Below, one piece after another: positions 1 through 39,721 of a DNA stretch of 39,721 nt. Numbering within the stretch: the stretch's first letter is position 1; every line of letters starts with the position of its first letter. Below the pieces are notes generated by a model that saw only the letters and a list, made by a program, of their open reading frames with translations, had not been told where the DNA came from and ran no database searches. Source of the stretch: an uncultured Eubacterium sp. (GTDB taxonomy: Bacteria; Bacillota; Clostridia; Lachnospirales; Lachnospiraceae); NCBI GenBank assembly GCA_904420085.1, contig CAJFUA010000033.1, positions 1 through 39,721 on the forward strand, written 5' to 3'. The position numbers and the translations under genes are program-made.

Positions 1-98
1 AAGCGAAATCGAGCTGTCATGGCTTTAAGCAAGTAAAGGGAAGAGGGCGAGATATAGCGAAGCGAACTCGAGATGCCATGGCTTTATGAAAAGTAAAG
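1..98. repeat. Two imperfect 38-39 bp direct repeats at the window edge
   Basis: Positions 1-38 and 60-98 are near copies (both begin AAGCGAA, share CATGGCTTTA and end AAGTAAAG). Both read on the + strand as a short basic peptide followed by a stop, so they could be the tail of an upstream gene or a small intergenic repeat family. The first copy may extend beyond the window. No function is assigned. Confidence 0.5.
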
Positions 99-117
99 TG
101 TATTCATGAGGGTTTTA

Positions 118-126
118 TGTTATAAT
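118..126 (+). promoter_or_regulatory. Extended -10 promoter abutting the first start codon
   Basis: TG at 118-119, one spacer base and TATAAT at 121-126 make a perfect extended -10 element. No good -35 is visible near 98-103, which fits an extended -10 promoter. The start codon at 134 lies about where transcription would begin, so the mRNA could be leaderless. No Shine-Dalgarno sequence precedes the ATG. Confidence 0.55.
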
Positions 127-133
127 CTTTTTT

Positions 134-1651
134 ATGAGTGATAAAGGATTATTTGATAAATTAATTGAATACAAAGAAAAAGGAAAATATCCTCTTCATA
201 TGCCGGGGCACAAGAGAGAGGAGAGACTGTTTGAACATAAGAGGGAATTTTTAAAGGATTTTGATCCTTACGAGATTGATATAACAGAAATAGACGGATT
301 TGACAATCTTCATCATCCGAAAGGCATTATAAAGGCAGCCATGGATAATGCCGCAGATTTTTTTGGAACAGAGAAAACATGGTTTTTGGTAAATGGAAGC
401 TCCTGTGGACTGCTGGCAGCCATTCACGCCGTAACGGATATCGGGGATTACATTGTAATAGGAAGAAATTGCCATAAAGCAGTGTATAATGCAGTAGAAT
501 TACGTAATTTAAGTGTGGATTATATTTATCCTCAGATAATTTCCGGATATGGTATTCATGGCGGTTATAAACCGGGAGATATTGAAGAAATATTAATTCG
601 GGCAAAAATGCAGGGAAAAAAAGTGAAAACTGTGGTAATTACCAGTCCTACATATGAGGGGATTGTCTCTGATATTCAATCAATTGCGTCCATTGTACAT
701 AAATATGAAAGTATTTTGATTGTAGATGAGGCTCATGGTGCACATCTGGGCATTCACGAAAAAATGCCAAAATCTGCCTGTCAGCTGGGAGCGGATATTG
801 TTATAGAAAGTGCCCATAAGACATTGCCGGCAATGACTCAGACTGCTTTTCTGCATTTGTGCAGTGACCGAGTGGCTTCCTTAAAAATTCAGCAATATCT
901 TGCAGTCTATCAGACCAGCAGTCCGTCATATGTATTGATGGGAAGTATGGATAAATGTGTGAGAGAGTTACAGGAAAATGGAAAAGAAAGACTGGAGCAA
1001 TTGTTAATAACACTGGAAAACTTTTATCAGAAAACAGGTAATTTAAAACATATCAAAGTTCCGGGAAAAGAACTGGCAGGAAAAAACGGTGTATTTGACT
1101 TTGATGTTTCTAAAGTGCTGATTTTTAGTAATTCCGGTGGGCTAAATGGCAAAGACTTAGAGAAAATTCTTAGGGAAAAATATGCGTTTGAGATAGAAAT
1201 GGCATCAGCCGGATATGTGCTGGCAATGACAAGTCTGTGTGATGACATGAAACAGATTTTGAGACTGGCGGATGCATTGGAAGAAATAGATGCGGATATA
1301 GAGCAGTGTTTATGCAAGAAATCAAAAGATAGAGATAGAAGAAATCAGGACATAAAAGATTCGGATAAAAATAAGAAATTTAAGAAGGAATTTGCGAATC
1401 TGCCAGCAGACAGTTTAGCAGAAATGTCTATTTATGAAGCCATGAGAAAAAAAGCAGAGATGGTGGAGATTGAAAAAGCAGAAGGGAGAATTTCTGCCGG
1501 TTATGTTTATGTATATCCGCCGGAAATACCTTTGATTGTACCGGGAGAGGTAATTACAGGAAATGTAATTGACAGCCTTGTATGTTGTTACAAGATGGGG
1601 TTAAATATAAAAGGAATGGAGAATGAAAGTATCAGGGTGATTATATCATAA
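134..1651 (+). CDS. Orn/Lys/Arg decarboxylase family protein (YaaO/SpeA-like)
   Basis: This is a PLP-dependent fold-type I decarboxylase that would remove the carboxyl group from lysine, arginine or ornithine in polyamine metabolism. The N terminus has the family motif HMPGHKR, the central region has DEAHGAHLG, and SAHKTLPAMTQ places the Schiff-base lysine at about K229. The C-terminal domain follows a Lys/Asp-rich linker at about residues 396-420. At 505 aa it is the short Gram-positive form, like B. subtilis YaaO (about 480 aa), without the long N-terminal wing of the E. coli enzymes. No other Met precedes HMPGHKR, so the start at 134 is needed although it lacks a Shine-Dalgarno site. The substrate cannot be decided from sequence. 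It heads a housekeeping cluster arranged like yaaO-tmk-holB-ricT in Bacillus. Confidence 0.88.
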   Translation: MSDKGLFDKLIEYKEKGKYPLHMPGHKREERLFEHKREFLKDFDPYEIDITEIDGFDNLHHPKGIIKAAMDNAADFFGTEKTWFLVNGSSCGLLAAIHAVTDIGDYIVIGRNCHKAVYNAVELRNLSVDYIYPQIISGYGIHGGYKPGDIEEILIRAKMQGKKVKTVVITSPTYEGIVSDIQSIASIVHKYESILIVDEAHGAHLGIHEKMPKSACQLGADIVIESAHKTLPAMTQTAFLHLCSDRVASLKIQQYLAVYQTSSPSYVLMGSMDKCVRELQENGKERLEQLLITLENFYQKTGNLKHIKVPGKELAGKNGVFDFDVSKVLIFSNSGGLNGKDLEKILREKYAFEIEMASAGYVLAMTSLCDDMKQILRLADALEEIDADIEQCLCKKSKDRDRRNQDIKDSDKNKKFKKEFANLPADSLAEMSIYEAMRKKAEMVEIEKAEGRISAGYVYVYPPEIPLIVPGEVITGNVIDSLVCCYKMGLNIKGMENESIRVIIS

Positions 1652-1715
1652 ACCAGACAGGGGACAGGTTCTGATAATCAATGCAGATGGATAAAAATAA
1701 TGGAGTGGAGTTTGT

Positions 1716-2300
1716 ATGTCAAAGATTTTTTTTGTGCTAGGAAAGAGCTGTAGCGGTAAGGATACAATTTTTCAATATTTAAAGGAAAATAAGGCATTAC
1801 AATTGAAAACAGTGGTAGGGTATACCACCAGACCCATGCGGGAAGGAGAGAAGGAAGGTGTAGAGTACCATTTTGTATCTCCCGAAAAACTACAGGAAAT
1901 GAAAGAATCCGGCAAGGTGATTGAGTGTAGAGATTACAGTACGGTTCATGGAATCTGGAGTTATTTTACGGCAGATGACGGTCAGATTGATTTGGGAAAG
2001 GAAGATTATCTGTATATTGGAACACTGGAGTCATACAATGCCATGGTAAAATTTTATGGCAGGGATGTGGTTGTTCCTCTGTACATTGAAGTGGAAAATG
2101 GAGAACGGCTGGAACGGGCAGTAAAACGGGAGAGACAGCAGAAAGAACCAAAATATGCGGAACTTTGCAGACGCTTTTTGGCAGACGAAAAAGACTTTTC
2201 GCCGGAAAATATAGAAAAAGCGGGGATTATCAGACGATATAAAAATGATAATTTAAAACAGTGTATTGATGAAATCGTGGAAACAATTATGAAAGTATGA
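1716..2300 (+). CDS. gmk: Guanylate kinase-like NMP kinase
   Basis: The 194-aa length and fold markers match guanylate kinase, which phosphorylates GMP to GDP. The sequence has an N-terminal P-loop, then TTRPMREGEKEGVEYHF (the GMP-binding TTR/GE-YHF region) and a lid with RRFLADEKDF. The P-loop reads GKSCSGKD, unlike the usual G-P-S-G-x-G-K. The gene sits where B. subtilis has thymidylate kinase (tmk), between the YaaO-like decarboxylase and holB, so it may be a second, divergent Gmk rather than the main housekeeping enzyme. Start at ATG 1716 behind a GGAGTGGAG ribosome site. Family assignment is firm; exact substrate is less so. Confidence 0.8.
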   Translation: MSKIFFVLGKSCSGKDTIFQYLKENKALQLKTVVGYTTRPMREGEKEGVEYHFVSPEKLQEMKESGKVIECRDYSTVHGIWSYFTADDGQIDLGKEDYLYIGTLESYNAMVKFYGRDVVVPLYIEVENGERLERAVKRERQQKEPKYAELCRRFLADEKDFSPENIEKAGIIRRYKNDNLKQCIDEIVETIMKV

Positions 2301-2352
2301 TATTATGAAAGACATGGAATATCTGCTGTGGCGGATTTAAAAGAGGTTGATT

Positions 2353-3414
2353 ATGGAGTCAGCAAGAATTTTAGGTCAAAATCATATTAGGAAACATTTT
2401 GAAAACGCTATTAAAATGGGAAAAATTTCTCATGCCTATATTATCAATGGCGAAGAAGGTACAGGAAAAATGAGACTGGCCGTGGAGTTTGCCAAGGCAT
2501 TACAGTGTGTGGAAAATAATCCGGAGTTTTATAGAGACAACCATCTACAGTTTGATTTTGGCATGGAAGACACAAAAAAAGAGATAACAGGCAGAGCCTG
2601 TGGGGAATGCCGTTCCTGTAAACAGACGGATTCAAAAAATCAGCCGGATATTAAATATGTGACTTATGAAAAATCGGGAATCGGCGTGGATGAAATCAGA
2701 GAGCAGATTAATGATGATATCGAGATAAAGCCCTATAGCAGCAGGTACAAAATATATATCGTGGATGACAGCGAAAAGATGACGGTGCAGGCACAGAATG
2801 CCTTGTTAAAAACTATTGAGGAACCACCGGAGTATGCGATTATTATTTTGCTGACAACCAATGCAGATATGTTTCTTCCCACCATATTGTCAAGATGTGT
2901 GCTTTTAAATATCCGGCCGGTAAAAGAAGAGACGATAAAAAATCAACTGATGACGGAATATGGAATTAATAGTTATCAGGCAGGTGTAGCTGCAGTGTTT
3001 AGCGGAGGAAATCCGGGAAAAGCCGTAAAACTTGCCACATCAGAAGACTTTAAGGAATTAAAGAAGCATGTGACGGGAATGCTGATATCTCTGGAGCGGG
3101 GAGGAATGGATGTGATATCAAACTGCATCAAAGAGGCATCCTCTTATAAAAAGCAGATGACCGATTATTTCAGTCTGATGCGAAGCTGGTTCCGGGATGT
3201 GTTATTGTATAAGGTAACAAGAGATATGGACCGTCTGATATTTCAGGATGACTGTAAGTTAATAGAAGAGATGTCAGAAAAAATGGAATATTTCGATCTG
3301 AATATGATATTGAAGTCCATTGATTTTGCAGAGAACAGAATAAAGTCAAATGTCAATTTTGATGTGACGATGGAAGTTCTGCTGTTGACAATAAAAGAAA
3401 GGATAAAGAAATGA
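2353..3414 (+). CDS. holB: DNA polymerase III subunit delta' (clamp loader)
   Basis: This is the clamp-loader AAA+ subunit that helps load the beta clamp onto DNA. It begins with ILGQNHIRKHFENA, has a Walker-A-like loop GEEGTGKMR, a zinc-binding cluster CGECRSC followed by a downstream aspartate-rich stretch, the delta' motif IYIVDDSEKMTVQAQNALLKT, and a sensor region LLTTNADMFLPTILSRC. The P-loop has Met where Thr/Ser is usual, in keeping with a delta' that need not hydrolyse ATP. ATG 2353 is preferred over TTG 2347 because AGAGG at 2342-2346 is well spaced for it. The stop overlaps the start of ricT by four bases (ATGA), indicating translational coupling. Confidence 0.92.
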   Translation: MESARILGQNHIRKHFENAIKMGKISHAYIINGEEGTGKMRLAVEFAKALQCVENNPEFYRDNHLQFDFGMEDTKKEITGRACGECRSCKQTDSKNQPDIKYVTYEKSGIGVDEIREQINDDIEIKPYSSRYKIYIVDDSEKMTVQAQNALLKTIEEPPEYAIIILLTTNADMFLPTILSRCVLLNIRPVKEETIKNQLMTEYGINSYQAGVAAVFSGGNPGKAVKLATSEDFKELKKHVTGMLISLERGGMDVISNCIKEASSYKKQMTDYFSLMRSWFRDVLLYKVTRDMDRLIFQDDCKLIEEMSEKMEYFDLNMILKSIDFAENRIKSNVNFDVTMEVLLLTIKERIKK

Positions 3415-4304
3415 TAAAAGTAATAGGTGTTAGATTCAGACAGGCAGGAAAGATTTATAATTTTGATTCTGCAGGATTGGATATAAAAAAAGGAGAGCAT
3501 GTAATCGTTGAGACAGCAAGAGGTGTGGAGTACGGCTACGTGGTCGAGGGAGTAAAAGAAGTAGGTGAGGACGAGATTGTCACACCTTTAAAACCGGTGA
3601 TGAGAATCGCAACACCGGAGGATGATAAAAAAGCCCAGGACAATGTGGAAAAAGAAAAGAAAGCGTTTAAGATATGTAAAGAAAAGATAGCAAAACATGG
3701 TCTTGAGATGAAATTAATTGATACTGAATATACTTTTGATAATAATAAAGTGTTGTTTTATTTTACGGCGGATGGAAGAATTGACTTTAGGGAATTGGTA
3801 AAAGATTTAGCGTCCGTATTTAAAACAAGAATTGAATTACGGCAGGTGGGCGTTCGGGATGAGACGAAAATGCTAGGGGGAATCGGCGTATGTGGCAGAC
3901 CCTTGTGTTGCAATACATACCTGTCAGAATTTATTCCGGTATCCATTAAAATGGCGAAAGAGCAAAACTTATCTTTGAATCCTACAAAAATTTCCGGCAT
4001 CTGCGGACGGCTGATGTGCTGTTTAAAAAATGAGCAGGAGGCCTATGAGCATCTGAATTCCAATCTACCGGATGTGGGAGAGACAGTGAAAACTTTCGAC
4101 GGATTCAAGGGTGAAGTTGTCAGTGTAAATGTTCTCAGGCAGAAGGTAAAGATTGTCATTGAGCAGAATGACGAAAGGGAAGTAAAAGAATACGCCATCA
4201 AAGAGTTGAAATTCAAACCAAAGAAAAAGAAGTTTGATCTGGCGGCAGAAGAGTTGAAAGAATTGAAAAATCTGGAAGACTCGGAGGGTTCAAAGATCGA
4301 CTGA
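3411..4304 (+). CDS. ricT: RicT/YaaT, PSP1-domain regulatory complex protein
   Basis: RicT is the PSP1-domain subunit of the RicA-RicF-RicT (Y-complex), which in B. subtilis carries Fe-S clusters, promotes RNase Y-dependent mRNA maturation and affects sporulation and competence. Visible here are the PSP1 core in the first 200 residues and the cysteine pattern GVCGRPLCCNTYL followed by SGICGRLMCCLKNE, the expected ligand set. A charged Lys/Glu-rich tail closes the 297-aa protein. It overlaps holB by four bases and is followed by a tRNA methyltransferase, the same order seen in Bacillus and many clostridia. Confidence in the family is high; RNA targets in this organism are unknown. Confidence 0.93.
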   Translation: MIKVIGVRFRQAGKIYNFDSAGLDIKKGEHVIVETARGVEYGYVVEGVKEVGEDEIVTPLKPVMRIATPEDDKKAQDNVEKEKKAFKICKEKIAKHGLEMKLIDTEYTFDNNKVLFYFTADGRIDFRELVKDLASVFKTRIELRQVGVRDETKMLGGIGVCGRPLCCNTYLSEFIPVSIKMAKEQNLSLNPTKISGICGRLMCCLKNEQEAYEHLNSNLPDVGETVKTFDGFKGEVVSVNVLRQKVKIVIEQNDEREVKEYAIKELKFKPKKKKFDLAAEELKELKNLEDSEGSKID

Positions 4305-4340
4305 TGCGGTTGGAATGAAGAACAGAAAAGGAAATAAAAG

Positions 4341-5081
4341 GTGGAAGTAGAATTAAAAAAAGGGGAACGTGTAGACTGTCTGGAACGCAAAAACTATAAA
4401 ATTATTCAGGATAAGGACAGGTTCTGTTTTGGAATGGACGCAATCCTTTTGTCGGGATTTGCACAGGTAAAAGAAGGAGAGCAGATGCTGGATTTGGGAA
4501 CCGGAACCGGGATTCTGCCAATCCTTTTGGAGGCAAAGACAAAAGGACGGCATTTTACGGGACTGGAGATTCAGGAAGAAAGCGCAGAGATGGCAGGAAG
4601 AAGCGTTCAGTTGAATCATTTAGAAGAAAAAATAGATATTGTAACAGGTGACATAAAAGAGGCTTCGAAGATTTTTGGCGGAGCCACTTTTGACGTTGTG
4701 ACCTGCAATCCTCCTTATATGACGGAGCATCACGGACTTACCAGCCTTGAGGAGCCGAAGGCCATTGCCCGTCATGAGATAAAATGTACATTGGAGGATG
4801 TCATCCGGGAGACTTCCAAAGTATTAAGACCCGGCGGTAGATTTTATATGGTACACAGACCAAGACGACTGGCGGAAATCATTCACTTGATGCGAGAGTA
4901 CAAAATTGAACCGAAGCGGTTGAGGATGGTACATCCTTTTCAGGACAAAGAGGCAAATATCCTTTTAATTGAAGGACTTCGCGGCGGAGGAACCATGATG
5001 AAGGTGGAAGCACCGCTGGTTGTTTATGAGTCTCAGGGTGTATACACGGAAGAAGTATTGAGAATCTATGGAAAGATTTAG
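4341..5081 (+). CDS. trmN: tRNA1(Val) (adenine37-N6)-methyltransferase family (TrmN6/YabB-like)
   Basis: This is a Rossmann-fold SAM-dependent methyltransferase of the TrmN6/YabB family that modifies A37 of tRNA. The N terminus has the family stretch KIIQDKDRFCFGMDAILLSGF. The SAM-binding motif I is DLGTGTGILP, followed by acidic GLEIQEESAEMA, and the catalytic N6-adenine motif TCNPPYM is present. Translation starts at GTG 4341, supported by AAGGA about 8 bases upstream and by the conserved N terminus. It lies 36 bp after ricT and just before rsmI, so the cluster pairs tRNA and rRNA modification. The family is well supported; the tRNA target is by homology only. Confidence 0.87.
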   Translation: MEVELKKGERVDCLERKNYKIIQDKDRFCFGMDAILLSGFAQVKEGEQMLDLGTGTGILPILLEAKTKGRHFTGLEIQEESAEMAGRSVQLNHLEEKIDIVTGDIKEASKIFGGATFDVVTCNPPYMTEHHGLTSLEEPKAIARHEIKCTLEDVIRETSKVLRPGGRFYMVHRPRRLAEIIHLMREYKIEPKRLRMVHPFQDKEANILLIEGLRGGGTMMKVEAPLVVYESQGVYTEEVLRIYGKI

Positions 5082-5145
5082 GGAATAAGGTTGAAAAAGA
5101 GTTCGGCATAAATTGTTTTGGCAGATAAAAACAATAGGAGGAACA

Positions 5146-5985
5146 ATGGCAGGAAAATTATATTTGTGCGCAACACCAATAGGGAATCTGGAAGATATTA
5201 CCTACAGGGTTGTAAGAACATTAAAAGAAGTAGACTTAATTGGGGCGGAAGATACGAGAAACAGCATAAAACTGTTAAATCATTTTGATATAAAAACACC
5301 GATGACCAGCTATCATGAGTTTAATAAATATGATAAGGCAAAGGTGCTGGTAGAGGAAATGCTGAATGGTAAAAATATTGCGTTAATTACGGATGCGGGA
5401 ACTCCGGGAATTTCCGACCCGGGGGAAGAACTGGTAAGACAGAGTCTGGAAGCCGGAGTGGAAGTGACTTCATTGCCGGGGGCTGCAGCTTGTATCACGG
5501 CGCTTACCATGTCAGGGCAGAAAACCAGAAGATTTGTATTTGAAGCCTTTCTGCCAAAAGAGAAAAAAGAAAAAGCAAAAGTTTTGGAACAGCTTCAGAA
5601 TGAAACAAGGACAATTGTTATCTATGAGGCTCCCCACAGACTGATAAAAACATTAAAGGAGTTGGAAGAAGTGTTGGGGGACAGAGAACTGACCATATGC
5701 AGGGAACTGACGAAGCGATATGAGGAGGCCATACAGACCACTTTAAAAGAAGCGGTAAAATATTATGAAACCAGAGAGCCGAAGGGCGAGTTCGTGTTGG
5801 TTATTGCAGGAAAACCGGAGGAGGAAATCGAGGAAGAAAAAAGAAAACAGTGGGAGAATATGAGTGTGCAGGAGCATGTAGACCATTATATCCGTTTGGG
5901 AAACGATAAAAAAGAGGCAATGAAACTGACGGCGAAAGACAGAGGTGTGTCCAAAAGAGAAATTTATAATCAGTTGCTATCATGA
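5146..5985 (+). CDS. rsmI: 16S rRNA (cytidine(1402)-2'-O)-methyltransferase
   Basis: RsmI belongs to the tetrapyrrole-methylase fold and 2'-O-methylates C1402 in the decoding centre of 16S rRNA. The start motif LYLCATPIGNLEDIT, then GAEDTRNS, SYHEFNK, LITDAGTPGISDPGEELV and SLPGAAACITAL are all classic. ATG 5146 is chosen because AGGAGG ends four bases before it and the family normally starts with a short lead to LYL(C/V)ATPIGNL. The open frame further upstream (to 5113) has no support. At 279 aa it is full length. It closes the housekeeping cluster and is followed by a strong terminator. Confidence 0.94.
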   Translation: MAGKLYLCATPIGNLEDITYRVVRTLKEVDLIGAEDTRNSIKLLNHFDIKTPMTSYHEFNKYDKAKVLVEEMLNGKNIALITDAGTPGISDPGEELVRQSLEAGVEVTSLPGAAACITALTMSGQKTRRFVFEAFLPKEKKEKAKVLEQLQNETRTIVIYEAPHRLIKTLKELEEVLGDRELTICRELTKRYEEAIQTTLKEAVKYYETREPKGEFVLVIAGKPEEEIEEEKRKQWENMSVQEHVDHYIRLGNDKKEAMKLTAKDRGVSKREIYNQLLS

Positions 5986-6015
5986 CGGGATAGAAGAAAA
6001 TTTTTACTATATAAA

Positions 6016-6064
6016 AAGGGAAGTATACGACAACATAAGTTGGAATATACTTCCCTTCTTTGTA
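6016..6064 (+). terminator. Rho-independent terminator after rsmI
   Basis: A perfect 12-bp stem (AAGGGAAGTATA at 6016-6027, complement at 6046-6057) with an 18-nt loop, followed by a T-rich stretch CTTCTTTG. It ends the decarboxylase-rsmI transcript. Confidence 0.8.
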
Positions 6065-6119
6065 GCAAAAACCCGGCAGGTGATATTGTGTCTGCACAAA
6101 ATGTTACGGGGTTTTGCCA
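6064..6119 (-). terminator. Terminator for the HPr-like gene (- strand)
   Basis: GCAAAAACCC near 6064-6073 pairs with GGGGTTTTGC near 6108-6118 (one mismatch). On the - strand the stem is followed by GGGTTTTTG. It lies about 30 bp past the stop of the minus-strand gene, back to back with the rsmI terminator. The long loop makes it less certain. Confidence 0.5.
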
Positions 6120-6150
6120 CACAATGAATTCAATTGATAACTAGTAAATA

Positions 6151-6384
6151 TTACTGACAGATGTAATTGCTAAGTGATTCAGCAATCATATCGCCATGAT
6201 GCTGTGAGTGTATATTTAGTTTTAACGGCTTTGATAAATCCAGGGCAAAAATACCCATAATTGATTTTGCATCAACTAAGTTGCGACCTGATACAAGGTC
6301 AAAGTCATTTTCGTACTTGTTTATGTCCTTTACGAAGGACTTTACTTTTTCAATTGAATTCAAGTTTACTGTAACGGTTTTCAT
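6151..6384 (-). CDS. HPr-family paralogue lacking the catalytic histidine (Crh-like)
   Basis: This 77-aa protein aligns by eye with HPr. The segment VDAKSIMGIFALDL matches the HPr/Crh regulatory-serine helix (KSIMGxMSL), giving a Ser46-equivalent at about S41. The N-terminal catalytic motif GLHARPA is absent, replaced by NSIEKVKSFVKD, so it should not carry phosphate from enzyme I. This resembles Bacillus Crh, which keeps Ser46 for HPr kinase but has lost His15 and acts only in CcpA-linked catabolite control. Here the whole motif is missing rather than one residue. The start is fixed by AAGGAGGT about eight bases upstream. A true HPr with both sites is encoded at 24298. The role is inference. 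Confidence 0.8.
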   Translation of the reverse strand: MKTVTVNLNSIEKVKSFVKDINKYENDFDLVSGRNLVDAKSIMGIFALDLSKPLKLNIHSQHHGDMIAESLSNYICQ

Positions 6385-6455
6385 ATGAATTACCTCCTTA
6401 AGTTGAAAATGTTACTACTTGAATGGGATATGTTTCATCCTTCATTCGGGTTCAT

Positions 6456-6482
6456 ATTATATCGAATGGTAAATTAAGTCAA
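6456..6482 (-). promoter_or_regulatory. Promoter of the HPr-like gene
   Basis: On the - strand TTGACT (6477-6482) is followed by TATAAT (6456-6461) with 15 bp between; TAATAT shifted by two gives 17 bp spacing. A/T-rich surroundings fit a sigma-A promoter. Confidence 0.55.
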
Positions 6483-6722
6483 GAAAATAACAGGGGGAAA
6501 AAGTAACAAAGATTTTCAGAAGATGAAAAGAAGTATGGGCAGAATTATCTCCTGATTTTGGAAGAAATGACAGAATTAGTCAATGTGTTATATAAACAGA
6601 GCTCAGATGTTTTGGATATGTGAAAAAGTACCAAAAAATTGAAGAAAAACAATCAAGAAAAAAAGAGAATAGGACAAAACAATAAAAAATAAGATGTAAT
6701 AAATAAAAGGTGTGGAGCAGGT
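6483..6722. other. Intergenic region upstream of spmA, possible coding remnant
   Basis: This A-rich region contains no complete gene. A 38-codon open stretch (about 6498-6621) has codon-like character but no usable start or Shine-Dalgarno site and may be a decayed gene end. No clear vegetative promoter for spmA was seen. A weak GGAGCAGG ribosome site lies just before 6723. Confidence 0.35.
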
Positions 6723-7325
6723 ATGCTGAATTATATTTGGGCGGTTATGATTGTGGTAGGGGTTATATATGGAGTTTTTACCGGGAATATAGAGCAGGTA
6801 GGAGACGGGGCAATCGAATCAGCAGAGGAAGCGGTCAAGCTGTGCATTACAATGCTTGGAATCATGAGCATGTGGATGGGATTTATGGGGGTGGCGGAAA
6901 AAAGTGGTCTGGTGGCAAAGGCAGAGAAAATGTTAGAACCGGTTATTCACTGGCTGTTTCCGGCACTTCCGAAAGACCATAAGGCCAGAGCCCATATTAT
7001 AACGAATATCATTGCAAATATATTGGGGTTGGGCTGGGCGGCAACGCCGGCAGGATTAAAAGCAATGGAGGAATTGGCAAAAGACCCGATTCCTCAAAAA
7101 GGAAAGATTCTGCCGGGCCACATTTCTACCAATGAAATGTGTACGTTTCTTGTACTTAATATATCCTCCCTGCAATTAATACCGGTCAACATGATTGCTT
7201 ATCGGAGTCAGTATGGCTCTGCCAGTCCGGCGTCCATTGTGGCTCCGGCGATTCTGGCAACCACAATCAGTACGCTGGTGGGGGTAATTTTCTGTAAAAT
7301 TATGTGTAAATATACGTTGAAGTAA
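6723..7325 (+). CDS. spmA: Spore maturation protein A
   Basis: SpmA is a nucleoside-recognition (Gate)-domain membrane protein that, with SpmB, is needed for full spore-core dehydration and heat resistance. The 200-aa length, N-terminal membrane segment, ITNIIANILGLGWAATPAGL stretch and NEMCTFLVLNISSLQLIP motif are typical of the family. Start ATG 6723 follows a modest GGAGCAGG site. In Bacillus spmA and spmB are adjacent and cotranscribed. Here spmB lies about 8.3 kb downstream (15595) with a riboswitch operon and an antiporter in between. The family call is firm. Confidence 0.93.
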   Translation: MLNYIWAVMIVVGVIYGVFTGNIEQVGDGAIESAEEAVKLCITMLGIMSMWMGFMGVAEKSGLVAKAEKMLEPVIHWLFPALPKDHKARAHIITNIIANILGLGWAATPAGLKAMEELAKDPIPQKGKILPGHISTNEMCTFLVLNISSLQLIPVNMIAYRSQYGSASPASIVAPAILATTISTLVGVIFCKIMCKYTLK

Positions 7326-7326
7326 T

Positions 7327-7355
7327 TTGACATGTATAGGGTGCTGTTATAAAAT
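7327..7355 (+). promoter_or_regulatory. Strong promoter of the cobalamin-riboswitch operon
   Basis: TTGACA at 7327-7332, 17-bp spacer, TAAAAT at 7350-7355: a near-consensus sigma-A promoter two bases after the spmA stop. Predicted transcription start is about 7362, roughly 20 nt before the riboswitch aptamer. Confidence 0.8.
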
Positions 7356-7379
7356 AAGGATGTCAATTTGATAAAACAG

Positions 7380-7563
7380 GTTGTGGTCCGGAATCGTCGC
7401 TTAACAGATGACGGTTGCCGGTTTAAGGGAAGTCCGGTGTGAATCCGGCACAGTCTTTCTCTACTGTATGAGGGACGAACGAAGCATTCTGCCACGGAAG
7501 AGATTCTGGAAGGCGCTTTTAGTAGGAGGAACTTAAGTCAGGATACGTCAACACAACGAACCG
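7380..7563 (+). promoter_or_regulatory. Cobalamin (adenosylcobalamin-type) riboswitch
   Basis: The conserved blocks of a B12 riboswitch occur in order: AAGGGAA near 7425, GGTGTGAATCCGGCACAG (7437-7453), CTACTGT (7461-7467), GCCACGG near 7491, and the B12 box AAGTCAGGATACGTC at 7535-7549. Outer strands GTTGTG and CACAAC can close P1. No U-tract terminator lies between the aptamer and the ATG at 7596, while the AAGGAGG ribosome site is close, so control is probably on translation initiation of the first gene. High cobalamin would repress the uptake genes. Confidence 0.95.
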
Positions 7564-7595
7564 GAAAACGCAAGCAAGGCGAGAAGGAGGAGAAA

Positions 7596-8723
7596 ATGAA
7601 CAGATTAACAAAGAGACTTTTGTCAGTGGTTATGGCGCTGGCAATGATTTTATCAACAATGACAGTTACCTTTGCACAGGGAACAGATACCATTCAGGTG
7701 ACAATGACCATTGAACGCCTGACAATCGGTCAGGGCTTTTTGGTGGAACCGGTAACGGTAGAAGTGAATGAAGGAGCATCTGTACAGGATGTACTGGAGA
7801 AAGTGGCAGCAGAGAAGAATCTTACGCTGGATATGCCGGGTGGATATTTGAATGCCATCAGTTATGCAGATACAGGCGTGATAAATATTCCACAGTCCAT
7901 TCAGGATATGCCGTCCATTGATGTGGATTACGGAGAATATGGTAAATATCATTACGATGCACCGACAAATTCAAGTAGCAATGCTTTATTTGAGGACAAC
8001 CAGAAGTTAGGAACCGGATCTTATGGTGAATTGGCAGGATGGATGTACAGTCTGAATAACAGCGAATCAATTAATGGAATGGATGCGCAGCCGGTAAACG
8101 ACGGTGATGTGGTAAGAGTTCAGTTCAGCGTATATGCCGCAGGTGCGGATCTTGGTTTTACAAGCTGGTATGACAATATAGAAAGTGCAAAATTAGCCAA
8201 CAAAGATGAACTGATTAAGATAGTGGCAGGTGTGGATGCAGAAGGCGCCTACAAAGATGCCAGAGCAGAAGCAGTGGAAGTATTGGAAAATTATGATGCA
8301 ACACAGGAAGAAGTGGACGATGCTTTAGCAAAATTGGGTTATGAGGAACCGACCACAGAGCAGGAGACTACGGAAGCACCGACAACAGAGGAAGTTACCA
8401 CGACAGCGCCGACCACTCCGGAAACAACTACATTTACAAAAGTTGGCAAAGTAAAAATAAAGAAATTAACAAATGTAAAGAAATACAGAGTAAAAATTAA
8501 AATTAACAAAGTAAGTAAGGCAAAAGGCTATCAATACAGATACGCCACCAATAAAAAATTTAAAAAGAGTAAAGTTAAGATAACGACAAAAAGAACATTT
8601 ACAACAAAGAGACTGTCCAAAGGGGTCAGATGTTACGTAAAAGTTCGAGCTTACGTAAAAAACGGAAAAATGAGAGTTTTTGGTAAGTGGAGCAATGTAA
8701 AATCAGTGAAAGTCAAAAAATAA
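7596..8723 (+). CDS. Secreted DUF4430 (transcobalamin C-domain-like) protein with Fn3 tail
   Basis: First gene under the riboswitch. The 375-aa product has a signal peptide (residues 1-28, cleavage near TFAQ), then a DUF4430 domain (about 35-178) with its hallmark GELAGWMYSLN near 145-155 and NDGDVVRVQFS. A short helical FIVAR-like segment follows (about 190-247), then a Thr/Glu/Pro-rich linker (248-278) and a very basic Fn3-like domain (about 280-375, ending GKWSNVKSVKVKK) of the kind common on Lachnospiraceae surface proteins. DUF4430 is structurally related to the C-terminal domain of transcobalamin/intrinsic factor. No lipobox or sortase motif is seen, so wall association would have to come from the basic tail. 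Proposed role: extracellular corrinoid capture, inferred from domain plus riboswitch. Confidence 0.85.
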   Translation: MNRLTKRLLSVVMALAMILSTMTVTFAQGTDTIQVTMTIERLTIGQGFLVEPVTVEVNEGASVQDVLEKVAAEKNLTLDMPGGYLNAISYADTGVINIPQSIQDMPSIDVDYGEYGKYHYDAPTNSSSNALFEDNQKLGTGSYGELAGWMYSLNNSESINGMDAQPVNDGDVVRVQFSVYAAGADLGFTSWYDNIESAKLANKDELIKIVAGVDAEGAYKDARAEAVEVLENYDATQEEVDDALAKLGYEEPTTEQETTEAPTTEEVTTTAPTTPETTTFTKVGKVKIKKLTNVKKYRVKIKINKVSKAKGYQYRYATNKKFKKSKVKITTKRTFTTKRLSKGVRCYVKVRAYVKNGKMRVFGKWSNVKSVKVKK

Positions 8724-8727
8724 TTTT

Positions 8728-8762
8728 AATAGGCAGGGGAGTTTACCCTTGCCTATTCTTTC
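8728..8762 (+). terminator. Intra-operon terminator/attenuator
   Basis: AATAGGCAGGGG (8728-8739) pairs with ACCCTTGCCTATT (8745-8757) with one bulge, followed by TATTCTTTC. It lies between the first and second genes of the cobalamin operon and has a short U-tract, so partial readthrough is likely. This would make the secreted DUF4430 protein more abundant than the membrane components. Confidence 0.6.
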
Positions 8763-8810
8763 ATGGCATAGAAATGATTCATACTATGAAAAAATGTCAG
8801 GAGGGAACAT

Positions 8811-10691
8811 ATGACAAGATTTGGACAGAGCATAGGAAAATACCTGTTTTTGCCAGGTGTTCTCTTTGTGTGCCTGATTATATTTATAACACCCATTCAG
8901 GGAAAGACAATTTTAACGAAAAATCAGACCACAGAGTATATGGATAAAATATCAGAATACGAGATGAAAAACGTCACAAATCCTACCTATGGAAGTACGG
9001 GGGGAGAATGGCTGATCATGGGACTTGCCCGGTATGGAACATTGACGGAAAGTTATTGTGCCCGATACCTGGAGAATCTGAAAGAGGAAGTAGAAAGCCG
9101 GAAAGGAATACTGTCAGAAACCAAGTACACGGAATATGCCAGAGTGGTACTGGCGCTCACATCAATCAATGAAACTCCGGAAAATTTTGCAGGCTACAAT
9201 CTGTTAAAACCGCTGTCAGAGTTGGATCATGTTTTGAAATCCGGATTAAACGGTGCAGTTTTTTCGCTGCTGGCATTCGATTGTGGAAATTATGACATAC
9301 CGGATGCGAAAAACGATTATACCGGAAGAAAATCCACCCGAGAAAAATTGATTTCTGTATTATTAACTGCACAGTTGGAAGACGGGGGATGGGCAAATAT
9401 GGGAAGCAGGTCGGATGTGGATATGACCGCCATGGTATTGCAGGCATTAGGAAAATACCGGAAACAGGATGAAGTAAAGACAGCAGTAAATCGGGGTATT
9501 CAATATTTGTCAGCAAAGCAGAATGGCAGTGGAGCATTTTCCAGTTCAGGAGTTGAAAATTGCGAAAGTACGGCACAGGTACTTACGGCAATGACAGTGC
9601 TGGGAATCCATGTTTCTGATGACAGATTTGTAAAAAATGGGAATACGGTGTTAGATGGTCTGCTGAAATATTACAAGGATGGCGGATTTAAACATACGGC
9701 AAACAGTTTTGTCAATCAGATGGCAACGGAGCAGGCTATGTATGCCCTCACGGCATATTACAGAAGCCTGACAGAAGAAAATGGCCTTTATGAAATGGCA
9801 GACAACAATTCATACAAAGATACGGACAGTGCGAAGAAATCTACCACCGGTAAAAGCAGTCGGAAAAGCAGCAAAATGAATAAAAAGCAGCAGAAAAAAG
9901 AAACGCAGGCAACATCACAGACAGATAAAAAGAAAAGCGCCTTGGAAACAAGGGCGGCAGAAACTGTGACGGCGCAGGGCAATGATACAGTAACAAAGCA
10001 GAAAAATCAAAGCAGCAGAAAAGAAAAGGGAACTCAGCAGACAAGCGGAAACAGAACTGAGATGGAAAGTACAGGGGAATCCACGAGTGCCGCTGAGGAA
10101 GTCAAAGAGGAACGAAAGAAAGAGGAAAATCATAGGAATTATGGAGGAATAGGAATCGGGCTGGCAGTAATTGTTTTGGCAGGGGCTGGTATTTTCTTAA
10201 AAAAGAAAAATAAACTGTTTATCATGCTGATCGCCGTATGCATTTTCTTTGGCGGATGTGGGAGTGATATGGCAAAGGACAGCGCCGGAACCTGTACTAT
10301 TCTGGTGAAGTGTTCCTCGATTTATAATAATTTAGAAAAATTGGACAAGGGGTTGAAAGAACATATCCCAAAGGATGGAATCATTTTAAAGGAGCAGGAA
10401 GTTTCTTTTGAGAAAGATGACAGTGTATATGATGTGCTTGCAAGGGAATTAAAAAAGAACCGGATACTTATGGAAGCTTCTTTTACGGCAAACAGCGCCT
10501 ATATAGAGGGAATAGATAATATCTATGAGTTTTCCTGTGGGGAATTGTCCGGTTGGATGTACAGTGTAAATGGAGAATATGCGCAGGTAAGCTGTAGTGA
10601 TTATAAGGTAAAAGACGGAGATAAAATACAGTGGAGTTACACCTGTGATTTAGGTGAAGATATTAAAGCAAAGGCGGGAGGCGAACAGTGA
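8811..10691 (+). CDS. Surface protein: alpha-toroid + TM + internal lipobox + DUF4430 (transcobalamin-like)
   Basis: This 626-aa protein has an N-terminal signal segment (about 8-31), then a prenyltransferase/squalene-cyclase-type alpha/alpha-toroid region (about 40-330) with repeats such as AQLEDGGWANMGSRSD and AKQNGSGAFSS. A long Lys/Ser/Gln/Glu linker (about 340-440) leads to a TM helix (446-463), KKKNK (464-468), a second hydrophobic run (469-480) ending in the lipobox-like FGGC (Cys483), and a DUF4430 domain (about 490-615) with GELSGWMYSVNG. Toroid plus DUF4430 is the two-domain plan of transcobalamin/intrinsic factor, which clamp B12 between the domains. The TM/lipobox hairpin would place both domains outside. 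It starts at ATG 8811 behind AGGAGGG and overlaps ecfT by four bases. The corrinoid ligand is inferred from the riboswitch and ECF genes. Confidence 0.85.
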   Translation: MTRFGQSIGKYLFLPGVLFVCLIIFITPIQGKTILTKNQTTEYMDKISEYEMKNVTNPTYGSTGGEWLIMGLARYGTLTESYCARYLENLKEEVESRKGILSETKYTEYARVVLALTSINETPENFAGYNLLKPLSELDHVLKSGLNGAVFSLLAFDCGNYDIPDAKNDYTGRKSTREKLISVLLTAQLEDGGWANMGSRSDVDMTAMVLQALGKYRKQDEVKTAVNRGIQYLSAKQNGSGAFSSSGVENCESTAQVLTAMTVLGIHVSDDRFVKNGNTVLDGLLKYYKDGGFKHTANSFVNQMATEQAMYALTAYYRSLTEENGLYEMADNNSYKDTDSAKKSTTGKSSRKSSKMNKKQQKKETQATSQTDKKKSALETRAAETVTAQGNDTVTKQKNQSSRKEKGTQQTSGNRTEMESTGESTSAAEEVKEERKKEENHRNYGGIGIGLAVIVLAGAGIFLKKKNKLFIMLIAVCIFFGGCGSDMAKDSAGTCTILVKCSSIYNNLEKLDKGLKEHIPKDGIILKEQEVSFEKDDSVYDVLARELKKNRILMEASFTANSAYIEGIDNIYEFSCGELSGWMYSVNGEYAQVSCSDYKVKDGDKIQWSYTCDLGEDIKAKAGGEQ

Positions 10692-11548
10692 AAGATGAAT
10701 TTGCAAGGTTTCATCCAATGGTAAATTTTATATTTTATGCGGTGGTTTTGGGAATTACCATGTTTCAGATGCAGATAGGTCTGGTGTTGATATCTGTATG
10801 TTCGGCGTTGGTTTATTACTTCTGTTTGAAAGGAATGGAAGGGATGCCATATTTGTTTGTAATCGGTTGTATTTTCCTTTTATCTTCCCTGATTAACCCG
10901 CTGTTTTCCCATAAGGGGGCAACCTTATTGTTTTATCTGTTTACGGGGAATCCGGTCACGCTGGAATCCATTGTTTACGGAATCGTGTCGGCGGCAATTA
11001 TCAGTGGAATGCTGCTGTGGTTTTCTACCTTTCATCAGATCATGGGAATGGAGCGGATGCTGGGCGCCGTGGGAAAGGCTTTTCCCCATATCGCCCTTTT
11101 AATTACGATGATTTTACGGTTTATACCCAAATATACAAAGCATCAGAGAGAAGTGGCAGTAATCAATAAAACGGACGGTTCATCATGGAAAGACAGAATC
11201 AGACAGGGCAGTAAAACATTTTCCATTACCGCCACATGGGCATTGGAAAATTCTGTTTACACTGCAGACTCCATGAAAGCCAGGGGCTTTGGAGCAGCAA
11301 AAAGAACCGGGTACAGCAATTATAAAATAGAAGGCAGGGATGTTCTGGCAATTCTTTGGATTGTGGCTCTAGCAGCAGGCGTGCTTTGGATGCTGCGGAG
11401 GGAATGCCTGTTTACCTATTATTATCCGTATATTGTTTACAAAGAGAGCATACCTGCATATGTATTGTATACATTGCTATGTATGACGCCGGTTGGGATT
11501 CATGTAGGAGAAGAAATAAGATGGCACAGATTGAAATCAAAGATTTAA
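10688..11548 (+). CDS. ecfT: ECF transporter transmembrane component T
   Basis: EcfT is the scaffold membrane subunit of an energy-coupling factor importer; it links the S component to the ATPases through cytoplasmic coupling helices. The 286-aa product has N-terminal and C-terminal membrane segments around a cytoplasmic helical region. The motif SMKARGFGAAKRTGY contains the Ala-Arg-Gly signature used to bind EcfA. It begins four bases inside the previous gene (GTGA overlap at the GTG/TGA junction, 10688-10691) and its end overlaps the ATPase start by 28 bases, so the three genes are translationally coupled. Confidence 0.92.
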   Translation: MKDEFARFHPMVNFIFYAVVLGITMFQMQIGLVLISVCSALVYYFCLKGMEGMPYLFVIGCIFLLSSLINPLFSHKGATLLFYLFTGNPVTLESIVYGIVSAAIISGMLLWFSTFHQIMGMERMLGAVGKAFPHIALLITMILRFIPKYTKHQREVAVINKTDGSSWKDRIRQGSKTFSITATWALENSVYTADSMKARGFGAAKRTGYSNYKIEGRDVLAILWIVALAAGVLWMLRRECLFTYYYPYIVYKESIPAYVLYTLLCMTPVGIHVGEEIRWHRLKSKI

Positions 11549-13086
11549 GTTTTAAATATCGATTGGCAGACAAGGAAAGTCTGAAGGAAGTTTCCCTTAC
11601 CGTGGAGCAGGGGCAGTTTGTTGTGGTGTGCGGGAAATCGGGCTGTGGAAAGACCACATTGCTCCGTTGCTTAAAACCCAATATCCGTCCGGCAGGAGAG
11701 ATGACAGGAACATTTCTTTATGAAGGAAAAAGAATAGAAACATTGTCAGACAGAGAGCAGGCAACGGAAATCGGATATGTGATGCAAAATCCCGAACATC
11801 AGATTGTGACGGACAAAGTGTGGCATGAGATGGCTTTCGGATTGGAAAATCTGGGAGAGAAAACAGAAACTATTCGGGCAAAGGTGGCAGAAATTGCAGA
11901 GTATTTTGATATAACCGGCTGGTATCATCAGGATACGGACAGTTTATCTGGGGGACAGAAGCAGTTGTTGAATCTGGCCGCTATCATGGTGATGAACCCT
12001 AAGGTACTGGTGCTGGATGAGCCGACTGCCCAGTTGGATCCCATTGCGTCAGAGCGATTCTTAGATATATTAAAGAAAATCAATGAGGATTTTGGTATTA
12101 CGGTTATTCTGTCGGAGCATCGGTTAAATTATGTACTGCAGAAAGCAGATAAAGTGCTGATACTTCATGAGGGAGGCGTTCGGGCATTGGGAGATGCAGA
12201 GGAAGTGGTAAGAGAAGGTCTGACGATGGATATTGAACCGCTGATGCCTGTGCCCGGCAGGATTTTTCATGCCGCAAAGGGGCAGGGAAAAGTTCCGATT
12301 TCTATTTTGGAAGGAAGAAAATGGATAGAAAAAAACATAAACCTGAAGAACTGTATGGAAGAAAATGGGTCATCTGTCAATGAGAAAGACAGGTCTGACC
12401 AATGGGGAATTGTCTGTAAAAATTTATGGTTCCGTTATGAAAAGAATGGAGAAGATATTATAAAAGGGCTGAATCTGAAAGTAAAGAAAGGCCAGATATT
12501 CGCCATTCTCGGTGGAAACGGAACAGGAAAGACAACGACGATTTTGCTTTTGGCAGGCATTTTAAAAGCCTATCGTGGAAAAGTAAACACGTTCGGAAAG
12601 ACGGCAGTCCTGCCCCAAAACGTACAGACATTGTTTGAGAACGAAACGCTGGCAGAGGAAATAGGAAATGTGTCGGATGAGATTATGGAGCAAATGGGGC
12701 TGAAGGAATTGTTGGAGATGCACCCTTATGATTTAAGCGGGGGAGAGCAGCAGAAAGCAGGACTGGCAAAAATCATTGCAAAAGAGCCGGATATTTTATT
12801 GTTGGATGAACCGACGAAAGGTATTGACAATTTGTTTAAAGAAGAATTAGGTAATTTTCTCAGACAGTTGACAGAGAAGGGAAAGACCATTATTCTCGTC
12901 AGTCACGATTTGGATTTTTGCGGGGAGTATGCAGACCGGTGCGGACTTTTTGCCGATGGAATGCTGATATCGGAAAATAATGCAAGAGAGTTTTTTACCC
13001 ATAACAGATTTTATACCACCACCGTGGCAAAAATGACAAAAGGTATCATAGAAGATGCGTACAGGCGGGAGGATTTATTATGTTAA
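11521..13086 (+). CDS. ecfA: ECF transporter ATPase, EcfA-EcfA' fusion
   Basis: One 521-aa chain holds both ECF ATPases. Domain 1 has Walker A GKSGCGKTT (about residue 39), Q-loop QNPEHQIVTD, signature LSGGQKQ (about 141), Walker B VLVLDEPTAQLD and switch SEHRLN. Domain 2 has Walker A GGNGTGKTTT (about 331), signature LSGGEQQK, Walker B ILLLDEPTKGID and switch VSHDLDF. Separate ecfA1 and ecfA2 genes are more usual in the shared Firmicute ECF module, so the fusion suggests a dedicated (group I) importer. ATG 11521 is chosen because AGGAG at 11507-11511 fits and MAQIEIKDLSFKY is a canonical NBD start; the longer open frame to 11356 overlaps ecfT and lacks support. Confidence 0.93.
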   Translation: MAQIEIKDLSFKYRLADKESLKEVSLTVEQGQFVVVCGKSGCGKTTLLRCLKPNIRPAGEMTGTFLYEGKRIETLSDREQATEIGYVMQNPEHQIVTDKVWHEMAFGLENLGEKTETIRAKVAEIAEYFDITGWYHQDTDSLSGGQKQLLNLAAIMVMNPKVLVLDEPTAQLDPIASERFLDILKKINEDFGITVILSEHRLNYVLQKADKVLILHEGGVRALGDAEEVVREGLTMDIEPLMPVPGRIFHAAKGQGKVPISILEGRKWIEKNINLKNCMEENGSSVNEKDRSDQWGIVCKNLWFRYEKNGEDIIKGLNLKVKKGQIFAILGGNGTGKTTTILLLAGILKAYRGKVNTFGKTAVLPQNVQTLFENETLAEEIGNVSDEIMEQMGLKELLEMHPYDLSGGEQQKAGLAKIIAKEPDILLLDEPTKGIDNLFKEELGNFLRQLTEKGKTIILVSHDLDFCGEYADRCGLFADGMLISENNAREFFTHNRFYTTTVAKMTKGIIEDAYRREDLLC

Positions 13087-13700
13087 GACAGTATTATCTG
13101 ATTGCCATAGTGATGATATTTTTGGCAGTTCTGTTTTTTCTATGGTCTTTTGAAAAAAGGAAACCGCAGACAAGAGAGATTGTCATGCTGGCAGTGCTGA
13201 CAGCCATGGCAATTGTGGGTCGGCTGATATTTTTTATGACACCTCAGTTTAAACCATGCGCGGCAGTGATTATTATTACGGCAGTCATGCTTGGCAAAGA
13301 AGCCGGATTTTTGTGTGGCTGTCTTACGGCTTTTATCTCTGATTTCTTTTTTGGGCAGGGACCGTGGACGCCCTGGCAGATGTTTGCCTTCGGAATAATC
13401 GGTCTGGTGTCGGCATTAATTTTCAGTGGTGCGGGAAAAAGGCTGATAGAAAACCGCCTGTTTATAAGTGTGTACGGTTTTTTCATTACATTTGTGCTTT
13501 ACGGAATGATTATGGACACGGCAACGGTACTTATGTATACCGATACACCTACGTTCGGAGCATTTCTGGCAGCTTATACCGGTGGAATTGTATTTAACCT
13601 GATTCACGGACTGTCCACCTTTGTATTTTTATTTGTTTTATCACAAACAATGTTTAAAAAAATCAAAAGAATAAAAGTGAAATTTAATATGTTTCATTAA
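13080..13700 (+). CDS. ECF transporter S component, probably cobalamin-specific (CbrT-like)
   Basis: This 206-aa, about six-helix membrane protein is the substrate-binding S subunit of the ECF importer. The N-terminal half has a TM helix, then TREIVMLAVLTAMAIVGR, PQFKPCAAVIIITAVMLGKEAGF and DFFFGQGPWTPWQMFAFG, the conserved S-component pattern that includes the Ala-rich EcfT-contact helix. The start overlaps the ATPase stop by seven bases. The riboswitch over the operon and the transcobalamin-like partners point to cobalamin or another corrinoid as ligand. The exact S-family (CbrT, CblT or a new one) cannot be settled without a search. Confidence 0.85.
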   Translation: MLRQYYLIAIVMIFLAVLFFLWSFEKRKPQTREIVMLAVLTAMAIVGRLIFFMTPQFKPCAAVIIITAVMLGKEAGFLCGCLTAFISDFFFGQGPWTPWQMFAFGIIGLVSALIFSGAGKRLIENRLFISVYGFFITFVLYGMIMDTATVLMYTDTPTFGAFLAAYTGGIVFNLIHGLSTFVFLFVLSQTMFKKIKRIKVKFNMFH

Positions 13701-13769
13701 GCTGCAATTATAAATAATTTTAATTAAGGGAAAGCCGAATAAAATTAAGATAAAGCCGAACAAAATCAG

Positions 13770-13798
13770 TTGAATTTGTCGAAATAAGGTGTTATTAT
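13770..13798 (+). promoter_or_regulatory. Promoter of the antiporter gene
   Basis: TTGAAT at 13770-13775, 17-bp spacer, TATTAT at 13793-13798. The predicted start near 13804-13806 coincides with the first strand of the structured leader. Just upstream, AAAGCCGAA-(T/C)-AAAAT occurs twice (13730-13745 and 13752-13766), a possible operator. Confidence 0.7.
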
Positions 13799-13802
13799 GT
13801 AT

Positions 13803-13885
13803 CGGGCTGTAAAAGGGACACTGCCTTCTTGCGCAAATCCGGGGTAACAGGGCAGGTACTATTACATAAAATAGCAGTACAGCCG
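13803..13885 (+). promoter_or_regulatory. Structured 5' leader, candidate ion-sensing riboswitch
   Basis: The leader is closed by GGCTGTA (13805-13811) with TACAGCC (13878-13884). Inside are CTGCC near 13821 with GGCAG near 13851, and a GTACTAT / ATAGCAGTAC hairpin (13856-13880) whose 3' arm overlaps the closing stem, so the two pairings are mutually exclusive. The unpaired blocks AAAGGGACAC, GCGCAAATCCGGGG and TAACAGGG look like conserved aptamer sequence. It precedes a cation/proton antiporter. Candidates to test are the Na+-I (DUF1646) class and other ion-sensing classes; I could not match one with certainty. Confidence 0.55.
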
Positions 13886-13912
13886 AAGACATAGAAAGAA
13901 GGACAAAAAATT

Positions 13913-15262
13913 ATGGAAAAATATGGGTATTTGTGGCAGTTAGCATTAATTTTAGCCAGCACAAAATTGTTTGGTCTGGTAACCAAAAGATTTAAGATGC
14001 CACAGGTGGTTGGCGCACTTTTAGCAGGACTGATTTTAGGACCGGCGGTTTTAGGAAATATATTGTCAGGAGTTACGATTGGCGGCTTTCCGCTGGTAGA
14101 CCTGACGCTCTATGAGACTTCATTTATCAGTCATCTGGCAGAAATCGGTGTCATCGTGCTGATGTTCTGCGCAGGTCTTGAAACCGATATCAACGAATTA
14201 AAGAAATGCGGTCTGGCATCGTTTATTATTGCCGTATCCGGTGTGATTGTGCCATTAATAGGCGGTGGAATCTTTACTTACTGGTTTTTAAAGGAAGGCT
14301 GGATTGCTCCGGCAGATTCATCTTCTATTTTCATGCAGGCAGTATTTGTAGGCGTCATACTTACAGCCACATCCGTCAGCATCACGGTTGAGACATTGCA
14401 GGAAATGGGAAAATTAAAGACTGCGTCCGGCAATGCCATTTTAGGAGCGGCGATTATCGATGACATCTTAGGAATTGTGGCACTTACTATTGTTATCAGT
14501 CTTGGCGGAACGCCTTCTAAAGGAGCAGAGAGTGAGCCTCTTGGAATGGTTCTCTTAAAGATTGCACTGTTCTTTGTGTTTGTTGCAGTCTTTGGTTTTA
14601 TTATATATAAACTATATAAAAAGTGGTGTGAATATGACGGCAAGGGAAAACACAGACATGCTATTATGGCATTTGTTATCTGTCTGCTGATGTCCTTTGC
14701 GGCGGAAAGTTTTTTTGGCGTGGCAGATATTACCGGAGCATTCTTTGCCGGAGTAATTATTTCCATGACACAGAAAGATCAGTTTATTGCATCCAAGTTT
14801 GATGTAGTTGCCTATATGCTGTTAAGCCCGATTTTCTTCGCAAGCATCGGACTGAAAGTAGACGGGGAAGCGGTAATGCAGATGGGATTTCTTGTGGCGG
14901 TTTATGCTGTGGGTCTGACCATTGTTGCAATTCTGACAAAAATAATTGGCTGTGGATTTGGAGCCAAAGCATGTAAATATAAGAATTATCAGTGTCTGCG
15001 TATCGGTGTGGGAATGGTATCCCGTGGCGAGGTTGCACTGATTGTGGCAAATAAAGGAATTGAAGCAAATCTGATGAGTTCGGAGATTGTGGCGCCGGTG
15101 ATTATTGTTGTAATCGTGACTACCATACTGACTCCGATTATCTTAAAACCGGTATTTGCACGGAAGGGCGCTAACGGCGTGGATGTGCCGAAGGAAAGCA
15201 AACTGGTAGCCAATTATGAAGAAAGAGCAGAATATAATAGGTATAAACCGAAAAATAATTAA
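13913..15262 (+). CDS. CPA2-family cation/proton antiporter
   Basis: This 449-aa membrane protein exchanges Na+ or K+ for protons. It shows the Na/H exchanger fold: about 12 hydrophobic segments, PQVVGALLAGLILGPAVLG near the N terminus, FCAGLETDINELKK, ATSVSITVETLQEMGKL, and the paired acidic residues AAIIDDILGIV that form the ion-binding site. GVGMVSRGEVALIVANKG marks the later half. The DD pair favours electrogenic Na+/H+ exchange, as in NapA-like proteins. No TrkA-N domain is attached. It has its own promoter and structured leader, with AGAAGGA before the start, and ends in a strong terminator. Confidence 0.9.
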   Translation: MEKYGYLWQLALILASTKLFGLVTKRFKMPQVVGALLAGLILGPAVLGNILSGVTIGGFPLVDLTLYETSFISHLAEIGVIVLMFCAGLETDINELKKCGLASFIIAVSGVIVPLIGGGIFTYWFLKEGWIAPADSSSIFMQAVFVGVILTATSVSITVETLQEMGKLKTASGNAILGAAIIDDILGIVALTIVISLGGTPSKGAESEPLGMVLLKIALFFVFVAVFGFIIYKLYKKWCEYDGKGKHRHAIMAFVICLLMSFAAESFFGVADITGAFFAGVIISMTQKDQFIASKFDVVAYMLLSPIFFASIGLKVDGEAVMQMGFLVAVYAVGLTIVAILTKIIGCGFGAKACKYKNYQCLRIGVGMVSRGEVALIVANKGIEANLMSSEIVAPVIIVVIVTTILTPIILKPVFARKGANGVDVPKESKLVANYEERAEYNRYKPKNN

Positions 15263-15312
15263 AGTATCGTAATATAAGGGATACATGAACAAGTCGTTTT
15301 TATGGGATTTGT

Positions 15313-15391
15313 AAAAAAGAGAGTTCAAAGGGCAATGTCATAAGTTAAGAGTATAAATTTATGGCATTGTCAAAGCGGACTCTCTTTTTTT
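15313..15391 (+). terminator. Long terminator hairpin after the antiporter
   Basis: AGAGAGT (15318-15324) pairs with ACTCTCT (15379-15385), and an inner 13-bp stem pairs GGCAATGTCATAA with TTATGGCATTGTC. Seven T residues follow. The size is larger than a minimal terminator. Confidence 0.85.
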
Positions 15392-15594
15392 GCGGCGATA
15401 ATAAAGCAAAATGTAAAATTGCTGTATCTTCCGCTCACCGGGAAATTTCAAAGTCTTTACATGTACAACTGCCTCAGAATGACAAGAATTATATGTAAAT
15501 CACTTTTGTTAAAAATTTTACCTTCATCCTATGTGTCATAGCTTCATTTTTTATACCATATATTGATAGTAGCGATAATATAAGGAAGTAAGAA
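15392..15594 (+). promoter_or_regulatory. spmB upstream region with a sigma-E-like promoter at 15535-15564
   Basis: GTCATAGC (15535-15542), 14 bp, then CATATATT (15557-15564) resembles the mother-cell sigma-E pattern of Bacillus, which fits spmB. A Shine-Dalgarno AAGGAAGT precedes ATG 15595. The rest of the region (15392-15534) shows no gene or strong structure. Confidence 0.45.
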
Positions 15595-16119
15595 ATGTCA
15601 ATATTTGTAACCATATCATCTTTTATCATACCGGGAATTATGATGTTTATTGTCATATATGGAGTGGTGAAAAAGCGGAATGTTTATGATGATTTTGTGG
15701 AGGGGGCCACAGGTGGATTAAAAACAGTCATTAAAGTTATGCCCACATTAATCGGTCTCATGGTGGCAGTAGGCGTTCTCAGAGAGTCGGGCTTTATGGA
15801 TTTTCTGGGAGATGTGGCAGGAAAAATTACGGAACCGATAGGATTTCCGGGAGAATTAATGCCGGTAACCATCGTCAAAATTTTTTCCTCATCGGCAGCT
15901 ACGGGTATGGTGTTGGACATTTTTAAATCCTATGGGCCGGATTCTTATTTGGGGAAAATCACTTCCCTCATGATGAGTTGTACGGAAACCATATTTTATA
16001 CCATGTCCGTCTATTATCTCACTGCGAAAGTGACGAAAACCAGATGGACCCTGTCTGGTGCAATTTTGGCCACAATCGGCGGAACAATTGCCAGTGTAAT
16101 ACTTGCAAATTTCATTTAA
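15595..16119 (+). CDS. spmB: Spore maturation protein B
   Basis: SpmB is the partner of SpmA, an inner-membrane protein required for spore-core dehydration. The 174-aa length and the motifs DDFVEGATGGLKTVIKVMP, AVGVLRESG, FSSSAATGMV and SCTETIFYTMSVYY are characteristic. It now stands alone, far from spmA, with an own candidate sigma-E promoter. It lies 67 bp upstream of a sugar kinase gene that has its own AGGAGG site. Confidence 0.93.
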   Translation: MSIFVTISSFIIPGIMMFIVIYGVVKKRNVYDDFVEGATGGLKTVIKVMPTLIGLMVAVGVLRESGFMDFLGDVAGKITEPIGFPGELMPVTIVKIFSSSAATGMVLDIFKSYGPDSYLGKITSLMMSCTETIFYTMSVYYLTAKVTKTRWTLSGAILATIGGTIASVILANFI

Positions 16120-16186
16120 ATACTATATATTTTGAATAGAAGCAGATGCGGAAAAATGAAAAAGCAGAGATACCAGGAGGAGCAAT

Positions 16187-17107
16187 ATGATATATACCGT
16201 TACGTTTAACCCATCCATTGATTACATCGTTACCGTAAAAGATTTTAAATTGGGACTGGTAAACAGAACTTGCGAGGAACTGATGTTTCCGGGAGGAAAG
16301 GGCATCAATGTATCCATGGTGCTTAGTAATCTGGGATTTGAAAACACGGCGTTGGGATTTTTAGCCGGGTTTACCGGAGAAAATGTTCAGAAAATGCTGG
16401 AAAGCAATGGGGTCAATGCGGATTTTATTCAGGTAAAAGAGGGAACCACCAGAATTAATGTAAAAATTCGCGCCCGGGAAGAAAGCGAAATAAACGGAAT
16501 GGGACCAGCTATTCAAAAGGAGAATATTGACGAACTGTATGCAAAACTTGATAAATTGCAGGACGGCGACATATTGGTTTTGGCTGGAAGTATTCCAAGC
16601 GTTATGCCGGAAACCATGTACAGCGATATTATGGAGTATTTAAAGAAAAAGGATATTAAGATCGTGGTGGATGCCACAAAGGATCTGCTGTTAAATGTGT
16701 TGAAATACAGACCTTTCTTCGTCAAACCCAACAATCATGAACTGGGAGAGATTTACGGAGTGGAGTTAAAGACCAGAGAGGAAGTCGTTCCTTATGCTAA
16801 GAAAATGCAGCAGCAGGGGGCAAGAAATGTGCTTGTTTCCATGGCGGGAGAAGGCGCTGTGCTGGTGGCGGAAGACGGACAGGTTTATAAAAGTCCGTCT
16901 CCAAAAGGAAAGGTAAAAAATTCCGTAGGCGCCGGGGATTCCATGGTGGCAGGATTTATCGCCGGTTATCTGGAGAACGGAACATATAAAGAGGCGTTCA
17001 GAAAAGGGCTGCTGACCGGAAGCGCCAGTGCTTTTAGTGACAATCTGGCTACCAGAGAAGAAGTGGAGACGTTAGGAAAAGGGTTTCAGTTAGATGAAAG
17101 CAGATAG
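16187..17107 (+). CDS. 1-phosphofructokinase / PfkB-family hexose-phosphate kinase
   Basis: This 306-aa PfkB-family enzyme phosphorylates a sugar phosphate, most likely fructose 1-phosphate to the 1,6-bisphosphate. It begins MIYTVTFNPSIDYIV with FPGGKGINVS, the FruK/LacC start. It has ILVLAGSIPS, PNNHELGEIYG, and the C-terminal anion-hole and catalytic motif VGAGDSMVAGFIAGY, with the aspartate base in GAGD. The gene follows spmB and ends in a bidirectional terminator. FruK, tagatose-6-phosphate kinase and minor PFK cannot be separated confidently by eye. No fructose PTS lies directly beside it, but a fructose-type PTS is encoded about 5 kb downstream. Confidence 0.85.
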   Translation: MIYTVTFNPSIDYIVTVKDFKLGLVNRTCEELMFPGGKGINVSMVLSNLGFENTALGFLAGFTGENVQKMLESNGVNADFIQVKEGTTRINVKIRAREESEINGMGPAIQKENIDELYAKLDKLQDGDILVLAGSIPSVMPETMYSDIMEYLKKKDIKIVVDATKDLLLNVLKYRPFFVKPNNHELGEIYGVELKTREEVVPYAKKMQQQGARNVLVSMAGEGAVLVAEDGQVYKSPSPKGKVKNSVGAGDSMVAGFIAGYLENGTYKEAFRKGLLTGSASAFSDNLATREEVETLGKGFQLDESR

Positions 17108-17113
17108 TGAAAT

Positions 17114-17147
17114 AGGCGGAACATAAAGCGTTCCGCCTACTTTTTTA
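17114..17147. terminator. Bidirectional terminator between convergent genes
   Basis: AGGCGGAAC (17114-17122) pairs perfectly with GTTCCGCCT (17130-17138), loop ATAAAGC, followed by ACTTTTTTAA. It serves the sugar kinase, and its far side touches the stop of the minus-strand gene. Confidence 0.85.
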
Positions 17148-18959
17148 ATCCTTTATATTCTTCTCGTAGAAATAGCAAATCCATTTCTCCACCACATCAA
17201 AGGATGTGGGACCTACAGACAGAAATGCTTTATGAAAATCTTTTAAATGAAAGTCGGGTCCGTATTTTTTTAACATTTTATTTTTCAAATCAACAATCTC
17301 CAAATAACCTACATAATATTGCAGATAATTGGCAGGCTCCTCCACCACGGCTTCAAAAATGGAATTACATACACTTTCATCTTCGATGCTATAGTTAGAT
17401 AAAAACTTTATGGTTTCTTTTCTGCTCCATCCCTCGTAATTGACACCGATATCACATAAGGAATATAGCGCCAGAGAATAAGAGGAATTGCAGGCGTAAG
17501 CATTGGCAAGCTGGGTATCGTCATAAGCGTATTGGTAGGACAGCAGCTCGGTGTATGTGGCCCATCCCTCAGAATAACCGCCAAAGTTTAGCAGGTGCCT
17601 GATGGGAAGCGGATTGGTTTTTGAAAAATAGTCGGACTGAAACATATGTCCCGGGATGCCCTCGTGAGCCAGTGTGGTAAAAAGGCTCTGACTGGCATTG
17701 GGAGAGGCATTATTGATATAAATGGTGTTTTTGCTGTCGCTGTCAATAGGGGGAGACATATAAAATGCCGGGCTTAAATGATTTTCCAGACTTTTATCTA
17801 CATATTTTATTGTAAATGTGTAATCATCATCAACCGGAAAATCCTTTGCGGCTTTTTTGCTTAGCTGTTTTAAAATTTCTTCCGGTTTCAAGGTTGTCTG
17901 TTCCACGGTGGAGAACTTTTTCTCTAATTCCGGAGACACGTTTAATAGAGAGTACATGGTACGCACATCCTTGGCAAGCTGGGTCTGAATCATCGCCTTC
18001 TGCTCCAAAATATTTCGGGAACTGCCGGTGTAGGAACGTACCAGATATTCATAATAAGATTTTCCGTTTTTTAATTTGCACAGTCCCTCTTCATTTTTGC
18101 AATATCCTTTTTCCTTCAAATCAGATAAGGTGGAAATAATCTGCCGGTATCCGGGAATCACACTGTTTTGTAATGCCTCCTGATTTTTTTGTACATAGTC
18201 CTTTTTTTTCTGAGAAGACAAAAATTTCAAGTCGGAGATGCGGTTGTAAAAGGAAGTGTACAGCAGATTCTCTTTTATATTCTTTTCATTTATAAAATCT
18301 TTGCACTGGGCAATAATTTTATCACAGCAGAAAGAGCTGATAAAACTGTCGTTTTTTGCCTTGGTTACTTGAAACTCACAGATTTGGGAAAAATAATCTT
18401 TTACCTGAGATAAAAGAGTCAAATAGTGTTCAATGTCTGTCTGACTGTTAAAGGCATATTCCGACAGCAGGACAGGAAACTGTGCCTGCAGTCCGGTAGT
18501 GGGGCTTAACACCTGCGAACAGAGACAAAGGTCCCCGAAATCCAGTTGGGAGGTGAAGGAGCTGATAAGTGTATCGTATGCCAGCTGCTGGTTGGGGTAC
18601 AGTTCCTTATAGTTCAGGGATTTTAAATAATTAATTTGGTTTATGTAATATTTCTGGCTTTCTTTCATAGATTTATGACTGTACTCGCCAAGAGTGGGAG
18701 AAGACATATCAATATTCCAGTCTTCCGGATGTTCCAGATAAAAATGCATACTTAACCAGTCGGAGGAAAGCTGCCAGGAGAACAGTTCATTGGTATAGCT
18801 GTCAAAAGTATACTGGGTATTGTTTTCATAAGTTCTGGCAGTTGGGGTGTCTTTGGACGGCAGAAGAAGCAGACCAACCGACACGGCAAAAATGAGAAAC
18901 AGGGAAACAAAAAGCAGTATTTTTTTATTAATTTTTGAAAAAAAAGAAAAAAGTTTCAT
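17145..18959 (-). CDS. DUF885 membrane-anchored metallopeptidase-like protein
   Basis: This 604-aa DUF885 protein has an N-terminal membrane anchor or signal (about residues 12-34, after a basic KINKK) and a large helical extracellular domain. The motif AHEGIPGHMFQSDYF at about 430-445 is the H-E-x-x-x-G-H zinc site typical of DUF885. FGGYSEGWATYTELLSYQ downstream supplies the usual acidic ligand region. Members are thought to be carboxypeptidase-like, but the substrate is unknown. The start at 18959 is preferred over an upstream Met at 19007, because TTTGGAG lies seven bases before it and it gives a normal signal segment. It is convergent with the sugar kinase and divergent from manA. Confidence 0.82.
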   Translation of the reverse strand: MKLFSFFSKINKKILLFVSLFLIFAVSVGLLLLPSKDTPTARTYENNTQYTFDSYTNELFSWQLSSDWLSMHFYLEHPEDWNIDMSSPTLGEYSHKSMKESQKYYINQINYLKSLNYKELYPNQQLAYDTLISSFTSQLDFGDLCLCSQVLSPTTGLQAQFPVLLSEYAFNSQTDIEHYLTLLSQVKDYFSQICEFQVTKAKNDSFISSFCCDKIIAQCKDFINEKNIKENLLYTSFYNRISDLKFLSSQKKKDYVQKNQEALQNSVIPGYRQIISTLSDLKEKGYCKNEEGLCKLKNGKSYYEYLVRSYTGSSRNILEQKAMIQTQLAKDVRTMYSLLNVSPELEKKFSTVEQTTLKPEEILKQLSKKAAKDFPVDDDYTFTIKYVDKSLENHLSPAFYMSPPIDSDSKNTIYINNASPNASQSLFTTLAHEGIPGHMFQSDYFSKTNPLPIRHLLNFGGYSEGWATYTELLSYQYAYDDTQLANAYACNSSYSLALYSLCDIGVNYEGWSRKETIKFLSNYSIEDESVCNSIFEAVVEEPANYLQYYVGYLEIVDLKNKMLKKYGPDFHLKDFHKAFLSVGPTSFDVVEKWICYFYEKNIKD

Positions 18960-19030
18960 TGGAAAACTCCAAAAGTTCATTAGTATAAAATATAATAAAA
19001 ATACCAAATGTATGATATTTTCTTAAAATA

Positions 19031-19039
19031 TGTTACAAT
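19031..19039 (+). promoter_or_regulatory. Extended -10 promoter of manA
   Basis: TG-T-TACAAT is an extended -10 element 54 bp before the manA start. The -35 region is poor. Transcription would run through manA and probably into the PRD regulator 17 bp after it. Confidence 0.5.
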
Positions 19040-19092
19040 AAATAAGATAGAGATCCGTGAAAAATAAAACAAAATGACATTGGGAGGTAAGC

Positions 19093-20025
19093 ATGGGAGT
19101 ATTGATGTTAGAGCCGGTTTTCAAGGAGGCCATCTGGGGAGGAAAACTTTTGCAGAATTTCGGATATGAGGAGGCAGGAGACAAAGCCGGGGAGTGCTGG
19201 GGAATCAGTGCCCACAGCAGTGGAGACTGCACCATAAAAAATGGTGAATATAAAGGGAAAACCTTGTCATGGTGCTATCAGAATCATAGAGAACTGTTTG
19301 GAAACATGAAAGAAGAGGTGTTTCCATTATTGGTAAAAATCATCGGTGCAGAAGATGATTTAAGCATACAGGTTCATCCGGATGACCAATATGCGGCGGT
19401 TAATGAAAACGGGGCATTGGGGAAAACGGAATGCTGGTATATTCTGGATTGCAAAGAAGATGCAACCATTGTCATCGGACATCATGCAAAGGACAAACAG
19501 GAACTTGAGGAAATGATTCGGGAAAAAAGATGGAAAGAGCTGATTCGGGAAATTCCGATTCAAAAAGGAGATTTCTTTCAGATTAATCCAGGCTGTCTCC
19601 ATGCAATCAAGGGTGGAACGTTACTGATTGAAACCCAGCAGAGCAGTGATGTGACCTACCGGGTATATGATTATGACAGAATGCAGAATGGAAAACCGAG
19701 AGAACTTCATATTCAGCAGAGCATTGACTGTATTACAGCGCCTCATCAGGATTATCAGGAAGAAAGAGTAATTCGGCACAAGCAGGGACTGACCGTTGAA
19801 CGGCTGGTAAAATGTCCGTTTTATACTTTAGAGAAATGGGAAATGGACGGGACATATCATTTTCAGATGGAAAGACCTTTTGTAAATGTTACGGTAATAG
19901 AAGGACAGGGGAACGTGGGAGATATCCCACTGAAAAAAGGAGACCATTTTATTATTCCATCCACAGAAAAGGAATGTGATTTCCAAGGGGAAATGACGTT
20001 AATGGTATCCTATTGTGAGAAATAA
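19093..20025 (+). CDS. manA: Mannose-6-phosphate isomerase, class I
   Basis: ManA is a zinc-dependent cupin that interconverts mannose 6-phosphate and fructose 6-phosphate. The 310-aa length is that of the short Firmicute form. Seen are EAIWGGKLLQNFGY near the start, GECWGIS, the metal motif LSIQVHPDDQYA, GKTECWYIL, and INPGCLHAIKGGTLLIETQQSSDVTYRVYDY cut here across two conserved blocks. The start at ATG 19093 follows GGGAGGT. An internal Met four codons later is also possible. It lies 17 bp before the PRD regulator, which suggests it is expressed with the downstream sugar locus. Confidence 0.92.
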   Translation: MGVLMLEPVFKEAIWGGKLLQNFGYEEAGDKAGECWGISAHSSGDCTIKNGEYKGKTLSWCYQNHRELFGNMKEEVFPLLVKIIGAEDDLSIQVHPDDQYAAVNENGALGKTECWYILDCKEDATIVIGHHAKDKQELEEMIREKRWKELIREIPIQKGDFFQINPGCLHAIKGGTLLIETQQSSDVTYRVYDYDRMQNGKPRELHIQQSIDCITAPHQDYQEERVIRHKQGLTVERLVKCPFYTLEKWEMDGTYHFQMERPFVNVTVIEGQGNVGDIPLKKGDHFIIPSTEKECDFQGEMTLMVSYCEK

Positions 20026-20042
20026 AAGAAGGCAGGAAAAAT

Positions 20043-22004
20043 ATGTTATCGGAGAGAGGAATTCAAATCATTGAAAAGTTAATAGAAAACAACCGCACTC
20101 CAATTACTTCAAAAACACTGGCATTTTATATGGGCGTATCAGAGAGAAGTGTAAAAACATACATGAAAGAAGTCTCAGATTTTTGCAGAGAGCACGGGAT
20201 GATACTGGAAAGAAAGCCGGGAATCGGATTTGTGGCAGACTTTACAGACGACCAGATTGAGAAAGTAAACGATTTTAAACGGGATCAGAAAATTGTCATG
20301 TCCAAAAAACAGCGGATGAGTTACATTATGTATATTCTTCTCAGCGGCTGGGACACTTACACATTGTCTTTATTTTCTGAAGAACTGAATGTCAGTAAAA
20401 AAATGATCGGCGATGATATTAATGCCATATCAAAAGAGCTGAAAAAATACGGGATTAAGATAAACAGAGTGGCAGGCCACGGTGTATTTATTACAGGGGA
20501 CGAGTTTTCCATCAGGAAAGCCATGAGAAGCTGCTGCAGTTATGCCATTGGAAGTAAGGAAATCCGAAAAACATATGATTATCGGATGAGTGCCGCCGAG
20601 GCAGAACTGTGGATTAACAATTTCGGACAGGATAATTTTGAAAAAGCCATTGAAGTCATACATAAGGTGGAGGAAAGTTTCGGTGTGGCATATACGGATT
20701 ACAGTTTCCGAATGCTGGCGGAATACCTGAGTATACAACTGTTCCGAACCAGAATGGGAAATGTGATTACAGAAAAATTAAGCCCCGGATATAAAGCAGT
20801 CAGCAACCCTCAATTAATTGAGTTGGTGGTAGAGTGTTTTAACTGTTTGGGCAAGGTATCCCTCAATGATTATGAGAAACAGTATATTGATATTTTATTC
20901 GCCTCGGCGGCAGTGCAGATGAATGATAATCAGTTTAGAACGATTACCGTCAGAGGATACCAGAAAAAGAATAAGATGATATGCGAAGAAATGCTGAAAT
21001 ATCTCTCAGAGATTCTGAATGTGGATTTAACGGAAAATGAACTTCTCAGAACCAGTATGGAGTCCTTTTTGCCGGCTTCGCTGATTCGGACAACCTATGG
21101 AATAGAGGTAAGCAATCCGTTTTTAGGCGATATCAGAGAGATGTACTCCGGGATTTTTGCCACCTGTTTTACATTGAGCAAGTTTTATGAGGAATACTGT
21201 AACGCCATTCCCACAGATCACGAGATTTCTTTTATCGCCCTATTTCTTGGAGGGGCACTACATAGAAATGTAAAAAGCGTGAAAGCAGTTCTGATAGGAA
21301 CCAGTGGGATTGCGGCGGCAAATATTGTTGCCAGAAAGATCGAGAGCAGAATTGATAATGTAAAGATTGTAGCAATTCTCTCATCACAAAAAATAGACAG
21401 CATTGACAATTATGAGTTTGATATGATTCTGTCCATGCTGCCGAATTTTGAGTATCAGCAGAAAGTAGTTCATATTTCTCCGATTGTCAGTAAAAAAGAC
21501 GAGAAGCACATTAAAGATGCCTGCTTTGAAGCGTTATCTCATCCCACATTGGAAAAGGCGGATTTTGCAGACATGATTGATGTAGAACATACAATGCTTG
21601 TAAAGGAAAAGACAGACAGAGACAGTCTGTTAAAGAGCGTCTGCAGTCAGCTATACAGCGAAGGGTATGTAAAAGGCGGGTTTTACGAGGATGTTTTAAA
21701 CAGAGAAAACATAGAATCCACAGCCATCGGAAACGGAGTGGCAATACCCCATGGCAGTCCGGGCAATGTAATTAAGCCAAAGATATTCGTAATAAAACTG
21801 GAATACCCTGTGAACTGGGGAGGAAAAATGGTCAGCATTATATTTTTACTGGCGCTGAATTTTAATAATATTGCCACTACAAAAGCATTCTTCTCAGACT
21901 TCTCCAGAATGGTAGGTTCCAAAGAAAAATTACAAAAAATAAATCGTCTGGACAATGCACAAAGCATAGAAGATACTTTAAAAAAAGAGTTACACTGGAA
22001 ATAA
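20043..22004 (+). CDS. PRD-domain transcriptional activator, MtlR/LicR type
   Basis: This 653-aa regulator is built as two N-terminal HTH segments (KTLAFYMGVSERSVKTYMKE; LNVSKKMIGDDINAIS), PRD1 (about 170-280), PRD2 (about 285-395), an EIIB-like segment (about 405-495), and a C-terminal EIIA(Fru) domain with the phosphorylation site GVAIPHGS (His570). Such proteins are DNA-binding activators controlled by PTS phosphorylation. By eye the usual PRD histidines are not obvious (YLSIQL and FIALFL stand where xxH is expected), so control may rest on the EIIA and EIIB parts. The gene lies directly upstream of the PTS operon, its likely target. It ends in a terminator hairpin. Confidence 0.87.
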   Translation: MLSERGIQIIEKLIENNRTPITSKTLAFYMGVSERSVKTYMKEVSDFCREHGMILERKPGIGFVADFTDDQIEKVNDFKRDQKIVMSKKQRMSYIMYILLSGWDTYTLSLFSEELNVSKKMIGDDINAISKELKKYGIKINRVAGHGVFITGDEFSIRKAMRSCCSYAIGSKEIRKTYDYRMSAAEAELWINNFGQDNFEKAIEVIHKVEESFGVAYTDYSFRMLAEYLSIQLFRTRMGNVITEKLSPGYKAVSNPQLIELVVECFNCLGKVSLNDYEKQYIDILFASAAVQMNDNQFRTITVRGYQKKNKMICEEMLKYLSEILNVDLTENELLRTSMESFLPASLIRTTYGIEVSNPFLGDIREMYSGIFATCFTLSKFYEEYCNAIPTDHEISFIALFLGGALHRNVKSVKAVLIGTSGIAAANIVARKIESRIDNVKIVAILSSQKIDSIDNYEFDMILSMLPNFEYQQKVVHISPIVSKKDEKHIKDACFEALSHPTLEKADFADMIDVEHTMLVKEKTDRDSLLKSVCSQLYSEGYVKGGFYEDVLNRENIESTAIGNGVAIPHGSPGNVIKPKIFVIKLEYPVNWGGKMVSIIFLLALNFNNIATTKAFFSDFSRMVGSKEKLQKINRLDNAQSIEDTLKKELHWK

Positions 22005-22041
22005 AATTGTTTCAATCCTTTTAAAACAAATGTACATTGAG

Positions 22042-22075
22042 AATTGCACTAACTTTAGTGCAATTTTCTTTTTTT
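22042..22075 (+). terminator. Terminator after the PRD regulator gene
   Basis: AATTGCACTAA (22042-22052) pairs perfectly with TTAGTGCAATT (22055-22065), followed by TTCTTTTTTT. It separates the regulator from the PTS operon, which has its own promoter just downstream. Confidence 0.85.
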
Positions 22076-22082
22076 GCATGAA

Positions 22083-22111
22083 TTGAAAAATATTCTGATA
22101 GCAGATAGAAT
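22083..22111 (+). promoter_or_regulatory. Promoter of the PTS operon
   Basis: TTGAAA at 22083-22088, 17-bp spacer, TAGAAT at 22106-22111. Transcription would begin near 22118, giving a short leader to the TTG start at 22155. Confidence 0.65.
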
Positions 22112-22154
22112 AAGATTACACAAAGGCGATAATCTAAAAAAGGAGGAAAAGAAT

Positions 22155-22598
22155 TTGGAAAAAAAACTTATGAGTGACGCCATCGTTATGTTTGATGTGG
22201 AGGCAGAAAGCGCAGAGGAAATTATCAGAAGAATTGCCGACATGATGGATGAGGATGGCAGACTGATTGACAAAGAGGGATATGTGGCAGACGTTATGGC
22301 AAGAGAAGCCAGCTCGAGTACGGCGGTTGGATTTTCCGTGGCGACACCTCATTCAAAATCAGTGCACGTGAAAGAACCCTCACTTGCTTTTGTCCGTCTG
22401 GCAAAGCCTATGAAATGGGACGATACAGAAGAAGTGGACATGATTTTTCAGATTGGTGTTCCTTCACCGGGACAGGGTGACAGACATCTTGAAATACTGG
22501 CAGCGTTGTTCAGAAAAATCATGCATGATGATTTTAGAGAACAGCTGGCAGGTGCAGGAACGGCTGATGAAGTTATTGAGTTAATTGGTATAGTTTAA
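22155..22598 (+). CDS. PTS EIIA component, fructose family (TTG start)
   Basis: This 147-aa EIIA takes phosphate from HPr and passes it to EIIB. The phosphorylation motif is STAVGFSVATPHSKS with His66, and the C-terminal GQGDRHLEILAALFRKIM stretch is typical of EIIA(Fru/Mtl). The start is TTG 22155, eight bases after AGGAGG at 22141-22146. The longer open frame starting at 22074 would overlap the promoter, and ATG 22170 is too far from the ribosome site. It is first in an EIIA-EIIC-EIIB operon. Confidence 0.88.
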   Translation: MEKKLMSDAIVMFDVEAESAEEIIRRIADMMDEDGRLIDKEGYVADVMAREASSSTAVGFSVATPHSKSVHVKEPSLAFVRLAKPMKWDDTEEVDMIFQIGVPSPGQGDRHLEILAALFRKIMHDDFREQLAGAGTADEVIELIGIV

Positions 22599-22630
22599 CG
22601 AAAAAGGACAAAAATATTAAGGAGAAAGTT

Positions 22631-23740
22631 ATGAAAGAATTGATTGATATTTTTAAAAATTTGAGAACCCATTTGATGAATGGTGTTTCCTACATGATAC
22701 CGGTCGTAGTAGGCGGTGGTATTTTAATGGCAGTTGCAGTTTTAATTACAGGTGAAGGTGCCGCACCGGGATGGGGAGCAGGAATTCCTTACTGGTTATG
22801 GACTATTGGAGCAGACGCGTTGGGATTAATGGTTCCTGTTTTATCTGCATACATAGCGTATTCCATTGCAGACAGACCGGGTATTGCACCGGGTATTGCA
22901 GGCGGATTTATGGCGCTGAACATTCCTACAGGATTTGATGAAGCAACACAGGCAGTTCAGTTTGCCAGCGCAGGTTTCCTTGGCGGTATCGTTACCGGTA
23001 TTTTAGCAGGTATTCTTGCTCAGTACTTAAAGAAAATTCCGTTGCCGAAATCCATGCAGTCATTAAAATCCATCATTATTATTCCGGTTGTATCCATTCT
23101 TGTAATCGGTATTGTAATGTTTGGCGCTTTAGGCGGTCCGATTGCTGTTTTCATGGAATGGATGGAAGGCCTTTTGAGAGATGCGGCAGGTGGAAACGTT
23201 ATGTTAGTCAGCGCCATCGCAGGGCTGATGATTGCCTTTGACTTGGGTGGTCCGGTTAATAAAGTAGCATTTTCTATTTTGATGGTTGCTTTTGTAGGAG
23301 ACGGAATTTATACATTTGCAGCACCTGTAGGTATTGCAATCTGTGTTCCTCCAATCGGCGCCGGTGTTGCATCACTGATTTTAAGAAAGAAATTCTCACC
23401 GGAAGAAAGAAATGCAGGTGTGGGTGCCATTGCCATGGGATTCTGTGGTATCACGGAAGGTGCAATTTCCTATACAACGGCTGACCCGGTTCGAATGATT
23501 CCGATTAACATGATTTCATCTGCGATTGCAGCAGGTCTTGCAGGACTTTTGGGAGTAGGTAAGACGATGGCAGCATCCTGGGGAGGACTGATTGTAACTC
23601 CGGTTGTATCAAGTCCGTTACTTTATATCGTATGTATTCTTGTGGGTGTTGCAATTTATGTGTTACTTTGTGCAATATTAAAGAAGACATATGTTGAGAA
23701 GGAAGAAGAAACAGAAGATATTGATATTTCCTTTGAGTAA
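22631..23740 (+). CDS. PTS EIIC permease, fructose family
   Basis: This 369-aa integral membrane permease moves and phosphorylates the sugar. Its features fit the fructose-family EIIC: MNGVSYMIPVVVGGGILMA near the start, IADRPGIAPGIAGGF, MIAFDLGGPVNKVAFS and MGFCGITEGAISY (the substrate-binding GITEGAI loop). There are about ten hydrophobic segments and an acidic C-terminal tail. Separate EIIA, EIIC and EIIB genes resemble the E. coli Frw system rather than fused FruA. With the GRE and aldolase downstream, the substrate may be a 1,5-anhydrohexitol rather than fructose; this is inference. Confidence 0.92.
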   Translation: MKELIDIFKNLRTHLMNGVSYMIPVVVGGGILMAVAVLITGEGAAPGWGAGIPYWLWTIGADALGLMVPVLSAYIAYSIADRPGIAPGIAGGFMALNIPTGFDEATQAVQFASAGFLGGIVTGILAGILAQYLKKIPLPKSMQSLKSIIIIPVVSILVIGIVMFGALGGPIAVFMEWMEGLLRDAAGGNVMLVSAIAGLMIAFDLGGPVNKVAFSILMVAFVGDGIYTFAAPVGIAICVPPIGAGVASLILRKKFSPEERNAGVGAIAMGFCGITEGAISYTTADPVRMIPINMISSAIAAGLAGLLGVGKTMAASWGGLIVTPVVSSPLLYIVCILVGVAIYVLLCAILKKTYVEKEEETEDIDISFE

Positions 23741-23822
23741 AATATGAAGGAATCAAGGGGGGGAAGCAGTTCCTCTGAAAATAGAAACAGTCAGAAAGAT
23801 TTAAAGAAAGAGAGTGAAGAAT

Positions 23823-24134
23823 ATGAAATTTTTAGCAGTTACAGCCTGCCCGTCAGGGGTAGCGCATACTTACATGGCAGCAGAAGCAATTCAGCAGGCT
23901 TGTGAGAAAGCAGGCATAGAATGTAAAGTAGAAACACAGGGATCCATCGGTGTTGAAAATGCAATTACGGCAGAAGATGTGGCATCCGCAGATGCAGTAA
24001 TTCTGACCACGGATATGCCAATTAAAAACGTTGAAAGATTTGATAATCTGAAGAAGGTTAAAATTGGTATCGGACCGGCAATCAAGCAGGCAGATGCGAT
24101 TGTTGCCAAAATGATTTCCATGTTAAATGCATAA
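23823..24134 (+). CDS. PTS EIIB component, fructose family
   Basis: This 103-aa EIIB(Fru) domain protein carries phosphate on cysteine and transfers it to sugar bound in EIIC. The motif AVTACPSGVAHTYMAAEAI places the active cysteine at Cys9. ILTTDMPIKNVERF follows. ATG 23823 is preferred to GTG 23814, which sits inside the Shine-Dalgarno-like AGAGAGTGAAG. It lies about 80 bp after EIIC and is followed by a perfect hairpin before the HPr gene. Confidence 0.9.
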   Translation: MKFLAVTACPSGVAHTYMAAEAIQQACEKAGIECKVETQGSIGVENAITAEDVASADAVILTTDMPIKNVERFDNLKKVKIGIGPAIKQADAIVAKMISMLNA

Positions 24135-24186
24135 AAATCAGATTGATTTTATAAAAAGCCACCTTTTTTAAGTTTGAGCCAAAAGG

Positions 24187-24217
24187 AAGAGGCAGGTATG
24201 ATTTGTACCTGCCTCTT
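24187..24217 (+). other. Perfect 12-bp hairpin without U-tract, between EIIB and HPr
   Basis: AAGAGGCAGGTA (24187-24198) pairs perfectly with TACCTGCCTCTT (24206-24217) around a 7-nt loop. ACAAAATAAT follows, so a standard intrinsic terminator is unlikely. It may protect or process mRNA and set the ratio of EII to HPr/EI. A weaker AAAATCA/TGATTTT hairpin lies at 24135-24152. Confidence 0.6.
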
Positions 24218-24297
24218 ACAAAATAATTATACGGAATAAGAAAATTATTTGTGAAAACAATGAATATAAAAAATGAAAATTTCAGGAGGATGGAAAA

Positions 24298-24561
24298 ATG
24301 GTAAGTAGAACATTAACAGTAAACAATCCGGAAGGATTACACATGAGACCGGCAGGAGTTGTAGCGAAAGAGATGGGAAAATTCTCTTGTGATGTTACGA
24401 TTGTGTTTGGAGAAAAGAGAATCAATGCAAAGAGTCTGATTAATATTATTTCAGCATGCATTAAGAAAGGCTCCGAAGTTACTTTCGAGTGTAATGGAGA
24501 TGATGAAGAAGAAGCAATGGCAAAAATTGTGGAACTGGAGAGCCAGAATTTCGGAGAATAA
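24298..24561 (+). CDS. ptsH: HPr phosphocarrier protein
   Basis: This 87-aa HPr relays phosphate from enzyme I to EIIA. GLHMRPAG carries the catalytic His15. INAKSLINIIS places the regulatory serine at Ser46, the HPr-kinase target in Firmicutes, though the following residues (LINIIS) differ from the common IMGVMS. An AGGAGG site precedes the ATG. It is followed after 12 bp by enzyme I. Having HPr and EI inside a sugar locus recalls E. coli, where ptsA (an EI-HPr-EIIA fusion) is inside the frw/pflD cluster. Confidence 0.95.
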   Translation: MVSRTLTVNNPEGLHMRPAGVVAKEMGKFSCDVTIVFGEKRINAKSLINIISACIKKGSEVTFECNGDDEEEAMAKIVELESQNFGE

Positions 24562-24573
24562 GAGGTAAAGCCT

Positions 24574-26268
24574 ATGTACAAGGGAATAGCAGGTTCCGAG
24601 GGAATCGGAATCGGAAATGTTGTTATAATCGAAGAACATGAAATAAATATTGAGACAAAGACAGTGACAGATACAGATGCAGAGCTTGTAAGACTGCAGT
24701 CAGCCATTGAAAAATTTGTGGAAGCCACAAATCAGATGGCGGATAAAATGGATGAGACTGTAGGCAAAAAAGATGCAGATATTTTAAGAGGTCATATCCA
24801 GATGCTTCAGGATCCGATGATTGAGGAGCAGATATCAGCATTGATTGTGGCAGAGAAAGTGACGGCTGAGATGGCAGTGGATCAGGTGTTGGAGCAGACA
24901 GCTGAGATGTTTTCGCAGATACCGGACGAACTGTTACAACAGAGAGCAACGGATTTCAGAGATATTAAGACCAGAATGGTAAAATTGTTATTAGGCATTG
25001 AGGATGTTGATATTTCTCAGGTGCCTGCCGATACGGTTCTGGTGGCAAGAGATTTGACACCGTCCATGACCGCAGGAATAAATCCGGATAATATTGCCGG
25101 AATTCTTACGGAAGTGGGGGGAAGAACATCCCACTCAGCCATTTTGGCAAGAGCAATGGAAATTCCTGCAGTTTTAAGTATTGAAGGAATTTGCAGTATT
25201 GTAAAAAATGGCGACAAGGTAGTTATGGATGGCGCCAGTGGAGAAGCCATTATCAATCCGGATGATGATACTGTCAGGGAATTTCAGCAGAAACTGGATG
25301 TATACCAGAAAGAAAAAGCGTTGCTGGCAGAATATGCAGGAAAACCGTCTGTCACGAAAGACGGAACAAAAGTTGAACTGGTATGCAATATCGGAAAGCC
25401 GGAAGATGCAAAGAAAGTTGTGGAATGCGATGGAGAGGGCGTTGGCCTGTTCCGGACAGAATTCTTATTTATGGACAGAGACAGCATACCGACAGAAGAG
25501 GAACAGTTTGAAGCTTACAAGTCCGTTGCAGAAACTATGAAAGGGAAGCCGGTGATTATCAGAACGCTTGATATCGGTGGAGATAAGGCGATTCCATATC
25601 TGGGATTGGAAGAGGAAGACAATCCGTTTCTGGGATTCAGAGCTATCCGGTTCTGTCTGCAGAGAGAAGACATTTATAAGACACAGCTCAGAGCTTTGGT
25701 TCGGGCAAGTGCATTTGGTAAAATAAAAATCATGGTTCCTCTGGTAACGTGCATCGAGGAATTACGCCAGGTAAAGGCAATGGTGGCTGACATCATGAAA
25801 GAGCTGGATGCAGAAGGCGTATCCTACAACAAGAATCTTGAAGTGGGCGTGATGATGGAGACTTCTGCAGCATGTATGATTGCAGATATTTTAGCAAAGG
25901 AAGCAGCGTTCTTCAGTATTGGAACCAATGATCTGACCGGTTATACCATGGCAGTGGACAGAGGAAATGCCAAAGTGGCATATCTGTATTCCACATATCA
26001 GCCGGCAGTTCTCAGATCAATTAAAAGAATTATCGAATGTGGCAGAAAAGAAGGAATCATGGTAGGCATGTGTGGAGAAGCGGCAGCAGATCCAAAACTG
26101 ATACCGTTGCTTCTGGCATTTGGATTGGATGAATTCAGTGTAAGCGCCACAAGCGTGTTGAAGACAAGAAAAATAATCTCAGGATGTGATGTGGAAGCGT
26201 GCAGGGCATTGGCGGAAAAGGTAATGCAGTGCACAACAGAGGAAGAGGTTTTAAAAATCTTAGAATAA
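24574..26268 (+). CDS. ptsI: PTS enzyme I (phosphoenolpyruvate-protein phosphotransferase)
   Basis: Enzyme I takes phosphate from PEP and passes it to HPr. At 564 aa it is a typical full-length protein. The phosphohistidine motif GGRTSHSAILARAMEIPAV carries His187. EGVGLFRTEFLFM and KPVIIRTLDIGGDK form the PEP-binding barrel, and VGMCGEAAADP carries the C-terminal catalytic Cys500. It is preceded by HPr and followed 24 bp later by a HAD phosphatase. Whether this is the only EI of the genome cannot be seen from the window. Confidence 0.96.
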   Translation: MYKGIAGSEGIGIGNVVIIEEHEINIETKTVTDTDAELVRLQSAIEKFVEATNQMADKMDETVGKKDADILRGHIQMLQDPMIEEQISALIVAEKVTAEMAVDQVLEQTAEMFSQIPDELLQQRATDFRDIKTRMVKLLLGIEDVDISQVPADTVLVARDLTPSMTAGINPDNIAGILTEVGGRTSHSAILARAMEIPAVLSIEGICSIVKNGDKVVMDGASGEAIINPDDDTVREFQQKLDVYQKEKALLAEYAGKPSVTKDGTKVELVCNIGKPEDAKKVVECDGEGVGLFRTEFLFMDRDSIPTEEEQFEAYKSVAETMKGKPVIIRTLDIGGDKAIPYLGLEEEDNPFLGFRAIRFCLQREDIYKTQLRALVRASAFGKIKIMVPLVTCIEELRQVKAMVADIMKELDAEGVSYNKNLEVGVMMETSAACMIADILAKEAAFFSIGTNDLTGYTMAVDRGNAKVAYLYSTYQPAVLRSIKRIIECGRKEGIMVGMCGEAAADPKLIPLLLAFGLDEFSVSATSVLKTRKIISGCDVEACRALAEKVMQCTTEEEVLKILE

Positions 26269-26292
26269 CTACACCAAAAATCGGAGGAAAGA

Positions 26293-27126
26293 ATGAATAT
26301 AAAACTTATAGCGACAGATGTGGATGGAACTTTAGTGGCAGATAATCATCTGACAATACCCGAAGCGAATGTTCAGGCGTTCGCTCTGGCGAAGCAGAAA
26401 GGCATTTACACAGTTATAAGTACAGGAAGACCATATTCTCTGGCAAAGAGAGAAAACGATACATTAAATGGTGTGGACTATATGATTGTATCAAACGGAG
26501 CAGCTATTGTTGACATGAAAACAAAGGAAGTCATCTATAGCTGCTATCTTCCTATAAAGACAGCGGAAAAGATTGTAAAAATATTTGAAAAGTACCCGCT
26601 TGTGTATGAGATATATGCGGACTGTAAAGGATATATTACCCGGTATACATATGAACATTATTTTGACGGCTCACTGCCTGTAGAGTTTATGCGGGAATAT
26701 AGAAAATTGATGGTTCTGTGTGACAGCCCCGGTGATGTTGCAAGAAATGCCAATGTAGAAAAAATGAATATAGACTATATGCCAAAGGAATGTATACAGC
26801 CTCTGAAGGAGGAATTAAGCCACATACCGGACTTGGTTTATTCGGCAGGATTTGACGGCAATATGGAGATTACGGCAAAAGGCGCCGACAAAGGAAAAGC
26901 ATTGCAGTGGCTCTGTGAAAAATTAAATGTTTCGATGGAACGTGTAATGGCCTTTGGGGATTCGGGCAATGATGCAACTATGTTAAAGACAGCAGGCTAT
27001 TCCTATGCGATGCTGTCGGGGAATGAGCTGGCAAAGGAAGCCGCAAAGTTTATTACAGAATACGGCAACAATGACGGAGGCGTGGGGGAGACAATAAAAG
27101 CATATTTGACAAAATCTGGAAAATGA
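26293..27126 (+). CDS. Cof-type HAD-superfamily sugar phosphatase
   Basis: This 277-aa Cof/YidA-type HAD hydrolase probably dephosphorylates a sugar phosphate. Motif I is DVDGTLVADN with the two catalytic aspartates, motif II is STGRP, and motif IV is MAFGDSGNDATMLK, with a C2 cap domain between. Lysine of motif III is in AKGADKGKAL. An AGGAGGA-like site precedes the start. Placed between enzyme I and the DeoR regulator, it may relieve sugar-phosphate stress if the pathway intermediate accumulates; this role is inference. Confidence 0.88.
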   Translation: MNIKLIATDVDGTLVADNHLTIPEANVQAFALAKQKGIYTVISTGRPYSLAKRENDTLNGVDYMIVSNGAAIVDMKTKEVIYSCYLPIKTAEKIVKIFEKYPLVYEIYADCKGYITRYTYEHYFDGSLPVEFMREYRKLMVLCDSPGDVARNANVEKMNIDYMPKECIQPLKEELSHIPDLVYSAGFDGNMEITAKGADKGKALQWLCEKLNVSMERVMAFGDSGNDATMLKTAGYSYAMLSGNELAKEAAKFITEYGNNDGGVGETIKAYLTKSGK

Positions 27127-27169
27127 AAGAAAATAAAACTATAACAATTTCATTACTAAGGAGGGGAGT

Positions 27170-27934
27170 ATGCTGGCGAGGGAGAGACAAAATAAAATTG
27201 TGGAAATGGTAAATACAGAAGGTTCGGTTTTAGTAAAGGAACTAAGCGAATTATTTGATGTTACCGAAGACAGTATACGAAAGGATTTATCTTTATTAGA
27301 AAAAAAGGGACTTTTGAAGAAGACCTATGGCGGTGCAGTAAAGAATAGAGTCAATACCCATGAATTATATGTATCACAGCGAAAAGGCAAAAATGTGGAG
27401 GAAAAGAAAGAAATCGCCAGAAAGGCTTTTGAGTTAATTGAGGAGGGAGACGTGATTTTTCTCGATATTTCTACAATTAATATTGAGTTGATTAAATTAA
27501 TTGTAGAGGCAAATCTGAAAATTACGGTTGTCACCAATATGATTGACGTTATGTTAAGTTTTACGGCACCGTCGGACACTAATCTGGTATTTATTGGAGG
27601 AAAGCTGAACAAAGGACGGGACGGATTTATAGGCTCCTATACAAATAAACAGATTGGAGAGTTTAATTTTGACAAGGCGTTTATGGGAACAGTAGGCGTA
27701 GATTTGGAAAGAAATAAAGTATATACATACGTTACAGATGATGCACTGACAAAGAAAACCATTATGGATTACAGCGAAGTCTGCTACATGATTATGGAGA
27801 GCAGAAAATTTTCCAGGGAGGGCAATTATCGGTTTGCCAATGTGGACGATTTTGACGGTGTCATTTTGGAAGAAGAGCCGGAGGAAAAAATATTAAAAGC
27901 CCTGCAGAAATTCGGTCTGGAAATTTATGCATAA
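27170..27934 (+). CDS. DeoR-family transcriptional regulator
   Basis: This 254-aa DeoR/GlpR-type regulator usually represses sugar genes and is relieved by a phosphorylated sugar. The N-terminal winged HTH is VKELSELFDVTEDSIRKDL with LLKKTYGGAV as the family signature. The C-terminal DeoRC sugar-phosphate sensor domain spans about residues 75-235 (IGSYTNKQIGEFNFDKAFMG lies within it). AAGGAGGGG precedes ATG 27170. The gene sits just upstream of the GRE promoter, where a perfect 20-bp tandem repeat is a likely binding site. Confidence 0.9.
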   Translation: MLARERQNKIVEMVNTEGSVLVKELSELFDVTEDSIRKDLSLLEKKGLLKKTYGGAVKNRVNTHELYVSQRKGKNVEEKKEIARKAFELIEEGDVIFLDISTINIELIKLIVEANLKITVVTNMIDVMLSFTAPSDTNLVFIGGKLNKGRDGFIGSYTNKQIGEFNFDKAFMGTVGVDLERNKVYTYVTDDALTKKTIMDYSEVCYMIMESRKFSREGNYRFANVDDFDGVILEEEPEEKILKALQKFGLEIYA

Positions 27935-27972
27935 TAAAAAGCCGTTTTTATTGAAGAGGAAACGGGATATAG

Positions 27973-28009
27973 AAACCACATCTGTAAGGAGACTTGCGGT
28001 GTGGTTTTT
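27973..28009 (+). terminator. Terminator after the DeoR gene
   Basis: AAACCACA (27973-27980) pairs with TGTGGTTT (28000-28007), followed by a short T-run and a second TGGTTTTTGG. It separates the PTS/regulator transcript from the GRE transcript. Confidence 0.75.
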
Positions 28010-28090
28010 ATGGTTTTTGGTTTAAGAAAAAAGATATTTTTCAAATTTTTAAAATAATACGCAGTAATAATGAAAAGAACCAGAACACAA

Positions 28091-28130
28091 AACAATAAAA
28101 AGTAATAAAAAACAATAAAAAGTAATAAAA
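28091..28130 (+). repeat. Perfect tandem 20-bp repeat upstream of the GRE promoter, likely operator
   Basis: AACAATAAAAAGTAATAAAA occurs twice back to back at 28091-28110 and 28111-28130. It ends six bases before the -35 of the GRE promoter. Helical-phase spacing of 20 bp (about two turns) and closeness to the DeoR gene suggest an operator. A/T-richness alone might also make an UP-element. Confidence 0.65.
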
Positions 28131-28136
28131 AATCTA

Positions 28137-28165
28137 TTGACGGACAAAGCGCGTAGTTGTAAAAT
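28137..28165 (+). promoter_or_regulatory. Strong promoter of the GRE-activase-aldolase operon
   Basis: TTGACG at 28137-28142, 17-bp spacer, TAAAAT at 28160-28165. Predicted start is about 28172, giving a leader of roughly 18-20 nt that carries GGAGG. Confidence 0.8.
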
Positions 28166-28189
28166 ATAGTTATAAATACAGGAGGTGTC

Positions 28190-30547
28190 ATGATGGATAG
28201 ATTGATAAAATCAGACAGGATTGAAACTTTGAAAAACAGAATGCTTTCGGTTCCAAGATTTGCATCCATTGAACAGGCGAGAATTATTACGGACACATAT
28301 AAGGAGCATGAAGACGAACCAAGAATTATGCAGAGAGCATATTCGCTGAAGAATTGTCTTGAGAAGATAAATATCAGTGTTGAACCGGAAGAACTGATTG
28401 TGGGAAACAGAACGGCAGGGGTCAGATACGGCGTGGTATTTCCGGAAAGCGGCAGCACATGGGTTGACAAGGAATTTGAGACTTTACCCACCAGACCACA
28501 GGATCAATTTAACGTAAGAGAGGAAGATATTCAATATTTCCGGGAGGTAATTTATCCTTACTGGCAGGGTAAGTCTCTGGAAGATGTATTGAGAGCCAGA
28601 TACGGCAAAGAGATTGATGAAATATCAAAGGTGGCAAAAATCAACCAGAAAGACCATGCTCAGGGACATATTAACCCGGATTGTGAAGGATGGTTGAAGA
28701 AAGGTCCGGCAGGATTAAAGGCAGAGGCAGAGGCATATCTGGAAAAGGAAACAGATGAGGAGAAGAAACTTTTCTATCAGAGCGTTGTCACTGTTATGGA
28801 AGGAACCATCCATTTTATACAGAGATACAGAGATTTATTAAACAGTCAGGCAGAAGAAAATCCGGCATGGGCGGATAATATGAGAACGGTTGCCCGGGTC
28901 TGTGACAATATTTCAAAGAGACCGGCAGAAACATTCCACGAGGCGGCACAGGCACTATGGTTTTTATTTGTAATATTACAGATGGAGTCCAACGCATCTT
29001 CTTTCTCTCCGGGGCGGATGGATGTGTTTATGTACCCGTACTACAGACATGACATTGATAAAGGTATCTCAACAGATCAGGAAATTTTGGATATTATTGA
29101 GAGCCTTTGGCTGAAATTTAATGAGATTGTTTATATGAGAAATTCTCACAGCGCAAAGTTCTTCGCAGGATTTCCGATTGGATTTAATATTGCATTAGGC
29201 GGTCAGGACGACAAGGGTGAGCCGTATGAGAATGAGGTGTCCTATCTGCTGTTAAAAGCGCAGGAGCATATCGGGCTGCCTCAGCCAAACCTTTCGGTCA
29301 GACTTTGCGAAAAGACTAGCGATAAACTTCTGAAAGCGGCCATTAAAGTAGTGTCTCTCGGAAGCGGAATGCCACAGTTTTTCAATGATAATGCCGTGAT
29401 TCCGGCAATGATCGATGATTTGGATATAGAAGAGGCGGATGCGAGAAATTATGCCATTGTAGGCTGCGTGGAACTTACCACCCAGGGTAATAATCTGGGC
29501 TGGTCAGACGCTGCAATGTTCAATCTGAACAAGGCTTTGGAATTGGCATTGAATAACGGTAAATGCCTTCTGACGGGACAGCAGCTGGCGCCGGACAGAG
29601 GGAATCTGACAACCTTTGATACCTATGAGGAGTTAGAAGAGACATTCAGAGCCAATATCGATTACTTTATGGACAAGATGATACTGGCCTGCGAGCAGGT
29701 AGAACAGGCGCATATGGACTTATTGCCGACACCGTTCCTTTCCTCCGTTATTAATGACTGTATGGAGAAGGGCGAGGATGTGACAAGAGGCGGTGCAAAA
29801 TACAACCTGTCCGGTATTCAGATGATACAGGTGGCAAATCTTGCGGACAGTCTGGCGGCAATCAAACAGCTGGTGTATGACGAGAAGAAAGTAACCAGGG
29901 AAAGACTTCTTGCCGCACTGCAGAATAATTATAAAGAGGATGAGATTCTCAGAACCATGCTTTTAAATAAAGTTCCTAAGTATGGTAATGATGTGGAATG
30001 GGTTGATAACCTTGGCGTGAAGTGGGCGAAATACTTTAGGGAACGGTTGAACCAGTTTACCAACTACCGTGGCGGAAAATACCATACAGGTATGTATACC
30101 GTATCAGCTCACGTACCGATGGGAGAAAATGTGGGAGCATCACCGGATGGCAGATATGCTAAAACTCCATTGGCTGACGGTGGAATGTCGCCGGTTTACG
30201 GACGTGATGAACACGGACCGACCGCCGTGTTGAAGTCTGTAGCCAGACTGGATAAGAGCTGGACCACCAACGGTGGACTGCTGAATATGAAGTTCCTTCC
30301 GGAATTCTTCAAGACGGAAAACGGCATTGATAAGTTTGCTAAAATGCTTAGAACTTTTGTAGATTTGGAGATTCCACATATTCAGTTTAATGTGGTAAGA
30401 AAAGAAGATTTGCTGGCGGCAAAGGAAAATCCTGAACAGTACAGAAATCTGACTGTACGGGTAGCCGGATATACGGCATATTTTGTGGAGCTGGCAGGCG
30501 AACTTCAGGATGAAATTATTGCAAGAACAAGTTATAATGATATTTAG
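28190..30547 (+). CDS. Glycyl radical enzyme, PflD/YbiW-type (1,5-anhydrohexitol-6-phosphate ring opening proposed)
   Basis: The 785-aa protein has the thiyl cysteine in YAIVGCVELTTQGNN (Cys426) with the C-x-E glutamate of eliminase-type GREs, and the glycyl loop TVRVAGYTAYF with Gly760, 25 residues from the end. Pyruvate formate-lyase has two adjacent cysteines, so this is not PFL. The active-site neighbourhood (GCVELTT-GNNLGWSDAAMFNLNKALEL) resembles E. coli PflD. PflD and YbiW are reported to open 1,5-anhydromannitol and 1,5-anhydroglucitol 6-phosphates to 1-deoxyfructose 6-phosphate. The neighbours (PTS, activase, FSA-type aldolase) match that pathway. Either ATG 28190 or 28193 may be used; GGAGG at 28181-28185 fits 28193 better. 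The substrate is inferred, and choline, glycerol or propanediol seem unlikely from context. Confidence 0.88.
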   Translation: MMDRLIKSDRIETLKNRMLSVPRFASIEQARIITDTYKEHEDEPRIMQRAYSLKNCLEKINISVEPEELIVGNRTAGVRYGVVFPESGSTWVDKEFETLPTRPQDQFNVREEDIQYFREVIYPYWQGKSLEDVLRARYGKEIDEISKVAKINQKDHAQGHINPDCEGWLKKGPAGLKAEAEAYLEKETDEEKKLFYQSVVTVMEGTIHFIQRYRDLLNSQAEENPAWADNMRTVARVCDNISKRPAETFHEAAQALWFLFVILQMESNASSFSPGRMDVFMYPYYRHDIDKGISTDQEILDIIESLWLKFNEIVYMRNSHSAKFFAGFPIGFNIALGGQDDKGEPYENEVSYLLLKAQEHIGLPQPNLSVRLCEKTSDKLLKAAIKVVSLGSGMPQFFNDNAVIPAMIDDLDIEEADARNYAIVGCVELTTQGNNLGWSDAAMFNLNKALELALNNGKCLLTGQQLAPDRGNLTTFDTYEELEETFRANIDYFMDKMILACEQVEQAHMDLLPTPFLSSVINDCMEKGEDVTRGGAKYNLSGIQMIQVANLADSLAAIKQLVYDEKKVTRERLLAALQNNYKEDEILRTMLLNKVPKYGNDVEWVDNLGVKWAKYFRERLNQFTNYRGGKYHTGMYTVSAHVPMGENVGASPDGRYAKTPLADGGMSPVYGRDEHGPTAVLKSVARLDKSWTTNGGLLNMKFLPEFFKTENGIDKFAKMLRTFVDLEIPHIQFNVVRKEDLLAAKENPEQYRNLTVRVAGYTAYFVELAGELQDEIIARTSYNDI

Positions 30548-30557
30548 ACGACAGGGT

Positions 30558-30584
30558 GCAGATGCGGAAGTTGACCGCATCTGC
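30558..30584 (+). other. Perfect 10-bp hairpin between GRE and activase genes
   Basis: GCAGATGCGG (30558-30567) pairs perfectly with CCGCATCTGC (30575-30584) around AAGTTGA. CACAATAAAA follows, so there is no U-tract. It probably protects the abundant GRE message and lowers activase expression. Confidence 0.6.
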
Positions 30585-30640
30585 CACAATAAAATGTTTT
30601 GTAACCTTTACAGGAGATTGAAAGGCAGAGCAGTTGAGCT

Positions 30641-31552
30641 ATGAAGGGATATGTTTTTGATTTTAAACGATTTTCAACCCATGACGGTGCAGGAATCCGA
30701 ACCACCATATTTTTAAAAGGCTGTACGTTAAACTGCGTGTGGTGCCAGAACCCGGAAGGGATATCCATCAGGCAGAGACCACTGCATTTTCCGAAAAAAT
30801 GTATTCATTGCATGACATGTGTTCATTTGGCAAAAAAAGACGGTGTGATTCTGAACAATGGAGAAATTAAATTGGATGTGTCGAAAGAAGAGGATTGGAA
30901 AGCAATCATCGATCATTGTCCGTCAGGAGCGCTGACAATGGATTCCAGACAGATGACGGTGGAGGAAGTGTTGGAGGAAGCCTGCAAAGATACACCGTTT
31001 TTCAAGTATGGCGGCGGTGTTACGCTATCCGGCGGCGAACCGCTGTTTCAGCATGAGTTTGCCATTCAGATATTGAAAGGGCTCAAACAGCGGGGCATTG
31101 CTACTACCATTGAAACCGCATCCCATATTCCTACCAGAATTTATCAGGAGGCTGTCAAATATACGGATTACATTTTTGCTGATTTAAAAATTATGGACAG
31201 TGAAAAGCATAAAAAATATACCGGTGTGGGTAATGATTTGATTAAGCAAAACATTGAGTGGCTGTTAAAGTCAAAAAAGGCAGAAAATGTGACAATTCGG
31301 ACACCGTTAATTCCGGGAATGACAACGGATGAAGAAAATATTGCGGAAATAGCAAAGTTTATCACGGATATTTATCCGGATGTCAAATATGAGATTTTAA
31401 ACTATAACCCATTGGCGCAGGCGAAGTATGATATGGTGGATAAGGAGTTTTGTTTTGAAAAAAATCCACCGTTGTACAGTGATGAGCAGATGCGTGCTTT
31501 TGGGGAAATTGCCAAAGACAACGGAGTTAAAAATCTTCTGTTGGAAATATAA
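30641..31552 (+). CDS. Glycyl-radical enzyme activating enzyme (radical SAM)
   Basis: This 303-aa radical SAM protein installs the glycyl radical. CTLNCVWC gives the CxxxCxxC cluster (Cys28, 32, 35). A ferredoxin-like insert has CIHCMTC (Cys54, 57, 60) and HCPSGA (Cys93), enough for one extra 4Fe-4S cluster; many GRE activases carry two. GGGVTLSGGEPLFQ is the SAM-binding GGE motif. The start at ATG 30641 is forced by an upstream in-frame stop, but the best ribosome site, AGGAGA at 30612-30617, is over 20 bases away, which is unusual. It is placed 94 bp after its GRE. Confidence 0.93.
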   Translation: MKGYVFDFKRFSTHDGAGIRTTIFLKGCTLNCVWCQNPEGISIRQRPLHFPKKCIHCMTCVHLAKKDGVILNNGEIKLDVSKEEDWKAIIDHCPSGALTMDSRQMTVEEVLEEACKDTPFFKYGGGVTLSGGEPLFQHEFAIQILKGLKQRGIATTIETASHIPTRIYQEAVKYTDYIFADLKIMDSEKHKKYTGVGNDLIKQNIEWLLKSKKAENVTIRTPLIPGMTTDEENIAEIAKFITDIYPDVKYEILNYNPLAQAKYDMVDKEFCFEKNPPLYSDEQMRAFGEIAKDNGVKNLLLEI

Positions 31553-31610
31553 AAAGTGCATATGGCAGAAAGTTCTGCCTTAACAAAAGAAATATTTTGG
31601 AGGTATTATT

Positions 31611-32288
31611 ATGAAATTTATCATCGATGATGCAAATGTGGCAAAGGTTAAGGAGATTTGGGATTTGTACCCATGTGATGGTGTGACAACCAACCCATCC
31701 ATTCTGGCAAAAAGTGGAAGAAATCCTTATGATGTTTTGAAGGAATTGAGAGAAATTGTGGGAGAAGACGGAGAGCTTCATGTACAGGTTGTATCTAAGG
31801 ATGCAGAGGGAATGATGAAGGAAGCCGCTGTAATCCGTGAGAAGTTAGGGGAAAATACATTTATAAAAATTCCTACCACACCTCAGGGGCTGAAAGCCAT
31901 GAAGGCACTGGCGGCAGAAGGCGTCAACATTACGGCGACAGCCATTTACACGGCAATGCAGGCATTTCTTGCGGCAAAGGCAGGGGCAAAATACACGGCG
32001 CCTTACATTAACAGAATTGATAATTTCGGTTACAACGGTGTGCAGGTTGCCATGGACATTCAGGACATATTTGAAAATAATAATCTGCCATGTAATGTGC
32101 TGGCGGCAAGTTTTAAAAATTCGCAGCAGGTATTGGAACTGACAAAATACGGAATCGGCGCGGCAACCATCGGCTGTGACGTGATTGAAGGTTTAATTAA
32201 AAATAAGGCAATTGATGCAGCCATTGATGTGTTTAATGAAGATTTTGCTTCAATTACAGGAGAAGGAAAGACAATGGCGGACTGCTAA
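31611..32288 (+). CDS. fsa: Fructose-6-phosphate aldolase-like transaldolase (FSA/TalC)
   Basis: This 225-aa protein is a small transaldolase-family class I aldolase. The start MKFIIDDANVAKVKEIW with DGVTTNPSILAKSG and the Schiff-base motif TFIKIPTTPQGL (Lys86) match FsaA/FsaB and TalC. In E. coli FsaA/B reversibly cleave fructose 6-phosphate, and are reported to split 1-deoxyfructose 6-phosphate into glyceraldehyde 3-phosphate and hydroxyacetone after PflD/YbiW. Its place right behind the GRE and activase supports that role here. A hairpin GGCAGA/TCTGCC lies at 31565-31580 just upstream. No gldA-like dehydrogenase is seen in the window. Confidence 0.92.
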   Translation: MKFIIDDANVAKVKEIWDLYPCDGVTTNPSILAKSGRNPYDVLKELREIVGEDGELHVQVVSKDAEGMMKEAAVIREKLGENTFIKIPTTPQGLKAMKALAAEGVNITATAIYTAMQAFLAAKAGAKYTAPYINRIDNFGYNGVQVAMDIQDIFENNNLPCNVLAASFKNSQQVLELTKYGIGAATIGCDVIEGLIKNKAIDAAIDVFNEDFASITGEGKTMADC

Positions 32289-32340
32289 AACCTTTGACAG
32301 AGAAGAAATCTTATTAAGATGATGGTTGTGGAGTTGAATC

Positions 32341-32814
32341 ATGAGAAGAAAAGACAGGGAAATAACGGATTTTAACGAGATACTTGAAATTATAAAAAAG
32401 TGTGATGTGTGCAGAGTTGCAATCAATGACAAGGATTTTCCTTACATTGTTCCCATGAATTTTGGTCTGGATGTTCAGGGAGAGCAGGTTTATCTTTATT
32501 TTCACAGTGCATTGGAGGGAACCAAACTGGACCTGATAAGAAAAGATAACCGGGTTACTTTCGAGATGGACTGTGATCATAAGTTTATTCTTTACGAGGA
32601 ACGGATGAGCTGCACCATGGGCTATGCAAGCGTTATCGGTCATGGATATATGGAGTTTGTGCCGGAAGAAGATAAATATGAGGCGTTGAAAATACTTATG
32701 AGACAGTATCACGCAGAGGATTTTCAATTTAATACAGATGTCATCAAGGTGACGGAGGTTATGAAGCTGACTGTTACCGACATGACAGGAAAGAGAAGAA
32801 ATAATGTTCACTGA
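32341..32814 (+). CDS. Pyridoxamine 5'-phosphate oxidase-fold flavoprotein (NimA-like)
   Basis: This 157-aa split-barrel protein belongs to the FMN-binding PNPOx-like group often annotated as 5-nitroimidazole antibiotic resistance (Nim). RVAINDKDFPYIVPMNFG and YLYFHSALEGTKLDLIRKDNRVTFEMD are the typical strands that form the flavin pocket, followed by ASVIGHGYMEFV. The physiological substrate is unknown. It follows the aldolase after 52 bp and ends in a terminator, so it could be part of the same transcript, but it may equally be an unrelated gene. Resistance cannot be inferred from sequence. Confidence 0.82.
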   Translation: MRRKDREITDFNEILEIIKKCDVCRVAINDKDFPYIVPMNFGLDVQGEQVYLYFHSALEGTKLDLIRKDNRVTFEMDCDHKFILYEERMSCTMGYASVIGHGYMEFVPEEDKYEALKILMRQYHAEDFQFNTDVIKVTEVMKLTVTDMTGKRRNNVH

Positions 32815-32841
32815 GGACAGAAATGTCTCTTGGGAAACAAG

Positions 32842-32872
32842 AAACATGTGGCCGGCAGGTCGCATGTTTTTA
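32842..32872 (+). terminator. Terminator after the NimA-like gene
   Basis: AAACATG (32842-32848) and CATGTTT (32863-32869) pair around a G/C-rich loop, followed by TTTTATG. It marks the end of the sugar locus and the start of the accessory island. Confidence 0.75.
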
Positions 32873-32879
32873 TGTTAAT

Positions 32880-33142
32880 AAAAGATATTTTTAAAGATTT
32901 ACGAGAGCAAATATGAAATTTCTAAAACTAAAAACGATTTAATTAAATCAAAGGGTTTAATATTAATTGACATATTGATATAAATATGATAGTTTAAAAA
33001 CAAGTAAAGAGACAGGAAATGGGGGGAGAAAAACTTAAAAAATAACATTTATTTCAAAAGAAAAACTCCCATTAAAATGCTCCGGGTGGATAAGGATGTA
33101 TAAAAACTTAATACATTCGTGGCATTGTAAAGGTAGTAATTA
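32880..33142. other. A/T-rich junction without a gene
   Basis: About 260 bp with no convincing gene. TTGACA near 32971 could be a -35, without a good -10. A short in-frame tail with stop near 33100 may be the decayed end of a gene. Base composition shifts toward A+T from here to the window end. Confidence 0.4.
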
Positions 33143-33173
33143 AGGTATCAATCGAAAGGTTGGTACCTTTTTT
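33143..33173 (+). terminator. Terminator upstream of the tnpV pair
   Basis: AGGTATCAA (33143-33151) pairs with TTGGTACCT (33160-33168, one G-U), followed by TTTTTTCTTT. It insulates the small genes downstream; the gene it once ended is not visible. Confidence 0.75.
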
Positions 33174-33215
33174 CTTTGACTTAAAATCCGCACATTCGAT
33201 TTTTAAAACGCTCCT

Positions 33216-33224
33216 TGCTACAAT
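33216..33224 (+). promoter_or_regulatory. Extended -10 promoter of the small gene pair
   Basis: TGC followed by TACAAT (33219-33224), 22 bp before the start at 33246, with AAAGGAGG in between. No clear -35. Confidence 0.55.
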
Positions 33225-33245
33225 ATAGTCAAAGGAGGAAAGCGT

Positions 33246-33428
33246 ATGAAAACTACATTTTATCTTGCGCTTAATGATAGCGACCGCAGTATTATTATCT
33301 ATTCTCTTAACAGATTGAGAAACAGTTTGCTTGAACAAGGAAAATATACCGATGCTGTTGATGACATACTTGTAAAAGTAATCAGTGCAAAGAAAAAGAA
33401 GTTCAAAATTACTTATACGGAGGATTGA
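33246..33428 (+). CDS. Small hypothetical protein of a mobile element (60 aa)
   Basis: I do not recognise a named family. The 60-aa product has an N-terminal stretch followed by a likely helix (RSIIIYSLNRLRNSLLEQ) and a basic stretch (SAKKKKFKIT). The start has a strong AAAGGAGGAA site and it lies four bases before the tnpV-like gene, so the pair is cotranscribed. Small genes of this type are often found in clostridial mobilisable elements with tnpV. No function is offered. Confidence 0.65.
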   Translation: MKTTFYLALNDSDRSIIIYSLNRLRNSLLEQGKYTDAVDDILVKVISAKKKKFKITYTED

Positions 33429-33431
33429 ATT

Positions 33432-33794
33432 ATGATTGAAAGACTGAATGTGCGGTATGAAAATCAAGGCAATTATACTTTGCCTTGTGTAACAAATAAA
33501 AAAGAAAACGACTTACATCTCGGTGTATGGGCAAACCGTCATAGACAATATTTGAAACATCATCATCGAATCAGATATTACAATTTGCTTACATCGGAAA
33601 AGTTGTACCCTTATCTTTCTGAGATTGAAGAACAAGCAAAAAATATGTTTCAGAGGGTTGTAAAATCTCTCGCCGCACAAGAAAACGTTACTGAAAAAAT
33701 GAAGGCAGAAAGCCCTATAAAGTGGGTTCAGAAAATGAATAACATCCGAAATCGTGCGGCAGAAATCGTAATCAACGAAGTGATTTTCAAATAA
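33432..33794 (+). CDS. tnpV: TnpV-family transposon-encoded protein
   Basis: This 120-aa protein has the shape of TnpV, encoded by Tn4451/Tn4453-type clostridial transposons. It starts with a short strand region (YENQGNYTLPCVT), then HLGVWANRHRQYLKHHHRIRYYN, the conserved G-(x)-W/Y-R-R-(x)-YLK segment, SEKLYPYLSEIEEQAKNMF and KWVQKMNNIRNRAAEIV. The biochemical role of TnpV is not established. No tnpX resolvase or mobilisation gene is in the window, so this is probably a relic of a larger element. It ends at a strong terminator. Confidence 0.75.
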   Translation: MIERLNVRYENQGNYTLPCVTNKKENDLHLGVWANRHRQYLKHHHRIRYYNLLTSEKLYPYLSEIEEQAKNMFQRVVKSLAAQENVTEKMKAESPIKWVQKMNNIRNRAAEIVINEVIFK

Positions 33795-33801
33795 AGAAAT
33801 A

Positions 33802-33846
33802 CAGACTACGGAAGAGTTTAACGCTATCCGTAGCCTGTTTTTTTCT
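33802..33846 (+). terminator. Terminator after tnpV
   Basis: CAGACTACGGA (33802-33812) pairs with TCCGTAGCCTG (33827-33837) with a single mismatch, followed by a T-rich run. Confidence 0.85.
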
Positions 33847-33882
33847 TGTATGCAATTCGTTGTATAGTCTTAGCGATCAGAC

Positions 33883-33985
33883 CATTTGGATAACCAAACG
33901 GTAATCTGCCCGCTTTCTGCACTTACTGAGCGAGCAGTGTATTTGGATAACCACAGTTGCCAAATACCTCGTTAGGGACACCCTA
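33883..33985. other. Three consecutive hairpins with a 13-nt direct repeat
   Basis: Between tnpV and the IS110 region lie CCATTTGG/CCAAACGG (33883-33902), CTGCCCGC/GCGAGCAG (33907-33938) and the perfect GTATTTGG/CCAAATAC (33940-33968). ATTTGGATAACCA occurs at 33885-33897 and again at 33942-33954. A short AGGG/CCCT follows. It contains no gene. It may be a structured RNA, a transfer origin-like site or an element end. Confidence 0.5.
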
Positions 33986-34089
33986 TCCACCCCTTTTTGA
34001 TATTTTCTATATTTTTTGAAAACTTTTATACTCATTTTCTAGAAATTCAAACTATTTTATAGGTCAAATTCACTCATCTTATATATACA

Positions 34090-34336
34090 TCCTTATTTTT
34101 AGCCGACTTTAATTAAAGAAAGAGGTTTTTTCTTCCTTTTTCAGATATATGAGAGTAGCTCCCTTAATTAACCCTATCATGTCCACCGGGATCACTTTCA
34201 TGTCCATACATTCCTTCATCCAATCTACAGGGAGTATAGCGAGGCGCTATCACTAAAACACGAGGTTATACCTTGATGGGCGACCCAAAGCCTTCCTCGC
34301 TTACTCTTTTTGTATATCCTAAAGCCATAAAGCGTT
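34090..34336 (-). ncRNA. Candidate bridge RNA region downstream of the IS110 transposase
   Basis: The transposase's 3' non-coding flank is more G/C-rich and structured than its 5' flank (about 160 bp). It includes ATAGCG/CGCTAT (34236-34250), CCTAAA/TTTAGG (34318-34341) and GGACATGA twice on the - strand (near 34178-34210). IS110-group elements encode a bridge RNA in a non-coding end, downstream of the gene in the IS1111 type. This placement is inference. Confidence 0.35.
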
Positions 34337-35620
34337 TTAGGCACTAAGACTATTTATCTGATTTATCCTTATTTCACCTAATACCTTTTGTGCGTCGTAG
34401 CTCTCATGAGTTTTCGCAACATGAAACATTACTCTCATTAGTTTCAACCCAACCGCCAAGACTGCCTGCTGATGTGCCAACTGATTACTCGGTCTATGCC
34501 GTAAATACTGATAATACATCATCATTTCAGGACTGACTAACATACCTTTATCACCTATAATATAAATTATTTTTCTTAATCCCGGTCTTCCTCTTTTACT
34601 GATGCTTGTTTTTCCCTTATGCATACCGGAGCTTTGCTCTACTAAATTAAGCCCTGCCATTTTTCTAACTTGTTTCCAATCATCAAATCGCGACAAATCA
34701 CCTGTCTCTGCCACAAAGGCCGCTGCTGTAACCTTTCCCACTCCTGGAACACTTGTCAAATATATGCTGATATCTAATTCATTCATTATCATTTCCATTT
34801 CTGCATCATATTTTTCTATACTTGCATCTAGGATATCCATCTGGTCCAACATTGTATTTAAACCAACCCTAGCAGCTTCAATGCCTACTTTTATTCCAAT
34901 ACTATTCATAGCCTCTTCTTTTAGCTGATATACTTTTTGACGACCTATGCGCATCGTTTTTCCCAAAGCCATCCTCCATTTATTCCATATTTCTTCAGCC
35001 TCCATTTCTATCAAATCCTTAGGAAATGGCGTTGTCCTAAGAATCGCCCTCGCACTAATTGACGATACTTCATAACCTACTTTCTCGTACTCTGGAAAAT
35101 ATTCATCCATCAATACTTTAATATTACAAATAAGCCTCTTTCTAGCTATGGATGCCTGTTCTCTATAACGTCTTAGAATACGTAACTGCGCATACTTTTC
35201 TTCCGGTAAATATATTTCAAAAAATCTTCCATCTCTTATCAATCGAGCTATAACCAATGCATCTTTCTTGTCACTTTTGGTTTGTGTATTATCATCTAGT
35301 TCTTTCATCTGCTTTACATGAAATGGATTCACACCCAAAAGTATGATATTTTCTTCACTTTCCAAGAAATATGCAAGATTTTTCCAATAGTGACCAGATG
35401 GTTCAAAACCTAATAAAATCTGTTTACATCCTATTTGACCACAGATTTCTTTTATTACATGTAAAGACTCTTGAAATCCCTCAAAAGTGTTTTCAACTTT
35501 GATGGGCTTACATAATGCATTTCCTCTGTAGTCCGTCACCTGTGACCAGTGAATCTTCTTAGCAATGTCCACTCCTACAATCAATGTAGCTTCCGTAATC
35601 ATTCTTAATTTATTTTTCAT
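34337..35620 (-). CDS. IS110-family transposase (DEDD recombinase)
   Basis: The 427-aa protein has an N-terminal RuvC-like DEDD domain beginning IVGVDIAKKIHW (first Asp) and including TQTKSDKKDALVIARLI. The C-terminal transposase_20 (helix-hairpin-helix) domain has YLTSVPGVGKVTAAAFVAE, FDDWKQVRKMAGLN and VEQSSGMHKGKTSISKRG, which holds the candidate catalytic serine. It is full length and appears intact. Start at 35620 follows AGGAGG by about seven bases. IS110 enzymes use a bridge RNA to pair target and donor DNA. Confidence 0.93.
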   Translation of the reverse strand: MKNKLRMITEATLIVGVDIAKKIHWSQVTDYRGNALCKPIKVENTFEGFQESLHVIKEICGQIGCKQILLGFEPSGHYWKNLAYFLESEENIILLGVNPFHVKQMKELDDNTQTKSDKKDALVIARLIRDGRFFEIYLPEEKYAQLRILRRYREQASIARKRLICNIKVLMDEYFPEYEKVGYEVSSISARAILRTTPFPKDLIEMEAEEIWNKWRMALGKTMRIGRQKVYQLKEEAMNSIGIKVGIEAARVGLNTMLDQMDILDASIEKYDAEMEMIMNELDISIYLTSVPGVGKVTAAAFVAETGDLSRFDDWKQVRKMAGLNLVEQSSGMHKGKTSISKRGRPGLRKIIYIIGDKGMLVSPEMMMYYQYLRHRPSNQLAHQQAVLAVGLKLMRVMFHVAKTHESYDAQKVLGEIRINQINSLSA

Positions 35621-35783
35621 TGATACGACCTCCTTTTCTTTTATCGTACCACAGGATAGGAATGCTAAGACCTGTTTGATTTTATAAATATAACATTCTA
35701 ATAATTGAATAAAAATAAATTATTACACAAAATCAATACATAACTACTTTATCTTCTGCTGGCTTAAACCAAAAGTAATTATG

Positions 35784-37727
35784 TTATTCTGTTGGCAGAA
35801 ACTCATATTCCAATTTGCACCCTGTGTTTTGTATGTATGTATCCAGATTACTCACTATAGTAGCTTTTTCACAGTCAGATGGAATATGTATATATAAATC
35901 TTCTCTAGCTCGGCTGCAAGCGACATAATACATTCGTACAAACTCATTAGCGTTATTTTCAGCTGTTAATTGCGGTTGTGAAAAAACATCTGAAAGTTTT
36001 ATACCATCTCGACGAGTAGGTGTTAGGCTTACAATTACTTTATCCCACTCTAAGCCTTTCGCTTGATGTGCAGTCATATACTTGCTGTTTTCTGAAAAAA
36101 CTTCGGTAAACAATTTATATGATGTGTCCCATCTTAATACAGATACATTATTAATTAAGTCTTCTCTTTCTTGTTCATCGAAAACAGATATTTCAGTAAT
36201 GCCTTCTTTAAATAATTCTTTTAATCCGATGTACTCACTACTCGATATTTTATTGTTGAATTTTTGTATAACATCAAAAGTAATGGATGAATTATCAATA
36301 TCTTTAAATACTTCTTTTAACATATTGTTAAATTGAAAAATAATTTTTGGGGTTATATCTTGTGCATCAATGTCCAAATATATTCTTAATGCAGAGATCA
36401 TATCTATAAAAGAACCATTTTCAAAGCTTTCCCATAGTTTGAAAATAAATCGGAAAGCTCGTACCCATTTAACATTACTATGTTCTGCTATTTCATCCCT
36501 AATCTGTATAGGTGTATTGAAATAGCTATTATATATTGATTTTAAAAGCTTAGCCTGTTCGTCATTTATATTCTGTATATAATCAAATGCAGCCGCCCAA
36601 GCACGTGTTAAAACAACTCCGCCATTTTCTATAACATCACTAATTATATTTTTGTTTTCTATCGATTCACCAATCAAAAAGTGTATCTTCTTAGCTTCTG
36701 TATTTTGCTTAATTTCATCATTAACATACGATTTAATACTACTCTGAATAATGTTTTTATCTGATTGTCTTAAGAAGTTGCAAAAATTAACTACATTTTC
36801 CGTAGAACGTCTATTTCCGTTTATAGAATACAGATTATCTTTGTCGGATTCGATGCAAAAATCATTGAAATCAGTTGGTTTTGCACCTTGAAAACTATAA
36901 ATTGATTGGGAGACATCTCCGACAACAATAATTTTAGTTGATTTTTGTCCAATCAATTTCACTATTAACGTTTGTAAAGGATTAGTATCTTGGAACTCAT
37001 CTATAAATATAAACGGAAATTTAACACGTGTAGCATATAGAGCGGTTGGATTATTTTCCAAAATTCTGTATCCAAAATACAAAATTTCATTATGAGTAAG
37101 TTTTCTAACTACAGACCATATATACTTTTTTAGCGGTATTATATGTTCTTTTTTTATTCTGCTTGAAGCCTTAATTTTATGAGTGAGCTCGCCTCCGTCT
37201 TTTTTCGATTTTAAAAACTCATCATTATCGACTTCCACTTCTCCCATAAGTTTTTTGCTGTAGTTAAATTGATCTGTATCAAACTGTCCGGGATTTTCAT
37301 TTTTTATGTATGCATATATTTCTTCTTTGTCTATGCCGTGTAAAATACCAAGTCCCTCAACTTGTGAAGAAATTTTACCTTTTTTTGAAACGGATATATC
37401 AAAATCAGATTTCATTATACTTACTAAATCATCTTGAAACGGTTTGATTATATGTTCAATTATAAATCCGTGTATTGTATATGCTTCAACATAATCAACA
37501 TACCTTTCAAGCCTTCTTCGTATTTCGTCTACAGCTGCATTAGTATATGTGATACATAGAACTTTTCTAGCTTTGCTGTTTGCAACGCTTTCATTGGTTG
37601 TTATAATATTTTTTACATTCTCGACTAAAAAATATGTTTTCCCCGCACCGGGTCCCGCATAAATTTTTGAATGATATTTTAATTGTTCTGGACTCAAAAT
37701 ATCCCCAGATGTTATTGCATCAACCAT
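35784..37727 (-). CDS. UvrD-like superfamily 1 helicase (GajB-like)
   Basis: This 647-aa protein has a complete SF1A motor: Walker A AGPGAGKTYFLV, motif Ia CITYTNAAVDEIRRRL, IHGF, motif II FIFIDEFQDTNPLQ, motif III VVGDVSQSIYSFQGA, motif IV NGNRRSTENVV, motif V TAHQAKGLEWDKVIV and motif VI YYVACSRAREDLYI. It overlaps the OLD gene by 16 bases, with CAGGAGGG before its start, so the two are translated together. OLD plus UvrD is the Gabija (GajA/GajB) or class 2 OLD arrangement, an anti-phage defence. It is longer than the founding GajB (about 490 aa), so a related subtype is possible. Confidence 0.85.
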   Translation of the reverse strand: MVDAITSGDILSPEQLKYHSKIYAGPGAGKTYFLVENVKNIITTNESVANSKARKVLCITYTNAAVDEIRRRLERYVDYVEAYTIHGFIIEHIIKPFQDDLVSIMKSDFDISVSKKGKISSQVEGLGILHGIDKEEIYAYIKNENPGQFDTDQFNYSKKLMGEVEVDNDEFLKSKKDGGELTHKIKASSRIKKEHIIPLKKYIWSVVRKLTHNEILYFGYRILENNPTALYATRVKFPFIFIDEFQDTNPLQTLIVKLIGQKSTKIIVVGDVSQSIYSFQGAKPTDFNDFCIESDKDNLYSINGNRRSTENVVNFCNFLRQSDKNIIQSSIKSYVNDEIKQNTEAKKIHFLIGESIENKNIISDVIENGGVVLTRAWAAAFDYIQNINDEQAKLLKSIYNSYFNTPIQIRDEIAEHSNVKWVRAFRFIFKLWESFENGSFIDMISALRIYLDIDAQDITPKIIFQFNNMLKEVFKDIDNSSITFDVIQKFNNKISSSEYIGLKELFKEGITEISVFDEQEREDLINNVSVLRWDTSYKLFTEVFSENSKYMTAHQAKGLEWDKVIVSLTPTRRDGIKLSDVFSQPQLTAENNANEFVRMYYVACSRAREDLYIHIPSDCEKATIVSNLDTYIQNTGCKLEYEFLPTE

Positions 37728-39721
37728 TTTAAGCCCTCCTGTATATAGTTTGGAACGATTATCTTAGTGCTTTCATCTTCATTATATAAATTCTTGTCTG
37801 TTAATAAACTTAATGCTACTTCGCCTTTTTTGTTTTTGGCATAATGTAAAAATAATTCAGCAAATATTAATTTTTCGTAGAACTCTGTGTTTTCTGGTGC
37901 TTTATCAATTCTATTTGTAAAAGCTTTTAAATATTTATCTATTAATTTATAAGATCTTCCATCAATATTTTCTTTATTTGATATCCAAGCTTGGATATCA
38001 AAACCGTGCGTATCAAAGAATTTTTCTAAGACATCAGGTATTGCTTTTTTAAAGAAAACTTTTGCAGATTCGAGATTATCCATATTGGCAAGAAATAACT
38101 CATCTTCAAAAGTTTTTCCACCAAGGGTTTGAGTACATATACAAAAATTTTCTATATTGAAGCGTTCTTTTAATTTTTTAATATGAGATACTTCATCATT
38201 TTTGTATTTTTCTAAAGATTTTAATTTGTCATTGCCTATCCATTTAAAGTCTCTGTCAGTAATACAAAGAACTTTCTTGTTTACAGCATTTCCATTAAAC
38301 AATTCTACAAAATGCTCAAAATGTTTTCCACCAATTTCAACTATAGAAATATGCTCGTCCTCATATGGACATCCACAAACGTCCATAAATAGAGGCATTA
38401 ACAATTTTTCTGCAATACCCTCTACTAAAATCACCTTATCTGCAAAAAGCATATCAGAGCGTGTAACATCTAAAAATTTTGTTAAATGTAATTTTGCATC
38501 TTCTTTAACTGTTTTTCCATCTGAATCGGTAAATTGTTCTTGTAAGCTTTGTTGGCGGCAATCAGAATACTTATCATTTCTTTCATACGCCAACATAAAC
38601 ATATTATCGATTCCTGCTACAGCAGAAATATTACTTGAATGTGTTGTTACAAAAATTTGCTGGTTTAACTCATTCTTCTTATCTAGATTTTTCAGATATT
38701 TAAACAGCTTGTATTGCATTGCAGGATGTAAATGTGCTTCAGGTTCTTCTAAGCACAAAATTTTGAAATCTCTACCTTGTTTTACCTCTGTTAATTTGAT
38801 AAGCATATAAATATTAATCAAGTTATTATATCCAAGTCCATTGTACTGAAGTGGCACAACAAACCCGCTTTTGGTATCTTTAACCTCTGTTACATAGGCA
38901 TCAGAAATAGAAAGTTTAGCTTTTACATCTGAAAATATTGAAACATTACCTTTTTTTAATCCAATTTCATTATCCTCATTTTCAAACAAATCTGATAGCT
39001 TTGTTATAGATTCTTTCAATATTTCTTTCAAGTCATCTGAAACATCTTTTCTCAAAGTATCAAGTTTGGCAGCGTGCTCGGAGTCCTTAGTAAATGCATC
39101 TATTTCTCGCTTCGTTTCTTTTCTAACTTCTTCGCTTGTCCTTTCGGCTTCAATCAATCGAATATCAAACACACTGGTGGCAGTTTTTTGATCTGCTTTT
39201 GTATCTGTAATTCCGTTGGTATAACTCCACGAATAATATTTTTCAACAAATCTGTTCAACATCATAAAGTATTCATCAAAGTTATTGACCGATTTAAATT
39301 CTTTTTTGTAGTCATCTAAATGTTTTACGTCCAAAGAAAATACTGCTTTAATTTTTGCGGCTATATTATACTCAACCTTACCGTCTTTTTCAGTTCGGTT
39401 TTCTTCAAATTCTTTTATGCCTAAAAATGGCAAAAGTCTTATAATACTCTCGTCGTTCGTATCATCTTCTGCAATTCTATGGCTTATATAATATTCAATA
39501 ATAATTTCCGGAGGATTATCGGCATATAATTCCTCATATTTGAGTAAATTATTTTTGTTAAAATCATCGACAGATATGGTAGAGGGGTAATTTAGCAGAT
39601 TAATAGCATATAACAATCCCGTTTTTCCTGAATTGTTTGAACCAATAATTACATTGAGTCCTTTATGAAAATTCATTGAAAAATCGTTATAATTCCTGTA
39701 ATTCTGAATATGTATTTTATT
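37712..39721 (-). CDS. OLD-family ATP-dependent endonuclease (GajA-like), 5' end beyond window
   Basis: Walker A GSNNSGKTGLL near the start and Walker B LCLEEPEAHLHPAMQYK with TTHSSNIS show the ABC-type ATPase. The C-terminal TOPRIM nuclease is marked by VILVEGIAEKLLMPLF (catalytic Glu) and LCITDRD (DxD). An in-frame Met at 39676 would drop the first strand of the ATPase. Upstream codons to the window edge stay open and read KIHIQNYRNYNDFS, the usual OLD N terminus, so the true start is outside the window. At least 669 codons are present. GajA in Gabija nicks DNA when nucleotides are depleted; that activity is by homology only. Confidence 0.87.
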   Translation of the reverse strand, partial: NKIHIQNYRNYNDFSMNFHKGLNVIIGSNNSGKTGLLYAINLLNYPSTISVDDFNKNNLLKYEELYADNPPEIIIEYYISHRIAEDDTNDESIIRLLPFLGIKEFEENRTEKDGKVEYNIAAKIKAVFSLDVKHLDDYKKEFKSVNNFDEYFMMLNRFVEKYYSWSYTNGITDTKADQKTATSVFDIRLIEAERTSEEVRKETKREIDAFTKDSEHAAKLDTLRKDVSDDLKEILKESITKLSDLFENEDNEIGLKKGNVSIFSDVKAKLSISDAYVTEVKDTKSGFVVPLQYNGLGYNNLINIYMLIKLTEVKQGRDFKILCLEEPEAHLHPAMQYKLFKYLKNLDKKNELNQQIFVTTHSSNISAVAGIDNMFMLAYERNDKYSDCRQQSLQEQFTDSDGKTVKEDAKLHLTKFLDVTRSDMLFADKVILVEGIAEKLLMPLFMDVCGCPYEDEHISIVEIGGKHFEHFVELFNGNAVNKKVLCITDRDFKWIGNDKLKSLEKYKNDEVSHIKKLKERFNIENFCICTQTLGGKTFEDELFLANMDNLESAKVFFKKAIPDVLEKFFDTHGFDIQAWISNKENIDGRSYKLIDKYLKAFTNRIDKAPENTEFYEKLIFAELFLHYAKNKKGEVALSLLTDKNLYNEDESTKIIVPNYIQEGLKWLMQ

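Follow-up and report, generated by a model that had tools for sequence, protein, structure and literature searches.

Here we describe a five-gene operon from an uncultured Eubacterium sp. (Lachnospiraceae; contig CAJFUA010000033.1), which is located in a window of 39,721 nucleotides that comprises the whole stretch of DNA analysed. The operon is preceded by a cobalamin riboswitch and encodes two secreted or surface proteins followed by an ECF module (Table 1).

Table 1. Features of the operon and its upstream region (coordinates refer to the window).
Feature	Position	Strand	Description
Sigma-70-like promoter TTGACA-17-TAAAAT	7327..7355	+	-35 box at 7327; consensus match only
Cobalamin riboswitch aptamer RF00174	7367..7566	+	54.8 bits, E 4.3e-11, model 1-189 (full length)
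Ribosome-binding-site-like stretch	7585..7592	+	just 3' of the aptamer
375-aa secreted protein	7596..8723	+	signal peptide; DUF4430 (~30-180); linker; C-terminal Fn3-like domain
RNA hairpin	8728..8757	+	in the 87-nt gap between genes 1 and 2; -20.2 kcal/mol, z -3.5
626-aa surface protein	8811..10691	+	signal peptide, toroid, linker, probable hairpin and DUF4430 in one chain
EcfT transmembrane coupling subunit	10688..11548	+	profile match to EcfT structures
Fused EcfA-EcfA' ATPase	11521..13086	+	two ABC_tran stretches
CbrT-like ECF S component	13080..13700	+	matches ECF S families and CbrT

The aptamer, which a preliminary description had already recognized from the sequence, exceeds the gathering score of RF00174 (31.5 bits) and is the sole match in the genome (95% complete) at E <= 0.001. 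It ends 29 nt before the first ATG and lies directly 5' of the B12-related genes. Because a ribosome-binding-site-like stretch follows the aptamer and no terminator-like site was found between the aptamer and the ATG, control of the operon by the riboswitch is likely to be translational. The promoter candidate scores 11/12, the top value among 21 sigma-70-like matches between positions 7100 and 14000, where shuffled sequence averages 16.7 matches. The five ORFs are close-set, with overlaps of 4, 28 and 7 nt among the last four, and the RNA hairpin that lies between genes 1 and 2 may determine how much of the first product is made relative to the others.

The 626-aa protein combines an alpha/alpha toroid (residues ~36-330), a disordered linker and a DUF4430 domain that resembles the beta domain of transcobalamin (~490-615). 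Pfam searches identified DUF4430 at residues 536-611 (E 1.6e-18, 67.3 bits; cut-off 23.8) and SQHop_cyclase_C at residues 201-309 (E 7.4e-9). Three hydrophobic segments are present, and a membrane hairpin with a Lys-rich turn and the lipobox FGGC probably separates the toroid from DUF4430 (~446-484). The structural model had a pLDDT of ~96 in the toroid and ~93 in DUF4430, and low values in the linker and hairpin. When the model was compared with the PDB using Foldseek, ranks 1-15 were all transcobalamin, intrinsic factor or haptocorrin (E 2.4e-9 to 2.9e-7), in agreement with the kinship of fold that had been postulated for this protein. Over both domains, these matches had an rmsd of 13.8-19.1 A and a TM-score on target of 0.41-0.53, and the packing of transcobalamin is not reproduced in this ligand-free model with its flexible linker. 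The DUF4430 domain superimposed on the transcobalamin beta domain (5no0) with a TM-score on target of 0.74 and an rmsd of 3.0 A, and has the beta-grasp fold of that domain. In profile searches, DUF4430 matched haptocorrin (8.6e-4), intrinsic factor (0.014) and the beta domain of transcobalamin-2 (0.04).

By sequence, the relatives of the toroid are squalene-hopene (terpene) cyclases rather than transcobalamin. No homology between the toroid profile and transcobalamin was found at E 0.01, the toroid of this locus had no match to the eukaryotic Cobalamin_bind family (PF01122) at 0.01, and of the 28 sequences in the toroid alignment, 2 gave a weak match to PF01122 (best 0.0033). A search of a viral fold library yielded no match at 0.001. 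A frameshift or assembly error behind the fusion of toroid and DUF4430 was considered and rejected, because two near relatives (L072 and L073) are joined at the identical point and because, of the 11 single-ORF fusions with the toroid in front that the family sample yielded (this one included), 8 have a membrane hairpin between the domains, as judged by eye. Of 80 focal DUF4430 ORFs, no more than 26 agreed with a simple lipobox pattern, which gives no ground for calling them lipoproteins in general.

The linker of the 375-aa protein is rich in Thr and Glu (by eye), and its Fn3-like domain is rich in Lys. Its DUF4430 domain scored 23.2 bits, slightly below the Pfam cut-off, and the AlphaFold model (pLDDT 85.9) had transcobalamin as its top match in the PDB (9.1e-5), with Fn3 domains also matched. 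The superposition on 5no0 (TM-score on target 0.62, rmsd 11 A) was weaker than that of the 626-aa model. The claim that the locus encodes two DUF4430 proteins, one of them with a toroid, was thus borne out, for the smaller protein by a sub-threshold score and a model that matches transcobalamin.

The ECF module was recovered in the composition originally proposed (EcfT, fused EcfA-EcfA' and an S component). A profile of 27 EcfT sequences matched the EcfT structure 5d3m_D (1.5e-17); the EcfT of the locus alone had no match in Pfam and is not among the 15 of the 27 profile members that matched CbiQ. The fused ATPase scored 307.9 bits against the ECF_ATPase model (E 5.8e-92), just below the cut-off of 315. 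The S component alone had its best match to chain A of 6FNP (ECF-CbrT; E 6.3e-11), and a profile of 33 S sequences matched the same chain, the CbrT of L. delbrueckii, at 5.6e-31, followed by the next S structures at 7e-5 and 6e-4. Judged by these matches, the S component is homologous to CbrT, the B12 subunit of ECF-CbrT.

The distribution of these genes was surveyed in 200 genomes of the family. With an S profile that was trained on DUF4430 loci (and is to that extent biased towards co-occurrence), a threshold of 1e-15 and S matches with internal stops included (G092, G101, G111, G115, G192), DUF4430 and a CbrT-like S component were found together in 94 genomes, S only in 2, DUF4430 only in 1 and neither in 103 (Fisher p 6.7e-54, a value that ignores the relatedness of the genomes). 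Against this bias, the profile also recovers the L. delbrueckii CbrT from the PDB well past the threshold. Among the 103 CbrT-like S genes, 97 had a same-strand DUF4430 at a distance of 6 kb or less. The loci occur in two forms. In the full form, with EcfT linked, a toroid was present in 34 of 41 cases. The minimal form, which consists of DUF4430 and S with EcfT not linked, was found in 49 of the 95 DUF4430 genomes and had a median distance of 15 nt between the two genes; a linked toroid was present in 1 of these 49, and the toroid is therefore dispensable for the partnership of DUF4430 and S.

Linkage of DUF4430 loci to the riboswitch is frequent but not universal. RF00174 was located upstream within 12 kb of at least 60 of 146 DUF4430 matches, a tally that includes three riboswitch matches that do not reach the gathering score (G107, G161, G188) and for which 40 of the 95 DUF4430 genomes were searched again; about 0.35 would be expected from a rough estimate that assumes uniform placement in 3-Mb genomes and leaves out the riboswitches of most DUF4430-free genomes. 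Neither S nor a riboswitch was nearby in 26 of the 146, a set that comprises all DUF4430 matches from 40 first loci, which were chosen by hand (mostly because they had several DUF4430 matches, long frames or a riboswitch close by), and from 83 regions, some of which end at contig edges. In a scan of named genomes, which was queried with the DUF4430 subfamily from ECF loci and of which the best 80 of 590 were kept (favouring ECF neighbours), RF00174 was present at 16 of 22 loci selected by hand and non-randomly from the 80. No RF00174 reached the gathering score at L072 and L074, which are among the nearest relatives, or at nine family loci chosen for the absence of a listed riboswitch; the four of these that were searched at E 0.5 had none at that setting either. 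A motif script for hidden riboswitches, applied to this locus and 16 others, detected none beyond that of the locus itself, which is a weak negative because the script also missed the Rfam match at L126. The survey of gene order that the preliminary description had recommended thus upheld the tie between DUF4430 and a CbrT-like S component, but not a constant association with the riboswitch.

We interpret the operon, with a probability of about 0.78, as a cobamide (vitamin B12-type) scavenging system of a B12-requiring Gram-positive bacterium, in which capture at the surface is followed by import through a CbrT-type ECF transporter. The earlier reading of the locus as B12 capture joined to ECF import is supported and was right in substance; we infer corrinoid binding from the predicted folds. 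When cobalamin is scarce, the riboswitch would permit expression of the operon. The secreted DUF4430 protein and the membrane-tethered toroid/DUF4430 protein would bind corrinoids outside the membrane, and the corrin would probably be enclosed between toroid and DUF4430 in the fashion of transcobalamin. The CbrT-like S component would receive the ligand, and, by homology, import would be powered by ATP hydrolysis in the dedicated EcfT/EcfAA' module. In the 626-aa protein, a toroid gene is joined in frame to the gene of a DUF4430 lipoprotein, with the transmembrane anchor and the former lipoprotein signal forming the probable hairpin and both domains remaining outside. Because the lipobox survives, signal peptidase II might, speculatively, still cleave the protein so that each half stays anchored. 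A requirement of the host for B12 is probable, since its genome contains a MetH-like frame in which both B12-binding domains are present, and CbiC, the one gene sought in this incomplete genome, had no match.

Parts of this interpretation have precedents. In the available text of Burroughs et al. (2007; PMC1796856), surface or secreted proteins of low-GC Gram-positives with a toroid and a transcobalamin-C-like SLBB domain are predicted to scavenge B12 or its precursors, CbiO/CbiQ-like genes adjoin such toroid proteins, a second such protein is sometimes present in the operon, and animals are proposed to have gained the toroid/transcobalamin-C pair from such bacteria. The preliminary description knew of no experimental account of the arrangement, and there is none among the papers listed, but the idea itself has been in print since 2007 and the novelty is therefore smaller than suggested. 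Neither "riboswitch" nor "ECF" occurs in the available text of that study, whereas the present locus has both a riboswitch and a CbrT-like S component, two modular forms have been counted, and the fusion contains a probable membrane hairpin and a lipobox. The papers listed contain no record of the CbrT identity, the riboswitch link, the two forms or the lipobox-bearing hairpin fusion. The CbrT-like nature of the S component and the probable membrane hairpin joining toroid and DUF4430 were also absent from the preliminary description.

ECF-CbrT of Lactobacillus delbrueckii (6FNP), which has been shown experimentally to import vitamin B12 and cobinamide (PMC5997447, available text), resembles the present system: the S components are homologous, and both systems have EcfT and a pair of ECF ATPase domains. 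Its CbrT gene is part of an nrdJ-cbrS-cbrT-pduO cluster (same text), whereas here a single operon, preceded by a riboswitch, contains the ECF module with its fused ATPases as well as the genes of two transcobalamin-like surface proteins. Like vertebrate transcobalamin, intrinsic factor and haptocorrin, the 626-aa protein has an alpha/alpha toroid followed by a transcobalamin-type beta-grasp domain in one chain, but the domains are parted by a long linker with the probable membrane hairpin, and the operon encodes a further DUF4430 protein. The vertebrate proteins are soluble carriers with receptor-mediated uptake. In Bacteroides, B12 is likewise captured at the surface for a dedicated transporter by BtuG and BtuH, the latter a DUF4465 protein. 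Both are lipoproteins (for BtuG, available text of PMC6977713) that serve the outer-membrane BtuB, and their folds are unrelated to those described here, BtuG being a beta-propeller (PMC6977713). The best solved bacterial relative of DUF4430 is 3U7Z (RUMGNA_00854 of Ruminococcus gnavus; E 1.8e-10, TM-score on target 0.67-0.68), a stand-alone DUF4430 that is by eye nearer to the short DUF4430 of minimal riboswitch-DUF4430-S loci than to that of this locus; RUMGNA_00854 is not named in any paper found by the literature search.

It is very improbable that cobalt, haem or some other ligand is the cargo of the ECF module, with the riboswitch merely reporting demand for B12 synthesis. This explanation is favoured by the annotation of EcfT and EcfA relatives as CbiQ/CbiO cobalt transport, by the label "putative metal binding protein" of 3U7Z and by cobalt or nickel transporters that can follow B12 riboswitches (PMC2667541, available text). 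Its low rank follows from the CbrT-like S component, with the next S structures far behind in the same search, and from the failure to find CbiC, the single gene sought in the incomplete genome, without which imported cobalt would lack a corrin pathway that could use it. It is also improbable that the toroid and DUF4430 proteins act as adhesins or enzymes on the cell surface, bind no corrinoid and merely belong to the same B12 regulon. The terpene cyclases related to the toroid, the Fn3-like domain of the 375-aa protein (such domains are common in adhesins) and the 26 DUF4430 matches lacking both neighbours would fit it, but B12 carriers are the first structural matches of the toroid/DUF4430 pair, and DUF4430 and S almost adjoin in the minimal loci. 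The 94 genomes with both DUF4430 and a CbrT-like S component, compared with 3 discordant ones, count against either alternative.

Somewhat unlikely, yet deserving more weight, is that cobalamin is not the natural ligand and that its place is taken by a cobamide precursor or analogue (cobinamide, pseudocobalamin or other lower-base cobamides). Gut cobamides are mostly non-cobalamin, which counts in its favour. ECF-CbrT also supports growth on cobinamide (PMC5997447, available text), and the proposal of 2007 explicitly included B12 "or its precursors" (PMC1796856, available text). On the other side, a MetH-like frame is present; the observations as a whole do not favour one ligand over another, and a precursor or analogue would be compatible with the B12-scavenging system proposed here.

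As far as we know, ECF importers usually work without an extracellular binding protein, which speaks against the proposed capture step; this operon encodes two predicted binders beside its ECF module. Tentatively, and with slightly more doubt than confidence, we propose that the CbrT-type ECF importers of Gram-positives are two-stage as a rule: a transcobalamin-like receptor (DUF4430, accompanied by a toroid in loci with their own dedicated ECF module) would capture the cobamide and dock on the S component, and in this lineage the receptor halves, encoded by two genes in near relatives, would have been joined via a membrane hairpin and perhaps re-separated by signal peptidase II.

To our knowledge, B12 uptake is less well understood in gut Firmicutes than in Bacteroides or E. 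coli. The combination of a CbrT-like S component with a transcobalamin-like domain, present in nearly half of the genomes surveyed, is a concrete and widely distributed candidate for B12 uptake with a ready assay. It also provides a functional guess for the "metal-binding" structure 3U7Z and a testable transporter partner for the proposal, made in 2007, that animals owe their B12 carriers to bacteria. If the two-stage proposal is true, CbrT systems would contradict the textbook view of ECF importers as working without an external binding protein, and the B12 carriers of animals would be the borrowed half of a bacterial importer.

The window contains five forward-strand genes that begin 29 nt downstream of the aptamer of a cobalamin riboswitch (RF00174), with genes 2–5 in overlapping frames. 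This riboswitch is the single RF00174 match in the host genome (E ≤ 0.001; genome 95% complete, 7.7% contamination). Because no terminator-like site was found between the aptamer and the first ATG and an RBS-like stretch lies directly downstream of the aptamer, control of the operon is probably translational. The hairpin between genes 1 and 2 could possibly set their expression ratio.

Features of the cobalamin operon and its control signals
Feature	Position	Strand	Remarks
Promoter-like TTGACA-17-TAAAAT	7327-7355	+	Top match within 7100-14000, 5' of riboswitch
RF00174 cobalamin riboswitch	7367-7566	+	Sole RF00174 in the window
Gene 1, 375-aa protein	7596-8723	+	
Strong RNA hairpin, gap between genes 1 and 2	8728-8757		-20.2 kcal/mol, z -3.5
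Gene 2, 626-aa protein	8811-10691	+	
Gene 3, 286-aa protein	10688-11548	+	
Gene 4, 521-aa protein	11521-13086	+	
Gene 5, 206-aa protein	13080-13700	+	

The operon and a Na+/H+ exchanger gene (13913-15262) are flanked by genes for two 'Gate' (nucleoside recognition) proteins (6723-7325 and 15595-16119). These look like SpmA and SpmB, whose genes are usually adjacent, and the arrangement has the appearance of an insertion of about 8 kb. Elsewhere in the window, a glycyl radical (pyruvate-formate-lyase-like) enzyme is followed by genes that by eye resemble those for its own activating enzyme and for a transaldolase (28190-32288). An IS110-family transposase gene (34337-35620) adjoins two neighbouring reverse-strand genes for a UvrD-like helicase and an OLD-type ATPase (35784-39676), which match GajB (3.6e-92) and GajA (1.3e-95), respectively, and form a Gabija anti-phage defence pair.

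The last three genes encode the subunits of an ECF importer. The 206-aa protein alone matches CbrT of the ECF-CbrT complex (6FNP chain A; 6.3e-11), and a 33-sequence profile of the substrate subunit (S) matches the same chain at 5.6e-31, followed by other S-component structures at 7e-5 and 6e-4. By its authors' account, ECF-CbrT demonstrably transports cobalamin and cobinamide (PMC5997447). The 286-aa protein alone had no match in Pfam; its 27-sequence family profile matches EcfT structures at 1.5e-17, and 15 of the 27 members match CbiQ. The 521-aa protein contains two ABC ATPase stretches, and its top NCBIfam models are ECF ATPases, slightly under their curated cut-offs.

The 626-aa protein combines an alpha/alpha-toroid stretch (SQHop_cyclase_C; E 7.4e-9) with a DUF4430 domain (E 1.6e-18). 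In its AlphaFold model, built from 97 aligned sequences, the toroid (pLDDT about 96) and DUF4430 (about 93) are well predicted, and confidence is low in the linker and an interdomain hydrophobic hairpin. In a Foldseek search of the PDB, the first 15 ranks (E 2.4e-9 to 2.9e-7; alignments spanning about 600 columns) all went to transcobalamin, intrinsic factor and haptocorrin, ahead of terpene cyclases (5e-5). The beta domain of transcobalamin alone gave a TM-score of 0.74 on target; the domain arrangement of the model differs from that of transcobalamin (rmsd 13.8–19.1 Å; TM-score on target 0.41–0.53). The DUF4430 sequence profile matched haptocorrin (8.6e-4), intrinsic factor (0.014) and the transcobalamin-2 beta domain (0.04), and a single Trp, invariant across all 39 aligned bacterial DUF4430 domains, had an aligned Trp counterpart in both haptocorrin and intrinsic factor. 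Sequence searches with the toroid alone returned only terpene cyclases and distant toroids, and the eukaryotic Cobalamin_bind model weakly matched 2 of 28 toroid-alignment members. The 375-aa protein lies slightly under the Pfam cut-off for DUF4430; the top PDB match of its model (pLDDT 85.9) is transcobalamin (9.1e-5), and Fn3 domains also match.

Near relatives display both fused and separate arrangements of toroid and DUF4430. In loci L074 and L076, a toroid gene with a C-terminal transmembrane anchor precedes a separate DUF4430 gene with a classical lipoprotein signal, the two overlapping at ATGA in L074 and lying 12 nt apart in L076. The window, L072 and L073 have a single frame in which the anchor, a Lys-rich turn and what was once a lipoprotein signal, still carrying the lipobox Cys (FGGC, LSGC and FGGC, respectively), precede DUF4430. 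Among 11 single-ORF toroid-then-DUF4430 proteins of the family sample, including that of the window, eight show by eye an interdomain pair of hydrophobic helices with a basic turn; a canonical lipobox is present there in the window's protein only. The positive-inside rule would place both domains outside the cell, and signal peptidase II might still cleave the fused chain.

In 200 genomes of the host's family, DUF4430 (PF14478) had 146 matches in 95 genomes, and the neighbourhoods of all 146 were annotated using profiles seeded with proteins of the window. Same-strand neighbours within 6 kb included a CbrT-like S for 110 matches, EcfT for 59, EcfA for 73 and a toroid for 68. At least 60 of the 146 matches, in at least 47 of the 95 genomes, had RF00174 on their own strand no more than 12 kb upstream, at least 31 of them within 1 kb; 26 matches had neither S nor a riboswitch nearby, counting riboswitches among the matches listed. 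Searched genome-wide, the S profile (threshold 1e-15) had matches in 96 of the 200 genomes. DUF4430 and S occurred together in 94, S only in two (G033, G092), DUF4430 only in one (G144) and neither in 103. A same-strand DUF4430 lay within 6 kb of 97 of the 103 S genes, and within 1 kb of 59.

Two forms were distinguished. In the full form, seen in 41 of the 95 DUF4430 genomes (toroid in 34, riboswitch in at least 27), S was linked to EcfT. A minimal form with S and no linked EcfT occurred in 49 (toroid in one, riboswitch in at least 19). The median DUF4430 ORF of this form is about 154 aa long (range 86–611), and the median spacing between DUF4430 and S is 15 nt. The remaining five genomes had no linked S. 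Minimal loci L060-L065 and L071 comprise a riboswitch (in L071, 11 kb off on the opposite strand), a short DUF4430 gene (134–247 aa) and a CbrT-like S gene, with no linked EcfT. The closest solved DUF4430 relative, 3U7Z of R. gnavus, is labelled a putative metal binding protein; because it resembles by eye the minimal-locus DUF4430 proteins, it may be a cobamide binder.

RF00174 was not found at gathering score in nine family loci chosen for the absence of a listed riboswitch. None was detected near the mostly complete DUF4430/ECF operons of L038, L046, L050 and L066-L070, even at E 0.5 for L038, L050, L067 and L068, and dedicated genome-wide searches of six of these genomes found none.

Searched against named genomes, the DUF4430 subfamily had at least 590 relatives. 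The best 80 loci, which include Paenibacillus, Clostridium, Blautia hansenii, Ruminococcus bromii, Flavonifractor plautii and Lutispora, contained toroid (64), EcfT (71), EcfA (67) and S (62); each of the four occurred in 46 of the 50 loci whose flanks reached 4 kb or more upstream and 4.5 kb or more downstream. Among 22 of the 80 loci scanned against all Rfam, 16 had RF00174 upstream on the same strand (6/8, 5/7 and 5/7 in three batches), L126 had it downstream only, and at gathering score it was absent from L072, L074, L090, L139 and L143. Beyond RF00174, no riboswitch family reached its threshold in these loci, and a T-box leader and a tRNA were the only further matches.

The host genome contains an 808-aa MetH-like frame, of which the 612 aa scanned include homocysteine-, pterin- and two B12-binding domains. 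CbiC, the one biosynthesis gene sought, was not found in this 95%-complete genome. Both observations, from an incomplete assembly, fit a B12-requiring non-producer. In the probable mechanism, scarce cobalamin would switch the riboswitch on, and the transcobalamin-like surface proteins would capture corrinoids outside the cell, enclosing the corrin between toroid and DUF4430. They would then dock on the CbrT-like S component and hand over the corrinoid, which the dedicated ECF module would import. The order of the genes, their homologies and co-occurrence and the predicted folds were observed here; the ligand, its enclosure, the docking and the riboswitch response are inferred.

Gram-positive surface proteins with a toroid and a transcobalamin-C-like domain were predicted to be B12 scavengers by Burroughs, Balaji, Iyer and Aravind (2007; PMC1796856), who described operons with CbiO- and CbiQ-like genes and proposed a transfer of the pair to animals; the word "riboswitch" is absent from the available text of their paper. 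DUF4430 is reported in fish proteins (PMC4350170). Judged by titles and the beginnings of abstracts, literature naming DUF4430 included none on bacterial B12, and the matches listed, with subscription papers and preprints mostly or entirely outside their scope, included no experimental description of toroid/DUF4430 surface proteins. The operon is a somewhat unusual example of the kind predicted in 2007, which can now be connected both with riboswitch control and with an S-component family proven for B12.
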